The translations under genes and the position numbers were made by a program. The notes beneath the pieces are model-generated. The model did no database searches. It saw only the letters and a program-made list of their open reading frames with translations, and was not told the DNA's origin. From positions 124,001 through 188,000 of the forward strand of contig SAUG01000086.1 of the NCBI GenBank assembly GCA_011316305.1: DNA of 64,000 nt. The letters are read 5' to 3'. Shown piece after piece: positions 1-64,000 of this stretch (positions are counted from its first letter, which is position 1; each line of letters begins with the position of its first letter). This DNA comes from Rusavskia elegans. Lineage: Eukaryota; Ascomycota; Lecanoromycetes; Teloschistales; Teloschistaceae.

Positions 1-1
1 G

Positions 2-463
2 CTCGAAAGTCCAACAACCAGCCAACCCACGTACCTGCTCCCCGAGCTTGAAAGTCCAACGTTCGGCCAACACACGTGTCTGCTCCCAGAGCTTGAAAGC
101 CCCACAAGCCAAATTTTTACAGGTATACCTTCGGCGCTCGATGCCAGGACACGAACAGCTGAGTCGGCACGCACCCCAACAGCTGAAATTATAGATGACG
201 AGCTCTGCGACATTGACATGGGATCATCTTGCGATTATCTGGATATCGGAGTCACCTACCCGAAGGTTCCCAGTCTCACAAAGCTTCCCGGACTCTCACC
301 TCTCTCCTCCCAGCCACGTCCCGAAACAATCAATACAACAATCTGCTCCAGGTGCCTGGTGAGCATGCAGCCGGAGGACGTCAGTTGCGGACAAGAGATG
401 CAGATGTTGCTGAGTCCTGAATGGGAAAATTTCAGACGCATTGGGCTTGGAATACTACGATGA
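2..463 (+). CDS. C-terminal part of an unidentified protein with 15-residue tandem repeats (5' truncated by window)
   Basis: An open frame runs in from the left edge without a start codon and ends at a TGA at 461-463, so this is the 3' end of a gene. The first 110 bases are two full 45-bp units and part of a third, encoding 15-residue repeats that begin LESPT and end in LLPE. The remainder is Ser/Pro/Thr-rich with a short acidic patch (DDELCDID) and two CxxC-like cysteine pairs. I recognise no domain. The repeat period is a multiple of three and keeps the frame, which supports coding. Function unknown. Confidence 0.45.
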   Translation, partial: LESPTTSQPTYLLPELESPTFGQHTCLLPELESPTSQIFTGIPSALDARTRTAESARTPTAEIIDDELCDIDMGSSCDYLDIGVTYPKVPSLTKLPGLSPLSSQPRPETINTTICSRCLVSMQPEDVSCGQEMQMLLSPEWENFRRIGLGILR

Positions 464-687
464 TAGATAGTCGCGATCAGTAAAATCATGTTCAGTAAAA
501 GCATGCTGTGTAATTTACTGAAGCTCAATCGAGTAGTGATAATATTTTATAGTAGTGACTGGGCCATAAAGTTAATTTCAGGCATTGATCAACGACCAAC
601 AACCCCTAAAAATACCACAACCCTCACCAACATCAAAACAGAAAACTACAACTCCACCTAAGACAATCACTCACAACACCAATAACC

Positions 688-1863
688 ATGCAATCCGGCA
701 TCACCGCCTCCCCAGACCTACACAGCCAATTCCGCTCCTTCCTAACCACCCCCTCCCTCTTCGCCCTCCTCATAACAATAACCTCCGAACGACTCGAACC
801 CCTCCTCACCATCCCCTCCTCCCCCTCCTCCTCCACCTCCTCAAACAACACCGCCATCTTCCTCACATGCCTCCAAACCCTCACCCCGCACCTCACACCC
901 CACCGCGCTCTCTACATCCTCCTCCGCCGCCACCCCTCCCCTCACCCTTCCCCACTAATCAACATAACCTACATCCCCGACTCCGCCCCGGTACGGCAAA
1001 AAACCCTCTTCGCATCCACACGCCTGACGCTAGTCCGCGAGCTCGGCGCCGAAATGTTCGGAGAAGGCATGTTTGCGACGGAAGCCGCGGATCTGAGTCC
1101 TGCGGGTTGGGAGAAATGGGAGGCTCATTTGGCAGGGGGCAGTGAAGAGGTGTGGACGAGGGAGGAGAGGGAGAAAGAGGGGTTGAGAGGGGAGGAAGGG
1201 GGGGTGGTGGTGGGGGAGAGGAGGATGGTGGGGATGCAGATGGATGCTGGAGTCGGGGGCATGAAGGTCCTTTTGGGGGAGGGGGTGAGGGAGGCGTTGG
1301 GGGGTTTAGGGGGTGGAGAGGGAGGGGGAGGGGGATTGGTTATGTTGGTATGGTTTTCGCCTTGTCCTTTTGTGAAGAGTGATGCTGATGGGAATGGATA
1401 TCCACAGAAAATCGACCAGAGCGAAAATATCGCCCTGGCCGGCGTCGAGGATACCGATATCCAGGGCCTCTCGACCGCCATCTCGGACACGGAACCTCGA
1501 TATTCGTTCTTCAGATACACGCATGAGGTCGACGGGCAGACAACCAACTCCATTATATTCATCTACACGTGTCCGTCCGCCTCAAAGGTCAAGGAGAGGA
1601 TGATCTATGCTTCTTTCAAGAAAGTGGTTATGGAGATAGCGAGTGCGGAGGCTGGGTTTGAGATTGCGAAGAAGGTACGTCCACCGTTTGTACTGTTGTG
1701 GTATTCGTGAAGTATGGAATGAACACTGATAGGGTCTTTGTTGGTAAAGCTCGAAGCCTCGAGCCCGACAGATATCACGCCCGAGATGATTGGGGAGGAG
1801 TTTCAGCCAAGGCAGGAGCAGAAGCAGGGGTTTGCGAGGCCGAAGAGACCTGGGAAGCGGTAA
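688..1863 (+). CDS. TWF1: twinfilin, actin-monomer-binding protein with two ADF-homology domains
   Basis: Two exons, 688-1674 and 1750-1863, give 366 residues. The intron (GTACGT...AAAG, 75 nt, branch ACTGAT) joins EIAKK to LEASSPTDIT in phase 0. The N-terminus MQSGI, the segment ITYIPDSAPVRQKTLFAS followed by TRLTLVREL (about residues 90-115) and the second domain ending in FKKVVMEIASAEAGFEI are typical of fungal twinfilins. Each ADF-H domain binds an actin monomer. The protein sequesters G-actin and caps or depolymerises filament ends in cortical patches. The C-terminal tail is basic (RPKRPGKR), as expected for capping-protein or lipid contact. The linker region is unusually Gly/Glu-rich, matching the G-rich DNA at 1140-1340. 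It is convergent with the SFC1 gene downstream. Confidence 0.88.
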
Positions 1864-2191
1864 TGCGGAAGTTTTGCTGCGGAAAGGCATGGTGGAACGG
1901 ACTTATGAACGTCTTATGAACGTGGTGTATGGCTACGAGACCCAAGGGTCAAGCTCAGGGGAACTGTTCGAAAGTACGGCCAACGACAGTGACGGTCCTC
2001 ACGATCGAGAATCGCCCTGGGGCAAGATGCATAGATCTGGGCTTCCCAATGGGTAGCCTGGACAGCAGGTAGCCCAGAGTGTACGCCCTGCAAGGGAGCT
2101 TAGCAGCTTAGTGATCAAAGATAGGGTAGGACCATGAGAAAAGAACATTGTGCTACAACGGGGTATTTGACAAGCCATTGGCCTCCTCGCC
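1864..2191. other. intergenic, convergent 3' ends of twinfilin and SFC1
   Basis: About 330 bases between two converging genes. Short open frames here lack coding character. It probably holds the two 3' UTRs and polyadenylation sites. I see nothing else. Confidence 0.6.
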
Positions 2192-3323
2192 TCACTCCTC
2201 ATATTTGCCGCCAACAATCGACATTTTGCTATTCTCCAAGATACCCTTGAGGTACTCATACACAGTAAAAGTCACCGCTTGCCCCGGCGCCACCCGCATT
2301 ATCCTTGGCGTGATGCCCTTGTAGAAAGCGTGAAAGCCCTCCTGCTTGAACATGTCGCGGCCAATGACCGTGACCCGACCCCACGCCGATTGCCCCGGTT
2401 CCGCAGGCGTCTTCTGCAGTCTTGTCTTGATCGTATCGATCGGAGCGTTGCTCAATGGCCCCATGGCGCCGCTGACCAGTCCAATGATGGCGGTTTGCCA
2501 CGACGGTATCTCCTTGTTATGGTATGCGGGTTGGAAATCCTGCAGCCATTGTTTGAATTGGGTGTATGCCGAGAAATTCACCGCTTGGTTCGTCCCCTGC
2601 CGCAACGCCGTGAGCGCAACTCCTCGATACAGAGCTCCGACGCCTTCCTCCTTCAAAACAGTATACGTGGCATGCGCGGCGTTTCGGTACTTGGGTATGT
2701 CCAAGGGGTCGGCCATGCTGTGATGTTGAGCTTGCAGACGGATCTTGATGACTTCCATTGGGGTAACGACGCAGACTGCTTCCGTCACGCCGGCGGCGAG
2801 GCCGGCGAAGAAGGTGCCTTGGCCGGAGATCTGACCGGTTGATTTGTCGGCGAGAAGTTGCTTGTACCATTCGTACGAGGTGAATCGGATTGCCATCTTT
2901 GGGACGATGCCGGTGGTGACGGCGCCCAGACCTTTGTATAAACCCAGTGGTGTTTCTCGTTTCACGATGTCTTTTCCAGTGGTCAAGAAGCCTCGCCGTT
3001 TGGCCTGCGGGTATTGTCAATGATGCGCTAGGTGGGCTAACAGGGAAATGCTGACCCCTGGTGCTCTGGCTCGCCGTGATAGCTGCATGCGGACTTTGAT
3101 GGTGTCTGGACAGACTGTGAATTGATGATCACCAGAAGGTCTTGAGGGTCCTACCCAATGGATGACAGACGAGGGCCTCCATCATGCCGGCACCGCCGCC
3201 GGCTATATGACCTGTCAGTGTATTCCACGCATTGGCAATTGAGCGTTGATTATACCAATTAGGTTGGTTGCCGCCGAGGCAGGTTTCTTGCCTCCAGGGC
3301 CGTTGACGCTTTTGGCAGACATG
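2192..3323 (-). CDS. SFC1: mitochondrial succinate/fumarate carrier, exon 1 apparently frameshifted
   Basis: The exons are 3256-3323, 3155-3202, 3056-3105 and 2192-3004, giving about 325 residues. Spliced, it reads NLIAGGGAGMMEALVCHPL, DTIKVRMQLS, AKRRGFLTTGKDIV, then PMEVIKIRLQAQ and NAPIDTIKTRLQK. These are the three carrier repeats, each with a PxD/ExxK/R signature. They fit the yeast SFC1/Acr1 subfamily, which moves succinate into mitochondria in exchange for fumarate during acetate or gluconeogenic growth, in the inner membrane. The introns are 49-53 nt; one uses a GTCAGC donor. Oddity: from the only plausible ATG (3323, peptide MSAKSVNG) the frame is one base out with the rest of exon 1. 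The GGGCCC at 3298-3303 appears to hold one base too many. Either a base error, a real indel, or an unseen upstream exon explains this. The paralogous citrate carrier fits the motifs less well. Confidence 0.85.
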
Positions 3324-4089
3324 GCGAGATTCAACGATTGAGAAGAGTCAATGACCTGGAGGAAGGAAAGGGCTGCCAATAGCTTTACACCATGAATTCC
3401 GATCAGTCCGGAATGTATGAGAATGGAGTTTTTGCTTCGAGAGACACATTGAAGCCGGTCGTAGTCAAGAAAGGAAGGAACCGTCCTGATAGAAAGAGAA
3501 TGAAGTCGAAGTTAACAGTCACCAGGCACGCGGCTCGAAAGCACGACAGCTGATTCCACATGAGCCGCGGCATAACAGAAGCCATGCTGTTCCCCCATTT
3601 GTGGAGCAGGCTGACAAGCTTTCCATGGCACGGATGATGTAAAAAGAAGCTGTGGACAGGACCAGCGGAGTGAAGTCTGGACGAACGGAGCTTGTGATTC
3701 GTTTGTCAGGACTGGCTTTCGACAAGACTGATTACCCCTGCCATAGATCTACGTAGGTTGTTCGCAGATAACAATGATCTGGGAACATCTCAAGAGGACT
3801 GCGTCGGCCATTGCCCCCTCACGCCATAAGTTCGCGGCCTTGCACGAGGTTTCCATACGATGTGTCGTTCGCCCTCGCAAGCCTCGGCACGTGAAAATAG
3901 GTCACGTGACCATGTGATCCGCGGCTCGCTTGGTGGGGTTCGATAGGTCGAGGGCTCCGTCGTTGTCGACCTGTCGAGAGGGAGTTGGCAGCAGTCGATG
4001 TATCAAGAGTCAACAAACGACACGTTTTGCCAACCGGAAGCCATCGCAAAATCTTGAAGACCATGCCGGATGGCCAAGGATGCAGTAAT
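3324..4089. other. intergenic with a perfect CACGTG-centred palindrome
   Basis: No convincing gene. Open frames on both strands are short and overlap in shadow frames. It lies upstream of SFC1 and downstream of the F-box relic. It includes the palindrome at 3900-3911. Confidence 0.5.
3900..3911. promoter_or_regulatory. 12-bp palindrome GGTCACGTGACC (E-box/CDEI-like)
   Basis: This is a perfect inverted repeat around CACGTG, the core bound by bHLH factors such as Cbf1 and SREBP-type proteins in fungi. It lies about 580 bp upstream of the SFC1 start. Regulation of SFC1 is inference. Confidence 0.35.
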
Positions 4090-4689
4090 CTACTGATCCT
4101 CGTGCGGGTACTCCTTGTTCGGATGGTCAACAACTGCGAGTTCGATCCCAAGCTCCTTACAATCATCTCGTGTTGTCTGATCAAGGTCAAAATCTGTTTT
4201 CATAGATCATACACCCCTTCGAGCTGCCTTTCGATCCACTCATCGGAATCCGTGAAGGGTTCTTTTTCGGTCAACGCTTTCAGCTGAGGTTCAAGTTCTC
4301 GGGTAATCAACGATGCTTCCTCGGTAACATCGTCTCCGTATTGGCCAGTAACGTCACCGGCTTGAGTCACACCACCGATCCTAAGAGTCTGGCAATAATC
4401 GACGGCGGCTGCCTTGTCCGCAAGGAGCTCTCGGAGGGCAAGAACCGGATGTAATTCTCGAGGAACGACTGGCTCTTCAATTCCATTATAGAGATGTAGG
4501 TCACCGACGATGAAAGTGGAGATCTTCCACCTTGAGATTCGCCAAGTCAAAGATTGTCTTGCAGCACGAGGTATGATTTTCGAAATCTTTACGACGTGTC
4601 TCCTGTTCAATAATCCTTAGCAGGATCTCGTTCGGTAGACCCAATAGATTGATACATGAGGTGCGAGGATTCATAACATAACCCCGCAA
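4090..4689 (-). pseudogene. degraded F-box protein gene
   Basis: The 5' part encodes an F-box-like motif (LLGLPNEILLRIIEQETR, then CCKTIFDLANL, about residues 15-50). That frame stops at 4501. The next coherent segment (VGDLHLYNGIEEPVVPRELH through QLEGVYDL) is one frame over. The following segment (MKTDFDLDQTTRDDCKELG) returns to the first frame at about 4203 and hits a TAG at 4090-4092, after which coding-like residues continue briefly. The frame changes could not be explained by introns: no GT-AG pair of sensible size fits. The likely explanation is a relic of an F-box (SCF ubiquitin ligase adaptor) gene with at least two compensating frameshifts. Confidence 0.5.
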
Positions 4690-5390
4690 GCCTCACAGTA
4701 TAGACGTGAAAGAGATTGTACTCAGTTATCGTACAATTTGATGCATACAAAGAGTTGATCTTATGCACGATTCAGGGGCTTGCCGATACTCTTAGACTGG
4801 ACATTGTTTTGGAGCTTTTGGTCTACAAGTAGGTCTGCACACTTAACTGTAGGTAGTTAAAAGTTTTTCTAATCCCTCTCACTCTACAAGCACACACACT
4901 GTGCACCTCCAAGTACCCACTAAGATCAAATCCTCTGTAGAACCGCCGTTTCTGGTGCCACTTTGAGGTTTACATAAACCTTCATGTAATATGAGACGCA
5001 TGCCGGCATGGCTAGCCCTGCTGTGGACCCTGACACCGGTGCCACAGATTGAGTGACCGGAGGAGAAAGTACCTCAGTGCATCTCAATTCGCGCATGGGT
5101 GGAGGAAGCCGTACTGGACATATTGTTTTCGACCCTAACTACCTTTGTTGAATTAGAGTCCTCCTACATACCTCAAGACTGCTATAATACTGGTCCAGCA
5201 TTTGGTTGATGTTCGTTGACAGTGGTACGGTGTTATCAGATGCTTGGCTTGAGGTAGTTGACCTAAATTGCTCCCGAATTGAGCTGAGTTGTGACTCACA
5301 TTGCAGGTATCTTATAAAGATGCAACTTTCGTTTCTGTCCCATTCGAATCAATCTGTCATTGTATGATTTATTGATACACGCATTTCGCT
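4690..5390. other. intergenic, promoter region of the F-box-like gene
   Basis: No gene seen. It contains a TATA-like element shortly before the downstream gene. Confidence 0.5.
5313..5318 (+). promoter_or_regulatory. TATA-like box TATAAA
   Basis: It sits 73 bp before the ATG at 5391, a plausible spacing for a fungal core promoter with a short leader. Inference only. Confidence 0.3.
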
Positions 5391-6494
5391 ATGCCTTCAC
5401 AATCAGTCGCAGAAGCTCCAGCAGACGTAGCACACGGATCATCGTTTCGTACCAAATCTATTTGCTTTTTTCCTTTTATGCGATTACCAGCGGAACTACG
5501 CTTACAGATCTACCATCTCATGCTCCCCTGCCTGGAAGAACCCAGCAAATCGTTAGCGTGGTCAATTGGCCCCAAGGGATGTATGAACCTGCTGTTGTCG
5601 AATCGAAAGATATGGAATGACGCCCGAGAGGTTGTGTACAAATACAGCGCATTCACAATTGACATTTCAAAAGCCTCAACAATTAAATTCTTGGCCTTGA
5701 AGTCTTCTCCTGAGAGTCATCTCCCGTTTGAGGTCATCCAGCCAACAGCTTCGATCGATTATATCAAGGACTGGCAAATCGAATTACGTTTCCGTGTTCC
5801 TTACATGTCTCGTGGCTTCGCTATGTCATTCCCGACCTTGTTCTCGCATATCGATGGTGATGGACTGTCCATGGCAGAGAGAACCCTGGAGGCGACCGGC
5901 CAACTTGCAAAGATTCGGGATCTTCGGTCATTGAAGGTTAAATTCCCGTGCATCTGCTACGGGCGGGCTTCCTTTGGCGGTATCATGGACGAATCTGTTG
6001 ACCAAATATTTCGATCAATTTGTAGTATCCTTGAACCCCTGGATTGTCTGCGGTTCCACGGTTCGGTTCTCTTCATCGCAGCGCAGCCAGATCCACGTTC
6101 ATTGTACGCATCGTCATCCCGGATTTCCGATGAACAGTGTCAGCAGCCAGCTTGTCTAGCTTTCGTTGCTCATTTCACGGCTCTTGAGGCCTCCCTCAAA
6201 AGCCCATCATCTCAGTCCCAGCTACCGGTTCAGCAGCGAAAATGGCTCGAGATCAAACGCCGAGTGGCGACCCTAGGTAGTCCAATGTATGGTTATGAGA
6301 TTCACAACACGCTCCATAAATTGTGGACGTTAACAGAAACCTATCGAAAAATATGTGCTGAAGAATCTGTTAAGTCCAAGGAGGTCCGGAGGAGAAAGTT
6401 CAACGTGTTATACCAAACTGCTCTGAATGAATTGAAATCCGCAACCAAGCAAGAGGGACTTTTCGGACTTCGCGAATGGCTTTTGAAGAATTAA
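5391..6494 (+). CDS. F-box-like (2EXR-type) hypothetical protein
   Basis: A single exon encodes 367 residues. The motif FMRLPAELRLQIYHLMLPC (about residues 28-46) is the F-box-like start common to large families of ascomycete proteins of unknown function, followed by LLLSNRKIWNDAREVVYKYSAF, also typical. The rest is globular with no recognisable repeats, and the C-terminus is rich in Lys/Arg. Such proteins are presumed SCF adaptors, but no substrate is known. An in-frame stretch without introns over 1.1 kb and ordinary base composition support a live gene. A TATA-like box lies 73 bp upstream. Confidence 0.65.
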   Translation: MPSQSVAEAPADVAHGSSFRTKSICFFPFMRLPAELRLQIYHLMLPCLEEPSKSLAWSIGPKGCMNLLLSNRKIWNDAREVVYKYSAFTIDISKASTIKFLALKSSPESHLPFEVIQPTASIDYIKDWQIELRFRVPYMSRGFAMSFPTLFSHIDGDGLSMAERTLEATGQLAKIRDLRSLKVKFPCICYGRASFGGIMDESVDQIFRSICSILEPLDCLRFHGSVLFIAAQPDPRSLYASSSRISDEQCQQPACLAFVAHFTALEASLKSPSSQSQLPVQQRKWLEIKRRVATLGSPMYGYEIHNTLHKLWTLTETYRKICAEESVKSKEVRRRKFNVLYQTALNELKSATKQEGLFGLREWLLKN

Positions 6495-6890
6495 AAACTG
6501 GACGAAAACTTCGAGGTATGCCACGCTACGGTGGGACATCCGATTTTGCTGGCAGTCGAGATATCGGATACCCATCCCACAAGATGAAGGGATACTCTAC
6601 CGATACAACCATCAAAGGTGTTTCGCCAACTGAAAGGGTCTGCCTCAATATCTCATACAAAAGGGCAGACACATCTAACATCACAACGCCGAAAAGGGAC
6701 TGCATAAGATGCATCTCGACCTGGCTAGCGCCATTATCGAGCACCTCATCCAACCCTTGATAAGCCAAGTCTTCTATCTACTATTCCATGTACGGTCGAA
6801 AGATCGGGTCCCCAATGTCCTCGTCACCAGCCGGGACCACCAACATCTCTCTTTCTCTTCTCCCAAGCTTCAACAAGGCTTTTCCGTTCT
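6495..6890. other. intergenic
   Basis: No coding region I can support. Short frames here lack codon periodicity or motifs. Confidence 0.4.
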
Positions 6891-8676
6891 TTGGTCGCGC
6901 CCATGCAGCGACATTCCTACGCTACCAGAAAAAAAGTGCAGCATCGGAGCCTTTCAACGTCGATTGCCGGCTTCAGATCCTTGCCTTCCCCAAAGTTTCG
7001 CGCTCTTAGTCGGAGTTCTGTCCCTGGCCAAAAAGGCACTCGTAGCTTCTTTTCGACCCCGAAGCCGAGAGCAAAGGAAGGTAGCGGCGGTAAATCTTGG
7101 TCTGATTCAAATCACCACACACGCGAACTTGAAGCAATTTTCTATGGGAACATTGCAAAATTCAAGGAGACCGTTAGTACCCCCAACGCACGAGCTGCCA
7201 GACACCAGTGGATGTCGAGGAGATTAAAACTGGCGATTTTAGAAGCGGTGGTGAAGTTCTGGGAGAAAACTTGACGGAAGCTGACCACTGATACCAAAAT
7301 TTGCAAAGAGACACTCGCCGAGCAGAACGAGCTCTTGGAGACTGTTAAGTTTGTAGTGTGGATAGACGGCTTGTTTAGGCCAGAGCTGTGGACATGGCAA
7401 GAGCGAGAGGCGTTGAAGGCAGAGTAAAGCATTGTAATACTCGGCAGCAAAGGATCCTGAGTGGTCCAAAGCTGTGGCAGGTGTATTACCGAACGAGGCC
7501 GAAGCACCATTGAGTGACTATTACACACGCGATTTGGAAGCAATCTTCCGCAAGGAGCTGGACTGAGTCGAGAGCAGCGAAGACTCTCTAAAACAAATTC
7601 CACAGAGATCAGGACCATTTTAAAGCAGGCTCGGTTCCTTAGGATCCTAAAACGTGTAATGAAACGTGATAGCTGGTCTATAAATACCTTATGGACAACG
7701 CAAGTGCGAGTAGATATATTGACGGTAAGGAAGGCAGTAGAGGACAAGGTGCAGGAAGACCCGCGTCACTCAAAAGCCTTTGATTCAATGGGTTTGATAT
7801 TCGACTTTCTGCTCGAAGTATGTAGTGTTGGAATTATGTCGATCCTGTGGAAATTTGGCCTTTTTGATTCAAGACCAAATCGACATGTCGTGCTTTCATT
7901 TTGTTGAAATATGCATGTGTAATGATCCACAGCGCTTTCGGTTTCATGCTACTGATTTGTCAAGCTTGGTGCTACGTAGAACACCATGTCTGTACAACAA
8001 ATGCATGATGTCTTTGTGGAATGAGTGTAAATCGCGACAAACCGAGAACCTAGAAAGTTCCTAGAGAAGTCCCATTAGAACATATAGAGATAAAAGCTCG
8101 TTGCAGTGTCCATAGTGGTGTCATTGGAGAGTAAAGAGAGGGGGATCGCGTAGGCATACTGAAAGTGCGTTTCTGCAAAGATTTAGCAAGATTCGAAAAG
8201 GGAGCTCGAAGTCTCGCAGAGAAAGAAGATTCAGATCAGATAAATTCAAAATTGTTTCTATTTCTGATGAGGAGATGGGAGTACGAGTTGTTTCCCTTCA
8301 TGGTCTTTTACAACGATACAGAGGCCAGAAAACTTGCGAGACAAGTTGTTTTACTGTCAATCATCTGTGGCCCCGTGTTCGCTGATCGCCTGATGGAGCT
8401 ACAATTATGGATCACGCAGGAGCGAGAATTCTTTCTGACAGAATCTGAGATGTTGAGACTCCGAACATACAAAGACTTCGAGCGGTGCAAAGCTATGGGT
8501 CAGGCAAGAGGATGCTTGATCGGTTTCAGGAATTCTGCGATGATGATCCTTATTTTTCACCAGTGTTTATTCTGTTCTTCCTTTTGGTTGTCTTTTGGAA
8601 ATTGGCAAGATTTGTCGTACGGAAAATTGAGCGTAAAATTGGGTCACGATTCCTGCTGAAGCAACACGGCTTGTAA
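6891..8676 (+). pseudogene. degenerate gene, orphan membrane-anchored protein relic
   Basis: Several coherent peptide blocks lie in order on the plus strand but in shifting frames separated by stops. They are HHTRELEAIFYGN (about 7117-7155), VDVEEIKTGDFRSGGEVLGE (about 7209-7270), KDPEWSKAVAGVLPNEAEAP with YYTRDLEAIFRKELD (about 7450-7566), RKAVEDKVQEDPRHSKAFDS (about 7725-7790), a block from 8165 with YELFPFMVFYNDTEARKLAR, and a C-terminal hydrophobic helix (FSPVFILFFLLVVFWKLARF) ending at 8676. The last two blocks overlap in different frames near 8485 with no usable intron. The motif TR(E/D)LEAIF occurs twice. I do not recognise the family. It may be a dead gene, or a gene with introns I failed to resolve. 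Confidence 0.35.
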
Positions 8677-8786
8677 TGCGTTCTTTCTTCTCAACGTTGA
8701 CTGCTGATGCCAATGTGGCTCAAGTATCGGACATCGAGCCGCCCCTGAGTAAAGTAAAGAAGAAGAGCCTTGGCAACCCTTGAATC

Positions 8787-8817
8787 AAGATAAGGTTTTA
8801 GCCCTTATCCTTATCTT
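8787..8817. promoter_or_regulatory. inverted GATA-type sites (AAGATAAGG ... CCTTATCTT)
   Basis: Two perfect 9-bp inverted arms with GATA cores are separated by 13 bases, and a third TTATC lies inside. They sit 75 bp before the SRP72 ATG. Such arrays bind GATA factors (AreA/Nit2, SreA types) in fungi. Control of SRP72 is inference. Confidence 0.35.
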
Positions 8818-8891
8818 CCTTCAGCACGTTTCGCTGCATCGCGGACTGCTGGCTTGACAAGCAACTTATTAACACACCCTTTGCTCCGCAG

Positions 8892-10998
8892 ATGGCGACT
8901 GGAACGCAGTCACTGAATACTTTACTGCAACGATCAACTATCGACGATCATGAAGAGATACTCAAGGCTTGCAACGTATCGCTTAAGCAGTCCAAGCAGG
9001 AACCCAAGATCTTGCACACCAAAGCCGTTGCGCTCCTCAAATTAGATCGATACGAGGATGCTTTCCGAGTACTGGAAGAAGGTGGTGAAGGTTTAAGGAG
9101 TGGGGCATCCTTAGAGAGGTCCTATGCGCTATACAAGAACGGGCAACTTTCGAAGGCCAAAGACATTGCCAAGGATATCTCGGATGATCGGGGCGCAAGA
9201 CATGTGGAAGCGCAAGCTGTGTGTGTCCATCAAGGCGTCTGTTGGCAAGTCACTGTACTAATTATTGATGGCAGTCATATCGGCTGGAGGACTTCGAGAG
9301 ATCCGCTCTGCTGTACAAGGATCTAGCCAAAACACATGCGGCCATCGACAATGAAGAGAACGATATAAAGATCAACGGTGGGGCTGCCGATGCACAATTG
9401 GAATGGAGCAGGCAGGGACGTCTGGTTCAAAGGAAAAAGCCTACGCGTGAGGATCTATTCGAAACAGCCTACAACGCAGCTTGTGCGTCCATTGCACGAG
9501 GGGATTTGGATCAAGGAGAGCTTCTTCTGAGAAGGTCTCGAGGTCCGTAGGCTCCTGTCCTTTTCATGCAGTCACAGCTCATGAAGTGGTTAGATCTATG
9601 CAATGCATCTGGAGACCTATCAGATGAAGAGAAGGTGGCAGAGCTTCTACCTATCCAGGTACAGCAAGTCTATGTGCTTAATCGGCTGGGTAAGCTTGCA
9701 GACGCTCAAGATTTGGCGTCCCAGATCACCCAAAAGAAGTCAGCTTACTTTCCAGTTCACCACATCGATATCACTGATGCCTTGGTAGCATTTCCGACGC
9801 ATCCACCCAACTTGTTGCCCAAAATAACTCCATTGCTGCCAAAGCCAGTATCGAGAATCCTTATATGGCCCACCATTTTCTACAGAACACGAGCTCCATA
9901 CCAGAGAAAGATAGGTTTTTCACTTTTCAGTTGGATCGAATTAAGGAGAATGATTTGATTCTGGATCTACTCGTCTCAAAATATGATGGTGTAATCAATT
10001 CTACCGACAGGACTTTGACCATCAATCCACCGCCGTCAATCTCTTCACATCTAAACAATATCTCTGTCCTAAATGCTGCTGCACATGCTCAAAATCGGCT
10101 AGGGAATTTCGGCATAAAGCGTATCTTACCATTGCTCGAAAAACGACCTCTAGACGTTGGTTTAGCCATGCTTGTCGTGCAACTTTACATCTTGACCAAC
10201 AACCATGTCTCGGCGGCCACTGCTTTGGAGTCTCTTCTAAGACATCTTGAGTCTTCTGACGCAACCGATCATCAAGATGTCCGCTTTGCGCCCGGGTTAG
10301 TGGCTACGGTCGTTTCGTTGTATGGCCTACAGGGTCGCAAGTCACAAATCACGACGGAGCTTGCAAAAGCAGCGTCGTATTGGCGGCATAAATCAAAGCC
10401 ACCGAAATCACTTTTACAAGCTTCAGGACTGGGTCTCTTGGAGTCCAGTAACACAGAAGATCAAGCTGCTGCTCGCGATATCTTTGCTACCTTGCATCAG
10501 CAAGACCGAAACTCGAAGGTCGCAACTGCCGGCTACGTAGCGGCCCATGCTTTGAGCTCAAGCAGCGTCGCGAACGAAGCAGAGGACTTGACTCCAACGT
10601 CTCGCCTGATTGCCGGCATCGATGTCTCTGCTCTAGAGGAAGCCGGCGTGCCGCAAACAAGGTCCAATGCCGATGCCCAAGCAGCGTCAAGAAAGCGAAC
10701 CCTCGATGAGAAACCAAAGCCGGCGAAGAAACGTGTGCGCAAGTCCAGGCTACCAAAAGACTATGATCCCAACAAGGCGCCAGATCCAGAGCGATGGTTG
10801 CCACTGAAGGAGCGATCGAGCTACAGACCAAAGGGCAAGAAAGGACGGCAAAAGGCCGCAGGTCTCACGCAAGGTGGTGTTGAAAAAGGTGGGGAGTCTG
10901 CCGCCGGCACCAGTGGCAAAGGGAGTGAGGGAGTGATTAAGGGGCCCGGTCCTGGTATAGCGAACAAGGCGAAGAACAAGAAGAAGACGAAGAAATGA
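8892..10998 (+). CDS. SRP72: signal recognition particle subunit SRP72
   Basis: The exons are 8892-9218, 9275-9542, 9594-9738 and 9789-10998, giving 649 residues. Introns of 56, 51 and 50 nt have GTGTGT, GTCCGT and GTCAGC donors and join the frames cleanly (EAQA/SYRLEDF, RRSR-D/LCNASGDLSDEEK, QKN/ISDASTQLVAQNN). The N-terminal two thirds are TPR-like helices. The C-terminus has the SRP72 RNA-binding motif LPKDYDPNKAPDPERWLP (about residues 565-585) and then a Lys/Gly-rich basic tail. SRP72 binds 7S RNA with SRP68 in the cytosolic SRP that targets nascent chains to the ER. Length and layout match ascomycete orthologues. A GATA-type inverted repeat lies upstream. Confidence 0.92.
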
Positions 10999-12150
10999 GA
11001 GCCAGCTGTACCTTCTCAAAATGACATTTGTCGTACGCAGCTCATCCGTGTAGATCCATCGATCTGCCCAAAGCAAAATGTCGAAGTAGCACAAGAACTG
11101 CCGAGGTAAGTCGTTATTTGAACAACCCTCACTTGTGACTCTTTCATTTCTATAAGAAACCCTCCCGTCTTTTCCTCCAACCCAGCTCCAACAAGAAGAT
11201 ATGTCAAGTAAAGTCAACCACCAAAACCCGATCCACAAACTAGGTGAAAGAAAGAACGACGGTTAGCCTTCAAGCCCATATCTTACTGACCCCAAGACCT
11301 TCCAATGACCTCTCATAGTCCCAGGCACTGACAGCCGAGTGTCTCCGATTCGACTGGCAGTCGAGCTATTATCGGATCCCCCTTAGTCGAAGGGATCAGC
11401 TGGCAGTCGAGCCGCCAGACCCATTCGAAACGATCGATATGCTCGCAAAAACCCAGCAATCAATCAGTGATCGCATCCGCAACAGCCAAGATCTCATGCT
11501 CGTGATCCTATTGCATACTTGTCCTAGAATAATAGATCACATGCGGTATAAGATGACACAACCTGCACGCCCACGTCGACCTACTCTACCACAGCACATC
11601 CCCTCTCCAGGAATTCACGGAGGGAAGTGCTCCATTTTCCCAGTGTGGAGGTCTTCAACTGCGTGCAACGTCCGGGAGAAGTTTAGTACCGGTTGAATGC
11701 CGGTGGAAAGGATCACTCGTGGCTGTTTGAGGGATCTTGCGGAATCGTCTTTGTGTCGCTGGCAAGGGGTTCCGTATCGGGAAACTATTTCGTCCCGTCT
11801 TGGCGAGATATGTCGTCTTGAGTGTTTGGGTATGTCCAACGGTATCTCACACAGTTCCTGAGTGTAGCGGAACCTCGAATCCGTCCGTTTTCGCAATGTA
11901 GCTACACGTTTCGGGTCCAAAGATTTATTTCACTTTCAGACAGAAGAAGATCGGGTGATTGATGAAATGCTTTTTAGGTTGGACATGAAAAAAGAATATC
12001 TGTACAGAATACCAGCTGCAGTGAAACATGTACGACCACCGGCACCTGGAACGGACTCCTTTTGTACACCTTTAAGCATTCAGTATTCCGCATATCAAAC
12101 GACGTGGAGACACCGCCCTCTCGTATCAGCATGACTTAGTATCCACGACA
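10999..12150. other. 1.15-kb intergenic region between converging SRP72 and bud4
   Basis: No gene found. A 12-base string CTGGCAGTCGAG occurs twice near 11355 and 11400 around a small inverted motif, and short open frames are non-coding in character. It likely contains two 3' UTRs. Confidence 0.4.
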
Positions 12151-15100
12151 TCAGAAGATCATCGACCGCGTCTTAGCTGCAGCATCCGGCCTCCGTTGCC
12201 CAGTGGGAGCGACGTGCTTAGCATCTTTCGCAACCGGTGCGGGCACAAACGTCTTGCTGGGTGCTGGCTTCGCAGGCGTAGGCGGTGCTGATCGTGTTGG
12301 CGGGGCCTTGGTTGGACTTGTTTGCGGTGCTTTGGTGGGACTCTGCTGATCGGCTCGCGCAGGCTTGGACGCCGCCGTTCGCTGCTTCGCCATGACAATG
12401 TCCGTCCAACTCTTGGGTTTGCTCAAGTCCTTGCCTACGACCTCGGAAAGGACCTTCATCCAATCGTCTTTCGCAGCAGCGCTGTCGGCGTAGAAGTCGA
12501 TTGTCTCCCCGTTCGCAAAGCGTATCCGAAAGCCCTCTTCGACGAACATGTAGCCTTCTTCCTCTTCCGCGAAGGCCGATTTTCTTCGTCCGCCGGATTT
12601 GCTGGAAGTTTCTTTTTGGATCAGTGAAGACTTATCGTCTATCAACTTGCTGGCTTTGGAGAGATTGATGGTTGCACGAGGCTGCCGTGTGGCTTCATGG
12701 TAGGCTGTGAATTTGGAGCCATCGAGAGTGAAGAAGCGCCGCCGCCAAAACTACTCGAGAGTTAGCAACTTGTACACAACACAGATTGAGATGACCAACC
12801 GGGCAATCGCCACCTTGCTGGCTCAAATGACCTTCCCACTTCTTTGTACTGGACGACTCGGCCTCCTTCAACTCCCGGATGCAAGCATTCATGCTCTTGG
12901 GCATGTCATCGTCCTTGGCATCTTTCGGTTTCGGAACGTAGAAAAGCTGGAGTTCAAGTTTTCCGATCCGGTAGGGCGCCTTTCGTTGCATACCCATGCT
13001 GATCGTGCTTCGCTTACTCTTTACACTACTCGGATTTTGTGCCTCCTCCATGGCCCATTCATTAAAACAGGGAACGTCAACGGTGTAAGGTCGTCCGAAA
13101 GCGCTTGACTCGTGGTCCTTCAGGCAAACGTAGGACCTGCCGAAGCTGCCATCTTTGGCGACCAAGTTGTGGAGCAGGTCCCACGCGGTTGGCTGAGTAG
13201 ATCGTCGATTAGCTTGTGCCTCCTGCTGACGCTGGCGATCGGCTTTCCGGGCTTCTTCTTGCTCCCTTACTTCAATTTCCTTTCGCTTTCTGGGCGATGC
13301 AAACACCTTGCTGAAGGCTGACTTCTTTGGGGAGACCGGGGCCTTGGTGGGTGACTCAATGATCGGCTTAGCCTTTGGTTCCTCGATCTTCGTTTGCAGC
13401 GTGAGCTGGAATTCGAGGTCGTTGAGTACGACCAGCTCGAACTCTTGCCCAATGGGAGCAGTCTTCCCGAGCTCTAGCCATGCCGTCGTCACGCAGTGCA
13501 AACCGTTGTCAAGCGTAAGGGCAAAGTATGATCGTTCTCCTATCTACGCGTCAGCAATCTGCATTCGAGGACGCCCCATTGGTATCATTCTACCTCGAGG
13601 AAGTGGTAGCTCCAGGTCCTTAACCCTGAGCACCTTGACAAAGAGTCGCCCTCTTTCTGCGCCATCTTCAATCTCTTCGGGAACCATGGTCTGGTCTTCA
13701 TCGACACTCTGTAACCCACTTGTGACGTTGCTTTGCTGCCCTGGGAGTGGTGGTATAGGTCCTGACGTGAGTATCTTCTGCGTTGTACCACCCGACTGTC
13801 TGATACTCTTTCGTCTTACCTTACCATTCCATGGCTCGGTGGTCCACGTCTTAGTTTGACTGGGCTTACGAGGAGAACTGCCTGCGGACCTCGTACCTCG
13901 AACGGCAAGATCTTGGCCATTCGTAGTGTCAGAAGCTGACTCATGTGATGCGCTACTGGCAACGACGACTTTGGTGTTCTGCCTCATCAGGTATCCTTTC
14001 TGTGTACGAAATGGTCTGTTAGCAACAGGTGCTGGGGTAGGTTTGAATCCTTGACCGGGGATGGCTTCTGCATTGCCATGGGATTGAAGACAGGGGTCTG
14101 TTTGGGAATAAGGAAAGTCAGACGCCACCTTTTGGGCTTCAATAACACGGTCAAATTCTTGATCTAGTCCAAAGCCTAGTCCATCACTGCTTTCGACAGG
14201 CAGGTCAAGTTTCACAAGACTACTGGCTCTCTTGTCCTCTGCCCCGGCAGTGGATGTTGCCTCGTTTCCTGGGTATGATCCAACGCTTTGCTCTTGACCA
14301 GAGGTTTCGGGTTCCATGAACGACGCTTCTTCGATCATTGATGGAGGATCGTAATGTCGATCAGGTAAGTCTGGAACAGCTGGAACCTCTCTGCTCGCCT
14401 GCCGCCGGGTCTCTGCCATGGCTTCAACATCAGCGGGGGTAATTGAAGGTCTTGTCTTGAGTTTTCCGCCAGGTGCTTTAATCGTCGCAATACGTTCTGG
14501 CACTGCTGGTGATGGAGGGTCTGGCGAATCAGCGATTGAGTGCCGTATCACCGAATCTGGGGTCCCTGGCGCTTCCTCCTCTTCAGCGCTGTAGCCTGGG
14601 AATTTCGGTGGTTGCAGCTGTGCTTCGGGGGTAATTGGCCGCTTAGCTGTCTCATGGATTACTTCGGCACGCTGTTCGTCAGAGGATGGTGCTATCTTCG
14701 TAGGCTCTGAATTTGCTGGAGGTGATGGAGTCATGAAAGATTCAAGGCCAAAACCAAAGTCTTGTTCCCCAAGCATTGACGCGAACTGTGGGAGTGACAT
14801 GCGGTGAGTGCTTTTGTCATTATTGTTCTCTACTTGTGTTGGTGTTCTGGCTCGGGGAGTAGGCAAAGTATCCTCATCCGTCATAGGCTGAGCTTGATGG
14901 CCTTGCTGATAATACACGTCCTTTGAATCCGTCGAGTATTGGCTGGCTTCATCGTCATCAGTCTGACCGACTCCCTGGTTAGTGCGTTCGGCATACTCCT
15001 CAAGCTTTTCGATCGCGTTCATGTATGATTCAGCATGCAATTGTTGACTGTAAAGGTCCGGGATCGAATAGAGATCGACGTCAATTCCCTCGCTATCTTC

Positions 15101-16987
15101 TTCCTTGATGACAATGCTGGCTTCCGCGTCCTCCATTGTCTGATCGGATTCCAGTGAAGGCAGCGGAACATCTGGATCTATGTTGTCCAGGGAGTGCTCT
15201 TCTGCCATTGGACTCAATGAAGGAGAATCATAATCCAGACCTTCATAATCCGGTTCTTGGCGCTGAGCTTTCACTTTTCGTAGTATGGATTCCCGTGAGA
15301 TGCGTGCTGGCAACTTGAACTCACCAAGTCCTGCGACATCGTCCGTGTCGTTTTGGCTGTTAGGTGCACTTATTTCTGTTTCATGAACTGTGATCTCACG
15401 CTCGGGACTCTTACTTTGACCTCTTCGGAGGCGCCTCTCCCGCTGTTCTTCCTCAGGTGATTTGGGTTGCGGTTCGTCTTGGAGCATCATCAGCTGCAAA
15501 CGGTCTTCAAGTGACAGTGAGCAGCCCCCCATCCCTTGAATCTCCGCTTTCGCAACGGAGGCTGGCCGAGGCAGAACAGGCAAATCACGCTGTACGCTGC
15601 TCACACGCTCTGCTGTGGCAGATAGGCTACCGTTGGAGTCTGAACGTGCACGCGGAAAGGATGGGAGATCAAGCCCCGGTAGCGGAGGAAGCGGACGACG
15701 GTCCCCATTTGAGGCTGTAGAATCGGTCCTTGTCGGCGAAGATCGAGCGTCAATAGCCGTTGAGGGTCTTGATGTAGGTGCAGGACTATTCTGCTCGCCA
15801 TCAAAAGGATCTTCGACATGAGCTGCCAGTGCCTCATTGGCGTTCATGGGGCTCATGAACCTCCAATCCTCTGGGAGGACAACCGGAGTCTTTTCGGTAT
15901 CCTCTAAAGATGCATCGAAGCTATCGTCGCGTTCAATGGAATATCCTCGGTCAAAGCTTTCTTCTTCTTCGTCACCCACGGAATCATAGCTGCCCTCGCG
16001 GGACCCTGACGCAATTGAAGAAGGATCGGGTGTAGTCATCTCATACTCATTGATTTGCGGAGGTGCTGCGTCAAACGTAACACTTTTGGCATGGCGGTGT
16101 AGCCCTTTACCCGGGGGGAGCTGTCGTTCAACCGAGGAGTCTTCCTCATCTGACCAGATCCCATTCTCAGGGTCAAATCCATGCGCCAGCGCGTATCTGC
16201 TTTTCTTCGATAAAGAGGACTTGCCAGGAGAGAGCTGGCCCTTGGTAGGAGAACTTGCCATGTGAGGCGCATCCCCAAGTGCACCTGGTGACTTGAGCGG
16301 GCTAAAGGACTGCTTAGTACCGTCTTGCTTGTTGTGCTTTCTCAGACCGTCCAGTCCACGACCACCATAAGCATTTCCTTGAATCTGCGTGCTTAGCGGT
16401 CGACCCGTCGCAAGTGGTCTTTCGATCATTGGGCTTGATGTAGGATCGTACTCGTTCTTCAGTTCTCGCGCAAACATGTTGCTGTTCTTCACTCGAGAGG
16501 CGCGTTTCAAATTCTCCAAGGAGGACCGTTTGACAGGTGAAGGTGAAGCATCGCGACTCCCAAGCGGATTACTATTCTCCGTGCCAAATCGCGTGGGTGA
16601 CACAGAGTCTCGAGTCTGCCAATACTGACGGGGTGAATTCGCAACGAAGGGCGGTGAATCGAAAGCCGACGACTCCCCGTGGAACAGGGACTTCTAGTTC
16701 TGTCAGTTTCAACAGGTTCAATCTGGGATGACCACGAGTGCTTACCGTAGTGGCCTGGTTATAGCTAGGTGAGTTCCTTCGTTTCTCCATCGGGCTGAGC
16801 TCGGCTAGCGGCCTTTGCTTTGGAAGATTCATCTTGCTAGGAGAAGCCGAGGGCGTACCCTTTTGGATTCGAAGCGGTTGGATCTAGGTAGTGTATCAGC
16901 ACCACTGGCTTGGTCTGATACTGCAACGGTCGCGAAGAAAGTCTCTGCAATAAGCGTCTTGAAAGTTGGACGTACATTTTCAGCCAT
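12151..16987 (-). CDS. bud4: Bud4-like (anillin-related) septation/axial budding protein with C-terminal PH domain
   Basis: The exons are 16976-16987, 16746-16883, 13594-16693, 12800-13539 and 12151-12750, giving 1529 residues. Exon 1 encodes only MAEN; splicing gives MAEN-IQPLRIQKGTPS. The central 1000 residues are Ser/Pro-rich and disordered. From about residue 1060 comes a conserved module: GRLFVKVLRVKDLELPLP, GERSYFALTLDNGLHCVTT and IGQEFELVVLNDLEFQLTL (anillin-homology/DUF1709 type). This is followed by a PH domain starting FWRRRFFTLDGSKFTAYHEA and including EEGYMFVEEGFRIRF and DDWMKVL. Bud4 proteins organise septins and the actin ring at septation sites. All four introns keep frame; intron 3 has a TGCTGAC branch site. 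It is divergent from MRH4, sharing a 430-bp promoter region. Confidence 0.87.
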
Positions 16988-17417
16988 TGTCCAGTCTGAA
17001 CTGGTCAGTTCATTAATGGTCACGAGACTAGCCTTTATCATTCGCTGTGAGACGATCCAATCGTACAAGCGAGGAATGCGTCGAGCAGTTTGGTAAACTT
17101 AATTAGCCAGTGAGGCGAGGGTGGGTGCTAATCAAGTTCAAGAAAGAGCGCTTGATCTATGAGAGAGAGAGAGACTGTCCGACCGGCGATGCGCAAGCTT
17201 GCGAGGTGCAATGCAGAACAGAACAAGGTGTGTTGTTTGGAAAGAAGGATCGAGTCGAGTCTTGTTGACATGTTGCCTCATGTGTCCTAGCGCCAACGGC
17301 AATCAAAGATGCCGATAAGCGGCAAGCGCTGAGCGCTGCGATTGGGCGACGGACAACTTTCGCTCGGGAAAAAGTTGTTGAGCTTTCAGGGGAGTACACG
17401 ACTACCACGTTGGTTTG
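16988..17417. promoter_or_regulatory. bidirectional promoter region between bud4 and MRH4
   Basis: 430 bases separate two divergent start codons. It contains a short GA microsatellite at about 17161-17172 and no gene. Confidence 0.5.
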
Positions 17418-19304
17418 ATGAGGTCAACGGCAAGGCATGTCTGCCTACTTTGTGAATACAGAGCCTCGTTGTCCAGTCTCAACCCGCGCCTGCTACAACC
17501 ATGGCAGCAAACGCGGTCTCTGGCACAGGCCCAGCGCCGGATACCGTCGAGGATGTCCCTTTCGCCCAAGGTCAGTCGCCCGGTTGGTAGAACAAGGCTG
17601 GATGACAGGCCGGAAAGAAGACGAACAAACAGCCCGTTTGGTGGCCTGAACCAGACCAGGGCCGACTTCCGTCGTTCACCCCACAGCCCCTCAGAGGCGC
17701 AGATTAAAAGGTCAACGGGTGGTAGAGAGTCCGCCCGGAAGGAAAAACGGCCTAGGGAACCCTTCAAAGCGTTGAAGATGCAGAGAGCCTTGAGCGCAAT
17801 ACCCTACGAGCGTCGCAATAGTATCAAGCAAAAGATCCACGAGGTCGAGTCTTTCGATGACTTCAGCCTTCTGCCCATCGTCAAAGAAGCCGTGGCCACC
17901 CAAGCGTTATCAGGACTCGTTGATATCTCACCCACACCTGTACAACGGCTGGCTATACCTGCTTTGCTTGGCGACCCGAAGAGAAGGCATAATCCGGACG
18001 GACGGAAGGACATGGAGCAAATCTTGATTGCCGCAGAGACCGGCTCTGGAAAGACTTTGGCTTACCTATTGCCAGTGCTTGATGCAGTCAAGCACATCGA
18101 GGCCATCGATGCAGAAGAAGAGGTGCGGCGGAAAGCGGAGGAGGATTCGAAGCGCAGAGACAACAGCGTCTTCGAATTAGAAGCGCCGCCTTTATCAAAC
18201 GCACCTCATCCTACGACCGGTCGTCCTAGAGCTATCATCCTTGTCCCAACATCAGAACTCGTCACCCAAGTAGGCACTGTCGCCAAAAACCTGTCCCACA
18301 AGATCAAGTTCCGATCCGCACTCATCTCAGCCGCTTATACTGGAAAAGTGATTCGCAACCGCCTCTTCGCTCCTACCGGCGTCGACCTTCTGGTGTGCAC
18401 TCCACATCTCCTTGCCAGCATTGCAGAATCTGACCCCAACATCCTGAGTCGCGTAAGCCACCTAATAATCGACGAAGCAGACTCCCTCCTCGACCGTTCT
18501 TTCGCACCGTCAACCTCGGCCATCATTGACAAAGCGACCCCGTCTCTTCGCCAACTCATCCTCTGCTCGGCCACGATCCCCCGGAGTCTCGATAACTACC
18601 TTCGCAGTCGTTTCCCAGACATGCGCCGTCTCGTCACACCCAATCTCCACGCCATTCCCCGCAGAGTTCAGCTCGGCGTCGTTGACGTAGATAAAGAACC
18701 CTACCGCGGCAATAAAAACCTAGCATGTGCAGACACCATCTGGTCCATTGGCAAACAAGCTGCCGAGCATGTCATCTCACACACGCCCGGAAATGAACAA
18801 ACAGAGCGGATTGACATCAAACGTATTCTCGTCTTCGTCAATGAGCGGGAAAAGACGGAGGAAGTTGCCGCATTCCTCAATTCCAAGGGAATTGACTCCA
18901 TTGCCTTGAACAGGGACACTCCCGAACAGCGCCATCAAGAGACTTTGGGCGCTTTTACCTCATCTGATCCCGAAAGCGTAGAAATCACCACACCCGATGA
19001 GATCACAGGGCCGAATTACAGTCCCAACAGGATCGCCGGACGACCCGTACCAAAGAGACATCTACCAAACACCAAAGTGCTTGTCACGACGGATCTTGGG
19101 TCTCGAGGCATTGACACTGTGGCGGTCAGACATGTGATATTGTATGATGTGCCGCATTCGACGATTGATTTTATCCATCGTCTGGGGCGAACGGGAAGGA
19201 TGGGCAGAAGAGGGAGGGGAATCGTATTGGTGGGGAGGGGAGATAGAAGGGACGTGGTCAAGGAGGTCAAAGACGGGATGTTTAGGGGTGAGGCTCTCAT
19301 CTAG
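17418..19304 (+). CDS. MRH4: mitochondrial DEAD-box RNA helicase MRH4
   Basis: A single exon encodes 628 residues; the first ATG of the frame is at 17418. The basic N-terminus (MRSTARHVCLLCEYRASLSS) is consistent with a mitochondrial presequence. Helicase motifs run in order: AAETGSGKT (motif I, about residue 207), PTSELVTQVG (Ia), IDEADSLLD (II), CSATIP (III), FVNEREKTEEV (IV), TTDLGSRGID (V) and HRLGRTGRMGRRG (VI). The family-specific stretch FPDMRRLVTPNLHAIPRRVQ places it with MRH4, which in yeast is needed for assembly of the mitochondrial large ribosomal subunit. The gene ends about 550 bp before the first AT-rich block. Confidence 0.9.
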   Translation: MRSTARHVCLLCEYRASLSSLNPRLLQPWQQTRSLAQAQRRIPSRMSLSPKVSRPVGRTRLDDRPERRRTNSPFGGLNQTRADFRRSPHSPSEAQIKRSTGGRESARKEKRPREPFKALKMQRALSAIPYERRNSIKQKIHEVESFDDFSLLPIVKEAVATQALSGLVDISPTPVQRLAIPALLGDPKRRHNPDGRKDMEQILIAAETGSGKTLAYLLPVLDAVKHIEAIDAEEEVRRKAEEDSKRRDNSVFELEAPPLSNAPHPTTGRPRAIILVPTSELVTQVGTVAKNLSHKIKFRSALISAAYTGKVIRNRLFAPTGVDLLVCTPHLLASIAESDPNILSRVSHLIIDEADSLLDRSFAPSTSAIIDKATPSLRQLILCSATIPRSLDNYLRSRFPDMRRLVTPNLHAIPRRVQLGVVDVDKEPYRGNKNLACADTIWSIGKQAAEHVISHTPGNEQTERIDIKRILVFVNEREKTEEVAAFLNSKGIDSIALNRDTPEQRHQETLGAFTSSDPESVEITTPDEITGPNYSPNRIAGRPVPKRHLPNTKVLVTTDLGSRGIDTVAVRHVILYDVPHSTIDFIHRLGRTGRMGRRGRGIVLVGRGDRRDVVKEVKDGMFRGEALI

Positions 19305-19860
19305 GTGTCTTTGGAACGGGAGAGAATTGTCTGGAAGCGCTTCGTGTACAACTTCTGTCAAATATACTGTCGAGGATAGATTGATACCCCATTCCGCAGA
19401 TTGATTAAGCTTCACATTTCTTCATCAGGTTGTAATGTAGGTAACTCATAGTCGACTGGCCATTAGTTGGGTTGGTCAGGAATGAGGTTTTGAGGAGAGC
19501 ATTTCGAATGATAGGATTTGCTAAGGTCTAAAGCAGCAGTAGCAGTCGTCAGATTAGATCAAGTAATTCAACCTTCATCGACCATGCTGCCAGTGATGTG
19601 GTCTCCAAGAAGCGAATGAATGAAACCGCGGTCAAAGTCAACCAGGCTTCTATCACAAGCGCGCAGAACCAACGCCGCTGACAGCTACTCGACAAAATTG
19701 AGAGCCTGTGAGCAGCCCACATAAAGCCATAGTCTCTGGGTGTTGCTCTTGTTTATCATCATTCGAGACTGTTGCCTGCTAGAAAATCAAAATTCCAAAC
19801 AAACGTGTCGTTGTTCTATTATAGAAGTGATAAGTCGCTAAAGGCTTAGCGTGAAATGAC
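19305..19860. other. intergenic, transition to AT-rich block
   Basis: Normal-composition sequence with no gene. Base composition drops abruptly near 19860. Confidence 0.5.
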
Positions 19861-20212
19861 GATCAAACCCCAGGGGCCGCCAACATAAAATAAAGATTAA
19901 CGGAAATAGTTATTATAGCGATATTATATTATATGATTATCTACCAATAATATACGTTATAATATATATTATAATATTTAATATACGTATATTCGTTATC
20001 TTTTTACTATTATCAGCAAATATGCAATTCGCTTATAGTATTTTAAAATGAAAAAAGCGCTTAGAGTCGATTGAGCCGTTTTAAACCGGTTTGAACCGGT
20101 TTAAACAAGATTATCTTATTTAGTAAATAGAAAAATTTAGATATATTCTAAAAACGTCTATTTTATCTATATTTAAAATTTTAAAACTAGATTTTTTAAA
20201 GTTTAATACCCG

Positions 20213-20622
20213 TGTAACGTTCCTATATATCAGAGGGCGTTACGCTCGAGCCTAGCTATAGCCGTAGACGTAGTCCGAACTATAAAATAGTAAGGGAATC
20301 CTAGTATAAATTATCGTAACTAATTCTATATAACTGTAGAAATATAGTTATAATATTACGAGGTATCTTTATTATAAAATAATTAAAAAGAAAATAGTAG
20401 AAATATATTTAATAATTATATTAACGACTAACGAGAGAAATTATCTATAGAAATAATAAACAATATATATAATAAAAGTAACTATAAAAGCCGATAAGTA
20501 GCTATCTATTAAAAGTTCCGTCTAGAAAGGCGGCTATATCGGCTATAGATAGCTATAGATAATTAGGTTCGTTTATCTGACTAATTTTTCTATAGAACTT
20601 CTATAGAGTTATAGACGTAATA
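20213..20622 (-). repeat. 3' LTR of the retrotransposon
   Basis: It aligns over its full 410 bp with 23773-24182, differing mainly by C/T and G/A. The internal landmark GGCGTTACGCTCGAG is shared. Confidence 0.9.
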
Positions 20623-23600
20623 CGGCCCCCCCTATATCGTTTTTCTAAAATTTTTTAAAGTTTTTTAAACGTATTTAAAATATTTCCTGGATTCCTAAAT
20701 ATTTTCTTTATCGGGAAACCCTTTCTATTTTACTAAAAATTCGTCTATTTCTTTTCTTTTATCTAAAATCTTTTTAATTTTATATTTTTTATATTTTTAA
20801 TAGTATTAATATTTTATTAACGGGACGCGATTTGATACTTTTTTTAGTAATCTAATATAGAATTTAGGAAAAATTTCTATTATTAGAAGTTTTAGATATA
20901 CTATTATTCCTCGGATATTTTAAATTTCGAAAGCTTTTATATATAGTTTATTAAGCTTTCTATCCGTTAAATTTTTTATTAAAAGTAATATTTTATTTCC
21001 TTTATTAATTTCGTAGTATTTTCTTATTTTATCTAACCTCTGTTTAATTTTTTCTTTTACTATTTAAATCTTTATTTTTACTTTATCCTAGTTATATTTT
21101 ATTCTATTAATAAAAGATTATACTACTGGGTTTTTTATATCTAAATATACTTTTCTTCTAATACTTTTACCGTAAAGTAATTCGTCAGACGTTATTTAGA
21201 TATCTTCGTTATATAATAAATTAATTGCTATCTAAATCGTTAGAAAAAATTAAACCTAGTTTTTTCTTTCGTCTAAATAATAGATTTTTAGGTAGGTTTC
21301 TAATATCTAATTTATTTTTTCTATTTATCTATCGGTTTATAGATAGAACGATATTAATATTATTTACTCCGTATCTATTACTTATATTAGGCCTTTTATA
21401 AAATTTAAAATAAATAGTTTATTTCTATCCGAAATAATTTTTTCCGAAATTTTATTTTCGTAGAATACTGTTCGTAATAGTAAAAAGGCTAATTATTCTG
21501 CCGTTATAGTTATTTTATATAATATAAATCTTATATATTTTATAAATCTATTAATAATTATTACTATTATATTATATAATATTTATATATATAGGTCGAT
21601 TGATTCTAGTAATCCCGTAATAAAATCTAATATAATTTATTAGTAAAATATATCTAGCGTTTACGTCGGCTAATATTTTCCTACCGGCCTCTAGCGACTT
21701 TTCTTTACTATTACGTAATCTAGATAGTTTCGGATAAATTCTTCTATATATTTTTTAAATATTAGTATATTGATTTTCTTTTAAATTCTTTTTAATATTT
21801 TAGTAATTTTTTAATATCTAGCTGTCTTTAGATTATATACTTATCGGATTATTTTATTAATTTTTTCTAAAGTTTTTACTCTTTCGAAAATATCTCCGAC
21901 TTTTTTTAATAAAAGCCTGGATATTTTTTCTATAGTTTCGTAATCTACTTTTCTATTTAAAATATCTATAATCGTATTATCGGTTTTTTTAATATATTTT
22001 ATTTCGAAATTATAGTAGATTATTTCTTCTACCTATCTTATTTATTATTAATTTAATTCTTTATCTACTAGTAGTAATAATAGATTTTTATAGTTCGTAT
22101 ATACTACTATTTTATAATCGGTTCCGTTCGTATATATTTTCTAATATATCAAGTTTATAATAATTACTAGTATTTTTTTATCTATTATTATATAATTAAC
22201 TTCCGTTGGAATTAACTTTCTAGAATAATATTTAAATAGTTTACTGTTCTAGGAAATATATAATCCTATTATTCTATTTGAAGTATTTATATAAAGGACG
22301 ATCTATTCTTTTAGATCGAAAATTACTAAAGCTTCTTCGGATACGAAACTTTATTTAAATCTTTTAAACGCTTCGTTTTAGATACGTATCTATTAAAAAG
22401 ATATATTATTCCGAAGTAAATCTATAAACGGGACGGTTTTCTTTATATATTCTTCTATTATATTCTAATAGAAATATATAAATTCTAAAAAATTCTAAAT
22501 ATCTTTTTTATTTTTTAGTACTAACTATTTTTATATTATTTATAATTTATTTACTTTTATAGTAATATTCTCTAGCCGAATTATATATCTAAAAAATATA
22601 ACTTCCTATTTATAGAACTCCGATTTTTCTTCTTTAATTTTAAAGTTATATTTTCAGAATCTTTATAATACTTTATAAATATACTGCGTATATTTTTCTT
22701 TTATTTTAAAAAAGATTAGTACGTTATCTATATAGACTATAACGAAGATATCGAAATAGTTATATAATATTTTATTAACTACGCGTTATAGGGTTGCCGG
22801 TACGTTTATTAATCTAAAAAATATAACTAAGTATTTAAATAGCCCGTATTTTATTCTAAATATTGTTTTCTATTTGTCTCTAGCCTTAATTTATAATAGG
22901 TTAAATATATTTCTTAGATTAAATTTTATAAAAAACTTGGCCTTTTTAATCTTGCTTTTTAAATCTATTAAAAGTTGAAGTAGATATTTATCTTTTTATA
23001 TTACTATATTAAATCTTCTGAAATCGATATAGAATCGAAGATTACTATTTTTTTTCGGGATAAATATAACCGGTTATTCTATCTTTAATTTAGAGTATCG
23101 TATATTTTTTTTTTTAAAATTATAATCGATATATTATTGTAATATTTTCGATTATTTATTATTTAATTTATAGATTAATCTAGCTTTTAGCTTTTTCGGG
23201 TCTATTATAATAATTTCGTAGTCTTTCTAGATATAAGCCGATAAAGGTAACCTTTTTTCCGGTTCCTTTAATATATCTTGGAATTTTTTAAAAAGTTATA
23301 GAATTTTATCTATAGTAGTTAATTCTCTTTTAGTCTATTATTTCCGAGTAAAAATATTATATATCTTCTATATCTCGGCTATTCTCTTAGATATATTAAA
23401 AAGATAGTTTCCTATTTTTATCTATATCGTTTTCTAAACGATTTCTAAATTCTATAATATAAACTATAGAATATCTAAATAGATATCTCTTTATATTTTT
23501 ATAATATCGAAAATAATCCTTTTTTTATATCTATTACTTCGTATCTATAGGGGTTTAGTCTAATATTTAACTCTAACGAACCCTATTTTATTAATAGTTT

Positions 23601-23772
23601 TTATAAAGTAAAGTTCCGTTTTCCTAATTAAAGGGACGCTAAACCTTTTTACGTATTCTTCTAATATAATATTCTAAATAGCTTTTAAATCGACTAAGGT
23701 TTCTATAGATTATCTAGGTAATATTAGTTAGATAAAAATCCGATTTTTATCTATCTTCCGGAATCGTTAAAA

Positions 23773-24182
23773 TATAACGTTTCTATATATTAGAAGGCGT
23801 TACGCTCGAGTCTAGCTATAGCCGTAGATATAGTCCGAACTATTAAATAGTAAAGGAATTCTAATATAGATTATTATAACTAATTTTATATAGCTATAGA
23901 AATACGGTTATAATATTATAAGGTATCTTCGTTATAAAGTAATTAAAAAGAGAATAGTAGAAACGTATTTAATAATTATATTAACGACTAATAAGAGAAA
24001 CTATCTATAGAAATAATAAGCGATATATATAGTAAAAATAGCTATAAAAGCTAATAAATAACTATCTACTAAAAATCCTATCTAAAAAAGCGGCTATATC
24101 GGCTATAGACGGCTATAGATAATTAGGCTCGCTTGCCTGACCAATTTCTCTATAGAACCTTTATAGAATCGTGGACGTAACA
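23773..24182 (-). repeat. 5' LTR of the retrotransposon
   Basis: Partner of 20213-20622. It ends ACGTAACA next to the ACCCG duplication. Confidence 0.9.
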
Positions 24183-24586
24183 ACCCGTTAGTTCCCGTTT
24201 AATAACGGGAAATCTCTAGTTTAGAAACTAGTAAAACTAGCGTTCTATAAATAGAATTTTTAATATCTACGCTAAAAGTTTACTAGTATAGATATTTTAT
24301 AGAATACTAGTAGCTCTATTAGATAGAAAGATTTAGAGTTTTTAAAAGATTTTTTTAAAAAATTTCAAAACTCGTTCAAAGCGTTCAGACCGCTCAGAAC
24401 GTTTACGAGTAAAATTTTGGTTTATAAACGTTTATAAATAAGTCTTCTGCTCGTAAACGCTTTTATAACGCGTTAGATAGGATATAGAATCAGATCCGTT
24501 TACTATTTCAAATCTATTCAATTAATTTTAAACGGGATCGATACTTTTAGTAATGATTTTTTCTTTATTTTCGACTAGAATACGAG

Positions 24587-25162
24587 TAGACTGGCCGTTT
24601 TGTCGGGTTTCGAACCTAGAGTGGCCGTCGGGTCGGGTTTCGAACCCGAATTGGCCAATCCGATCCGGTCGGATTTCGAACTCGGATTAGTTAACCCGAT
24701 CCGACTCGTCAAGACGAGATTTTAACGCTAAACTCTAGTATAAAAGTATAATTCTAATATAAAAATTATACCGATTTATTTAAAAAATATCTAATTAATT
24801 AACCACGTTAGCTAGAAAAATTCTAGTAAATATAAATATATTAACTTAATATATTATCTATAATATTTATTTAATAAATTAATATATATAAATTAATACT
24901 ATATATAGAAAATTTAGCGGATATCCGGATTCGACTATTTAGCGGGTCGAATCGGTTCGACTCGCTAAAAAATCGAATCGGATTATAGAATTCGATAGAA
25001 ATTCGATCCGAAATGGCCAGTCTATTCGAATCCAAGATCGTATTCCGGATTCGAATATCTAACCGTATTAGAAAAAAGATTAACTTTAACTAGTAATTTA
25101 GCCGCGTTAGCCACGTTTATCGCGAAATCGGGTCGCCACTTTGATTCGAAATGGCCAGTCTA
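24587..25162 (+). mobile_element. hAT-like MITE (family 2), copy A, with 8-bp target duplication
   Basis: The termini are perfect 10-bp inverted repeats TAGACTGGCC and GGCCAGTCTA. They are flanked by the exact 8-bp duplication AATACGAG (24579-24586 and 25163-25170), the size made by hAT transposases. A second GGCCAGTCTA lies inside at 25015-25024. No coding capacity. The left third has three or four imperfect units, each with a TCGGGTTTCGAAC-like core. A relative in inverted orientation is at 49869-50333. Confidence 0.8.
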
Positions 25163-26918
25163 AATACGAGATGGAAAAAACAAATAAAAATAAATAAAAT
25201 ATAGAAAAAATTAGATATAAATATATTTATAAATTTTTTTATATTAATATATTTTTATATTAATTACGTTTTTTATATCGTTTATATTTTTTTTCTTTTA
25301 ACGAAACGAAAAAAAAATACTATTATATATCAATCTATCTATTTTATTATATAGTTAATTTAAATTTTTTTTTTTAAAGTTTCTACTATATTTTAATCCT
25401 GCCGAAATAGAGGATTTTCTATATCCGAATATTCGATTTTCGTATTAAATACGTCTGTAAAGATATAGACGAACCGTATTTTATTTTTATAAAAGAAAAA
25501 ACGAATTATAATATTAAATTCGATAATAAAATATATATATTTTTCTATTATTTTTTCTATTATTATCAATAATTATAACGGTTTATAAAATATATATTAT
25601 AGTATTTTATTTAATTAGCTAAATTTACTATTAATATCGACGATATATTAAAACGAAATTTAGTTATAGTTTTATAGTTAAATTTACGAATAAAAAAAAT
25701 CCGACGTATAGAACATTTATAGAAAGATAGAAAAAAATAGTTAGAAAATTTAAAATAATAGATTTTAAAACGGACGTTTAATAAAAATAATGAAATTTTT
25801 GAAATTATATATATATTAGAATAGATATTATAGAAATCGAATAATTGAATAGTTTAAAATATATAAATTTTAGATATCTAAATCTGTAAATATAAAAAAA
25901 TCTATTTTAAAACTTTAAACGTCTGTTAAATATATTCGTACTTTTTACAATCGATATTTATACGTATATATAAATCTACTTTTATTATATTATTTGATAT
26001 TATTAAATATTGGACGGTAGTTTAATTTAATTGATTATATTGTAAATAATTTACTATAACGATATTATTTTTCTATAGATATTATTAACTTTTTTTACGC
26101 GTTTAAATATAATTCGAAAAATTTACTAATATTCGGATTTCGAATTATAAAACGCTAATTTAATTTGTTTTTTATCTAATCTATTTTATTTTTAATAATA
26201 TTAAATATCGTTTTATTATTAATTAAAATCTTTATTTTATTTTATTTTATCGTTTTATTAAATATATTCGCTTTTTCTATATATTTTAGATTATACGCTA
26301 AACCCGACTAGCTTTGATTTTTTATTTTTATTTAAATAAATTTCAAATTCGATTAAACGAAAAAATTACGGAATTATATTATTATAGCCGATATAATTAT
26401 TATAACGGTTTTACGGGCTCGTAATTTTAATTTACGCGATAGCGAGGTCTTTATAATAGATTTACTTTTCTAGACTTTTGATTCGGAAAAACTAATATTT
26501 TAACTTTTATTTTATCGACTAGATTATAGTCGTATAGGCTGATCGATTATATCTAAAAGTTTTATATTATATATTTCAGATTTCGTTTCGGCTATTAAAC
26601 TATCTGGAATTTCTATATTTAAAAATAGCGTAGGCGGAGAATATAGTAGATAGGATTCGAAGGAATAGGGCCTATAGGAAGTTGCGGTAACGAGTTTTCG
26701 GCGCGAGGTGGGCCGGAAGTGTGCACCCAACGCCAAGGCTGGAGCTATGTTGTGCGTCATATCGAGGCTCTTCGGCATCATCGGATATAGCGCTTGTTCG
26801 CGTCTCGCCCACACTCACCCTAGTAGTGTCACCGCCTAGAGAACTCCGTAGATGTGATGGCATCAAACACCAGCGGCCGTTCTTGTGCCTGCCGGACCAC
26901 CCAAGCGAGTGGTGTCTC

Positions 26919-27723
26919 ATGGACGAATCCGATGGGGAATACGCTCCCCAATCACCCGATCTCTCTGCCTATCATTCGACCTCCTATCAACCACCAGCAC
27001 AACCACAACAAAACTCCTATTACCAACAGCCGTCGTACCATCAAGATGCATACCACTCCCCTCTCAGTTCCAAAAGCAACCAATACTCCTACGACAATCA
27101 GCCTCATCAATCTTACCAAACAGGACAAAATCCAGCCATGGGGCAAAATGGCCAGCATGATAATGAACTCCCCCCTGACAGCGCGCCAGCCAAGGGCAAC
27201 CGAAAAGGAAAGAATGCCAAAACCAAGATTGAAGACGACTGTGGCAAACCTGCGCCTGGGGTCGAAGAGGGGATCAAAGTGACCACCAAGTTTCCTGTGG
27301 CCCGAATCAAGAGAATCATGCAAAACGATGAAGATGTAGGGAAAGTGGCACAAGTGACCCCAACTGCCGTTTGTGAGTGCTCCATTACAAGATGCTAATC
27401 CATTTGAAGTGTAAGACAAGGAGCTGACGGTGATTCACTTTACAGCCAAAGCACTGGAGCTGTTCATGATCTCCGTCGTCACCAAAGCGGCCGATGAAGC
27501 AAAGTCAAGATCTTCCAAGCGAGTGACTGCTGCGCATCTCAAGCAGGCAATCGAGAAAGACGAGCAATTCGATTTCTTGGCCGAGCATGTCGCCAATGTA
27601 CCAGACGCCCCAGCGCCAAAGAAACAAGACAGCGAGGAACCCGTGGAGGGCAAGAGGAAAAGGGCAGCCGCCGGCGGAGGGGGAGGCACGAGACGGAAGA
27701 AGAAGACCGACGATGAGCTCTGA
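26919..27723 (+). CDS. BUR6: negative cofactor 2 alpha (Bur6/DRAP1), histone-fold transcription regulator
   Basis: Exons 26919-27372 and 27446-27723 give 243 residues. The 73-nt intron (GTGAGT...TTACAG) splits the Ser codon in AV-S-KALELF. The histone fold is unmistakable: [30 protein letters not shown], then [20 protein letters not shown] and [20 protein letters not shown]. Bur6 pairs with NC2-beta (Ncb2/Dr1), binds TBP on DNA and blocks TFIIA/TFIIB entry. The first 100 residues are a Tyr/Gln/Ser-rich low-complexity extension ([17 protein letters not shown]). The C-terminus is a basic Gly-rich tail. The ATG lies about 270 bp from the RIP block edge, yet the gene shows no RIP damage. Confidence 0.9.
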
Positions 27724-28230
27724 CTGGTCACGGTGTGCGGCTTGGTTAGGCGTTGAGGTGTTCCTGGTGGCAGTGAGGCACAGCGGGATCAGTAGACCGT
27801 GTTCAAACTTCTTGAAAGCTACCATAGCTAGCAGTGATACCATGAGCGCTTTGACTCTAGCTTAATCAACCATTCGAACAAGCGACGGTAGAACATCGCA
27901 ATATCAATTTCCTGGTTGTGAGGTCGTAAGCCCTGTGCGAATGAACAGATGTGACTGAGACTTCAGTCATCGTGAAGGGCAGGACAAAGCTGCGTCTCGT
28001 ATAAACCTGAAATCCAGACCTACTGCACATTGCCCGTTAACTCGTTCTTAACAGTGAATAGGCAGGTAAAGTAAGAAGTTTTTACTCGTGTTACCGATTC
28101 CGAATCGTCGACTTTAAGGTCAGGACCCACAAGTAGGGCTAGCGGCAAGCTTGGATCACGTGATCTTCATCTGATGCGCGATCAGAGACGCGCTTTCCTC
28201 ATTCTATACATACATGACGTTGGTGCAGAT
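27724..28230. other. intergenic, promoter region of FHIP
   Basis: No gene seen. It carries the palindrome at 28154-28165. Confidence 0.5.
28154..28165. promoter_or_regulatory. 12-bp palindrome GATCACGTGATC
   Basis: A perfect CACGTG-centred palindrome 66 bp before the FHIP start codon, the second of three TCACGTGA motifs in the window. Probable bHLH site; inference. Confidence 0.4.
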
Positions 28231-31097
28231 ATGGATTTCGTACGCACATCCTCCGTTGGCATTCTGTCATCGAGGTGGACTGACTGATTCCAAGCACGGC
28301 AGTGGTCAAGGCTCATTGGCGGTACTGGTCCGTCAGCATCCAGCAAACAGACCAACCTCGATGGGCCCCAGCAACGCTTGACGACCTTCAAACGCACATA
28401 CCTCCAATTGCAGGTACTTACCACCCTTCACCGGCTACAATATATGCATTGATCTCTGACAAGCCGTGTAGCAATCATGGCAGCGAGGTGGACAAAAACA
28501 AGCCGATCCTGCATTCGGAGCCACCATTACCCCATACCTTCAAAGCATCAACCGCATTCTTCGGGATGAGATTCATACCCCTGCTCCTCATCTATGCATA
28601 CAGAATGTCGTCACAGCTCAACTGTATGTTTTGCTATCCTTGGTGGGCGCGACCGTATGCAATGAACAAGCTACAAAGGAAATCTTCCGATTTTTCGGCC
28701 TACTTGTTGACACCGAAGACGAGGACTTCATCAACGATACTTCGTTCGCAGACAGACTCATCGTGTTTGTACAAGCAGTTTCTTCTGTAGCTTCTACCTG
28801 GGGCTTCAATGTGGAGATCGAGATAGCCGAGCTCCTGTTTGCAACTGCAGCCAAATTACGACAGCAGTCAGAAGTTCCACCTGCCTGGTTCAGGCCAAGC
28901 GTCGACGCCGAACTGGATAGCCTGCCTAGTGCCAGCATCCCCGTACCGAGGTCTCAAGAGTTTCCGCTTGTCTTCATGTTGCTGGATTACATTCATTACG
29001 ACGGTAAAGTGGGTGATTTTGCAAGGACTGGACTTCTGTATATCCTTGAATCAGCAGGTCGGTCGAACAAGCTTGAAAAATGGATCATAGAGAGCGAGTT
29101 GGCTACTATGATGGCAAGCGGCCTTGGAGCCTTGTATAGTCAGCTAAGCAGGTTCGCAACGGTTACAAGTGTACGCATGCATCTACTGACAATACTAGCA
29201 AAGTCGCCCTTACGCATGCCAGTGGATCAGTGCCTCCTATACTAACCTTCTCCAATGTCATGGATCCCACTTCATCCAGTGATGCAGAGCCAATCTTCTC
29301 GACTGCACTTCAAGGAAACCTAGCAACATTCCTGTCCTATCTAGCATTCTGGCAGGACATGTTGGAGCGCTGTCCGTCAGTTGACATCAAGGCTACCCTG
29401 CTGGACCATTTCGATTTCTTGTTTCTGCGCCCATTGCTGTGAGCGCTCCCTCTCGAGCATGTGACCCTCATTCTAACACCCAGCTTAGATACCCTTCCCT
29501 GGTGGAATCCTCGGATATCGACAGTGGCTCATCAGTAGCAGTCATGACCTACCTCAGATCCATCCTTGAAAATATCACGCATACTGATATCATCCGCCTA
29601 TTGTTGCACTATATGCTTGGAAACCCCAACGAGCAACGGGAAGACACGAAGCTATCGAGACCGACCGCACTAGCTAGGCGACGGAAGTCAGAGAATTTGA
29701 TAACGAACAATGCGAACCGCCATGATCATCCATCTCCGGACCTGCTGACACTCACCAACATATTACAGGGCTATCTAACATCGCGCAATCAACAAACCGT
29801 CACAGTCTCTCTTCGGCTTCTTGCTACCATCTTGCGCTCGTGGCATGACATGGCAGCCACGAAATTATTCCGAGTTCAGTTGGCCAAGACAGCGGGCAAA
29901 AAGCGCTCGATGGAAATACATGATCAATATCTGGACCTTTTGTATTCCATGGCTGAAGACATACTGGATGAGGAGGACCTGGAGGCCTGTTATGGGTCTC
30001 ACTTGCAAGATGCCCATGTCAATATAGAACTGCACGCATGCTTCGCACAACTGCTCAATCCAGCGGAGACTGACTGCTCAGAAGCACACTTGCTACCGAA
30101 GGATCACAAGCGGCAACATGAGGTCATAGCGGAGGATCCTTTGTTCGCATGTTTGCTGTCGCTCTTGGAGGATTTTTTGGTGAACGATATCGAGAGCAAT
30201 CTAAGCCTGTCCGAGACATTCGCTGCTTTGGCTTCATGCGGGGAGACTACCCTAGAGGGCTGGCTACTTGTCCCAAAGTCCAGTATCGTTTTTCCACCAA
30301 GGGGCAAGGATGCAGCCCGTTCGCCGGACGTATCACCAGTGGACAGCCAAGCTCCGGCGAATACCATGAGCACTGTATCTCCAATCTTGACGCGCCTCGG
30401 GGCTCTTGTCGAGCGGATTGACAAACTGCGAGCAGACATACAGGACTTTGACATATACTTGGCAGAACGTCGTCATGTCTTTCGAGTTGGAGAGGAAATC
30501 GACGAAGCTGTTGCAGAGGTCCCCATCCGGAAGTCGCAAGATATGGGAGACGGTCAGAAATCGAAGGCAAGAGACCAGGTAGCAATTAGTTCCATATCGG
30601 TACGCTTGAAAGCATCTAGCAATGTCTCTCGGGCAAGCTCTCCGCGTGGCCGGCAACCAAACAACGTTGAACACCACGAAGCGCCGCCGAAATCTCTCGT
30701 CAGACGTCTAAATCAACTTCGGCTGTCTCCTTCACGCAGCCCATCCAAGACTTTGGAAAGACATTATTCCCCTTCGCCTCTGCGAGGAACTTCGATCTCT
30801 TCGAGAAGGTCGAGCGTTTTACCTTCTCCGAGAGGCCCGCCCGACATGCTCCATAGGAAAATAAGATTGAGGGCGCATACTGGGCGGCGACGGCAGTCGC
30901 GTGAGAGTGTCGACAGCGAGACTGGCAGCATCCGAAGCGGGTCTACCGGAGCTGAATCCAATGCTACTGAGGAGATGAGGGAGATAAGTCTGAGCCACTT
31001 ATTGACCAACGTCATCATTTTGCAAGAATTTATCTTGGAGCTGGCGGCAATCATACAGGTCAGAGCGAGCTTATTTGGCGAAGTCGACCTCGGTTGA
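28231..31097 (+). CDS. FHIP-family protein (RAI16-like), FTS-Hook-FHIP dynein adaptor subunit
   Basis: The exons are 28231-28239, 28303-28413, 28472-29151, 29199-29438 and 29489-31097, giving 882 residues. Exon 1 is only nine bases (MDF) and splices to WSRLIGGTGPSASSKQ, the expected MDFWSRLIGG start of fungal FHIPs. All introns (47-63 nt) preserve frame. The RAI16-like region includes DEIHTPAPHLCIQNVVTAQL, KEIFRFFGLLVDTEDEDF and AFWQDMLERCPSVDIKATLL. The C-terminus NVIILQEFILELAAIIQVRA followed by SLFGEV is characteristic. In Aspergillus the FHF complex links early endosomes to dynein through Hook. Residues about 640-770 are Ser/Arg-rich and disordered. A TCACGTGA palindrome lies 66 bp upstream. 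Confidence 0.88.
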
Positions 31098-31290
31098 AGG
31101 CAACATGCGCATGCTTTTGAAATGATTGGTATAATTTGCCTTTCTCGACTGACTAAAATCTGTCATATATTTCAAGCCGGGCAGAAGCAAGAACGTCTCG
31201 ATCAAGCTTTTCTGACCTTCAAAAACTGTATACTTGACGTTGACAAGAAAAATTCGCCGGCCACCTTAGGTGAAGCTGGATTAGAAGCCC
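31098..31290. other. intergenic
   Basis: Between FHIP and tRNA-Val; nothing recognised. Confidence 0.4.
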
Positions 31291-31295
31291 AAAAA
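31291..31295 (-). terminator. RNA polymerase III T-run after tRNA-Val
   Basis: TTTTT on the minus strand directly follows the discriminator base. Confidence 0.7.
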
Positions 31296-31382
31296 TAGTC
31301 CTGCTGAGGATCGAACTCAGAACCTTCTCGGATTGTATTCAGCTATGTGAACGAGAAATCATAACCATTAGACCACAGAACT
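31296..31382 (-). tRNA. tRNA-Val (anticodon CAC) with a 14-nt anticodon-loop intron
   Basis: The acceptor stem AGTTCTG/CAGGACT pairs over 7 bp. The D-arm is GTCT-AATGGTTA-TGAT, the anticodon stem TCTCG/CGAGA, and the T-arm CTGAG-TTCGATC-CTCAG with an intact B box. The 21-base anticodon loop reads TTCACA, then a 14-base intron, then C. Removing the intron after position 37 gives a 7-base loop with CAC and a 73-base mature tRNA. A T5 terminator follows. This is the normal nuclear tRNA intron position, cut by the tRNA endonuclease. Confidence 0.9.
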
Positions 31383-32593
31383 TGTCCGAACCCAGTCCAC
31401 ATTAAGCATTATATATACATTTTGTCCGAAATCGAAAACCCAAAAGGTGCGTGTGGCTGAAGCTGGTGGCGAGGCTCAACGCCGCTCTATTTCCCCTCTG
31501 AAATGATGAAAGCCAACTACTGACATCGTTCACTACCTTATGTTATCAAAGGCAACTAAAACTCGTACATGGATTCAAAAATCACTTATTAGGGACATTG
31601 TAAGTCAAGACGACTGTAAGCTAAGCATATCATCCTGGGATATCGATTCACGCCACACTTCAGACTTCCGAAGTGGAATGGAAATAGAAGTGCCGAGCGA
31701 ACAGGAGATCGCGCCATATTATCTATGTCACGGCGTTATATGATTCATGTAATCACCAGCTTTCGTTGATGTAATGAATATTGAAGGGGAAATTTCCAAT
31801 TGCTGCTGTAAATCTTACAAAAACTCAGTATACCATCGTCTGTCTAATTAATCCGAGCTTCGTACTTTTGCAACTATTGAACGCGTTATAAAGTTAAAAT
31901 AACGTGATAAATACGAGTAAATCTTATATCCGTATATCAAATGATATATTGGAAAAGAAACTCTATATTTAATATTTTATTTTTCTATTTCAAAAATCGA
32001 ATTTCAAGTGATCTATAGAAGTAAAAAAGATTCGAAAATATAAATCTTTTTATAATTGATAGAAATTATATCTAGTCGATTAGAGCGGATTATATAAAGC
32101 GTTTCGATATATAATCTAACCTTTAGATAATAGTAGCCGTCGAGGATTATATTCTTGCTGCCGCGTGCTCCGAGGAGATATTCTACGGCGAACTGGTAAA
32201 CATCCAATTCGGAATAATGCCCGATATATTATGACGGTTCTTCTGTCAGACCGTAACCCATACTACCCCGGCTGTGCCCCGAGTGGAGCAAACCCTTGTT
32301 GTCGTTCACGCACGCAACGCATGTATGCCTAATACTGAGCATCCAGTCATTGGGGCGCATGCAGAAAATGCGGAGCCGAACAAGCATGGGATGCCTCGCA
32401 GATGATGATGACCAACCGCCGGGTCTGCCTTGGAATTGCGCGAGATTTTACAGTGAACTCTTTGCCTGATCAATTCTCGGCACCACCACATCTGCCGTTT
32501 ATTTCCCTCTCATGGTTGAGCAGTAGAACAGCTTCTCTCCTTGACGGTTTTCAGCATTGAATCGATTATCTGTTCTTGGATTCGTTCGTCACC
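31383..32593. other. 1.2-kb intergenic region with a small AT-rich relic
   Basis: 31850-32200 has the same AT-rich, CpA-poor character as the two large blocks and is probably a fragment of a repeat hit by RIP. Frames here are not coding. No gene supported. Confidence 0.45.
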
Positions 32594-33355
32594 ATGGTGT
32601 TGAAGCTGGAAGAATGTAATGAGACGGACATGGCCCGCGCCTTCGCCATAGTCTCATTGGCGTTCGGCCATGAGCACCCCTACATCGACGCCTTATACCC
32701 AGCCCATTCAACACCGGCCGGCCGGAAAGTGGGCTCCGAACACTTCCTCGAGATGTACCGCACCGACCCAAATAGCACTTTCCTCCGGATAACAGACACA
32801 GATACCGGCGAGATGATTGCACTGGCCAAGTGGAATACCTACGATGGGGTCATGCCGGAGGAGGTTGAGCCTGATGGCGACTACTGGGTCAATGAAGAAG
32901 AAAAGGAGTACGCGCGTCATTTATTCCGTGGATATCTTGGACCTAGAAGGAATGCTATCAAGCAGTCTGGTGGACACTTGGTTTGTGGGTGACCGTAATT
33001 AAGAAACTAAATTCCAGGGTTGGCTGATTGATTTGGCAGCGTTGGATATACTGACAGTCGATCCCCAACACCAGAGACGTGGTGCAGGCCGCATGCTTCT
33101 TCAATGGGGTACTGCTGTCGCGGACCGATTAGGTGTTGAGGTACCTTATCCATCAAGTTCTTCCATCATGGATACTGACCGTCGGGCAATCAGGCCGTGG
33201 TAGAGGCTTCCGGCCCAGGACTCGGCCTGTATAAGTCAGAGGGTTTCCATATCGAGGACCACTGCATCGTTTCTTTGCCAGACAAGTGGGCGGGGAGGGA
33301 AACGCAGAGGTTTACATGGATGGTTAGACCAAAGAAGTCGGAGGCCAAAGAATGA
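32594..33355 (+). CDS. GNAT-family N-acetyltransferase
   Basis: Exons 32594-32984, 33040-33140 and 33194-33355 give 217 residues. The ATG at 32594 is in an ACCATGG context. The acetyl-CoA-binding motif A is LDILTVDPQHQRRGAGRMLL, with the QRRGAG loop. It is followed by AVVEASGPGLYKSEGFHIED (motif B), the usual GNAT fold ending. The first intron was placed with donor GTGGGT (32985) and acceptor TTTGGCAG, giving HLVSLDILTV; a 37-nt alternative is possible but shorter than other local introns. It is a small-molecule or protein acetyltransferase of unknown substrate, of the kind common in filamentous fungi. Confidence 0.75.
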
Positions 33356-33370
33356 CGAGCACATAAGCAC

Positions 33371-34742
33371 TTAGCCAGCGTCTTTATCTTGATGAGTACA
33401 GTCGATGCTCGACATCTCCTGATTGTCAACCTCGATGTCTATTGTCTTCGTTTGCTTGATGACCATTCTTTCCTGAGAACCGATACTGAGGCCTCTGTGA
33501 CGGTGCTCCTCTTTGTTATTGCCAGTAGTTGTTGCAGTGCTGTGCGGGTTTTGGTTCGTCGGCCAAGTGGGGATCCTAGGGGTCCTCTGTCTCGTCGAAC
33601 TCTCCTTGAGCCAGCGAAGTGCATAGTTCGGAGATTGAAGCGGTCTTGCTTTGTGAATATCGCTTGCGAGAAGCCCAGTTTGAAGACTCTCCATAACCGG
33701 CTTGATGAACGGTATGCAAGCAACCACAAACTGAGATTTACATGGATCGATGTCATCGCTACACTCAGAAAATCGTCCAGCGCATGGTTAGATGATCCGG
33801 CAGCAGCGTTGATGTAGATCAGACGGATCACAATTATGGGGATGAGCCTGTGCACATCAGCTGCCTGTCACCAAAGATATTAGGGGGAACTTACAAGGTT
33901 CTCGAAGCAAGAGATATCATTACTGGTATTTTTTTTTTGCTTCGGGCCATCTGCAGGCCCCATAGTAAATACACTGGCAAGAGGGACAATGCTAGATCAA
34001 CAAGGCATATCACCTGCGCCGAAGGCATCCCAGAACCAGCCTTGAGGAATTAATTAGCCAAATCTCAATCATGAGGATAATACGCACCTGATTAAAGCAC
34101 TTCTTTGAGAAAAGCATTCCCGTCTGAGGAGCTGTAATGGTCCACATACAGTTCGAGATGACCACGCATTTTACCACCATACGTCGATTGTGCTGGGGTG
34201 CCAGTGTGAGCAGGAATTGTAGGACTGCTAGTTTGGCAGGACCAAGAAATAGAACGTATAGTATTTTGGATGCGAAAGCTGCCTGAACACAGAGCCACGG
34301 GTTTTAGACAGGCTCAATCCATCGAGTGTCCGTAGCCGGAAGGGTGAAGTAACTTTTTGATAACGTGATACGTTGTTTGCGCTCAAGTCGAAGCTAGTCG
34401 ATCCAAGCCCTGACAAGACCTGGAACGAGATTGCAACTCCATGACCGATTGCTATGAGCTTGTCTAGCGGTCAGTTGCTGCGTCGACCACATAAACACAG
34501 AGTGCGTATGCCCTTACAGTGCTCGCGATCATATGAACATCGTCATATTGTAGCTTTCGAGCCAGCACCCACTTGCTGAAGACTTTGACGGCGGTGGCAA
34601 GACTCGCAACGAGCAGTAGGATCCATGTGATGGGATTGATCCAGGGTCCAAGGTTGGCAGATGTGATGATACAGTGCTCGGTGAATGTGATTCGAGCCCG
34701 GGGCACGGACTATCCTCCGCACTCGAGCACAAGTTCTTCCAT
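33371..34742 (-). pseudogene. fungal rhodopsin-domain (PTH11/SAT4-related) membrane protein, disrupted
   Basis: Exons can be read at 34518-34742, 34354-34458, 34088-34282, 33895-34040 and 33371-33847. Blocks typical of the seven-TM fungal rhodopsin-domain family are present: ANLGPWINPITWILLLVASL, LIAIGHGVAISFQVLSGLG, AAFASKILYVLFLGPAKLAV, VICLVDLALSLLPVYLLWGL and VVACIPFIKPVMESLQTGLL. From the ATG at 34742 there is an in-frame TAG at codon 11 (34710-34712), then open frame. In the last exon the frame slips one base near 33735 (VNLS to VVACIPF), most simply a lost T in a T-run. The last 100 residues are a disordered Arg/Thr/Ser tail. Two disabling changes suggest a pseudogene; sequencing error at both is less likely. 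Confidence 0.65.
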
Positions 34743-35398
34743 TGGGCGCCTTAACGTTGTTGTGCCTGTGGTTCAGTCTGGAACAACATTCTCTCCATAA
34801 TGCTACACTATCTCCTGATGATGGAAGATCCAAGTCAACCATTGACGTTGCAAGATAGATGTCGGATCGCAGCCCCGAGCTGCACTTCATGCTTTTGTGG
34901 GAGTATATGTTGAGCGTTGCTAACTTTCCGTAGCACGGCACCTGAAGTACAAACAGTGAGAGCTCCACGAGCAAGGCAAGCGAAACAATTTGCGAAGCAA
35001 GGACGGACAACAATATAGTACCTCGAGAAAAATGGCAGATGGAAGGAAGTATAGCTCTGTGAATGTAAGTTGCACTGCTTGCTTGTTTGTAGTGATCCAA
35101 AAAGCAGGAAGCCCTTTTCCAAGAACCAACTAAGACCGTCTCTTGCTTTGTTTCACGACAGCTCGTGCCGACTCGAGATCACCACTAGGGGCACTTGGAC
35201 CAGCACTGACGAGGCATCCAGATGATGAGAGCTTCTTCGAGCGAGTGACGTCTGCTGCCGCGAGCTCCTGGATACCTCCAAAGAAGCCGAAGATCGAAAA
35301 TAGTATTTGCTGTGCACCCCTAAAAGAAAGACCATGATTCAATCAACGATCTAGGAGCTTCAGTTTGCTACTACGTCTTCCCTCTCCACCTGACCGAC
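34743..35398. other. intergenic
   Basis: Only short overlapping frames without motifs; no gene supported. Confidence 0.4.
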
Positions 35399-37066
35399 TT
35401 AACTTCTGGCCTTCTGACGTATCTGCGTCAACCAAGACTGTACGCTAAGTGATGCAGCCGGGCCAAAGAGAGACAAAGCATCGGCCGAGAACCTGGCAGC
35501 CACTTGAGCATCAAGGTCCTCATGGATGGCTGTCACGTTAGTCCACACAAGAGCAAGGAGATTCTCTTTCGTTAGGATCGCCATAAGCCAAGGATCCAGT
35601 ACGTCCAGAGCGTGGTTGTACCCCCAGACTTCTGGTGGCTCCCATCGCAACAGACCCACGTCATGGCCAAATCGTCTGATGAAGGGCCATTTGTTCACCA
35701 CGTCTTGCCTAGCTCCTGCAGTCTTTTCTCGTACTTCCGACACACCAGTGCGGAAAATGCGAAGTTCGTGTCGGTAATGATCGATATAGCCAGCGAATTC
35801 TATTCCGAGGGTTACAAGGGTGTCGTAGTTCCTTTGCCAGGCTGAAATGAAGCTCGACACGCTCTCGTTGTCCATTTGCTGTATCGGTTGGTGGCTCTGC
35901 GAACCTGTAGCTGTTGCGGACCGTGATCCGCTCCCTGCGTTCGCCGTATTCGGTTGCTGCAAGATCAATTCGCTAAAACGATTCACGTGTTGGTAGTAGT
36001 GGCTTAGATCGTGAGACGCGTGCCCTAAGACGGAACACAGCTTGCTATGGTTTGTCATGAATGCATCTTTCTCCTCGGGGGATATCAACAGGGTCTCATA
36101 TTCGAACCCCAGGAAGAATGGCTGGTGTAGCGTGCAATCAATTCTCTGGTTACGTAGCATGCTGGGTATGTCGTACATTCCATCGATGATCAACTCCGGC
36201 TCCATGGTAACGCTGTTTCGAGCTGAGCGGTAGCAACAGGTGGTGGAAAATACATAGCGACCGGGCCAGGGACTGTGAGCACAGGCAAACACACATATGG
36301 GGCGTAACCAGGACCACTGGCAAGAGACCATTGCGACTTGATCGGCCTTTGTAAGCACCCAGCTGAACGTCCCGAGCAGTAACCCTGAGAACACCAACAG
36401 AAGACAGACGGCCAGTGTCCAAGCGCCAGTTGATGATCCTGTAATGAATTTAAGCACCCACATGAACTTCTTGCCGGATGAGAATTCAGAACGAGCCCCA
36501 TCCCTGTATATGAATCGTGCGCCATGTCTAAGGCCGCCATTTGGGTTTTCGGTGTGAGACTCTGCAGACGACCTGGGGATTCTCGGTGACTGGGCACGCT
36601 GTCGCGGCTTGCCCTGGCTCCTGAATGATTGGGAAGATGACTGCCATGTCCCTGACGCGATGTCTTTCTTCTTTGGTGGCTTGCCCACTGCGGAGCGTTT
36701 CCCGTCCCTGGGAGTCACGATGTTGTTGGATTTGCCAGTACTGCTTGAGCGGGATCTTGTGTTATGGATCTTGATGTCATCGTCCCTGGGGGCTCTTTCG
36801 CTCCCCGCGACGAAGGCGTGCGTTGTGCTGTTTGTTGCATCCAAGTCTGGAGAGGGCTTCCTCAAGCGGAGTTTGGTGTCGTGTTCTTTGACGCCGTCAT
36901 CTCGAAGATGCCTTCCTGTACTGAAACAATTGGTTGACGCTAAATGGAATGTGCGGACAGCACTGGGGCTAATCGCTGAATCGTTGAGCTTTGACTGATC
37001 AGTATTCTGTTCTTCATTCAACCATGAAAACCCAGGCCATACATTGCTTGCACTTTTTCTTTCCAT
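35399..37066 (-). CDS. orphan single-pass membrane protein
   Basis: A single exon encodes 555 residues from the ATG at 37066. The first about 210 residues are disordered, rich in Ser/Arg/Lys/Pro (KPPKKKDIASGTWQSSSQSF). One strong hydrophobic segment follows (GAWTLAVCLLLVFSGLLLGT, about residues 217-240). Then comes a Cys-containing region (CQWSWLRPICVFACAHSPWP) and a helical C-terminal domain with several Trp. There is no N-terminal signal peptide, so a type II or internally anchored topology is likely. No family recognised. Similar architectures occur among lineage-specific Dothideomycete proteins. The long open frame with consistent composition supports expression. Confidence 0.6.
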   Translation of the reverse strand: MERKSASNVWPGFSWLNEEQNTDQSKLNDSAISPSAVRTFHLASTNCFSTGRHLRDDGVKEHDTKLRLRKPSPDLDATNSTTHAFVAGSERAPRDDDIKIHNTRSRSSSTGKSNNIVTPRDGKRSAVGKPPKKKDIASGTWQSSSQSFRSQGKPRQRAQSPRIPRSSAESHTENPNGGLRHGARFIYRDGARSEFSSGKKFMWVLKFITGSSTGAWTLAVCLLLVFSGLLLGTFSWVLTKADQVAMVSCQWSWLRPICVFACAHSPWPGRYVFSTTCCYRSARNSVTMEPELIIDGMYDIPSMLRNQRIDCTLHQPFFLGFEYETLLISPEEKDAFMTNHSKLCSVLGHASHDLSHYYQHVNRFSELILQQPNTANAGSGSRSATATGSQSHQPIQQMDNESVSSFISAWQRNYDTLVTLGIEFAGYIDHYRHELRIFRTGVSEVREKTAGARQDVVNKWPFIRRFGHDVGLLRWEPPEVWGYNHALDVLDPWLMAILTKENLLALVWTNVTAIHEDLDAQVAARFSADALSLFGPAASLSVQSWLTQIRQKARS

Positions 37067-38113
37067 CTCTGACTTCCTCCTCCCGCGCTACTTGTTTGAC
37101 TCGAGTAGCAGTCTCAGAAGCGTCTTCCGTAAACTGTTTAACACGGGCCATGTCTCAATTACGCTCCAAGAGGGCTATTGACTCTGGACTACTCTTTGGA
37201 GTAGATATGATAAAGTCAGGGCAAAAGTTCAACGGCGAAGTCTCTGCTGTTGACGCTATAAGTGACAGCAAAAGCTCCGCATCCGTCAATGAAATTCTTC
37301 GTTCAAGACAAAGAAAACCAGGTGCATTAGTCAAAACACGTTGATGTACTTGGTACTGAATGAACAAAGGGACAGGATCTTGAACAAACTTTACACGAAC
37401 AACATGTGAGAAAACTCCAGTTGGAACAGAATACACAAAAACTCCGATAGGGGAACTTGGAGCAGCGAGACGTTCAACACAGGGCTCGGCCTCTGCGGTG
37501 TGCGACGAAGCCGTCCTTGCTCTTGAATTTCGCACTTCACACGTACTTCATGGTGTTCGTTGTCGATGCCTCCTCCGAGTTGACGGCCATTCCATTCCTC
37601 TCGGCCAAGACCCTGCAGCTTTCCCAAAGCGAAACGAAAGTACCCCATGCCAACCGATTCTGCGTGTATCTGGGGGAGCGCATCTTTAAATACAAAGCTC
37701 CCCACTCTTCCCTCACCCTTTCACAAAAGCCGGCCACACTTTCTCCTCATTCCATTTCTCCTCCATAGTAGGATTGATGATCCCAGTTAGGAATCTATGG
37801 AGATGCTGGTTTACAAGATAAGATACCAACCCTGTTCAGGGGTTGTCACGTGATCAGTTCAAATATGAATCAGCCCGCATTTGCTGATAGTAAAGTAGCC
37901 TTCGGACGATTATCATGATAGGTGTCTCAGACGGGGGCCTTTGCGCATCGCGAAGACTACGGGGAATTGTACTTTCGGGTAGGACTGGATGTCCAAATAC
38001 GGCACGCATGTAGAAGGTTTCGAAATACGGCAGGGCATTGATTGGATTCAACCAAAGCCGGCAGAAGATAGCAGGGTTGAAGGCAGCACGACGGAATAAT
38101 AATTCAAACCCTA
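37067..38113. other. 1-kb intergenic region with TCACGTGA motif and one direct-repeat copy
   Basis: No gene supported. TCACGTGA is at 37846-37853 and AGATAAGATA near 37817. 37974-38095 is the first copy of a direct repeat that recurs beyond the LysM gene. Confidence 0.45.
37974..38095 (+). repeat. direct repeat flanking the LysM gene, copy 1
   Basis: It shares CGGCACGCATGTAGA, CGTTGATTGGAT-like and GATAGCAGGGTTG landmarks in the same order and spacing as 39376-39491, with scattered mismatches. Confidence 0.6.
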
Positions 38114-39070
38114 TCAGACCCCCGTCCCCGCCGCCAAAAACTTCACACACCTCTCCCCCTCCCCCCCTCTCTCCGCTTCCCCCGGCCTCCCCCTTCCAAT
38201 CCCCTGCACGAAAACCCTCCAAACCCCCTCCATCCCCTTTATCTCACAGGCCTCCCACCCCAGCGGCCCAAATTCCGCCCACGGCAGAACTCCAAACTCG
38301 AAAATCCCCCTTCCCGGCCCTATAAATCCACCCTCTGTGTACTTAAACCCCTTCTCCATCCTCTCTTTTCCCTTCTCGCCCGATTGCTTCTCTTCCTCCT
38401 CTACAGCGTAGCTTAACGCGCCGCTGGAGGTTGAGACGAAGATTCTTTGGCCGCCACTGCGTGGGGAAAGGGAGGCGCAGTTGTCGTCGCTGACGGTGAC
38501 GACCGTGGTATCGGAGCCCTTTTCACGTTTGATTAGCCTGCTGGAGATCTATAGAAGACGAGAGGAGAGGAGGAGGAAGGACAGGAAAGGGAGGCATACA
38601 GGCGGACATTCCTTGCAGGCGACTGCGGGGTCCAGACCGATGTAGAAGGAGCCGTTGAAGGCGGTGATGGCCGTTCCGTGCTGGAGAGGAGTGAGGGTGG
38701 CGTTGGTGGCATTGAGGGTAAAGGAGGAGGGGTCCGGCGGGGCCGGGGACGCGGAGTTTGGGTTGGTGGTCACATTTCCGCTGACGCCAACACAGTAATT
38801 GTACCCGGCTAAGAATTGCATGGGGCAGTCTTTTCCATCAGGGCCGAGCACTGGATTCCACATTGAGAGTTGTGCCAGCGTGATTCCGTTTTCCAGCGCC
38901 ATGTCGTAGCAGATGTCGCCGGCGTTGGCCCGCACAAACACATTGCAGTCCGCTGCGATACCGAATTGGGTCAAGGGCTTGGTGCCTTGAGCGAGCGTGA
39001 GGCCTTGATTGAGCAGCAAGACGACTGACGAGGCGAGACACCATGGTCTTGAAGCAGGCTTGGAGATCAT
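38114..39070 (-). CDS. secreted LysM-domain protein
   Basis: Exons 38600-39070 and 38114-38548 give 301 residues; the 51-nt intron (GTATGC...ATAG) joins KECPP to ISSRLIKREKG. An N-terminal signal peptide is clear (hydrophobic LASSVVLLLNQGLTLAQG, about residues 12-29). A LysM-type domain follows: ADCNVFVRANAGDICYDMAL, ITLAQLSMWNPVLGPDGKDC and FLAGYNYCVGV, with three or more Cys. LysM domains bind chitin or peptidoglycan fragments. Fungal secreted LysM proteins can act in wall remodelling or in hiding chitin from plant receptors. The C-terminal half (FKYTEGGFIGPGRGIFEFGV, GVWRVFVQGIGRG) is a separate unnamed domain. An effector role is inference. It is bracketed by direct repeats and about 1 kb from RIP block 2. 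Confidence 0.75.
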
Positions 39071-40030
39071 TGTTAAAGGGTGTTAGGTTTGATAGGAGGT
39101 TTTAGAAGGAGACGTGAGTGCAATTGCTGGAGGGGTACGACTGTTGTTAATTCTCGAGCTTCGTTAGCTTTTTCTACATACTCAAGGGACCCGGACATCT
39201 GGGATTGTGGCCTTTTTTTCTTTTCGAGGTATTATTAGAAGGCGCGAATAGGATGTACTCTCATGGCTGGAGGTAGCGTAATTTCTCGACACTTCAAGAG
39301 CAGAGATGACTGATCTGTGCGCAGCGGCATGGTTACTCCGTACAAGGGGAGAACATTGCAAAACGCCCTTATACCTTCGGGACAGGAGTGGATATCGAAA
39401 ACACGGCACGCATGTAGATGGTTTCAAACTTGCTAGAGCGTTGATTGGATGAGCCGCAGAGGATAGCAGGGTTGCAGACGGCACGATGGAACGTTTTCCA
39501 AACACTAATTTGACTTACTCGTATAAGTTTATAGTGACAAAATTGATTGCTTTAATATAGCAATGAATGAAGCCTACTCACCTCGTGGAACACCAATAAG
39601 AGGGTGGAAGGAATAACATGGGTCAAGTACAAGCTGGTTGGATGAGGCTGGAAGTAGAGTACTACGTAAAACTTCTCTGACAATACCCGCAAAAGCAACC
39701 CGCGAACAAGGGGTTTCATACATGAGGTGGAGTGATAGAGAATTGCGCGTTAAGAAGGGAATCAGACGGCCAATCATGTGGCCAGATACTTAGTCTGTGA
39801 AGAAAACCACTCTTGTACAACTGCGGCCAAAAGACCGTAGATGGCAGTATTCAGCCGCATGATTGCATGTGTCTCAGGATACGTAGCAGGACGAGGCTGC
39901 GATGTTTGTACCAAAGGTCAGACGCAGAATTTAGGAGTGATATCGTATTGCCTCAGCTTTCAGACTCCCTTCCCAGTATACGACCTTAGCTTTCGCGCCG
40001 GCCTTCGGCCTTCCCGCTTCCGGCCTAGAT
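39071..40030. other. intergenic, upstream of the LysM gene up to RIP block 2
   Basis: No gene supported. It contains the second direct-repeat copy. Just before the block edge lies a GC-rich palindromic string (GCCGGCCTTCGGCCTTCCCG, about 39999-40018). Confidence 0.45.
39376..39491 (+). repeat. direct repeat flanking the LysM gene, copy 2
   Basis: Counterpart of 37974-38095; the same landmarks in the same order. Confidence 0.6.
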
Positions 40031-43000
40031 CTATAAAAACGGTTAGATCTCCTATAAATAGCGCTTATTAAATTAAAAGAGGCAAAAAGCTAATTACGAA
40101 AGTTATACTAGTAGAAAGTCTAAATTTAATTCTATAAATTTCGGACAGGTTAGTATTTAATTAAAAATTAGTTCTTTTTTATTATAAATAATAATAAAAG
40201 TATATGATTTAAAGATAAATTATATTAATATTATATATAAAAATAGAAAAATATCGATAGTTATTAACTAATTATTTAATTAATTATTTTTATTATTTAT
40301 TTTAGCTAAACCTATCTATTTTAGTAAATTCTAATATTTATTAGAATCTATCTTCTAGTAGAACTACTTTCTATTAGTTCTAGAATAGCTAAATTTTAGA
40401 AGCTAGATTAAAATATAAAAAATAGATAATAATATAAATACCGGCGCGATTGCGGATAGATTTAAAAGCCGGAAAGTAAATAAAAAGCGATTTAGCGGAA
40501 CGACGGGTAGATCTAGAAGTTAAAAAGTAGAAAAATCTAGAAACCGAAAAGTAGATAGATTTAAAAGATTTAAATATAAAATTAGAAAAAAACGTCCGCG
40601 TTTAAATAAATTTAGAAATAGTTTTATAGGCGGAAGTAACTATCGATTTTTTAATAAATTTAGTAATGGATTTATTAGGAAAAGTAGAAACTAATAGCTA
40701 TATATAAACTTTTTTTAGAAACGGTTTTTTAATTAAACTATTATCCGATAATTTAAATTAAAAAAATTTAGATAAAAAGAAAAAGCTACTATTATAATCC
40801 GGTAATTTATATTAATATTTAAAACGATTAGTAAAAGGCCTATAGCTTTAAATCTTCGATTCTAGTCGATAGATTTTATTATAAATAGAGATTTATATTA
40901 TATAGACGTTCTTTTTTTTTTAAAAGATATATTAGAAACTTTAAAATATTTAAAAGATAAATATATTTTAAACCGGTTTTCGTATAGATTTTTATCTTTA
41001 TATAAATTATAGATTTCTTTCTATTCGCTATAAATTTAGATATCGCTATATATAGATTTTAGATATATATTTTTCTAGTTATTTTAAATCTTTATTTTAA
41101 ATATATTATCTAAAAGAGCGCGAGTTATATAGATTCTTCTATAGCTATTAAAGTCGTAAAACTAATATTAATTAAATTATTTTATAAAAAAGGCGCCGGA
41201 AATAAAAACTATTCTAATAGTTATATTATCTAAATAAATACTATAGATTAAAAAATTATAGATATCTTTTTTATTAAAATCGGTATTTATATATAGAACG
41301 TAATAATTATAGTTTTTAAGAAAATTTCTAAATAGATAAATTTTAATAATAGTCTAAATATTAGTAATTAGAATTTAAACGGAATAGTATATAGTATTAA
41401 ATTTAGAAATTAAATAAAATCTATAGTATATAATAATATTTAGTAAAAAAAAATTATTTTTATAATATCAATTTAAATTTAAATAGTTAAATTAAAGATT
41501 TACTTGTTATATCTTTAATATTTTTTATATCGGTTTTAAAAGTTTTCTAAACAATAGAAAAATTAGAAATAAAATTTCGAATATTATATTCGCGAATATA
41601 GAAATTCGGTAACTTTAGATTTTTAGAAATTTTAGAAAATTTTAGTATTTTAGACGTTTCTAATATCTTTAGTATCTTAGATTTGTAAATAGAAGTTTTA
41701 AAATATTTAAAATTTAGATATTTTTTTAATAGCTTTTTAAATTTTTTAATAGTTTTTTCTTTATTTTTATCGTCGGAATAATTAGATTAAAATAGAAAAT
41801 CCGAAAACTAGTAGTTAAAATTATTATAAAAAACTTTCGCCTTTAAAGAAATTATAGTAGATAGATTAAAATAGATAGATAAAAAGGTCGACTATTTATT
41901 AAAAAAAGCTCGAAAAAATAGCTATAAAAGAAGTATATATTTCTATTATTTATTCGGAAGCTAGAATTAAATCGAAATAAATTAAATCTACTATAATCGT
42001 TTTAGAATTAAAAGCCGACGTTTTTAATATAAATTTTTTAGAATTTTCCGCTATAGCGAAGTAAATTATCTAGTTAACTAAAAATAGATTATAAAAGTTT
42101 AAACTAGTAAATTATAGCTAGAAAAGCTAGAAATGAAGAATAAAATAAAAAGTAAAATTTAAAATCTAAAATATCGAATTAAAGATTCACTAATATAAAG
42201 ACTATAGAGAAAATAAGACGTTATATTATAAATAGAAATATTTATTTAAACTATAATAATTATAAATAAATAAAATAAAATTATAATAATTTAATAGTAA
42301 TAAAAAGTCATTAGTAGACTATAGAACGAGGCGTATATATAAACGATAGTTCTATTCCGCTATAAAATTAGTAAATATATAGTTAAAATCGAATAGAATA
42401 TAAATAGAAATTAAAATATATTACGTAACTTTTGTTATTTTATTACTTTTTAAATTTCCTTTTTTTTTATTATATTTTCTTTTTTTTTAGCTATAAATAG
42501 AATAAAGTTTTATTAATAAAATATTAGATTTATACTATCTAATAAAAACTTCGAATTTATATTTTTTTAAAAGATAGTAGTTTCTATAGAAGATATAGTT
42601 TTAATTTTATTTATCAATTTTATTACCGGATCGTATAATAATATCTAAATCGCTAAAAAAACTAACCGATAGATTATATAATAATTTTCGAAAGAAAACT
42701 AGTATATTATAGTAAAAAATTTATTAAATAAATACGATTATATAATCGATAATCTTTATATTATTCTAGACGAAATATATTTTATATTTAAATAATATAA
42801 TTTATAGAATATAGAATTTTTAGATATCGAAATAGCGATTAAAAATCTAGATTCGGTTAATTTAGAAAATCTAAAAAAATATCTTATTAAAATACGGAAT
42901 CGAAAGATAGATTTTATTAAATTTCTATAAAAAAATTAGAAATCGTTTCTAGTAGATATAGAATTAAATAGGAAAAACGAAAGGTAATTAAAAGAAATAT

Positions 43001-46000
43001 TAGCTCTATCTACTAATATATCGATAGCTAATATTAAAAAGCTTTTATCTTTAATTATATTAAAGAGGTTTTAAAAAATAGACCTAAAATAGAAAATAGC
43101 CGGCGGATAATATTAGCGGATCTAGTATAAATAAACGAAGTATTAATAAAAAAAACTAGCCGTAAAAACCGGAATCGTAGAAAATAGTATAAAACTTTTA
43201 GCCGATTTCGAAATAACGAAAGTCGAAATAAAGTTATTTAATAAAAAATCTATTAAATTTCTAGTTACCGAACTGGAAATAAAATATATACTATAATCGA
43301 GATATTATTACTATAAACGGCTAGTTATATTAGTAGAATTTTTATCTAAAAATAAATTAAAATAGATATCCGAATCGCGTTAAAATACCGAAGATATAGT
43401 AGATAAACTAGAATTATCGTCTTCTATTAATAAACTATAAATATTATCGAAATATTAAAAAAAAAGATAAAAAAAGATATATATATTTATATTTTTTAAA
43501 AAATAAAAAATCGAATATTATATATAATAAGCAATATCGTATATTTATCGACTAATTAAAACTAATTATAGATAAATAAATCGTTATTCCGGAATTAGAA
43601 ATTATTTTATATATATTTTAAATATCTTTATACTTTTAGTAGATATATCGATCTAGTTCTAAATCGCGTAAACTATTTAAAACTATAGATACGATTCGAA
43701 AAATATTATAATAACCGCGGTCGTATATAGAAATTTAAAATAAATAAAGCTATCTATTATTAGATTATATAGTCGTATAGATCTAAAATTATAAAAAATA
43801 TATTATTTATATATATTTACTAATCTATTATATCTAGTCTTTTTATTAAATTAGATATTAATTGGAAGACGTTATTTTTCGATAATATCGGTAGATATAA
43901 TAATTAGTAAACTTGGTTTAAAAATAGTACTATTAATATTTCAGAAATTTTTAGTTAACTATTTAATAGAGTCGAATATAATAGAAAATTTAAATCGGTT
44001 ATTAGAAATTTAATTCGAAAGAATTTTAATATATATTTATATTATTAAAAGACTCGAAATATAATATTTAATATAGATTAGCTATAAATAATAGTCTACA
44101 GTCTGATATAATAATTTATACGATAAAATTTAACGTATTAACCATTATACGTCTATATAAAACTAGATAGTAATCTTTATTTAATTTTCTATTTATATTA
44201 TATTAAATATACTAACGAAAGATATAGTATCATTTTTTACTATATAGATATAAATATCGATAAATATTTATAAAATACGAATTATAGTAGTAAAAATATT
44301 ATATAAAACACGCTATCTTTAAATAACGAAACTAAAAATAGCTATTTAGTATTAGTATAGGGTTTCTATAAATATATCGAATTATAATAGAACTTTATAT
44401 ATATCTATAGCCAGAAAACAGATAGCTACGTATTTAATATAAAAAAATGATATATAAAAAAGAATATAGAAAGGTTTAATAACTATATAAAGGTTTTTTA
44501 CTCTCGAAATAATATACGGATTTCGCGTCTAAAGTTTCCGTATATTTCTATATTTTATAGTATATCTGCTAGCTATTAAACGGTTTTTCTATAGTTTATA
44601 GATATTTATAATAAATATATTAAATTGGATAATAAAAAATTTAATATCTAATCCGAACTGGCTATTTTTTATATTAGTTTTATAGCGTCTCTGCTAACGC
44701 CGTCTAGCTATAATAATAAATTCGGTTCTATATTATATAAACTCTCTACGGTAATAATTTTATAACTAGATTTAATAGTAAATAATACTTTGATTTATAG
44801 ATAATTATAGTAAAATCCTATTATTAAAATATAGGCTAATATTTTCTTTAATATTAATAGAAAAAAAGTAAAAAAAACTATTCGAATATAGAAGATATCG
44901 GCGCTAAAAGTTTTTAAAACTTCTTTTAAAAATATATAGTAGATAGAAAAGATTGTTTTTAATAAAAATAGTTTTTTTAAAAAATAAATCGTAAAGCGAA
45001 AAGAAAATTTTTAGACTAAAGTTAAATTTTTAATAATATTAACTATTAGTTCTATAATTTTTTAGACGTCTATTAATATATAGTAATCGAAATTTAATTA
45101 ACTATCCTTTTTATAATACCGCGGAATTAGTCGATTTATTATTTTTTTATCTTTATTTAAAAATAATAATATAAATATTATATATAATATTTATATCTAT
45201 TTCCTTTTTACTAATACGTTTATATTTACTATCGTCTATTTAATTTATTTTAACTATAGTACGTTTATCTTCGCTATCGTCTGTTCTATCTAATAAAATA
45301 AACCTTAATTATATTTTCGATTAGTAATAAATATTTTCTATTTTATTAGCTTTTATATTATTTTTCTTTTCGTCTAAAAATAGTATCGCGTCTTTTATCG
45401 TATTTTCTTTTTTTTTCTACCGCCGATTTATATCTTTATAACTATTTTCGTTTTAATATTAATAGTCTTTTAATAATATATTTTATATTTTTCTATATTC
45501 GCTATTTAGATTCGCTAGACGATAACTCTATTTATAAAAAATATCCGTTAATTTTTTATAACCGCTTTTTACTACTTTTTTTTCTACTCCGAATATATTT
45601 TTATTTTAGGCGTCGCCTGCTTTTAAATAATATTTAAAAAGTATATAAGATTTTTAATACGCTATATAAATTTTATTAGATAGTTTTTATCTTTTTAAAA
45701 TGATTTATCGAATTTAAAATAGAATATAAAATACGATAGATCTATAATAGTTTCTTTAACTATATATACCGCGATTTTATTAAAGAAAAAACCTTCGAAT
45801 CTATTATAGATAAGGAATAGAAATACGTGATAGCTAATTTAAACTAGATATATAGAATTTAAATTTATCGAAAAGAATTTCTAGTTTTAATAATATATAA
45901 TTTTATCTATTTTCGGAATTTTAAAACTATTAAAAATTTCGATTCGTTTAAAAATATACTAGATTTTAAATAGTATATATTTTATTTGGCCTTTTATTAT

Positions 46001-47834
46001 ATCTAGTAATTTTAGTAGATTTTTCGTTATTCGGTATTCCCGTGTAATTTTATAAAACGTTTTACTACTTTAGTTATAATCCTTTATAATTATCTATATT
46101 CTAATAGGTCTAATAACTTTTATATAATTATCCGACTATACTTTTACTACGGCGATATTTATCGAAAGATTATTAACTTTCTAGCTATTTTCGGTTTAAT
46201 AAAATTTTATTAAATTTTATAGTATAAAATCTTTAAACTAACCGGCTATAGATAATAAACGATATAAATAGTAGATAGCTATTTCTACTTTATTCTTTTA
46301 TACGATAATTATAATTTCGAAAAAGGCCGATATAATAAAAGAATAGATAATATTTCTAAATATCGCGATATTACTATATTAATCGGATTCGAAAATTAGA
46401 GTCGAAACGTTTTATATTTAATTTAAAATATATAGTATTCCGAATAGTATCTATTTTCTATTTTTTAAATCGCCTATAATATTTAAAAACAGACGATAGA
46501 TATATAGATAAACTAATAGAAAGTAATTATATTTTTATTTATTTACTTTTTTATAGATACGTCTATTTTATATAATATTAGCTTTTAAATCTCTTTTCGT
46601 TAACGAAAAATATAAAGATACTCGCTATCTATAAATAGTATCTATACTATAGTTAGATATTTTTTTTAAATATCGAATAGAATTTTTTACTTTAACGTCT
46701 ATAATAATCGACGAAAGTATAATAAATAATAGCTTTAAAATAATCACAAATATATTTATTAATTAAATTAAAATCGATATCGACGATATTATTTTTAAAT
46801 TCTATTTTCGATTTATTATTAGAGATTTTAAAACCTGGAATCGAATAGAAAACTATAAATATTTTAAAGGTAATATTTTTTATTAATTTTTTAATTAATT
46901 ATAGTAGCTTTTTTTTAATATTAGATTTCAGTATCTTTGGTTTAATATATTATAGCTGATGAATAAAATATATTAGAAAATAAAATAACTAATTAACTTT
47001 TTTATATTATAGTATATAGTAGACTATTAGATACGAATTTAATTTATATAATCTAATAAATTCCAAAAACTAAAAAAATTAATTATCTATAATTACTATT
47101 CCCGTATTATTAATATTTAACTAACGACCGTCCGCTAATAAAAGATCGCGTATATTAAAAAGGCTAATATCTATATGATTTAGTTATCTAATAGTAAATA
47201 AGAAATTTAAACTATTATATTATATATTATCCGCGAGAAATTTTATCTAAAATATAATTTTTATATATTCGGTTTCGATCCGGTTTTCCGGAATTAGAAA
47301 TTCGAAAATTGTTTGAATTTTTATTTTATAGTAGAACTATAATTAATACTTCGGTATTCTATTAAATACGGTAATATTAGTTTTTTTCGTTTTATTTAAC
47401 GTCGGATTACTATAATTTTCTAGATCGAGCCGGCTAGTATTCTATATTATATTAGAGTTTTTCTATAAATCTTTTATATAGTAGATTTATCTATAGTATC
47501 TAAAAACTTCTAGAATAAAATATATATTAACTATTTTATTAATACTAGAAATAATATAGATTTAAAAGATAAAATAAACCGTCTATTGGAATTATATAAT
47601 CTAAACCTTATAATCTTCTAGCGAAAACGTTTATAATTTTCGACGAATAGCGATAAATTACTATAGAATTAGTCGTTAAATAGTAGTTATTTTATATATT
47701 TAAAGTTAGTTATTAAATATATTTTCTACCGTTTTACGTTCGGATAATATCTAGAAAAATCGTTTACCGAAAACGTTTAAAATATAGTATAGTATCTTTT
47801 ATTTAAATTACTCGTATCTTTATCTATAGATCGC

Positions 47835-48383
47835 ATCAGCAAAAATGTCGACCTCGTTCAAAGTTAATTGAACAAGTCTGAACTGGTAAACGGGTCTGAT
47901 CCTATATCCTGCCTAGCGCGTTATAAAAGCGTTTATAAGTAAACCTTTTATTTATAAACGTCTACGAGCAAGATTTTAGCTTATAAGCATTTATAAACGC
48001 CCTGAACGCTTTAAACGAGTTTTAAAATTTTTAAAAAAAATCTTTTAAAAACTCCAAGTCCCTCTATCTAGTAGAGCTACTAGTATTCTATTAAATATCT
48101 ATACTAGTAAACCTTTATCGTAGATTTTAAAAATTTTATTTATAGAACGCTAGCGTTGCTAGTTTCTAAACTAGAGGCTTCCCGTTATTAAACGGGAACT
48201 AACGGGCACTAAACCTTAAAAAGTTTAATTTTAAAATTCTAAATATAGATAAAATAGACGTTTTTAGAATATTTCTAAATTTTTCTATTTACTAAACAAG
48301 ATAATCTTGTTCAAACCGGTTCAATCGATTCTGAGCGCTTTTTTCATTTTAAAATACTATAAGCGGATTGTATATTTACTGAT
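47835..48383 (-). mobile_element. small non-autonomous DNA element (family 1), copy B, uninterrupted
   Basis: 549 bp, the reverse complement of the split copy at 20012-24554. The ends ATCAGCAAAAATG and TATATTTACTGAT form imperfect 12-13 bp inverted repeats. It preserves the empty site of the LTR insertion (sequence around GTGCCCGTTAGTTCCCG on the reverse strand). No coding capacity, and no certain target duplication. Confidence 0.7.
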
Positions 48384-49868
48384 ACGACTTTCTATTAATT
48401 TAATAGTAAATCTTTTTATTAAAGATTTTAAAAAACTAGAAGATTTTATAATTAATTATAATAACTATTTGGTTTCCGATTTAGCTAATATTAATATTCC
48501 GGAAAAGTTTCCCGTTAATTTTAATAAAATCGAAATAATAAAAATAATAGATTCTAATAATTTCGAATAAACTAATAATATATAATCTTTTATATTTATT
48601 ATTTAATTGGTATTTATACCGCGGTATCGTAAAATTAGATTTATTTTAACTAGTTTATTTTTATATATTTATAGCCGCCTTTTTTTATATTTTTTCAAAT
48701 TTTTCTTTCTATTTAGACTACTAGACGATAGTTCTAGTAATTCTAATATTATATATCCTTTTGAAATTAGTTCGACTATTTTAAACTATTACCGGCGTTA
48801 TTTTATATAGCCTATTTAAATCGCTTTAGCAAATTTCTAACTCGAGCGTCCTTTTTCGCTATTATTACTACTAATATCGAAATTATCTCTATTAACTATA
48901 AATATATCTATACTAATAGAACCGGGCTGATTTTCTATTACTAATTATTTTTTATCGATTTTACTATATTTAGCCTTTATTTTTTATAGCCGATAATTTC
49001 TAGTAATAATCTATAATATATAATAGTCTTTAAACTTTTCCGTCTAGATTTTTTGATTATCTTTTATCTTTATTTCTTTAGCTTCTACGCTGGTTTTTAT
49101 ATTTAATAATACGTTTACTATTTTTTTATAACCGATATCTAATATAAATTTTTTCTATAATAGTTCGAAAAATTCTATTTAATAGTATAATAAATTTAAC
49201 TATTTATTTTTAATTTTTTTTCCGATTATATTTTTATTATCTATATTATCCGTCTAAATTACTATTTTTCTAAAAAATTTTATTAAATAGAATTAAAAAG
49301 ATAATATTTAATATTTTAGATTAATTAAATATTTCCTTCGCCTTTTAAACTTTCTATTCTTTTAGAACCGAAAGAAACTAATTAACTTTCGATATATTCT
49401 ACTATCCGGCTGTTTTTCCGATTTTTTTTTTAGATATTTATATTTTTAAATAATAATTTAATAATCTAAATAGTAAATACTACAATATAGATTCGGTTTT
49501 ATCTAACTATTCGCTTTATATTTTTTATTATCGAAAAATTTTAGATTGATTTTATAAAGATAATATCTAAATGAATTTATTATATAAAATAATTCAAATA
49601 TTAAATCGCGTTTTCTATTTACTTTTTACTTTTTTTTTATTATCTTCGGTTAAATAGTATTTTTAATTTTAGATTCGATTTTCCTTTTAATATATACGTC
49701 TATATTACTATTTAACCATTTTATCTAAATATTATCCGATTTATAAACGGTTTTTCGTCGATTATTTAATAGTTCTTTATACTACTTTTAGTATAGCTAT
49801 ATAAAATATATTTATTCGTTTACTTTTCGTATTATAGGTCCGAGTCTTTAGTATATAGCTACTAGAAC

Positions 49869-50333
49869 TAGATTGGTTACTTCGGTACGAGTTTTCGTCG
49901 GTATTTAAAATTCGACCCGATTTCTTGGCGGATTAAACCGGTTCGATTCGCTAAACGGTCGGTTCCGGATCGAATTCGAAAACCCGATAGAAATTCGCTA
50001 AATCTTTATTATAATTTAAATATAATACTTTTTATTATATTTTAAAACTTATATTAGTAATATAATTAAATAACGTATTTAGTTTAACTAGAACTTTTCT
50101 ACCTAATATAGTTAATTAATTAGAAATTTTTAAAATAAATAAATATAATTTTTATATTAAAATTATCTTTTTATTCTAGAGTTTAACGTTTTAGCGATTC
50201 CGAATCGAATCGAATCGGTTCCTCGACTAGGAATCGAAAACCCGTCGGTTCGATATCTAGAAAAATCGGAACCGATTCGGTTCGAATCCGGAATACGAAT
50301 CCGGATTCGAAATCCGACCCGACGGCCAATCTA
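49869..50333 (-). mobile_element. hAT-like MITE (family 2), copy B, with 8-bp target duplication
   Basis: The termini TAGATTGGTT and GGCCAATCTA are the copy-A termini after C-to-T/G-to-A change. They are flanked by the exact 8-bp duplication ACTAGAAC (49861-49868 and 50334-50341). The internal sequence is related to 24587-25162 in reverse orientation. Confidence 0.78.
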
Positions 50334-52349
50334 ACTAGAACGTCTATTATTAACTATTAATATACTATTCGAATATTCGGATTATTAATTTCAAATCTAT
50401 ATATATCGATTATAATTAGTATTTTTAGACTATTATAATCTATAGAAAGCCGAAGAAAATTAGTACTAATTTTTTCTCGGTTAATCTCTATTATTACTAC
50501 GAAAAAAGATTTTATAAAAAATAATTTCTACGCCGGATATTCTAGCTACTTTATCTATATCCGGAACTATTTATACGTTAATTTATTTATCTAGCCGAAA
50601 TTAATATAAATAATCGATATTAGTATATTCTATAGTTCAGTAATTTTTATAAATAGAATATATTATAAGTTTTCTATTATTATCTATATATATTTTAGTT
50701 TATTCGTTTATATATAGATTTCTAGCTAATTTAATATAAGTTTTAAAATAGTTATTTCATTATTAAAACGATATATTTTCTTTACTATTACGGTTTCGAA
50801 TATTATAAAAATAGCGAAAAATAGTAATCTATTCGATAAACGTATTCGTAAAACGTTTAGATTAAAATATTTCGGCCGGAAACCTGACTATTTAAATATA
50901 AAATAGAATTCGTTAATAGCTAATAGATTTACTTTGTTTAAAAAGTTTTTATAGTTTAAAACTATATCGTTAAATTATTTAAAAATAATAATCTCGGAAC
51001 TAGTAAAAATAAATTAATTAGTTATTCGAAATTTTTAAAAATATATAATGATTTACTATATATATAGATTTTATTTTATATATATTTTAGAATTTCTTTC
51101 GAATTATATACACTATATAGTACTAACGGGTTACTATTCGAAATTAATAGAAATTTGCTATACTTTTTTTTTGTAATATAAATAACGATATTACTATTAA
51201 TATAAACGTTTTTTTAATTATTTAAAAATAGTAGAATTTAATATAGTAAACTTTTACTAAATCTAGTTTTAATAGTAATAATTAAATCGTTTTTTAAAAT
51301 TTATTTTAAAGTTTAAATCTATAGTTTTTTCGTTTCGAAATTAAAGTATTTACAGATTTTATTTCTAATATTATTTAATACTATAACCGTTTCTATTACG
51401 CTATTTATCTATTTTCTATCGATTATAGTACTAGACGATTTTAGTAATATTATAAATTTATAGATTTAAAAAATTAATATTATATATTTTATTTTATCTA
51501 GTATTTATATTAATATTTAAATTAATTTAATATCGAAAACGATTTATATAAGATTTACAAATACTTTTATTTTACTATTATTCAATTATTTAACCAAATT
51601 TTATTAATTTAATAGATTATTATATCCGGCGTTCTAATTACTTTTATAAGTATTTAATATTTTTCGGATATTTTATATAATTAAATTTTACGCCGAATCT
51701 ATTTTTATATCTATTTAATACTATCTAGTAATATTCGATTTATTAAAATCTAAAAAATAATTAAATAATTATATTTATTTAAAGTAAATAGTTAATATAT
51801 TATATATTTTCGATCCTATATTTTTATTCTATTATTTTTTTTATTTAATCTAGTAACGGATATATATATAGACGTAAATATTTATAAATTTAATAAATTC
51901 TATTTTCTAAATATTATATATATTAGTTAAAATTAATACTATTTTAACTAAATTTTATAATTTTAAATTTAATTTTATAAATAACGAAATTTTTTTATAC
52001 TAATTCTAATACTAACTATATACGGCTATAGTCTAGACTCTAAAAGCCTAGTTTAATACTACGTTCTAGTTTCGGTTTAGTTTCCTGTTAGCGCCGAAGT
52101 AAATTTCTAGTCGGAGCAGGTCTGAGGGCTGAGGCAAATATCGTAGAGATTGGGTGGGACCCAATCTGAGCAGTCAAGTCTCAGTGATCAGACCACAAAG
52201 CGCTAGCCGTTTTTGAACAAAAGAATCAATCCGGACGATCTTCGGCAAATCTGTCGCGCCTCGCGAGGCTTCACCCAAAAGTTGAAATGTGCAAACACAA
52301 AGTGATCAGGGTACTGTAAGAGTCCTCAATCTATATACAAAACCCGAAC

Positions 52350-54216
52350 ATGTCTCTTTCGATACCCAATGCGCCCAACAGTGGACTCTTCAAGCCAGGT
52401 TACAACAAGTAAGACAACCGCACGCACGCTCCAGCCTTGAACATTTTCTGACAATTGGGACAAAATAGCTACGATTCCGAAGACGGCGCCGTCATACGAA
52501 ATATAGAAGCATGTCGAGCAATCGCCCAAACCGTTCAAACCTCCTTCGGTCCCTACGGCCGCAACAAAATCGTCATCAATCACCTCCAGAAAATGATCCT
52601 CACCTCGGACGCAGCCTCCATCCTCAACGAGCTCGATGTCGTACACCCCGCCGCGAAGCTCGTCGTCATGGCCAGCCAGCAGCAAGAATCCGAGATCGGT
52701 GACGCTACGAACATGGTCATCGTGCTGGCGGGCGAGTTGATGCGGAAAGCCGAGGAATTGATCCGGATGGGTCTCAAGACCAGCGATATAATACAAGGCT
52801 ACGAGAGGGCGCAGAAAGAAGCATTGAGAATCCTTGATAGTATGTCAAGCATACGCCGCTGTAATCCGAAATGCGGTCGATTGCTAAGACAATACTGTAG
52901 ACCTCGTGGTCGACAAAGTCACCGACATCCGCTCCCAGACCGAGCTCGAAAAACCCATCCGCACCGTCGTCGCCTCCAAACAATCCGGCTCCGAAGATGA
53001 TCTCGCTGGCATGATCGCCGAAGCCGTCCTCGCCGTCCTCCCCAAAAATCCCATAAACTTCAACGTCGACAACATCCGCGTCGTCAAAATCATGGGCGGC
53101 TCCCTCGACCAATCCCGCGTCGTCAAAGGCATGGTCTTCGGCCGCGAACCCGACTCCAGCACCAAAAGAGCCAAGAACGCCAAAGTCGGCGTCTTCAGCT
53201 GTCCCATCGACATCAGCCAGACAGAAACAAAAGGCACCGTACTCCTACATAACGCCAAAGAAATGCTCAACTTCACCAAAGGCGAAGAAACCCAGCTCGA
53301 AGCCGCCGTCAAAGAACTCCACGACAGCGGCCTCCGTGTCGTCGTCGCCGGCAGCACCGTCGGCGAACTCGCTCTTCACTACCTCAACCGCTTCGGCATC
53401 CTCGTCATCAAAATAATGTCTAAATTCGAACTCCGCCGTCTCTGCCGCGTCGTTGGCGCCACGCCCCTGGCTCGCCTAGGCGCCCCCATGCCCGACGAAA
53501 TGGGCAAAGTCGACATCGTTGAGACACTGGAAATTGGCGGCGACCGCGTGACGGTCTTCAGACAGGAAAACGATGCCACTCGAACAGCCACCCTGGTCAT
53601 CCGAGGCGCCACGCAGAACCATCTCGACGACGTGGAGCGAGCGATCGACGACGGCGTCAACGTCATGAAAGCCATCACCCGAGACCCAAGACTGGTACCC
53701 GGGGCCGGCGCGACAGAAATGCAATTAGTAGAGCGAATAAGTGCGTATGGCGAAAAAACCCCCGAGTTAAGCCAACATGCGATCCGCAAGTACGCCGAAG
53801 CTTTCGAAGTCATCCCCAAAACACTGGCGGAGAGCGCAGGGCTAGATGCCACCGAGGTATTGGCGAGATTGTACGCTCGACATCACAAAGCGGCCAAGAC
53901 TGCAGCGATGAAGGCCGACGATACTTCGTCTGGAACGTCGTCGGAATCGTCGCAATCGTCGGAAGATGAAAGTACTGAGGAGGAGGATGACGCTGGGTGG
54001 ACGTTGGGGGTGGATATTGAAAACAATGATGGAACGGGGACATTGGATGCGAAGGAAGAGGGGATCTTGGATTTGTTGATCTCGAAACAGTGGGCGATAC
54101 GGTTGGCGACGGAGGCGGCGAGAACGGTGCTGAGTGTGGATCAGATCATCGTTGCGAGGCAGGCCGGGGGTCCGAAGCCTCCGGCGCAAGGCAATCCTAA
54201 TTGGGATGAGGGTTGA
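52350..54216 (+). CDS. CCT8: chaperonin CCT/TRiC subunit theta
   Basis: Exons 52350-52408, 52469-52839 and 52901-54216 give 581 residues. Splicing yields FKPGYNN-YDSEDGAVIRNIEA and RILDN-LVVDKVTDIRS. Landmarks are TSFGPYGRNKIVINHLQKMI, TSDAASILNELDVVHPAAKL, SEIGDATNMVIVLAGELM (nucleotide-binding GDxT), ISQTETKGTVLLHNAKEML and RLVPGAGATEMQLVERISAY. These identify the theta subunit of the cytosolic two-ring chaperonin that folds actin, tubulin and others. Oddity: near the C-terminus the family's usual short loop before GVDIEN is expanded to a Ser/Asp/Glu-rich stretch of about 35 residues (DDTSSGTSSESSQSSEDEST). There is no RIP damage despite the neighbouring block. Confidence 0.93.
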
Positions 54217-54638
54217 GGTATGGATCCTGATGACCTGGTCGGTAGCAGGAGCCGAATTTACAAAAAAATGTCCAAATTTTCCGAACTCCGTCTTATGACC
54301 CAAGCTTCGGCGTTTGGTCTCTGGATTCTGCGCCGGGAGGCAACTTTTGTTGGCTGTGAGTGATACGTCGTTCTTGTAGCACCAGAATTCGGTCGATCAA
54401 GCGATAAGAGGTTACCAGCTAACGAGCACACTTCTCTGTCCTTGAGCCGATAGACCGCTAAAAGACGATATCTAGTGCAGTCAAATCAGAACAAGAAAGA
54501 GATGTCGGGCAGTGGAAAGGAAACCGCATACCTCGCTATCGAGATGTTCGCCCATGGTGCTTTCAATGAGAAATATCGCTCGGGAGCCTCTCAAGCAGTA
54601 ATCCACACAAGCCTTCTCATCGCCAACCTGACATCGGC
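54217..54638. other. intergenic between CCT8 and the RBR ligase (convergent)
   Basis: 420 bases with no supported gene; a plus-strand frame from 54475 is mostly antisense to the downstream gene. Confidence 0.5.
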
Positions 54639-56468
54639 CTATTGCGGCCTCAGAGAACAACTGAAAACATTCCGCACCCACCAATCCACCATCGTCTGCA
54701 GCGTCCACTCCTCCTCGACTCTTTCCTGCCTACCTATCGCACCCACCTTCTCCAGTTTTCCCTTCCCACCCGCCAACCCCTGCTTCTCCCTCCACTCCTT
54801 CTCGGCCTCCAGCCCCGCCGCATTGACCAGCGCATCCTCATCCTCAGCCCGATAAAGATCACACTTTTCACACTCCCGACATCTCCCCGCCTCATAGCGG
54901 AAATGCTGGCAGAAATGCTGATACCCTTCGCCACCTTCCATGGGCCCTAAACCCTGGCGGCAGACATAGCACATGACGTATCCGCAGACACAGGTTAATT
55001 TATTGCAGCCGCTGTCTTTGATGAAGCCAAGGCCACATTTAGGGCAGGTGCGTTTGAGGGCGGCGGTGCGTGCGGCTTCGATCGTGGTGCGGAGCTCGAG
55101 GACTTCGGATTCGAAGCAGGTGTGGGGGTCGCGCCAGGGTTTGGAGCAGTTGGTGCAGGAAAGGGTGAAACAGGTGGGAGAACGGCATTGGAAGCGGGCT
55201 GGGAATTGTTTGATGTTTGCGAGCCGTGTGAGGGCGGTTTGAAATAGAGAGGTAACGGAAGGCAGCCTTGTTGATTTGGATGGTTGGCAGCTCCATAAAA
55301 GGTAAAGGAATAGAAACGGCATACATACTACGGCCAGAATGGTGTAAGTAAGTGCTCGGAAAGGATGATTCATATCGAGATGGTACTGAAGCGTGCCGGT
55401 AGGAAGGTATAGATCCCTGGCTTCAGCGTAAGAACATACTGGACAGCGTACCAGCGGTACCTGTGCGATAGTCAAGGCTTCCTCTGCTAAGCGTGACTCG
55501 AATCGAGTGACCAACTGTACCCCTTTTCTGGACTCATAAATGGCACGTTGTGTTGCATTATGGGGAATACAGCCCTCGCAGTTGTCGTCCGTTGTAAGTG
55601 CCATGCAACGAAGTAGACCTCGATCATGGTGAATGTTGCGATCCCAGCCCTGACCAAACAGTGCCTCGTTGATGGAGTTGGAGATACAGCTATAGCAGAT
55701 CATATGGACTGATGCAGTGCATTCCGTCATGCGCTCGAACGTCGTGGCAGAGAAGCAACACCCACATTCAAAAAGGGCTTCGGCATCTTCAGCTTCTTCT
55801 AGATTTGTTTGCAGGGCTAAAATCCAATCCTTGTCCTCTTGCTGAGCTTTGTATTGAGCAAACAGAGGAGCAAGGACTGTCCTTTGAAGCTCATCATCGA
55901 GTTCAGCGTCTCCAGTCGCCTTCAGGATTGGCAGGAAGGAGCCATCGGTTGACTTGATCCATCCTATCATAGCATGCTTTTCTGTCTCATCCTCGGACCT
56001 TCTGGTCCATCTCGAGAAGAATTTGCGGAGGGATGAACGCCAATGCTTGGACGCTATTTTCTTGAGGACTGGTCTCGCCAAAGTATAAGAGTGGTTCTGC
56101 TCGGCCAGGACGGCCTTCACTGTGCTTTTGCTCAACGTCTTGAACTCTTGGAGCAAAGCTGCTTTGACTGCCCATTTGTAGCTGTTGCGCCTGAAGAGAT
56201 CTGCTTCCGGGATTTGCGAAACATCGATTGCATCCGCCTCGGTCCGCTCAACAGCAGTCCTCCATCGACCTTTGACCCACTCGTCCTCCTTCTTTAGTAG
56301 TTGATATGCTACGATTTCTAGACGACTTTCCCCATCGAATCTAAGGAGCATTTCTCGGAAAACATCGGGGAGTACATTGGGGAAGATCTTGACAAGGACT
56401 GCCAACTCGTCGTTGAGCTCATCCAGTCGATGCTCATCTGGAGCATCTTGACCATCAACAATAGTCAT
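54639..56468 (-). CDS. RBR-type (RING-IBR-RING) E3 ubiquitin ligase with N-terminal CUE-like region
   Basis: A single exon encodes 609 residues from the ATG at 56468 (MTIVDGQDAPDEHRLDEL). The frame is open about 30 bases further up but without an ATG. Residues about 15-60 (ELAVLVKIFPNVLPDVFREM) resemble a CUE ubiquitin-binding helix bundle. RING1 begins ECGCCFSATTFERMTECTAS. IBR-like Cys pairs follow (RCPVCSYAEA, then CRSPTCFTLSCTNCSKPW). RING2 is CPKCGLGFIKDSGCNKLTCV with CGYVMCYVC; the Cys in SGCNK aligns with the catalytic Cys of Parkin-type ligases. A hydrophobic stretch (ILAVVCMPFLFLYLLW) between domains may be a membrane anchor. It transfers ubiquitin by a thioester step; substrate unknown. 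Confidence 0.82.
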   Translation of the reverse strand: MTIVDGQDAPDEHRLDELNDELAVLVKIFPNVLPDVFREMLLRFDGESRLEIVAYQLLKKEDEWVKGRWRTAVERTEADAIDVSQIPEADLFRRNSYKWAVKAALLQEFKTLSKSTVKAVLAEQNHSYTLARPVLKKIASKHWRSSLRKFFSRWTRRSEDETEKHAMIGWIKSTDGSFLPILKATGDAELDDELQRTVLAPLFAQYKAQQEDKDWILALQTNLEEAEDAEALFECGCCFSATTFERMTECTASVHMICYSCISNSINEALFGQGWDRNIHHDRGLLRCMALTTDDNCEGCIPHNATQRAIYESRKGVQLVTRFESRLAEEALTIAQVPLVRCPVCSYAEARDLYLPTGTLQYHLDMNHPFRALTYTILAVVCMPFLFLYLLWSCQPSKSTRLPSVTSLFQTALTRLANIKQFPARFQCRSPTCFTLSCTNCSKPWRDPHTCFESEVLELRTTIEAARTAALKRTCPKCGLGFIKDSGCNKLTCVCGYVMCYVCRQGLGPMEGGEGYQHFCQHFRYEAGRCRECEKCDLYRAEDEDALVNAAGLEAEKEWREKQGLAGGKGKLEKVGAIGRQERVEEEWTLQTMVDWWVRNVFSCSLRPQ

Positions 56469-56679
56469 TGGCACGGTTACAGAGATAGATCCCAACGTCC
56501 TCTGACAGTGTTGGAGAGAACATTGACATTATGAATTTCCATATGAGATTGGTTGAAGACCTACGCAGGTCGCAGCTTCCTGTCCGGAAAGCTAATGAAA
56601 TGAATTGCGGGCACAACAAATGCTGTCAGCCAACGAATGCGACAGCGAACTCTGACGTGGGATGCCCGTTTAAAGAGCC

Positions 56680-56684
56680 AAAAA
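56680..56684 (-). terminator. RNA polymerase III T-run after tRNA-Pro
   Basis: TTTTT on the minus strand, a few bases beyond the tRNA 3' end. Confidence 0.6.
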
Positions 56685-56689
56685 GAATT

Positions 56690-56844
56690 GGGCTCAGCCG
56701 GGATTTGAACTGAGGAGATATTAGTGAATGATGAATCGAATAGGAAGTAGCGCCACGCACCCCGGGGCCTGCCACATTTGAAACGTTTTGGAAAACATTC
56801 AGGAAAACCCCGAAGCGGCAATCATACGTCTAGACCACTGAGCC
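56690..56844 (-). tRNA. tRNA-Pro (anticodon CGG) with a canonical anticodon intron plus a spliceosomal-type intron in the T-arm
   Basis: The acceptor GGCTCAG/CTGAGCC pairs over 7 bp with discriminator C73. The D-arm is GTCT-AGACGTA-TGAT, the anticodon stem GCCGC/GTGGC (one G-U), and the loop TTCGGG-[32-nt intron]-T. The variable loop is AGGCC. The T-arm CCGGG / TTCAAAT / CCCGG is perfect only if the 51 bases at 56710-56760 are removed. With both inserts out the tRNA is 72 bases. The A box is intact, but the B box GGTTCAAATCC is cut after GG. A T5 terminator follows. D-loop position 18 is C rather than the near-universal G, which may mean the gene is drifting. Confidence 0.8.
56710..56760 (-). 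other. 51-nt spliceosomal-like intron inside the tRNA-Pro T-arm
   Basis: It starts GTGCGT, contains ATTCACTAATATC (CTAAT branch consensus 16 bases before the end) and ends CTCCTCAG. Length and signals match the mRNA introns of this window (47-92 nt). It lies exactly between positions 53 and 54 of the tRNA. It does not form the bulge-helix-bulge expected for a tRNA-endonuclease intron at the normal site, which is already occupied. Confidence 0.7.
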
Positions 56845-57184
56845 ACGTAACACTCGTCAGGTTGGAAAGTATCTTTTTATTTTTGTGTCTTACCTTGAGT
56901 CATGTCTGAGATATGTGTTTCATCCCACCTCTAACCGTCCAAGACAACGACCTCTTCACAAGTGCCATTGTTCCCCACCTCAGTCTGATGTTCTTTGATG
57001 CCGTTGATGATTGATCGAATCTGCTCCTGCTATTACTGATTGATTTGATGCGCCTCAATAGCAAATGCTTCCAAATTTCGTATGATATGTTCTAGAAAAT
57101 CGCTTGATACTTTTGTTGCTGGAGGCATGAGATCGAACGAATCCTGTCTTTTGCTTCTTGTTATCCGTCTCTACCTGCTCCGCG
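56845..57184. other. intergenic
   Basis: No supported gene; short frames only. Confidence 0.4.
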
Positions 57185-57664
57185 TCAACTATACCCCTCA
57201 TTGGCTTTTCTCTTAAGCGGCGACGATGTTTGTGTTGGCGCCAGGGCCTGGGTGGATGGGACCTGGACAAGCGATGTCCGAGTTGGCCCTTGCATAGGTA
57301 AGGCGTGCATGGACGATTGTAATAGCGGTGGAGCCCATCTCAGTGGACCTTGTATCGACGAAGCCTGGAGAGGTGAGGCCACGATGGGCGGTTGCAGTAG
57401 TGGAGGAGTCCATTTCAGGGGAGCTTGCATCGACGAAGCCTGTACGGGTAAGGGCTGGGTGGACGATGCTTGTGTTGGTAGAGCCTGTGTTGGTATGGCT
57501 TGCAATATGTTTCTTCGATAGTTCAGGTCATGGACTGCAGCTGAACGTACGGCGGGAACAGCCTGGTACCGGGTTGTATTTGTCTTTTGGGCCTTAAGTA
57601 CGGGAGCTGCGCCTTCGCTCTGCTCGATAAGCTTTCTAGCTGCCTTGTTACTATTAGCATGCAT
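57185..57664 (-). CDS. hypothetical Gln/Pro/Ser-rich low-complexity protein with internal repeats
   Basis: An open frame of 159 residues runs from the ATG at 57664. It is built from repeats of the type LPxQASSxQxPLxWxPPLLQ; two DNA units of about 75 bp in 57310-57460 underlie them. It ends in a basic KRKANEGYS. The in-frame repeat period favours coding, but low complexity alone can keep a frame open. No domain. The gene might continue through an intron into 57055-57180, which I could not establish. Confidence 0.3.
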   Translation of the reverse strand: MHANSNKAARKLIEQSEGAAPVLKAQKTNTTRYQAVPAVRSAAVHDLNYRRNILQAIPTQALPTQASSTQPLPVQASSMQAPLKWTPPLLQPPIVASPLQASSIQGPLRWAPPLLQSSMHALPMQGPTRTSLVQVPSTQALAPTQTSSPLKRKANEGYS

Positions 57665-58421
57665 AGTTCTCCTTTCTTCTGAATTATATCATCTCACTCG
57701 TACCCGTTCGTTGTTCTGCTTCTTAGTGTTGCGGAGGGCGGTGAGCTTTTCCTGATATAGTATATCGGCTCTCTTTTTACTTTCACTGATCTCTGTCTGT
57801 CTCCTGATCCAAAGACCAGAAATTAGCTGACAAAGCTTTCCATGCGACCACATTCTGATTAAACTTCCTGTTCAGATAGCTTACCTCCTGCCTGCCTCAG
57901 TCAAAGGAGACTCCGGTAAATTTTTTCGGAATCCCACAGGTGTAATTGGCTTTCTATCCATGGCAAGAGCGTCTTGTACTGGGCGATCGGCCCACTTTGA
58001 ATCGAAGGTCATACCTGACTCGCAAATAAGAGTTTATCTCTAGGCGTAGACGGATGGGGGTCGATGCAGAGGTCAGAGATCTGAAAGATCGTGGTACGGT
58101 ATGAAAAAGAAGGAAGGGAAATGAAAAGCGGGATTTGATTGTTCATGAGGACGGCTTTATTATATGTTGTCAATTATAAGCCAGCGCGTCGTAGAAGCTG
58201 TTGAGATAAACGACAGAAACCAGGATGATGATCCCATACAACAGAAAACGTGAACAATCACCCGTGTGGACCCTCCCACGTTAGTTGCGGATGGTAAAGC
58301 AGTACTATCGAACAACAGAAACATAAATGACGACGCGTGAGAGGTTTGGCGGAGGCTATCTATCTTGCTAAGGTAGTAAAGTAGTAATATCTGCAAACTA
58401 CAATACCGCGCTTTGCCCTGC
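57665..58421. other. intergenic
   Basis: No gene supported over about 750 bases. Confidence 0.4.
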
Positions 58422-59346
58422 TTACTCTGACTTCTTGCCAGCTTGCTTCATCGACGGTCCCATGGCCCTTGCATCTTTGGCAGCAGCTCGTGTAAGACGT
58501 CTTGGTTTAGGGGGTTGGATGTCATCATCGTCATCGTCGGGCTCCTCTTGGGAGGGTTCGAAGACAGACCCTTGAGTATCGTGGACCGTAACGAATCCTT
58601 CCAACGATCCCTCCTGCTTCCCCACTGCTTTGCTATTTACCTGGACCTTTGCGACCTTGCCAGCAAGGGAATTTTGGTTGCCCAGTCTGTTTTGCAGAGG
58701 CTTCCCTGACCGGACACGACTAGTTGTGTTCGTATGGACAGCTGATAGAGCGTAGATCTTAGCAACCGGTAAACCGCTGGACGTCGAGTCATACCACTCA
58801 CAATGTGCTATAGCCTCACCCTCCTCAACCAGCCTATGTATTTCTGGATCATCTCTTTCTTCCCGGAACCTTCCCTCCGTGACATTCCTGGTGCATGTTA
58901 TCCAGTTTTTATGCCGATGACGCAGCAGATCTTGTTCTGATGCAAGAACGTCCCGCTCTGGAACAGGCCGAGGTAGCGATTGAAGGTGGTCGAGCACGTA
59001 GTTCATTTGTCCCACACGATGAGCAACTGCAGGCTCGTCTGAGGTTCTGGGAACAACTACAAGTCAGCTTATATCAACGTCCACAGTTCCAAAGACCTTA
59101 CTGCCGCATCCTTGCTCGCCGAAGTTCTGGTATCACCATCTGTGCGTGGTGCCAGGCCTTTCCGTTATCGACCAAGGCGCAGAAGTCATCAAGCAGAGTC
59201 TGATCGTGTGCGAGCATGTCCGCTCTCGCGAGTGCGGCAAAGTCTTCTACGGTGCTTTGAAACTTGCAGACATCCTGAGGATCTTTCATGTCATATCGAC
59301 CTTGGTCCAACCTCGATCTGTCAAAAGTTACCATAGCCGTATCCAT
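58422..59346 (-). CDS. orphan protein with basic/acidic C-terminal tail
   Basis: Exons 59102-59346 and 58422-59046 give 289 residues. The 55-nt intron (GTAAGG...TTCCCAG, branch GCTGACTTG) joins RRARMRQ to TSDEPAVAHRVGQ. The start at 59346 (MDTAMVTFDRSRLDQGRYDM) is the first ATG of the frame, though the frame is open a little further up. The N-terminal part is helical, with the segment VEDFAALARADMLAHDQTLL. The C-terminal tail alternates an acidic run (EPDDDDDDIQ) and a basic region (KPRRLTRAAAKDARAM), suggesting a nuclear or nucleic-acid-associated role, which is inference. No family recognised. Divergent from the next gene. Confidence 0.5.
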
Positions 59347-59882
59347 CTTGGCTGTTAATTCCTTGACGGGCAGATGATAAGGATATTAGAGAAAGATGGA
59401 AAGCATGAAATTCATAACAGTAACAGCATCATGTCTGCAAAAGAAGGTCAAATACTTGATACTTTATCCAGGCATACGATGGTATCGTCCCACCGCAAAT
59501 CGGCTTGTTCGTTCTGTAGCAAACAGGATGGCCAGAAACTTTCCAAAGGACCAACATAGCCATGCGCTGTTCCGATGAAATCAAACTGTCTGGTTGGCCT
59601 AAGAATAAAGGAGCTGTACTTGCAGAATTGAAAAAGACTTGTCCAACCGGTAACCTGCCTTGAAGCGCCGTCACATTGGTGAGATAAACAACAAATGACT
59701 TGTCAAAGCGGTATCCCGCTTCAAAGCTCCATAATGTCGGTAAGGAACACAACAGGTGACTTGCAAAACCAGAATTCTGCTTCGCAACTCCGTAACATAC
59801 AAATGAGGTGGAGGAGGATGTAATAGATTTTGTTCAGACAATCGCAGTCTATTTTGCTTCTCCTTCAATTCTGTTGACAGCC
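59347..59882. other. intergenic between divergent orphan genes
   Basis: Contains two similar stretches (near 59635-59660 and 59700-59760, each GTAACTTG/GACTTGYCAAA-like with GCTTCAAAGCTCC/CTTGAAGCGCC), but no clear gene. Confidence 0.35.
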
Positions 59883-61976
59883 ATGAATCTGGCAAGCACA
59901 AACGTGCTTAAGGCCTATCAGCAGAACCTGGCGACCATGGTCGCGTTCTCAATAGAGGCGCGTTTATGCCAACGGGCCCTCGAGCAAAGTCAGCGTTTTG
60001 TGAAGAGCTTCGAAATGGCACACTATGACGGTGGGCTTGTTCAGCGCGGTCACGACCTTCATAAAGATGGGGGGCCTGCCTGTACCCTGTTCAGCCTGCT
60101 TCGCGAGCATCCGGAGAGAAAAATCGTAGTCCTAGTAGACATGAAGCATGTCGAGGCAATATGTGACAGCAAGCGGGGCTGTACCTTCCGATTCTTCATA
60201 TCACACGAGCAGAGGGAGAACTGTCACGCCCTCATCATTGCTTCTGCGAAAGAACCGAATTATGTCGTACTCCTTCCAACATTCTACCTGCCTCCCGCCA
60301 AGCCAGGTATCAAAGACAAGGAAGAGAGCGAGGGGATCAATATAACCCCTTTTCGGCCTCTGTGGATGCTGCATCAAGTCCCCCCTTTTCCAGGGGAGTA
60401 CACGCTGTTCATCCAACCAATCACCCAGCTCGGGAAAGCTCTGGACGACATGATGGCATTCATCGAGGGGAGCTCTCCACAATGGTCAGTATTCTCGAGA
60501 ACGCGAGAAAGCATTATTACAGATTTCTGACCTCTCTCTCTCCAGGACGAATGAATATACCGGAGCTGTCTTCGAGAACCCACCGCCTACCAAGCTGCAT
60601 ATGCCGTCAGCACTGTTGCCGATCCAGAGTGGACATTATCAAGCTATGACCCAAGTGCGAGACCTCCAGGGAGCCTTTGCGAAGCACAGTCGAGATTTTC
60701 GAGTCGATCTAGTCGGGGTTGCCCCTTTGCTGGCGGACCTGAAATTGACGGGCCAATCCCGGAAGGTGGAGCTCTTTGTGGAGCTCAAAAAGGATTACTG
60801 CATTCTTGAAGAGTGTGGACCTTCACAGGTGCTCGGAATCCGCCAAATTGGACGGGATGCAAGACTGACATTCAGCTGGAAGTCGCAGTGGGATTATCTA
60901 TTGTCCACCGTGGTCCGTCGGCCTTCTATGGCTTTTCTGCTACCACGTGACCGAATTCCAATTACATGGTTCAACTCTTGGCCTCAAGGGGATTATCCGT
61001 TGAAGATGACGACCGGTTTCCTAGAGTACAAAGTCGACATGAGTAGCGAGCGAAGCCAAGTGCGAGACATCGAAAACATCCTCCGCAGGGAAGACAAGGA
61101 AGCATCGATGAAAGCAACGCGGCCTATACCAGTCGAAGTTGTCGAGAGAGAATATCTGGATAAAGAATACGCTCGCCGCAAGCATTCTTCCGATTCAGAT
61201 CTCTGGTTTGAACGCTGGTCGACGAGCAGTTTCCTTCGGGGGTTTGGATCCGCCAAGCATGGTGAAGCTCGATCACTAACTTATGGGCAATTTGCTTCGG
61301 AGGTCATGATCGAGATTTGCTATACAAGGTTAGTGTAGAAGAGGTTCTTTTTCAAGGAACAAGACTGACGTGTTACAGCAAAAAAGGTGTAATTTGCGAC
61401 TTTGGTATCTGGAATCCAATCTGCCGCTATGGTATCGCTCGATACAATTGGGCTCCCGAGGACGAAGAGTACTATGATCTCCATAGGGAGCCCCCTAAGC
61501 GAGTGTGGGATCTTGACAAGGGCACACTGGTCGTGCCCCTGGATTTCACTCACATGACATGGACCGGACACGATGCACCGTCGGCCACCTCTCATACCGA
61601 GGCGCTAGCCAGAGAAGCCAACGCACGTTCGAAGTGGCCCCGTTTGGTCGCCCTTGACCTGTACTCAATCAATTGTATGCGAATGCCTCACGGGCGGTTC
61701 GTCGTTCCTTCTGAAAGCCTTGGTACGATCAAGCATGGCAGTCCCGGTTTTCTCAAGAGAGGTAAAGGTGTCTCGGACCAGTATTATGTCGAAATCGATA
61801 ATCTGATCGATACTCTGACGGCACCGCTGCAGGGCGACAGCCATTTTACCGTGGGCAGTTCCGAGGAGTCCTATCGAGCTGCCGACTATCGTCTGACTGT
61901 CGAACAAATCCATCAAGCTGGCGTGACTGGTGTAGTGAACTACCAGGAGGCCAAGGAAGGCTCATACAATTTCTAA
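59883..61976 (+). CDS. large orphan protein, three exons
   Basis: Exons 59883-60484, 60546-61328 and 61379-61976 give 660 residues. The introns (GTCAGT...CTCCAG, 61 nt; GTTAGT...TTACAG, 50 nt) join SSPQW-TNEYTGAVFENPPP and EICYT-SKKGVICDFGIWNP without frame loss, which strongly supports one gene. Peptides such as FRFFISHEQRENCHALIIAS, DYCILEECGPSQVLGIRQIG, WDYLLSTVVRRPSMAFLLPR and VWDLDKGTLVVPLDFTHMTW look globular and well folded, but I recognise no domain. The start is the first ATG of the open frame (MNLASTNVLKAYQQNL). No signal peptide or membrane segment. It is likely lineage-specific. Confidence 0.6.
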
Positions 61977-62186
61977 ATATTCAGGGACTTCAGCATATGA
62001 TCATGAGATAATGACGTGTTTTTCGGTCCAAGGAAATATTGGTACCCTGATTCTTGCCGATGCCACCAACGCCGAATGTTGTAGAGCTCATCCCCACCTT
62101 GTATTATTAACATTCTATCACAGGAACCCTTCACTATCACTCTTGCATGTACAATCACAGCAATGTTTTGCCGGAGCTAAGTTAAG
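61977..62186. other. intergenic, convergent 3' ends
   Basis: Short spacer with no gene. Confidence 0.5.
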
Positions 62187-63445
62187 CTAAGCCCTTCCGT
62201 ACTCTATGCGGTTTCCTCGAGGGCCCGCCAAGGCCGACTCCTTTTCGAATCTGATCACCTGGTTGATCAGGTCTTGAAATAGGACGACGGCGTGCGGCTT
62301 ACCCTCGCCGTACATAGAGTGAATGCGTTGCACAATGGCCTGCAAGGTAAAAACTTGGTGTTCCTTCAATGTCTCTTCGTTGGCGATGCTGAATGCTCCA
62401 TGGCCATCTCGCCAGCTCTGCTTCTTAAACCCACCATCTGAGGACCCCTTGGATAGCTGCGAGTACCATCCCACATAGGCTTTGGGCACTATAGCGATCG
62501 TTGCTTTGCATCCACTACGATCGTCGTTGTATGCGTTCAGTCTGACGGTTGTCTGCTTCGATATCAATTGCAGATCAATTTCTGATCTCGAAGACCGGCA
62601 CTTACTTTCTCTTCAGGATCATATACAAGATCGATGTGCATCACGCAATCCTGACGTCGGAGTCCACCTGCCCGAGCATTCAAGACGCGAAGGCGATCTG
62701 TAAGATAGACTGCCAGTCAATTTTCTGAACAAGAAGGGTTGATGAAGACTAGATTGATGGGGAAGGTGTACATATCACAAAGAGAGGGAAAGTCGGAGCT
62801 CTACCTTCGTGTCCCATATCCCGCCAGATGATCCTATCTTCCTCTTCCCAGACGAGGGGTATGTACACAAGCTTGGGAAGGCGGTGATATAGACGAGAAA
62901 TTGTTAGGCCTCTGTCTCCCTCTAGCTTGCGTCCGCGCGGAAAAGTCTCATCCATTGGCCAATAGAAGAACTGCGAGTTACAGTCAGCTAAGGTGGAACG
63001 AAGGACCGTATCTTATATCACTGCTTACCTTTCCTCTTCGCACTTCGTAAAAAGCCTGTGTGAGCACCAAAGAAGCAAGATACTTCCCACCCAGCAGATG
63101 ATTAGCTGCCCGGGTCCCAGAGCCAGACATATTGAGGAGAGTGGTTGGAAAACGAAAACGACCATCCTGGTCTATATCACCGCAGATGTCCTTCCAAGGA
63201 GGTATCGTTGCCAGTTCGAGGTACCCTTCACGAAAGTGACCGTCGCTGTCAACACCAGGATAATCCTTCTCATGATCGGCTTCTTCGACATTTTCTTCCA
63301 TTTCCTGGTTATGCACGGGGGCTACATGGCCTACAACAGAATTGGAAATCTCGTCGATGATCGCTGATCCAAGGAGCTCGGGACCGGTGCTCATTGACTC
63401 TTCCCCCGCCGTGTCTGTTGAGTCGTACGAGTCGTCGGTCGGCAT
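62187..63445 (-). CDS. orphan protein, four exons
   Basis: The exons are 63029-63445 (frame open to 63508), 62805-62970, 62606-62697 and 62187-62552, giving 346 residues from the first ATG at 63445 (MPTDDSYDSTDTAGEE). Splicing gives EVRRGK-FFYWPMDETFPRGRK, MGHE-DRLRVLNARAGGLRRQ and YDPEEK-TTVRLNAYNDDRSG; all phases agree. The N-terminal 80 residues are acidic and disordered. The rest is a mixed fold with VYIPLVWEEEDRIIWRD and HIDLVYDPEEK. A CCCTCAG just above 63508 could be an acceptor for an upstream coding exon. No domain recognised. Convergent with the 660-residue orphan. Confidence 0.5.
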
Positions 63446-63508
63446 CGTTGGTAGATTCCAGAAGTTGGAAAGACTACTTTCCGCGGGCTGTTCTGATATG
63501 GGTGCCAC

Positions 63509-64000
63509 CTGAGGGTTTATTGGAGATTCGTATGTATGTAGGACGGTTCGCCTGCGAGCATAAGCTTGATCTACGGAAAGTCTTCTGCTGTAAGGGGAAG
63601 CGATGATGGTTCTAGCGCATGCAAGAAGCCGCTCCCCAGTGCCCTCCTTGCTTCTATTTGCTCCGATTGTTTGCTCGGATTGTCTCTAGCTTTCTTCTCC
63701 CCTTCGTTGGCTCAGCTCCAACCCACAGATTGAGGGAAAACGCAATTGGGAAGCACCTGCACGCAATCGACCAATGCGCAGTATGGACGGAGAAAAGGTC
63801 AAGGATAGTAGGAAAAGTCCAGGCGGCCTGGGACACAACGGTACTCTCTCTACCCCAAACCCCTGACATCACTCACGCCAGAAGTCTGAGTAGAGCTGCT
63901 GATACGCTCTGGCAATTATCTAAACACCTAGCTGACCGGTCTTGCAGCTTCAGGCGCTGCTCGCACCAAAACCCCTGCAGTATAGTGCTACAATACCCTA
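63509..64000. other. upstream region of the last gene, to window edge
   Basis: No supported gene; it may hold the missing first exon of the minus-strand gene. Confidence 0.35.

Follow-up and report, generated by a model that had tools for sequence, protein, structure and literature searches.

The window analysed here is a 64,000-nucleotide stretch of a Rusavskia elegans contig (SAUG01000086.1, positions 124,001 to 188,000 of the forward strand), whose encoded CCT8 protein shares 99% identity with a R. elegans protein and 96% with one from Xanthoria parietina. AT-rich blocks at positions 20001-28000 and 40001-52000 (GC content of 19-34% per 4 kb) lie between blocks of normal GC content. Default ARAGORN and Rfam at its gathering score reported no tRNA in the window. 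On the minus strand, however, a tRNA-Pro(CGG) gene interrupted by two insertions ends 222 nt from the start codon of a protein-coding gene, whose product is 94% identical to a R. elegans protein. The features of this locus are as follows.

56690..56844, minus strand: tRNA-Pro(CGG) gene, interrupted twice, running from its 5' end (56844) to the discriminator base C73 (56690) (sequence, Rfam, ARAGORN and scanner)
56828, minus strand: C at position 18, where the usual base is G (sequence and 27 plain tRNA genes)
56810..56812, minus strand: anticodon CGG (ARAGORN without the 51 nt)
56777..56808, minus strand: canonical tRNA intron of 32 nt at 37/38 (ARAGORN comparison)
56710..56760, minus strand: spliceosomal-type intron of 51 nt at 53/54; donor GTGCGT, acceptor CAG, and a branch-like motif CTAAT 10 nt from the intron end
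56701..56711, minus strand: B box restored where the intron ends, from the intron's last AG (56711-56710) and TTCAAATCC
56680..56684, minus strand: run of five T just 3' of the tRNA gene, resembling a Pol III terminator (sequence)
54639..56468, minus strand: next gene downstream; long open reading frame, RING/RBR-like by its Cys-rich stretches, ATG at 56468

The initial annotation had described a tRNA-Pro(CGG) gene with two insertions, and its coordinates and sequence features agreed with ours. With both insertions taken out, the acceptor stem pairs at 7/7 positions and the anticodon stem at 5/5 (one G-U), and removal of the 51 nt restores a T-stem of 5/5 pairs, as had been claimed. ARAGORN called tRNA-Pro(cgg) once the 51 nt were removed, whether the canonical intron was kept or not, and called no tRNA at this locus with the 51 nt retained. 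The Rfam tRNA model aligned to the span from end to end, passing over both insertions, at 16.5 bits, which falls below its gathering score of 29 bits. Since intron and exon alike end in G, the 53/54 junction can be read in two registers, one of which yields GT...AG. In the predicted fold of the unspliced precursor, the acceptor stem is paired and the cloverleaf arms are absent from the minimum-energy structure, which is unremarkable in stability (z of -0.95).

The C at position 18, also pointed out in the initial annotation, proved to be both real and an outlier, since the D loop contains GG in all 27 plain tRNA genes that we used as a reference set. The strict detector that collected the set itself required only one G in the D loop. 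The counts were made after removal of six overlapping loci, and some ARAGORN calls (L009, L012, L013, L016 and L023) escape the detector. A 37/38 intron is present in 21 of the 27 plain genes. The C18 substitution should weaken both the contact between the D loop and the T loop and the A box of the CGG gene.

A second interrupted tRNA-Pro gene in the same genome

We searched the 44.2-Mb assembly (217 contigs) for relatives of this gene. A pattern combining the D arm and the anticodon arm of the tRNA-Pro (22 fixed bases, with as many as 3 mismatches allowed) matched only the CGG gene in the window, and no other tRNA-Pro(CGG) copy was found in the genome searches, a check that the initial annotation had proposed. 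The reason for this single match came out once the pattern was split. The anticodon-arm pattern matched 13 times in the genome and 3 times in the control; the genome matches include the CGG gene and a tRNA-Pro(AGG) gene on contig C193. The AGG gene carries a canonical intron and, between positions 13 and 14, a 53-nt insert of the form GTACGT...CTAAT...CAG. A tRNA-Pro(TGG) gene on contig C170 carries only an 18-nt canonical intron, and its D arm is too divergent for the combined pattern. Thus, two of the three tRNA-Pro genes found contain a GT-AG insert, at different positions (53/54 and 13/14).

C193:135408: anticodon arm of tRNA-Pro(AGG), one exact match, with a T arm starting 44 bases on
L007:1033-1085: 53-nt insert of tRNA-Pro(AGG), GTACGT...GCTAATCGTCCCACAG

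The AGG gene reads GTCCGAG TG GTCT, after which come the 53-nt insert, AGTGGTATGATTCTCGCTTAGGG, a canonical intron of 18 nt and finally the 3' half. ARAGORN called tRNA-Pro(agg) only with the 53 nt removed, and the register of this insert is unique. The D loop is normal, and the acceptor stem has one mismatch (A6-C67); acceptor pairing of 6/7 also occurs in 2 of the 27 plain genes. On either side of the insert stand GAGTGGTCTG and GAGTGGTATG, which we read as tRNA sequence and which may be a duplication. A 14-nt direct repeat (79%) at L007:1004-1017 and 1160-1173 flanks the whole AGG gene and may be due to chance. The AGG anticodon-arm pattern had one genome match at 0-1 mismatch, and at 3 mismatches three further matches ending in CTTAGGG. 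The CGG and AGG genes were each met a single time in the genome searches, on separate long contigs of 394 and 355 kb.

The initial annotation had suggested looking for relatives of the 51-nt insert in tRNA or protein genes. A second example at another position, in tRNA-Pro(AGG) of the same genome, makes the reading of the inserts as spliceosomal introns much stronger.

Among the matches examined, the other patterns brought up no further gene of this kind. The D-arm pattern matched 26 times in the genome and 23 times in the control; among 20 matches examined besides the CGG gene, one was a tRNA-Ala(AGC) gene and 19 passed no tRNA test. The T-arm pattern had 78 matches against 17 in the control; three loci were added to the examined set from it, and others of its matches resemble tRNA T arms. 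GGTTCRANYCC occurred 639 times against 226 in the reversed control. A pattern for a split B box had 56 matches against 16 in the control; by eye, about 45 of these belong to one AT-rich repeat family ending in AGTTCGAATCCCG, found in L065-L094 among others. The scanner found no split tRNA among the 30 of the 56 that were examined, the CGG gene being another of the 56.

Survey of tRNA genes and controls for chance

The scanner drops candidate GTRNKT...CTRAY...YAG segments and then demands a whole tRNA. Across the window and 298 kb of fetched loci, its matches with a dropped segment were the CGG and AGG genes only, with the CGG gene appearing five times in the output because of overlapping loci. 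It also detected a tRNA-Val(CAC) gene at 31296-31382 on the minus strand, with a 14-nt canonical intron, that had escaped both default ARAGORN and the Rfam gathering score. When 32 kb of the window with normal GC content was dinucleotide-shuffled 200 times (12.8 Mb, both strands), the scanner returned 0 split and 0 plain tRNAs.

These controls bear on whether the genes could be an assembly artefact or a cloverleaf drawn by chance. The finding comes from one draft assembly, which would leave room for such an explanation, but the lack of chance matches in 12.8 Mb of shuffled sequence and the presence of the same kind of insert on two long contigs make it next to negligible.

The census of tRNA genes scored 62 of 2276 candidates, yielding 44 rows, of which 33 were above the cut-off; it missed the Ala(AGC) gene, the Val(CAC) gene and all three Pro genes. 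Few isoacceptors were met more than once in this incomplete census. At two loci (L116 and L117), tRNA-like genes have insertions of about 90-120 nt by eye, with hairpins, close to the anticodon loop. The U6 of the host genome matched over a single unbroken 103-nt stretch, and therefore the precedent of an intron in U6 does not lie in the same genome. A scan for viral contigs found nothing.

The inserts have the signals of U2-type introns

The CGG and AGG inserts share a GTRCGT donor, a CTAAT motif 10 nt before the end and a CAG end, at lengths of 51 and 53 nt, and by eye the two show no likeness beyond these splice signals. We compared them with the two introns of the CCT8 (TCP1-theta) gene in the window.

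52409..52468, plus strand: CCT8 intron 1; GTAAGA, CTGAC, TAG, 60 nt
52840..52900, plus strand: CCT8 intron 2; GTATGT, CTAAG, TAG, 61 nt

Both inserts have a fungal-type donor (GTRNGT) with a YAG acceptor, a branch motif (CTRAY) at the usual distance and a length near that of host introns (60 and 61 nt, with only these two as reference), all as in U2-type introns. When the inserts were shuffled, GTRNGT, CTRAY in place and YAG came together in 1 of 600,000 shuffles for CGG and in 0 of 600,000 for AGG. Counted over 202 kb, the donor hexamers standing before branch and acceptor motifs showed no enrichment over a reversed-sequence control, which is a poor one (GTGCGT 3 against 4 in the control, GTACGT 6 against 7). 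Introns at the canonical site of plain genes had GT...AG ends, in any register, in only 1 of 21 cases, and that one is 13 nt long. The anatomy of the two genes, their splice signals, the occurrence of two cases and the lack of chance matches are direct observations. As for the earlier proposal of an mRNA-type intron, its core stands, namely an insert with splice signals at a noncanonical site beside an ordinary tRNA intron, and the loss of the B box that went with it does not.

One alternative is that the tRNA-splicing endonuclease excises both inserts as ectopic tRNA introns, comparable to those of Cyanidioschyzon and archaea, and that their GT-AG ends are coincidental. That eukaryotic tRNA introns are known at many positions, according to the available part of one report (PMC3978253), fits such a view of inserts at 53/54 and 13/14 rather than at the canonical 37/38. 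A bulge-helix-bulge was found at neither: in a crude test, the CGG insert gave a central helix of at most 2/4 pairs, and the AGG insert gave 3/4 pairs but no complete outer helix. We treat this result as a weak negative because the canonical CGG intron fails the same test. The rarity with which shuffling produced the splice signals counts against coincidental ends, and we consider endonuclease cleavage of these inserts very improbable.

Self-splicing and mobile introns were also considered. No group I or group II intron family of Rfam matched 56640-56900 at E<=1, and 51 nt is too short for the core of either. The initial annotation had mentioned the introner-like elements of Dothideomycetes; the host is not a Dothideomycete but a lichen fungus of the Teloschistaceae. 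A 201-bp query covering the CGG locus had one genome match (with very common words skipped), and no direct repeat of at least 8 nt was found around the CGG insert; hence, nothing at this locus points to an introner.

Promoter elements and probable transcription by Pol III

It had been proposed that the CGG insert breaks the B box, so that a live gene would depend on another route of transcription. We reject the destruction of the B box: the intron's final AG followed by TTCAAATCC reads AGTTCAAATCC, which re-creates the B box across the intron end. An A is the first B-box base in 4 of the 27 plain genes, the tRNA-Val(CAC) gene of the window included. Since the B box is re-created and others also start with A, the CGG gene would require no special transcription route. 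The B box of the AGG gene is uninterrupted and starts with C, as it does in 2 of the 27 plain genes. The distance between A and B boxes is lengthened by the insert in the CGG gene, and a larger distance is tolerated by TFIIIC. An intron can thus enter an internal promoter and leave it unbroken, as the final AG at 53/54 replaces the first two B-box bases. The A box is altered by C18 in the CGG gene and split by the insert in the AGG gene; the latter counts against efficient use of the AGG gene by Pol III.

A run of four or more T lies within 25 nt of the 3' end in 26 of the 27 plain genes, and the CGG and AGG genes are followed by T5 and T4 runs, respectively. TATA-like words stand upstream of 14 of the 27 plain genes and of the AGG gene; upstream of the CGG gene is an 80% AT stretch without TATA. 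With AT-rich or TATA-bearing upstream regions, a B box that is either re-created or uninterrupted and a run of T behind, both genes are most likely transcribed by Pol III.

Alternatively, the inserts could be introns of Pol II transcripts in which the tRNA sequence lies within a 5' leader or a long noncoding RNA, splicing serving the mRNA or freeing the tRNA. For the CGG case, the leader would belong to the gene with its ATG at 56468, which lies on the same strand at the distance given above, and Pol II transcripts are the normal substrates of the spliceosome. The T runs just behind both tRNAs and their tRNA-like upstream regions argue otherwise, and we hold an origin in Pol II transcripts to be improbable.

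Are the two genes functional?

In both genes, the cloverleaf returns on removal of exactly the GT...AG segment. In two nearby coding sequences, CCT8 exon 3 and the gene downstream of the CGG tRNA, CCC is the commonest proline codon (18 of 38). Together with the single genome match of the AGG pattern at 0-1 mismatch, this codon use indicates that tRNA-Pro(AGG) is probably needed, and judging from its sequence the AGG gene is likely functional. The CGG gene may be functional as well, though less surely. Neither gene is proven essential, as tRNA-Pro(TGG) might read the other proline codons by wobble.

The introns could also be genuinely spliceosomal and the tRNA genes that hold them dead or dying, with poor intron removal from dispensable isoacceptors while tRNA-Pro(TGG) carries the load. 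Consistent with decay are the C18 of the CGG copy, where every plain gene has GG in the D loop, the acceptor mismatch of the AGG copy and the existence of a Pro(TGG) gene with a canonical intron alone. C18 is a genuine argument for decay of the CGG copy and not of the AGG copy, with its normal D loop. Decay of both would require two GT-AG inserts in two dead genes, whose stems are otherwise paired and whose canonical introns are in place, and the abundance of CCC codons speaks for a need for Pro(AGG). On balance, we regard the loss of both genes as unlikely.

Discussion

Introns of nuclear tRNAs are treated as the task of the tRNA endonuclease. Our preferred reading, to which we assign a probability of roughly 0.7, is that the inserts at 53/54 of tRNA-Pro(CGG) and at 13/14 of tRNA-Pro(AGG) are U2-type spliceosomal introns in Pol III genes, and that the transcripts are processed by the spliceosome and then by the tRNA endonuclease. 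From sequence we infer which polymerase acts, that the spliceosome takes part, in what order the steps run and that the products function. In the proposed pathway, the spliceosome would remove the GT-AG intron in the nucleus, which would let the D and T arms fold, and the tRNA endonuclease and ligase would then excise the 37/38 intron. Because the endonuclease needs a folded tRNA body, action of the spliceosome first would be the natural order.

The canonical eukaryotic introns at 37/38 have their counterpart in both genes, each of which has one too; the second insert differs from them in position, length, splice signals and presumed enzyme. According to the available text of the tRNAscan-SE 2.0 paper, a eukaryotic tRNA gene has no more than a single intron (PMC8450103), to which Cyanidioschyzon, with multiple tRNA introns, is an exception (PMC3978253, available part). 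As far as these two sources describe them, the tRNA introns of Cyanidioschyzon merolae and archaea resemble the present ones in lying outside 37/38, the D and T arms included, and in numbering more than one per gene (PMC3978253, PMC8450103). They are described as having bulge-helix-bulge motifs for the tRNA endonuclease, whereas the present inserts have GT-AG ends and a branch-like motif, and a search for a bulge-helix-bulge found none. In a nucleomorph, some ectopic tRNA introns lack a defined bulge-helix-bulge, according to the available part of the same paper (PMC3978253).

Closer parallels come from other non-mRNA genes. Spliceosomal introns occur in lichen rRNA genes, and yeast also removed them from Pol I transcripts, as the accessible portion of one paper states (PMC8527467); the introns in rRNA genes of lichen fungi are there attributed to Bhattacharya 2000. 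Like these, the inserts described here would be mRNA-type introns removed by the spliceosome from a structural-RNA gene outside the Pol II system in a lichen-forming ascomycete. In the rRNA case, as there described, the genes are repeated and transcribed by Pol I, whereas the tRNA genes were each found once and are probably transcribed by Pol III. The U6 RNA of S. pombe, a Pol III product, is spliced by the spliceosome, according to the portion available (PMC8917221). From what that source relates, U6 differs from the present case in being itself part of the spliceosome, while the RNA here is a tRNA that also bears a canonical tRNA intron. Among the papers listed in a literature search, judged by titles and abstract openings and with most subscription journals outside its scope, none reports a nuclear tRNA gene with a spliceosomal intron; passages of further papers contained no such report either.

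What appears to be new is that tRNA genes join the known cases of spliceosomal introns in non-mRNA genes, with introns that we take to be real, beyond chance and present in two genes. If this is true, tRNA would be added to rRNA and U6, and the presence of both kinds of intron in one tRNA gene would demonstrate that the spliceosome can act on a tRNA precursor. It would also be part of the reason that tRNA genes of such genomes escape standard tools.

For the biology of the host, these findings suggest that the spliceosome helps to make some of the tRNAs of this lichen fungus. A broader possibility, which we entertain with some doubt, is that several tRNA genes of the lichen lineage, needed ones included, carry spliceosomal introns and that the spliceosome takes part regularly in tRNA maturation. 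If so, tRNA supply would depend on the activity of the spliceosome, in the way that has been proposed for lichen rRNA introns in connection with slow growth and drying.
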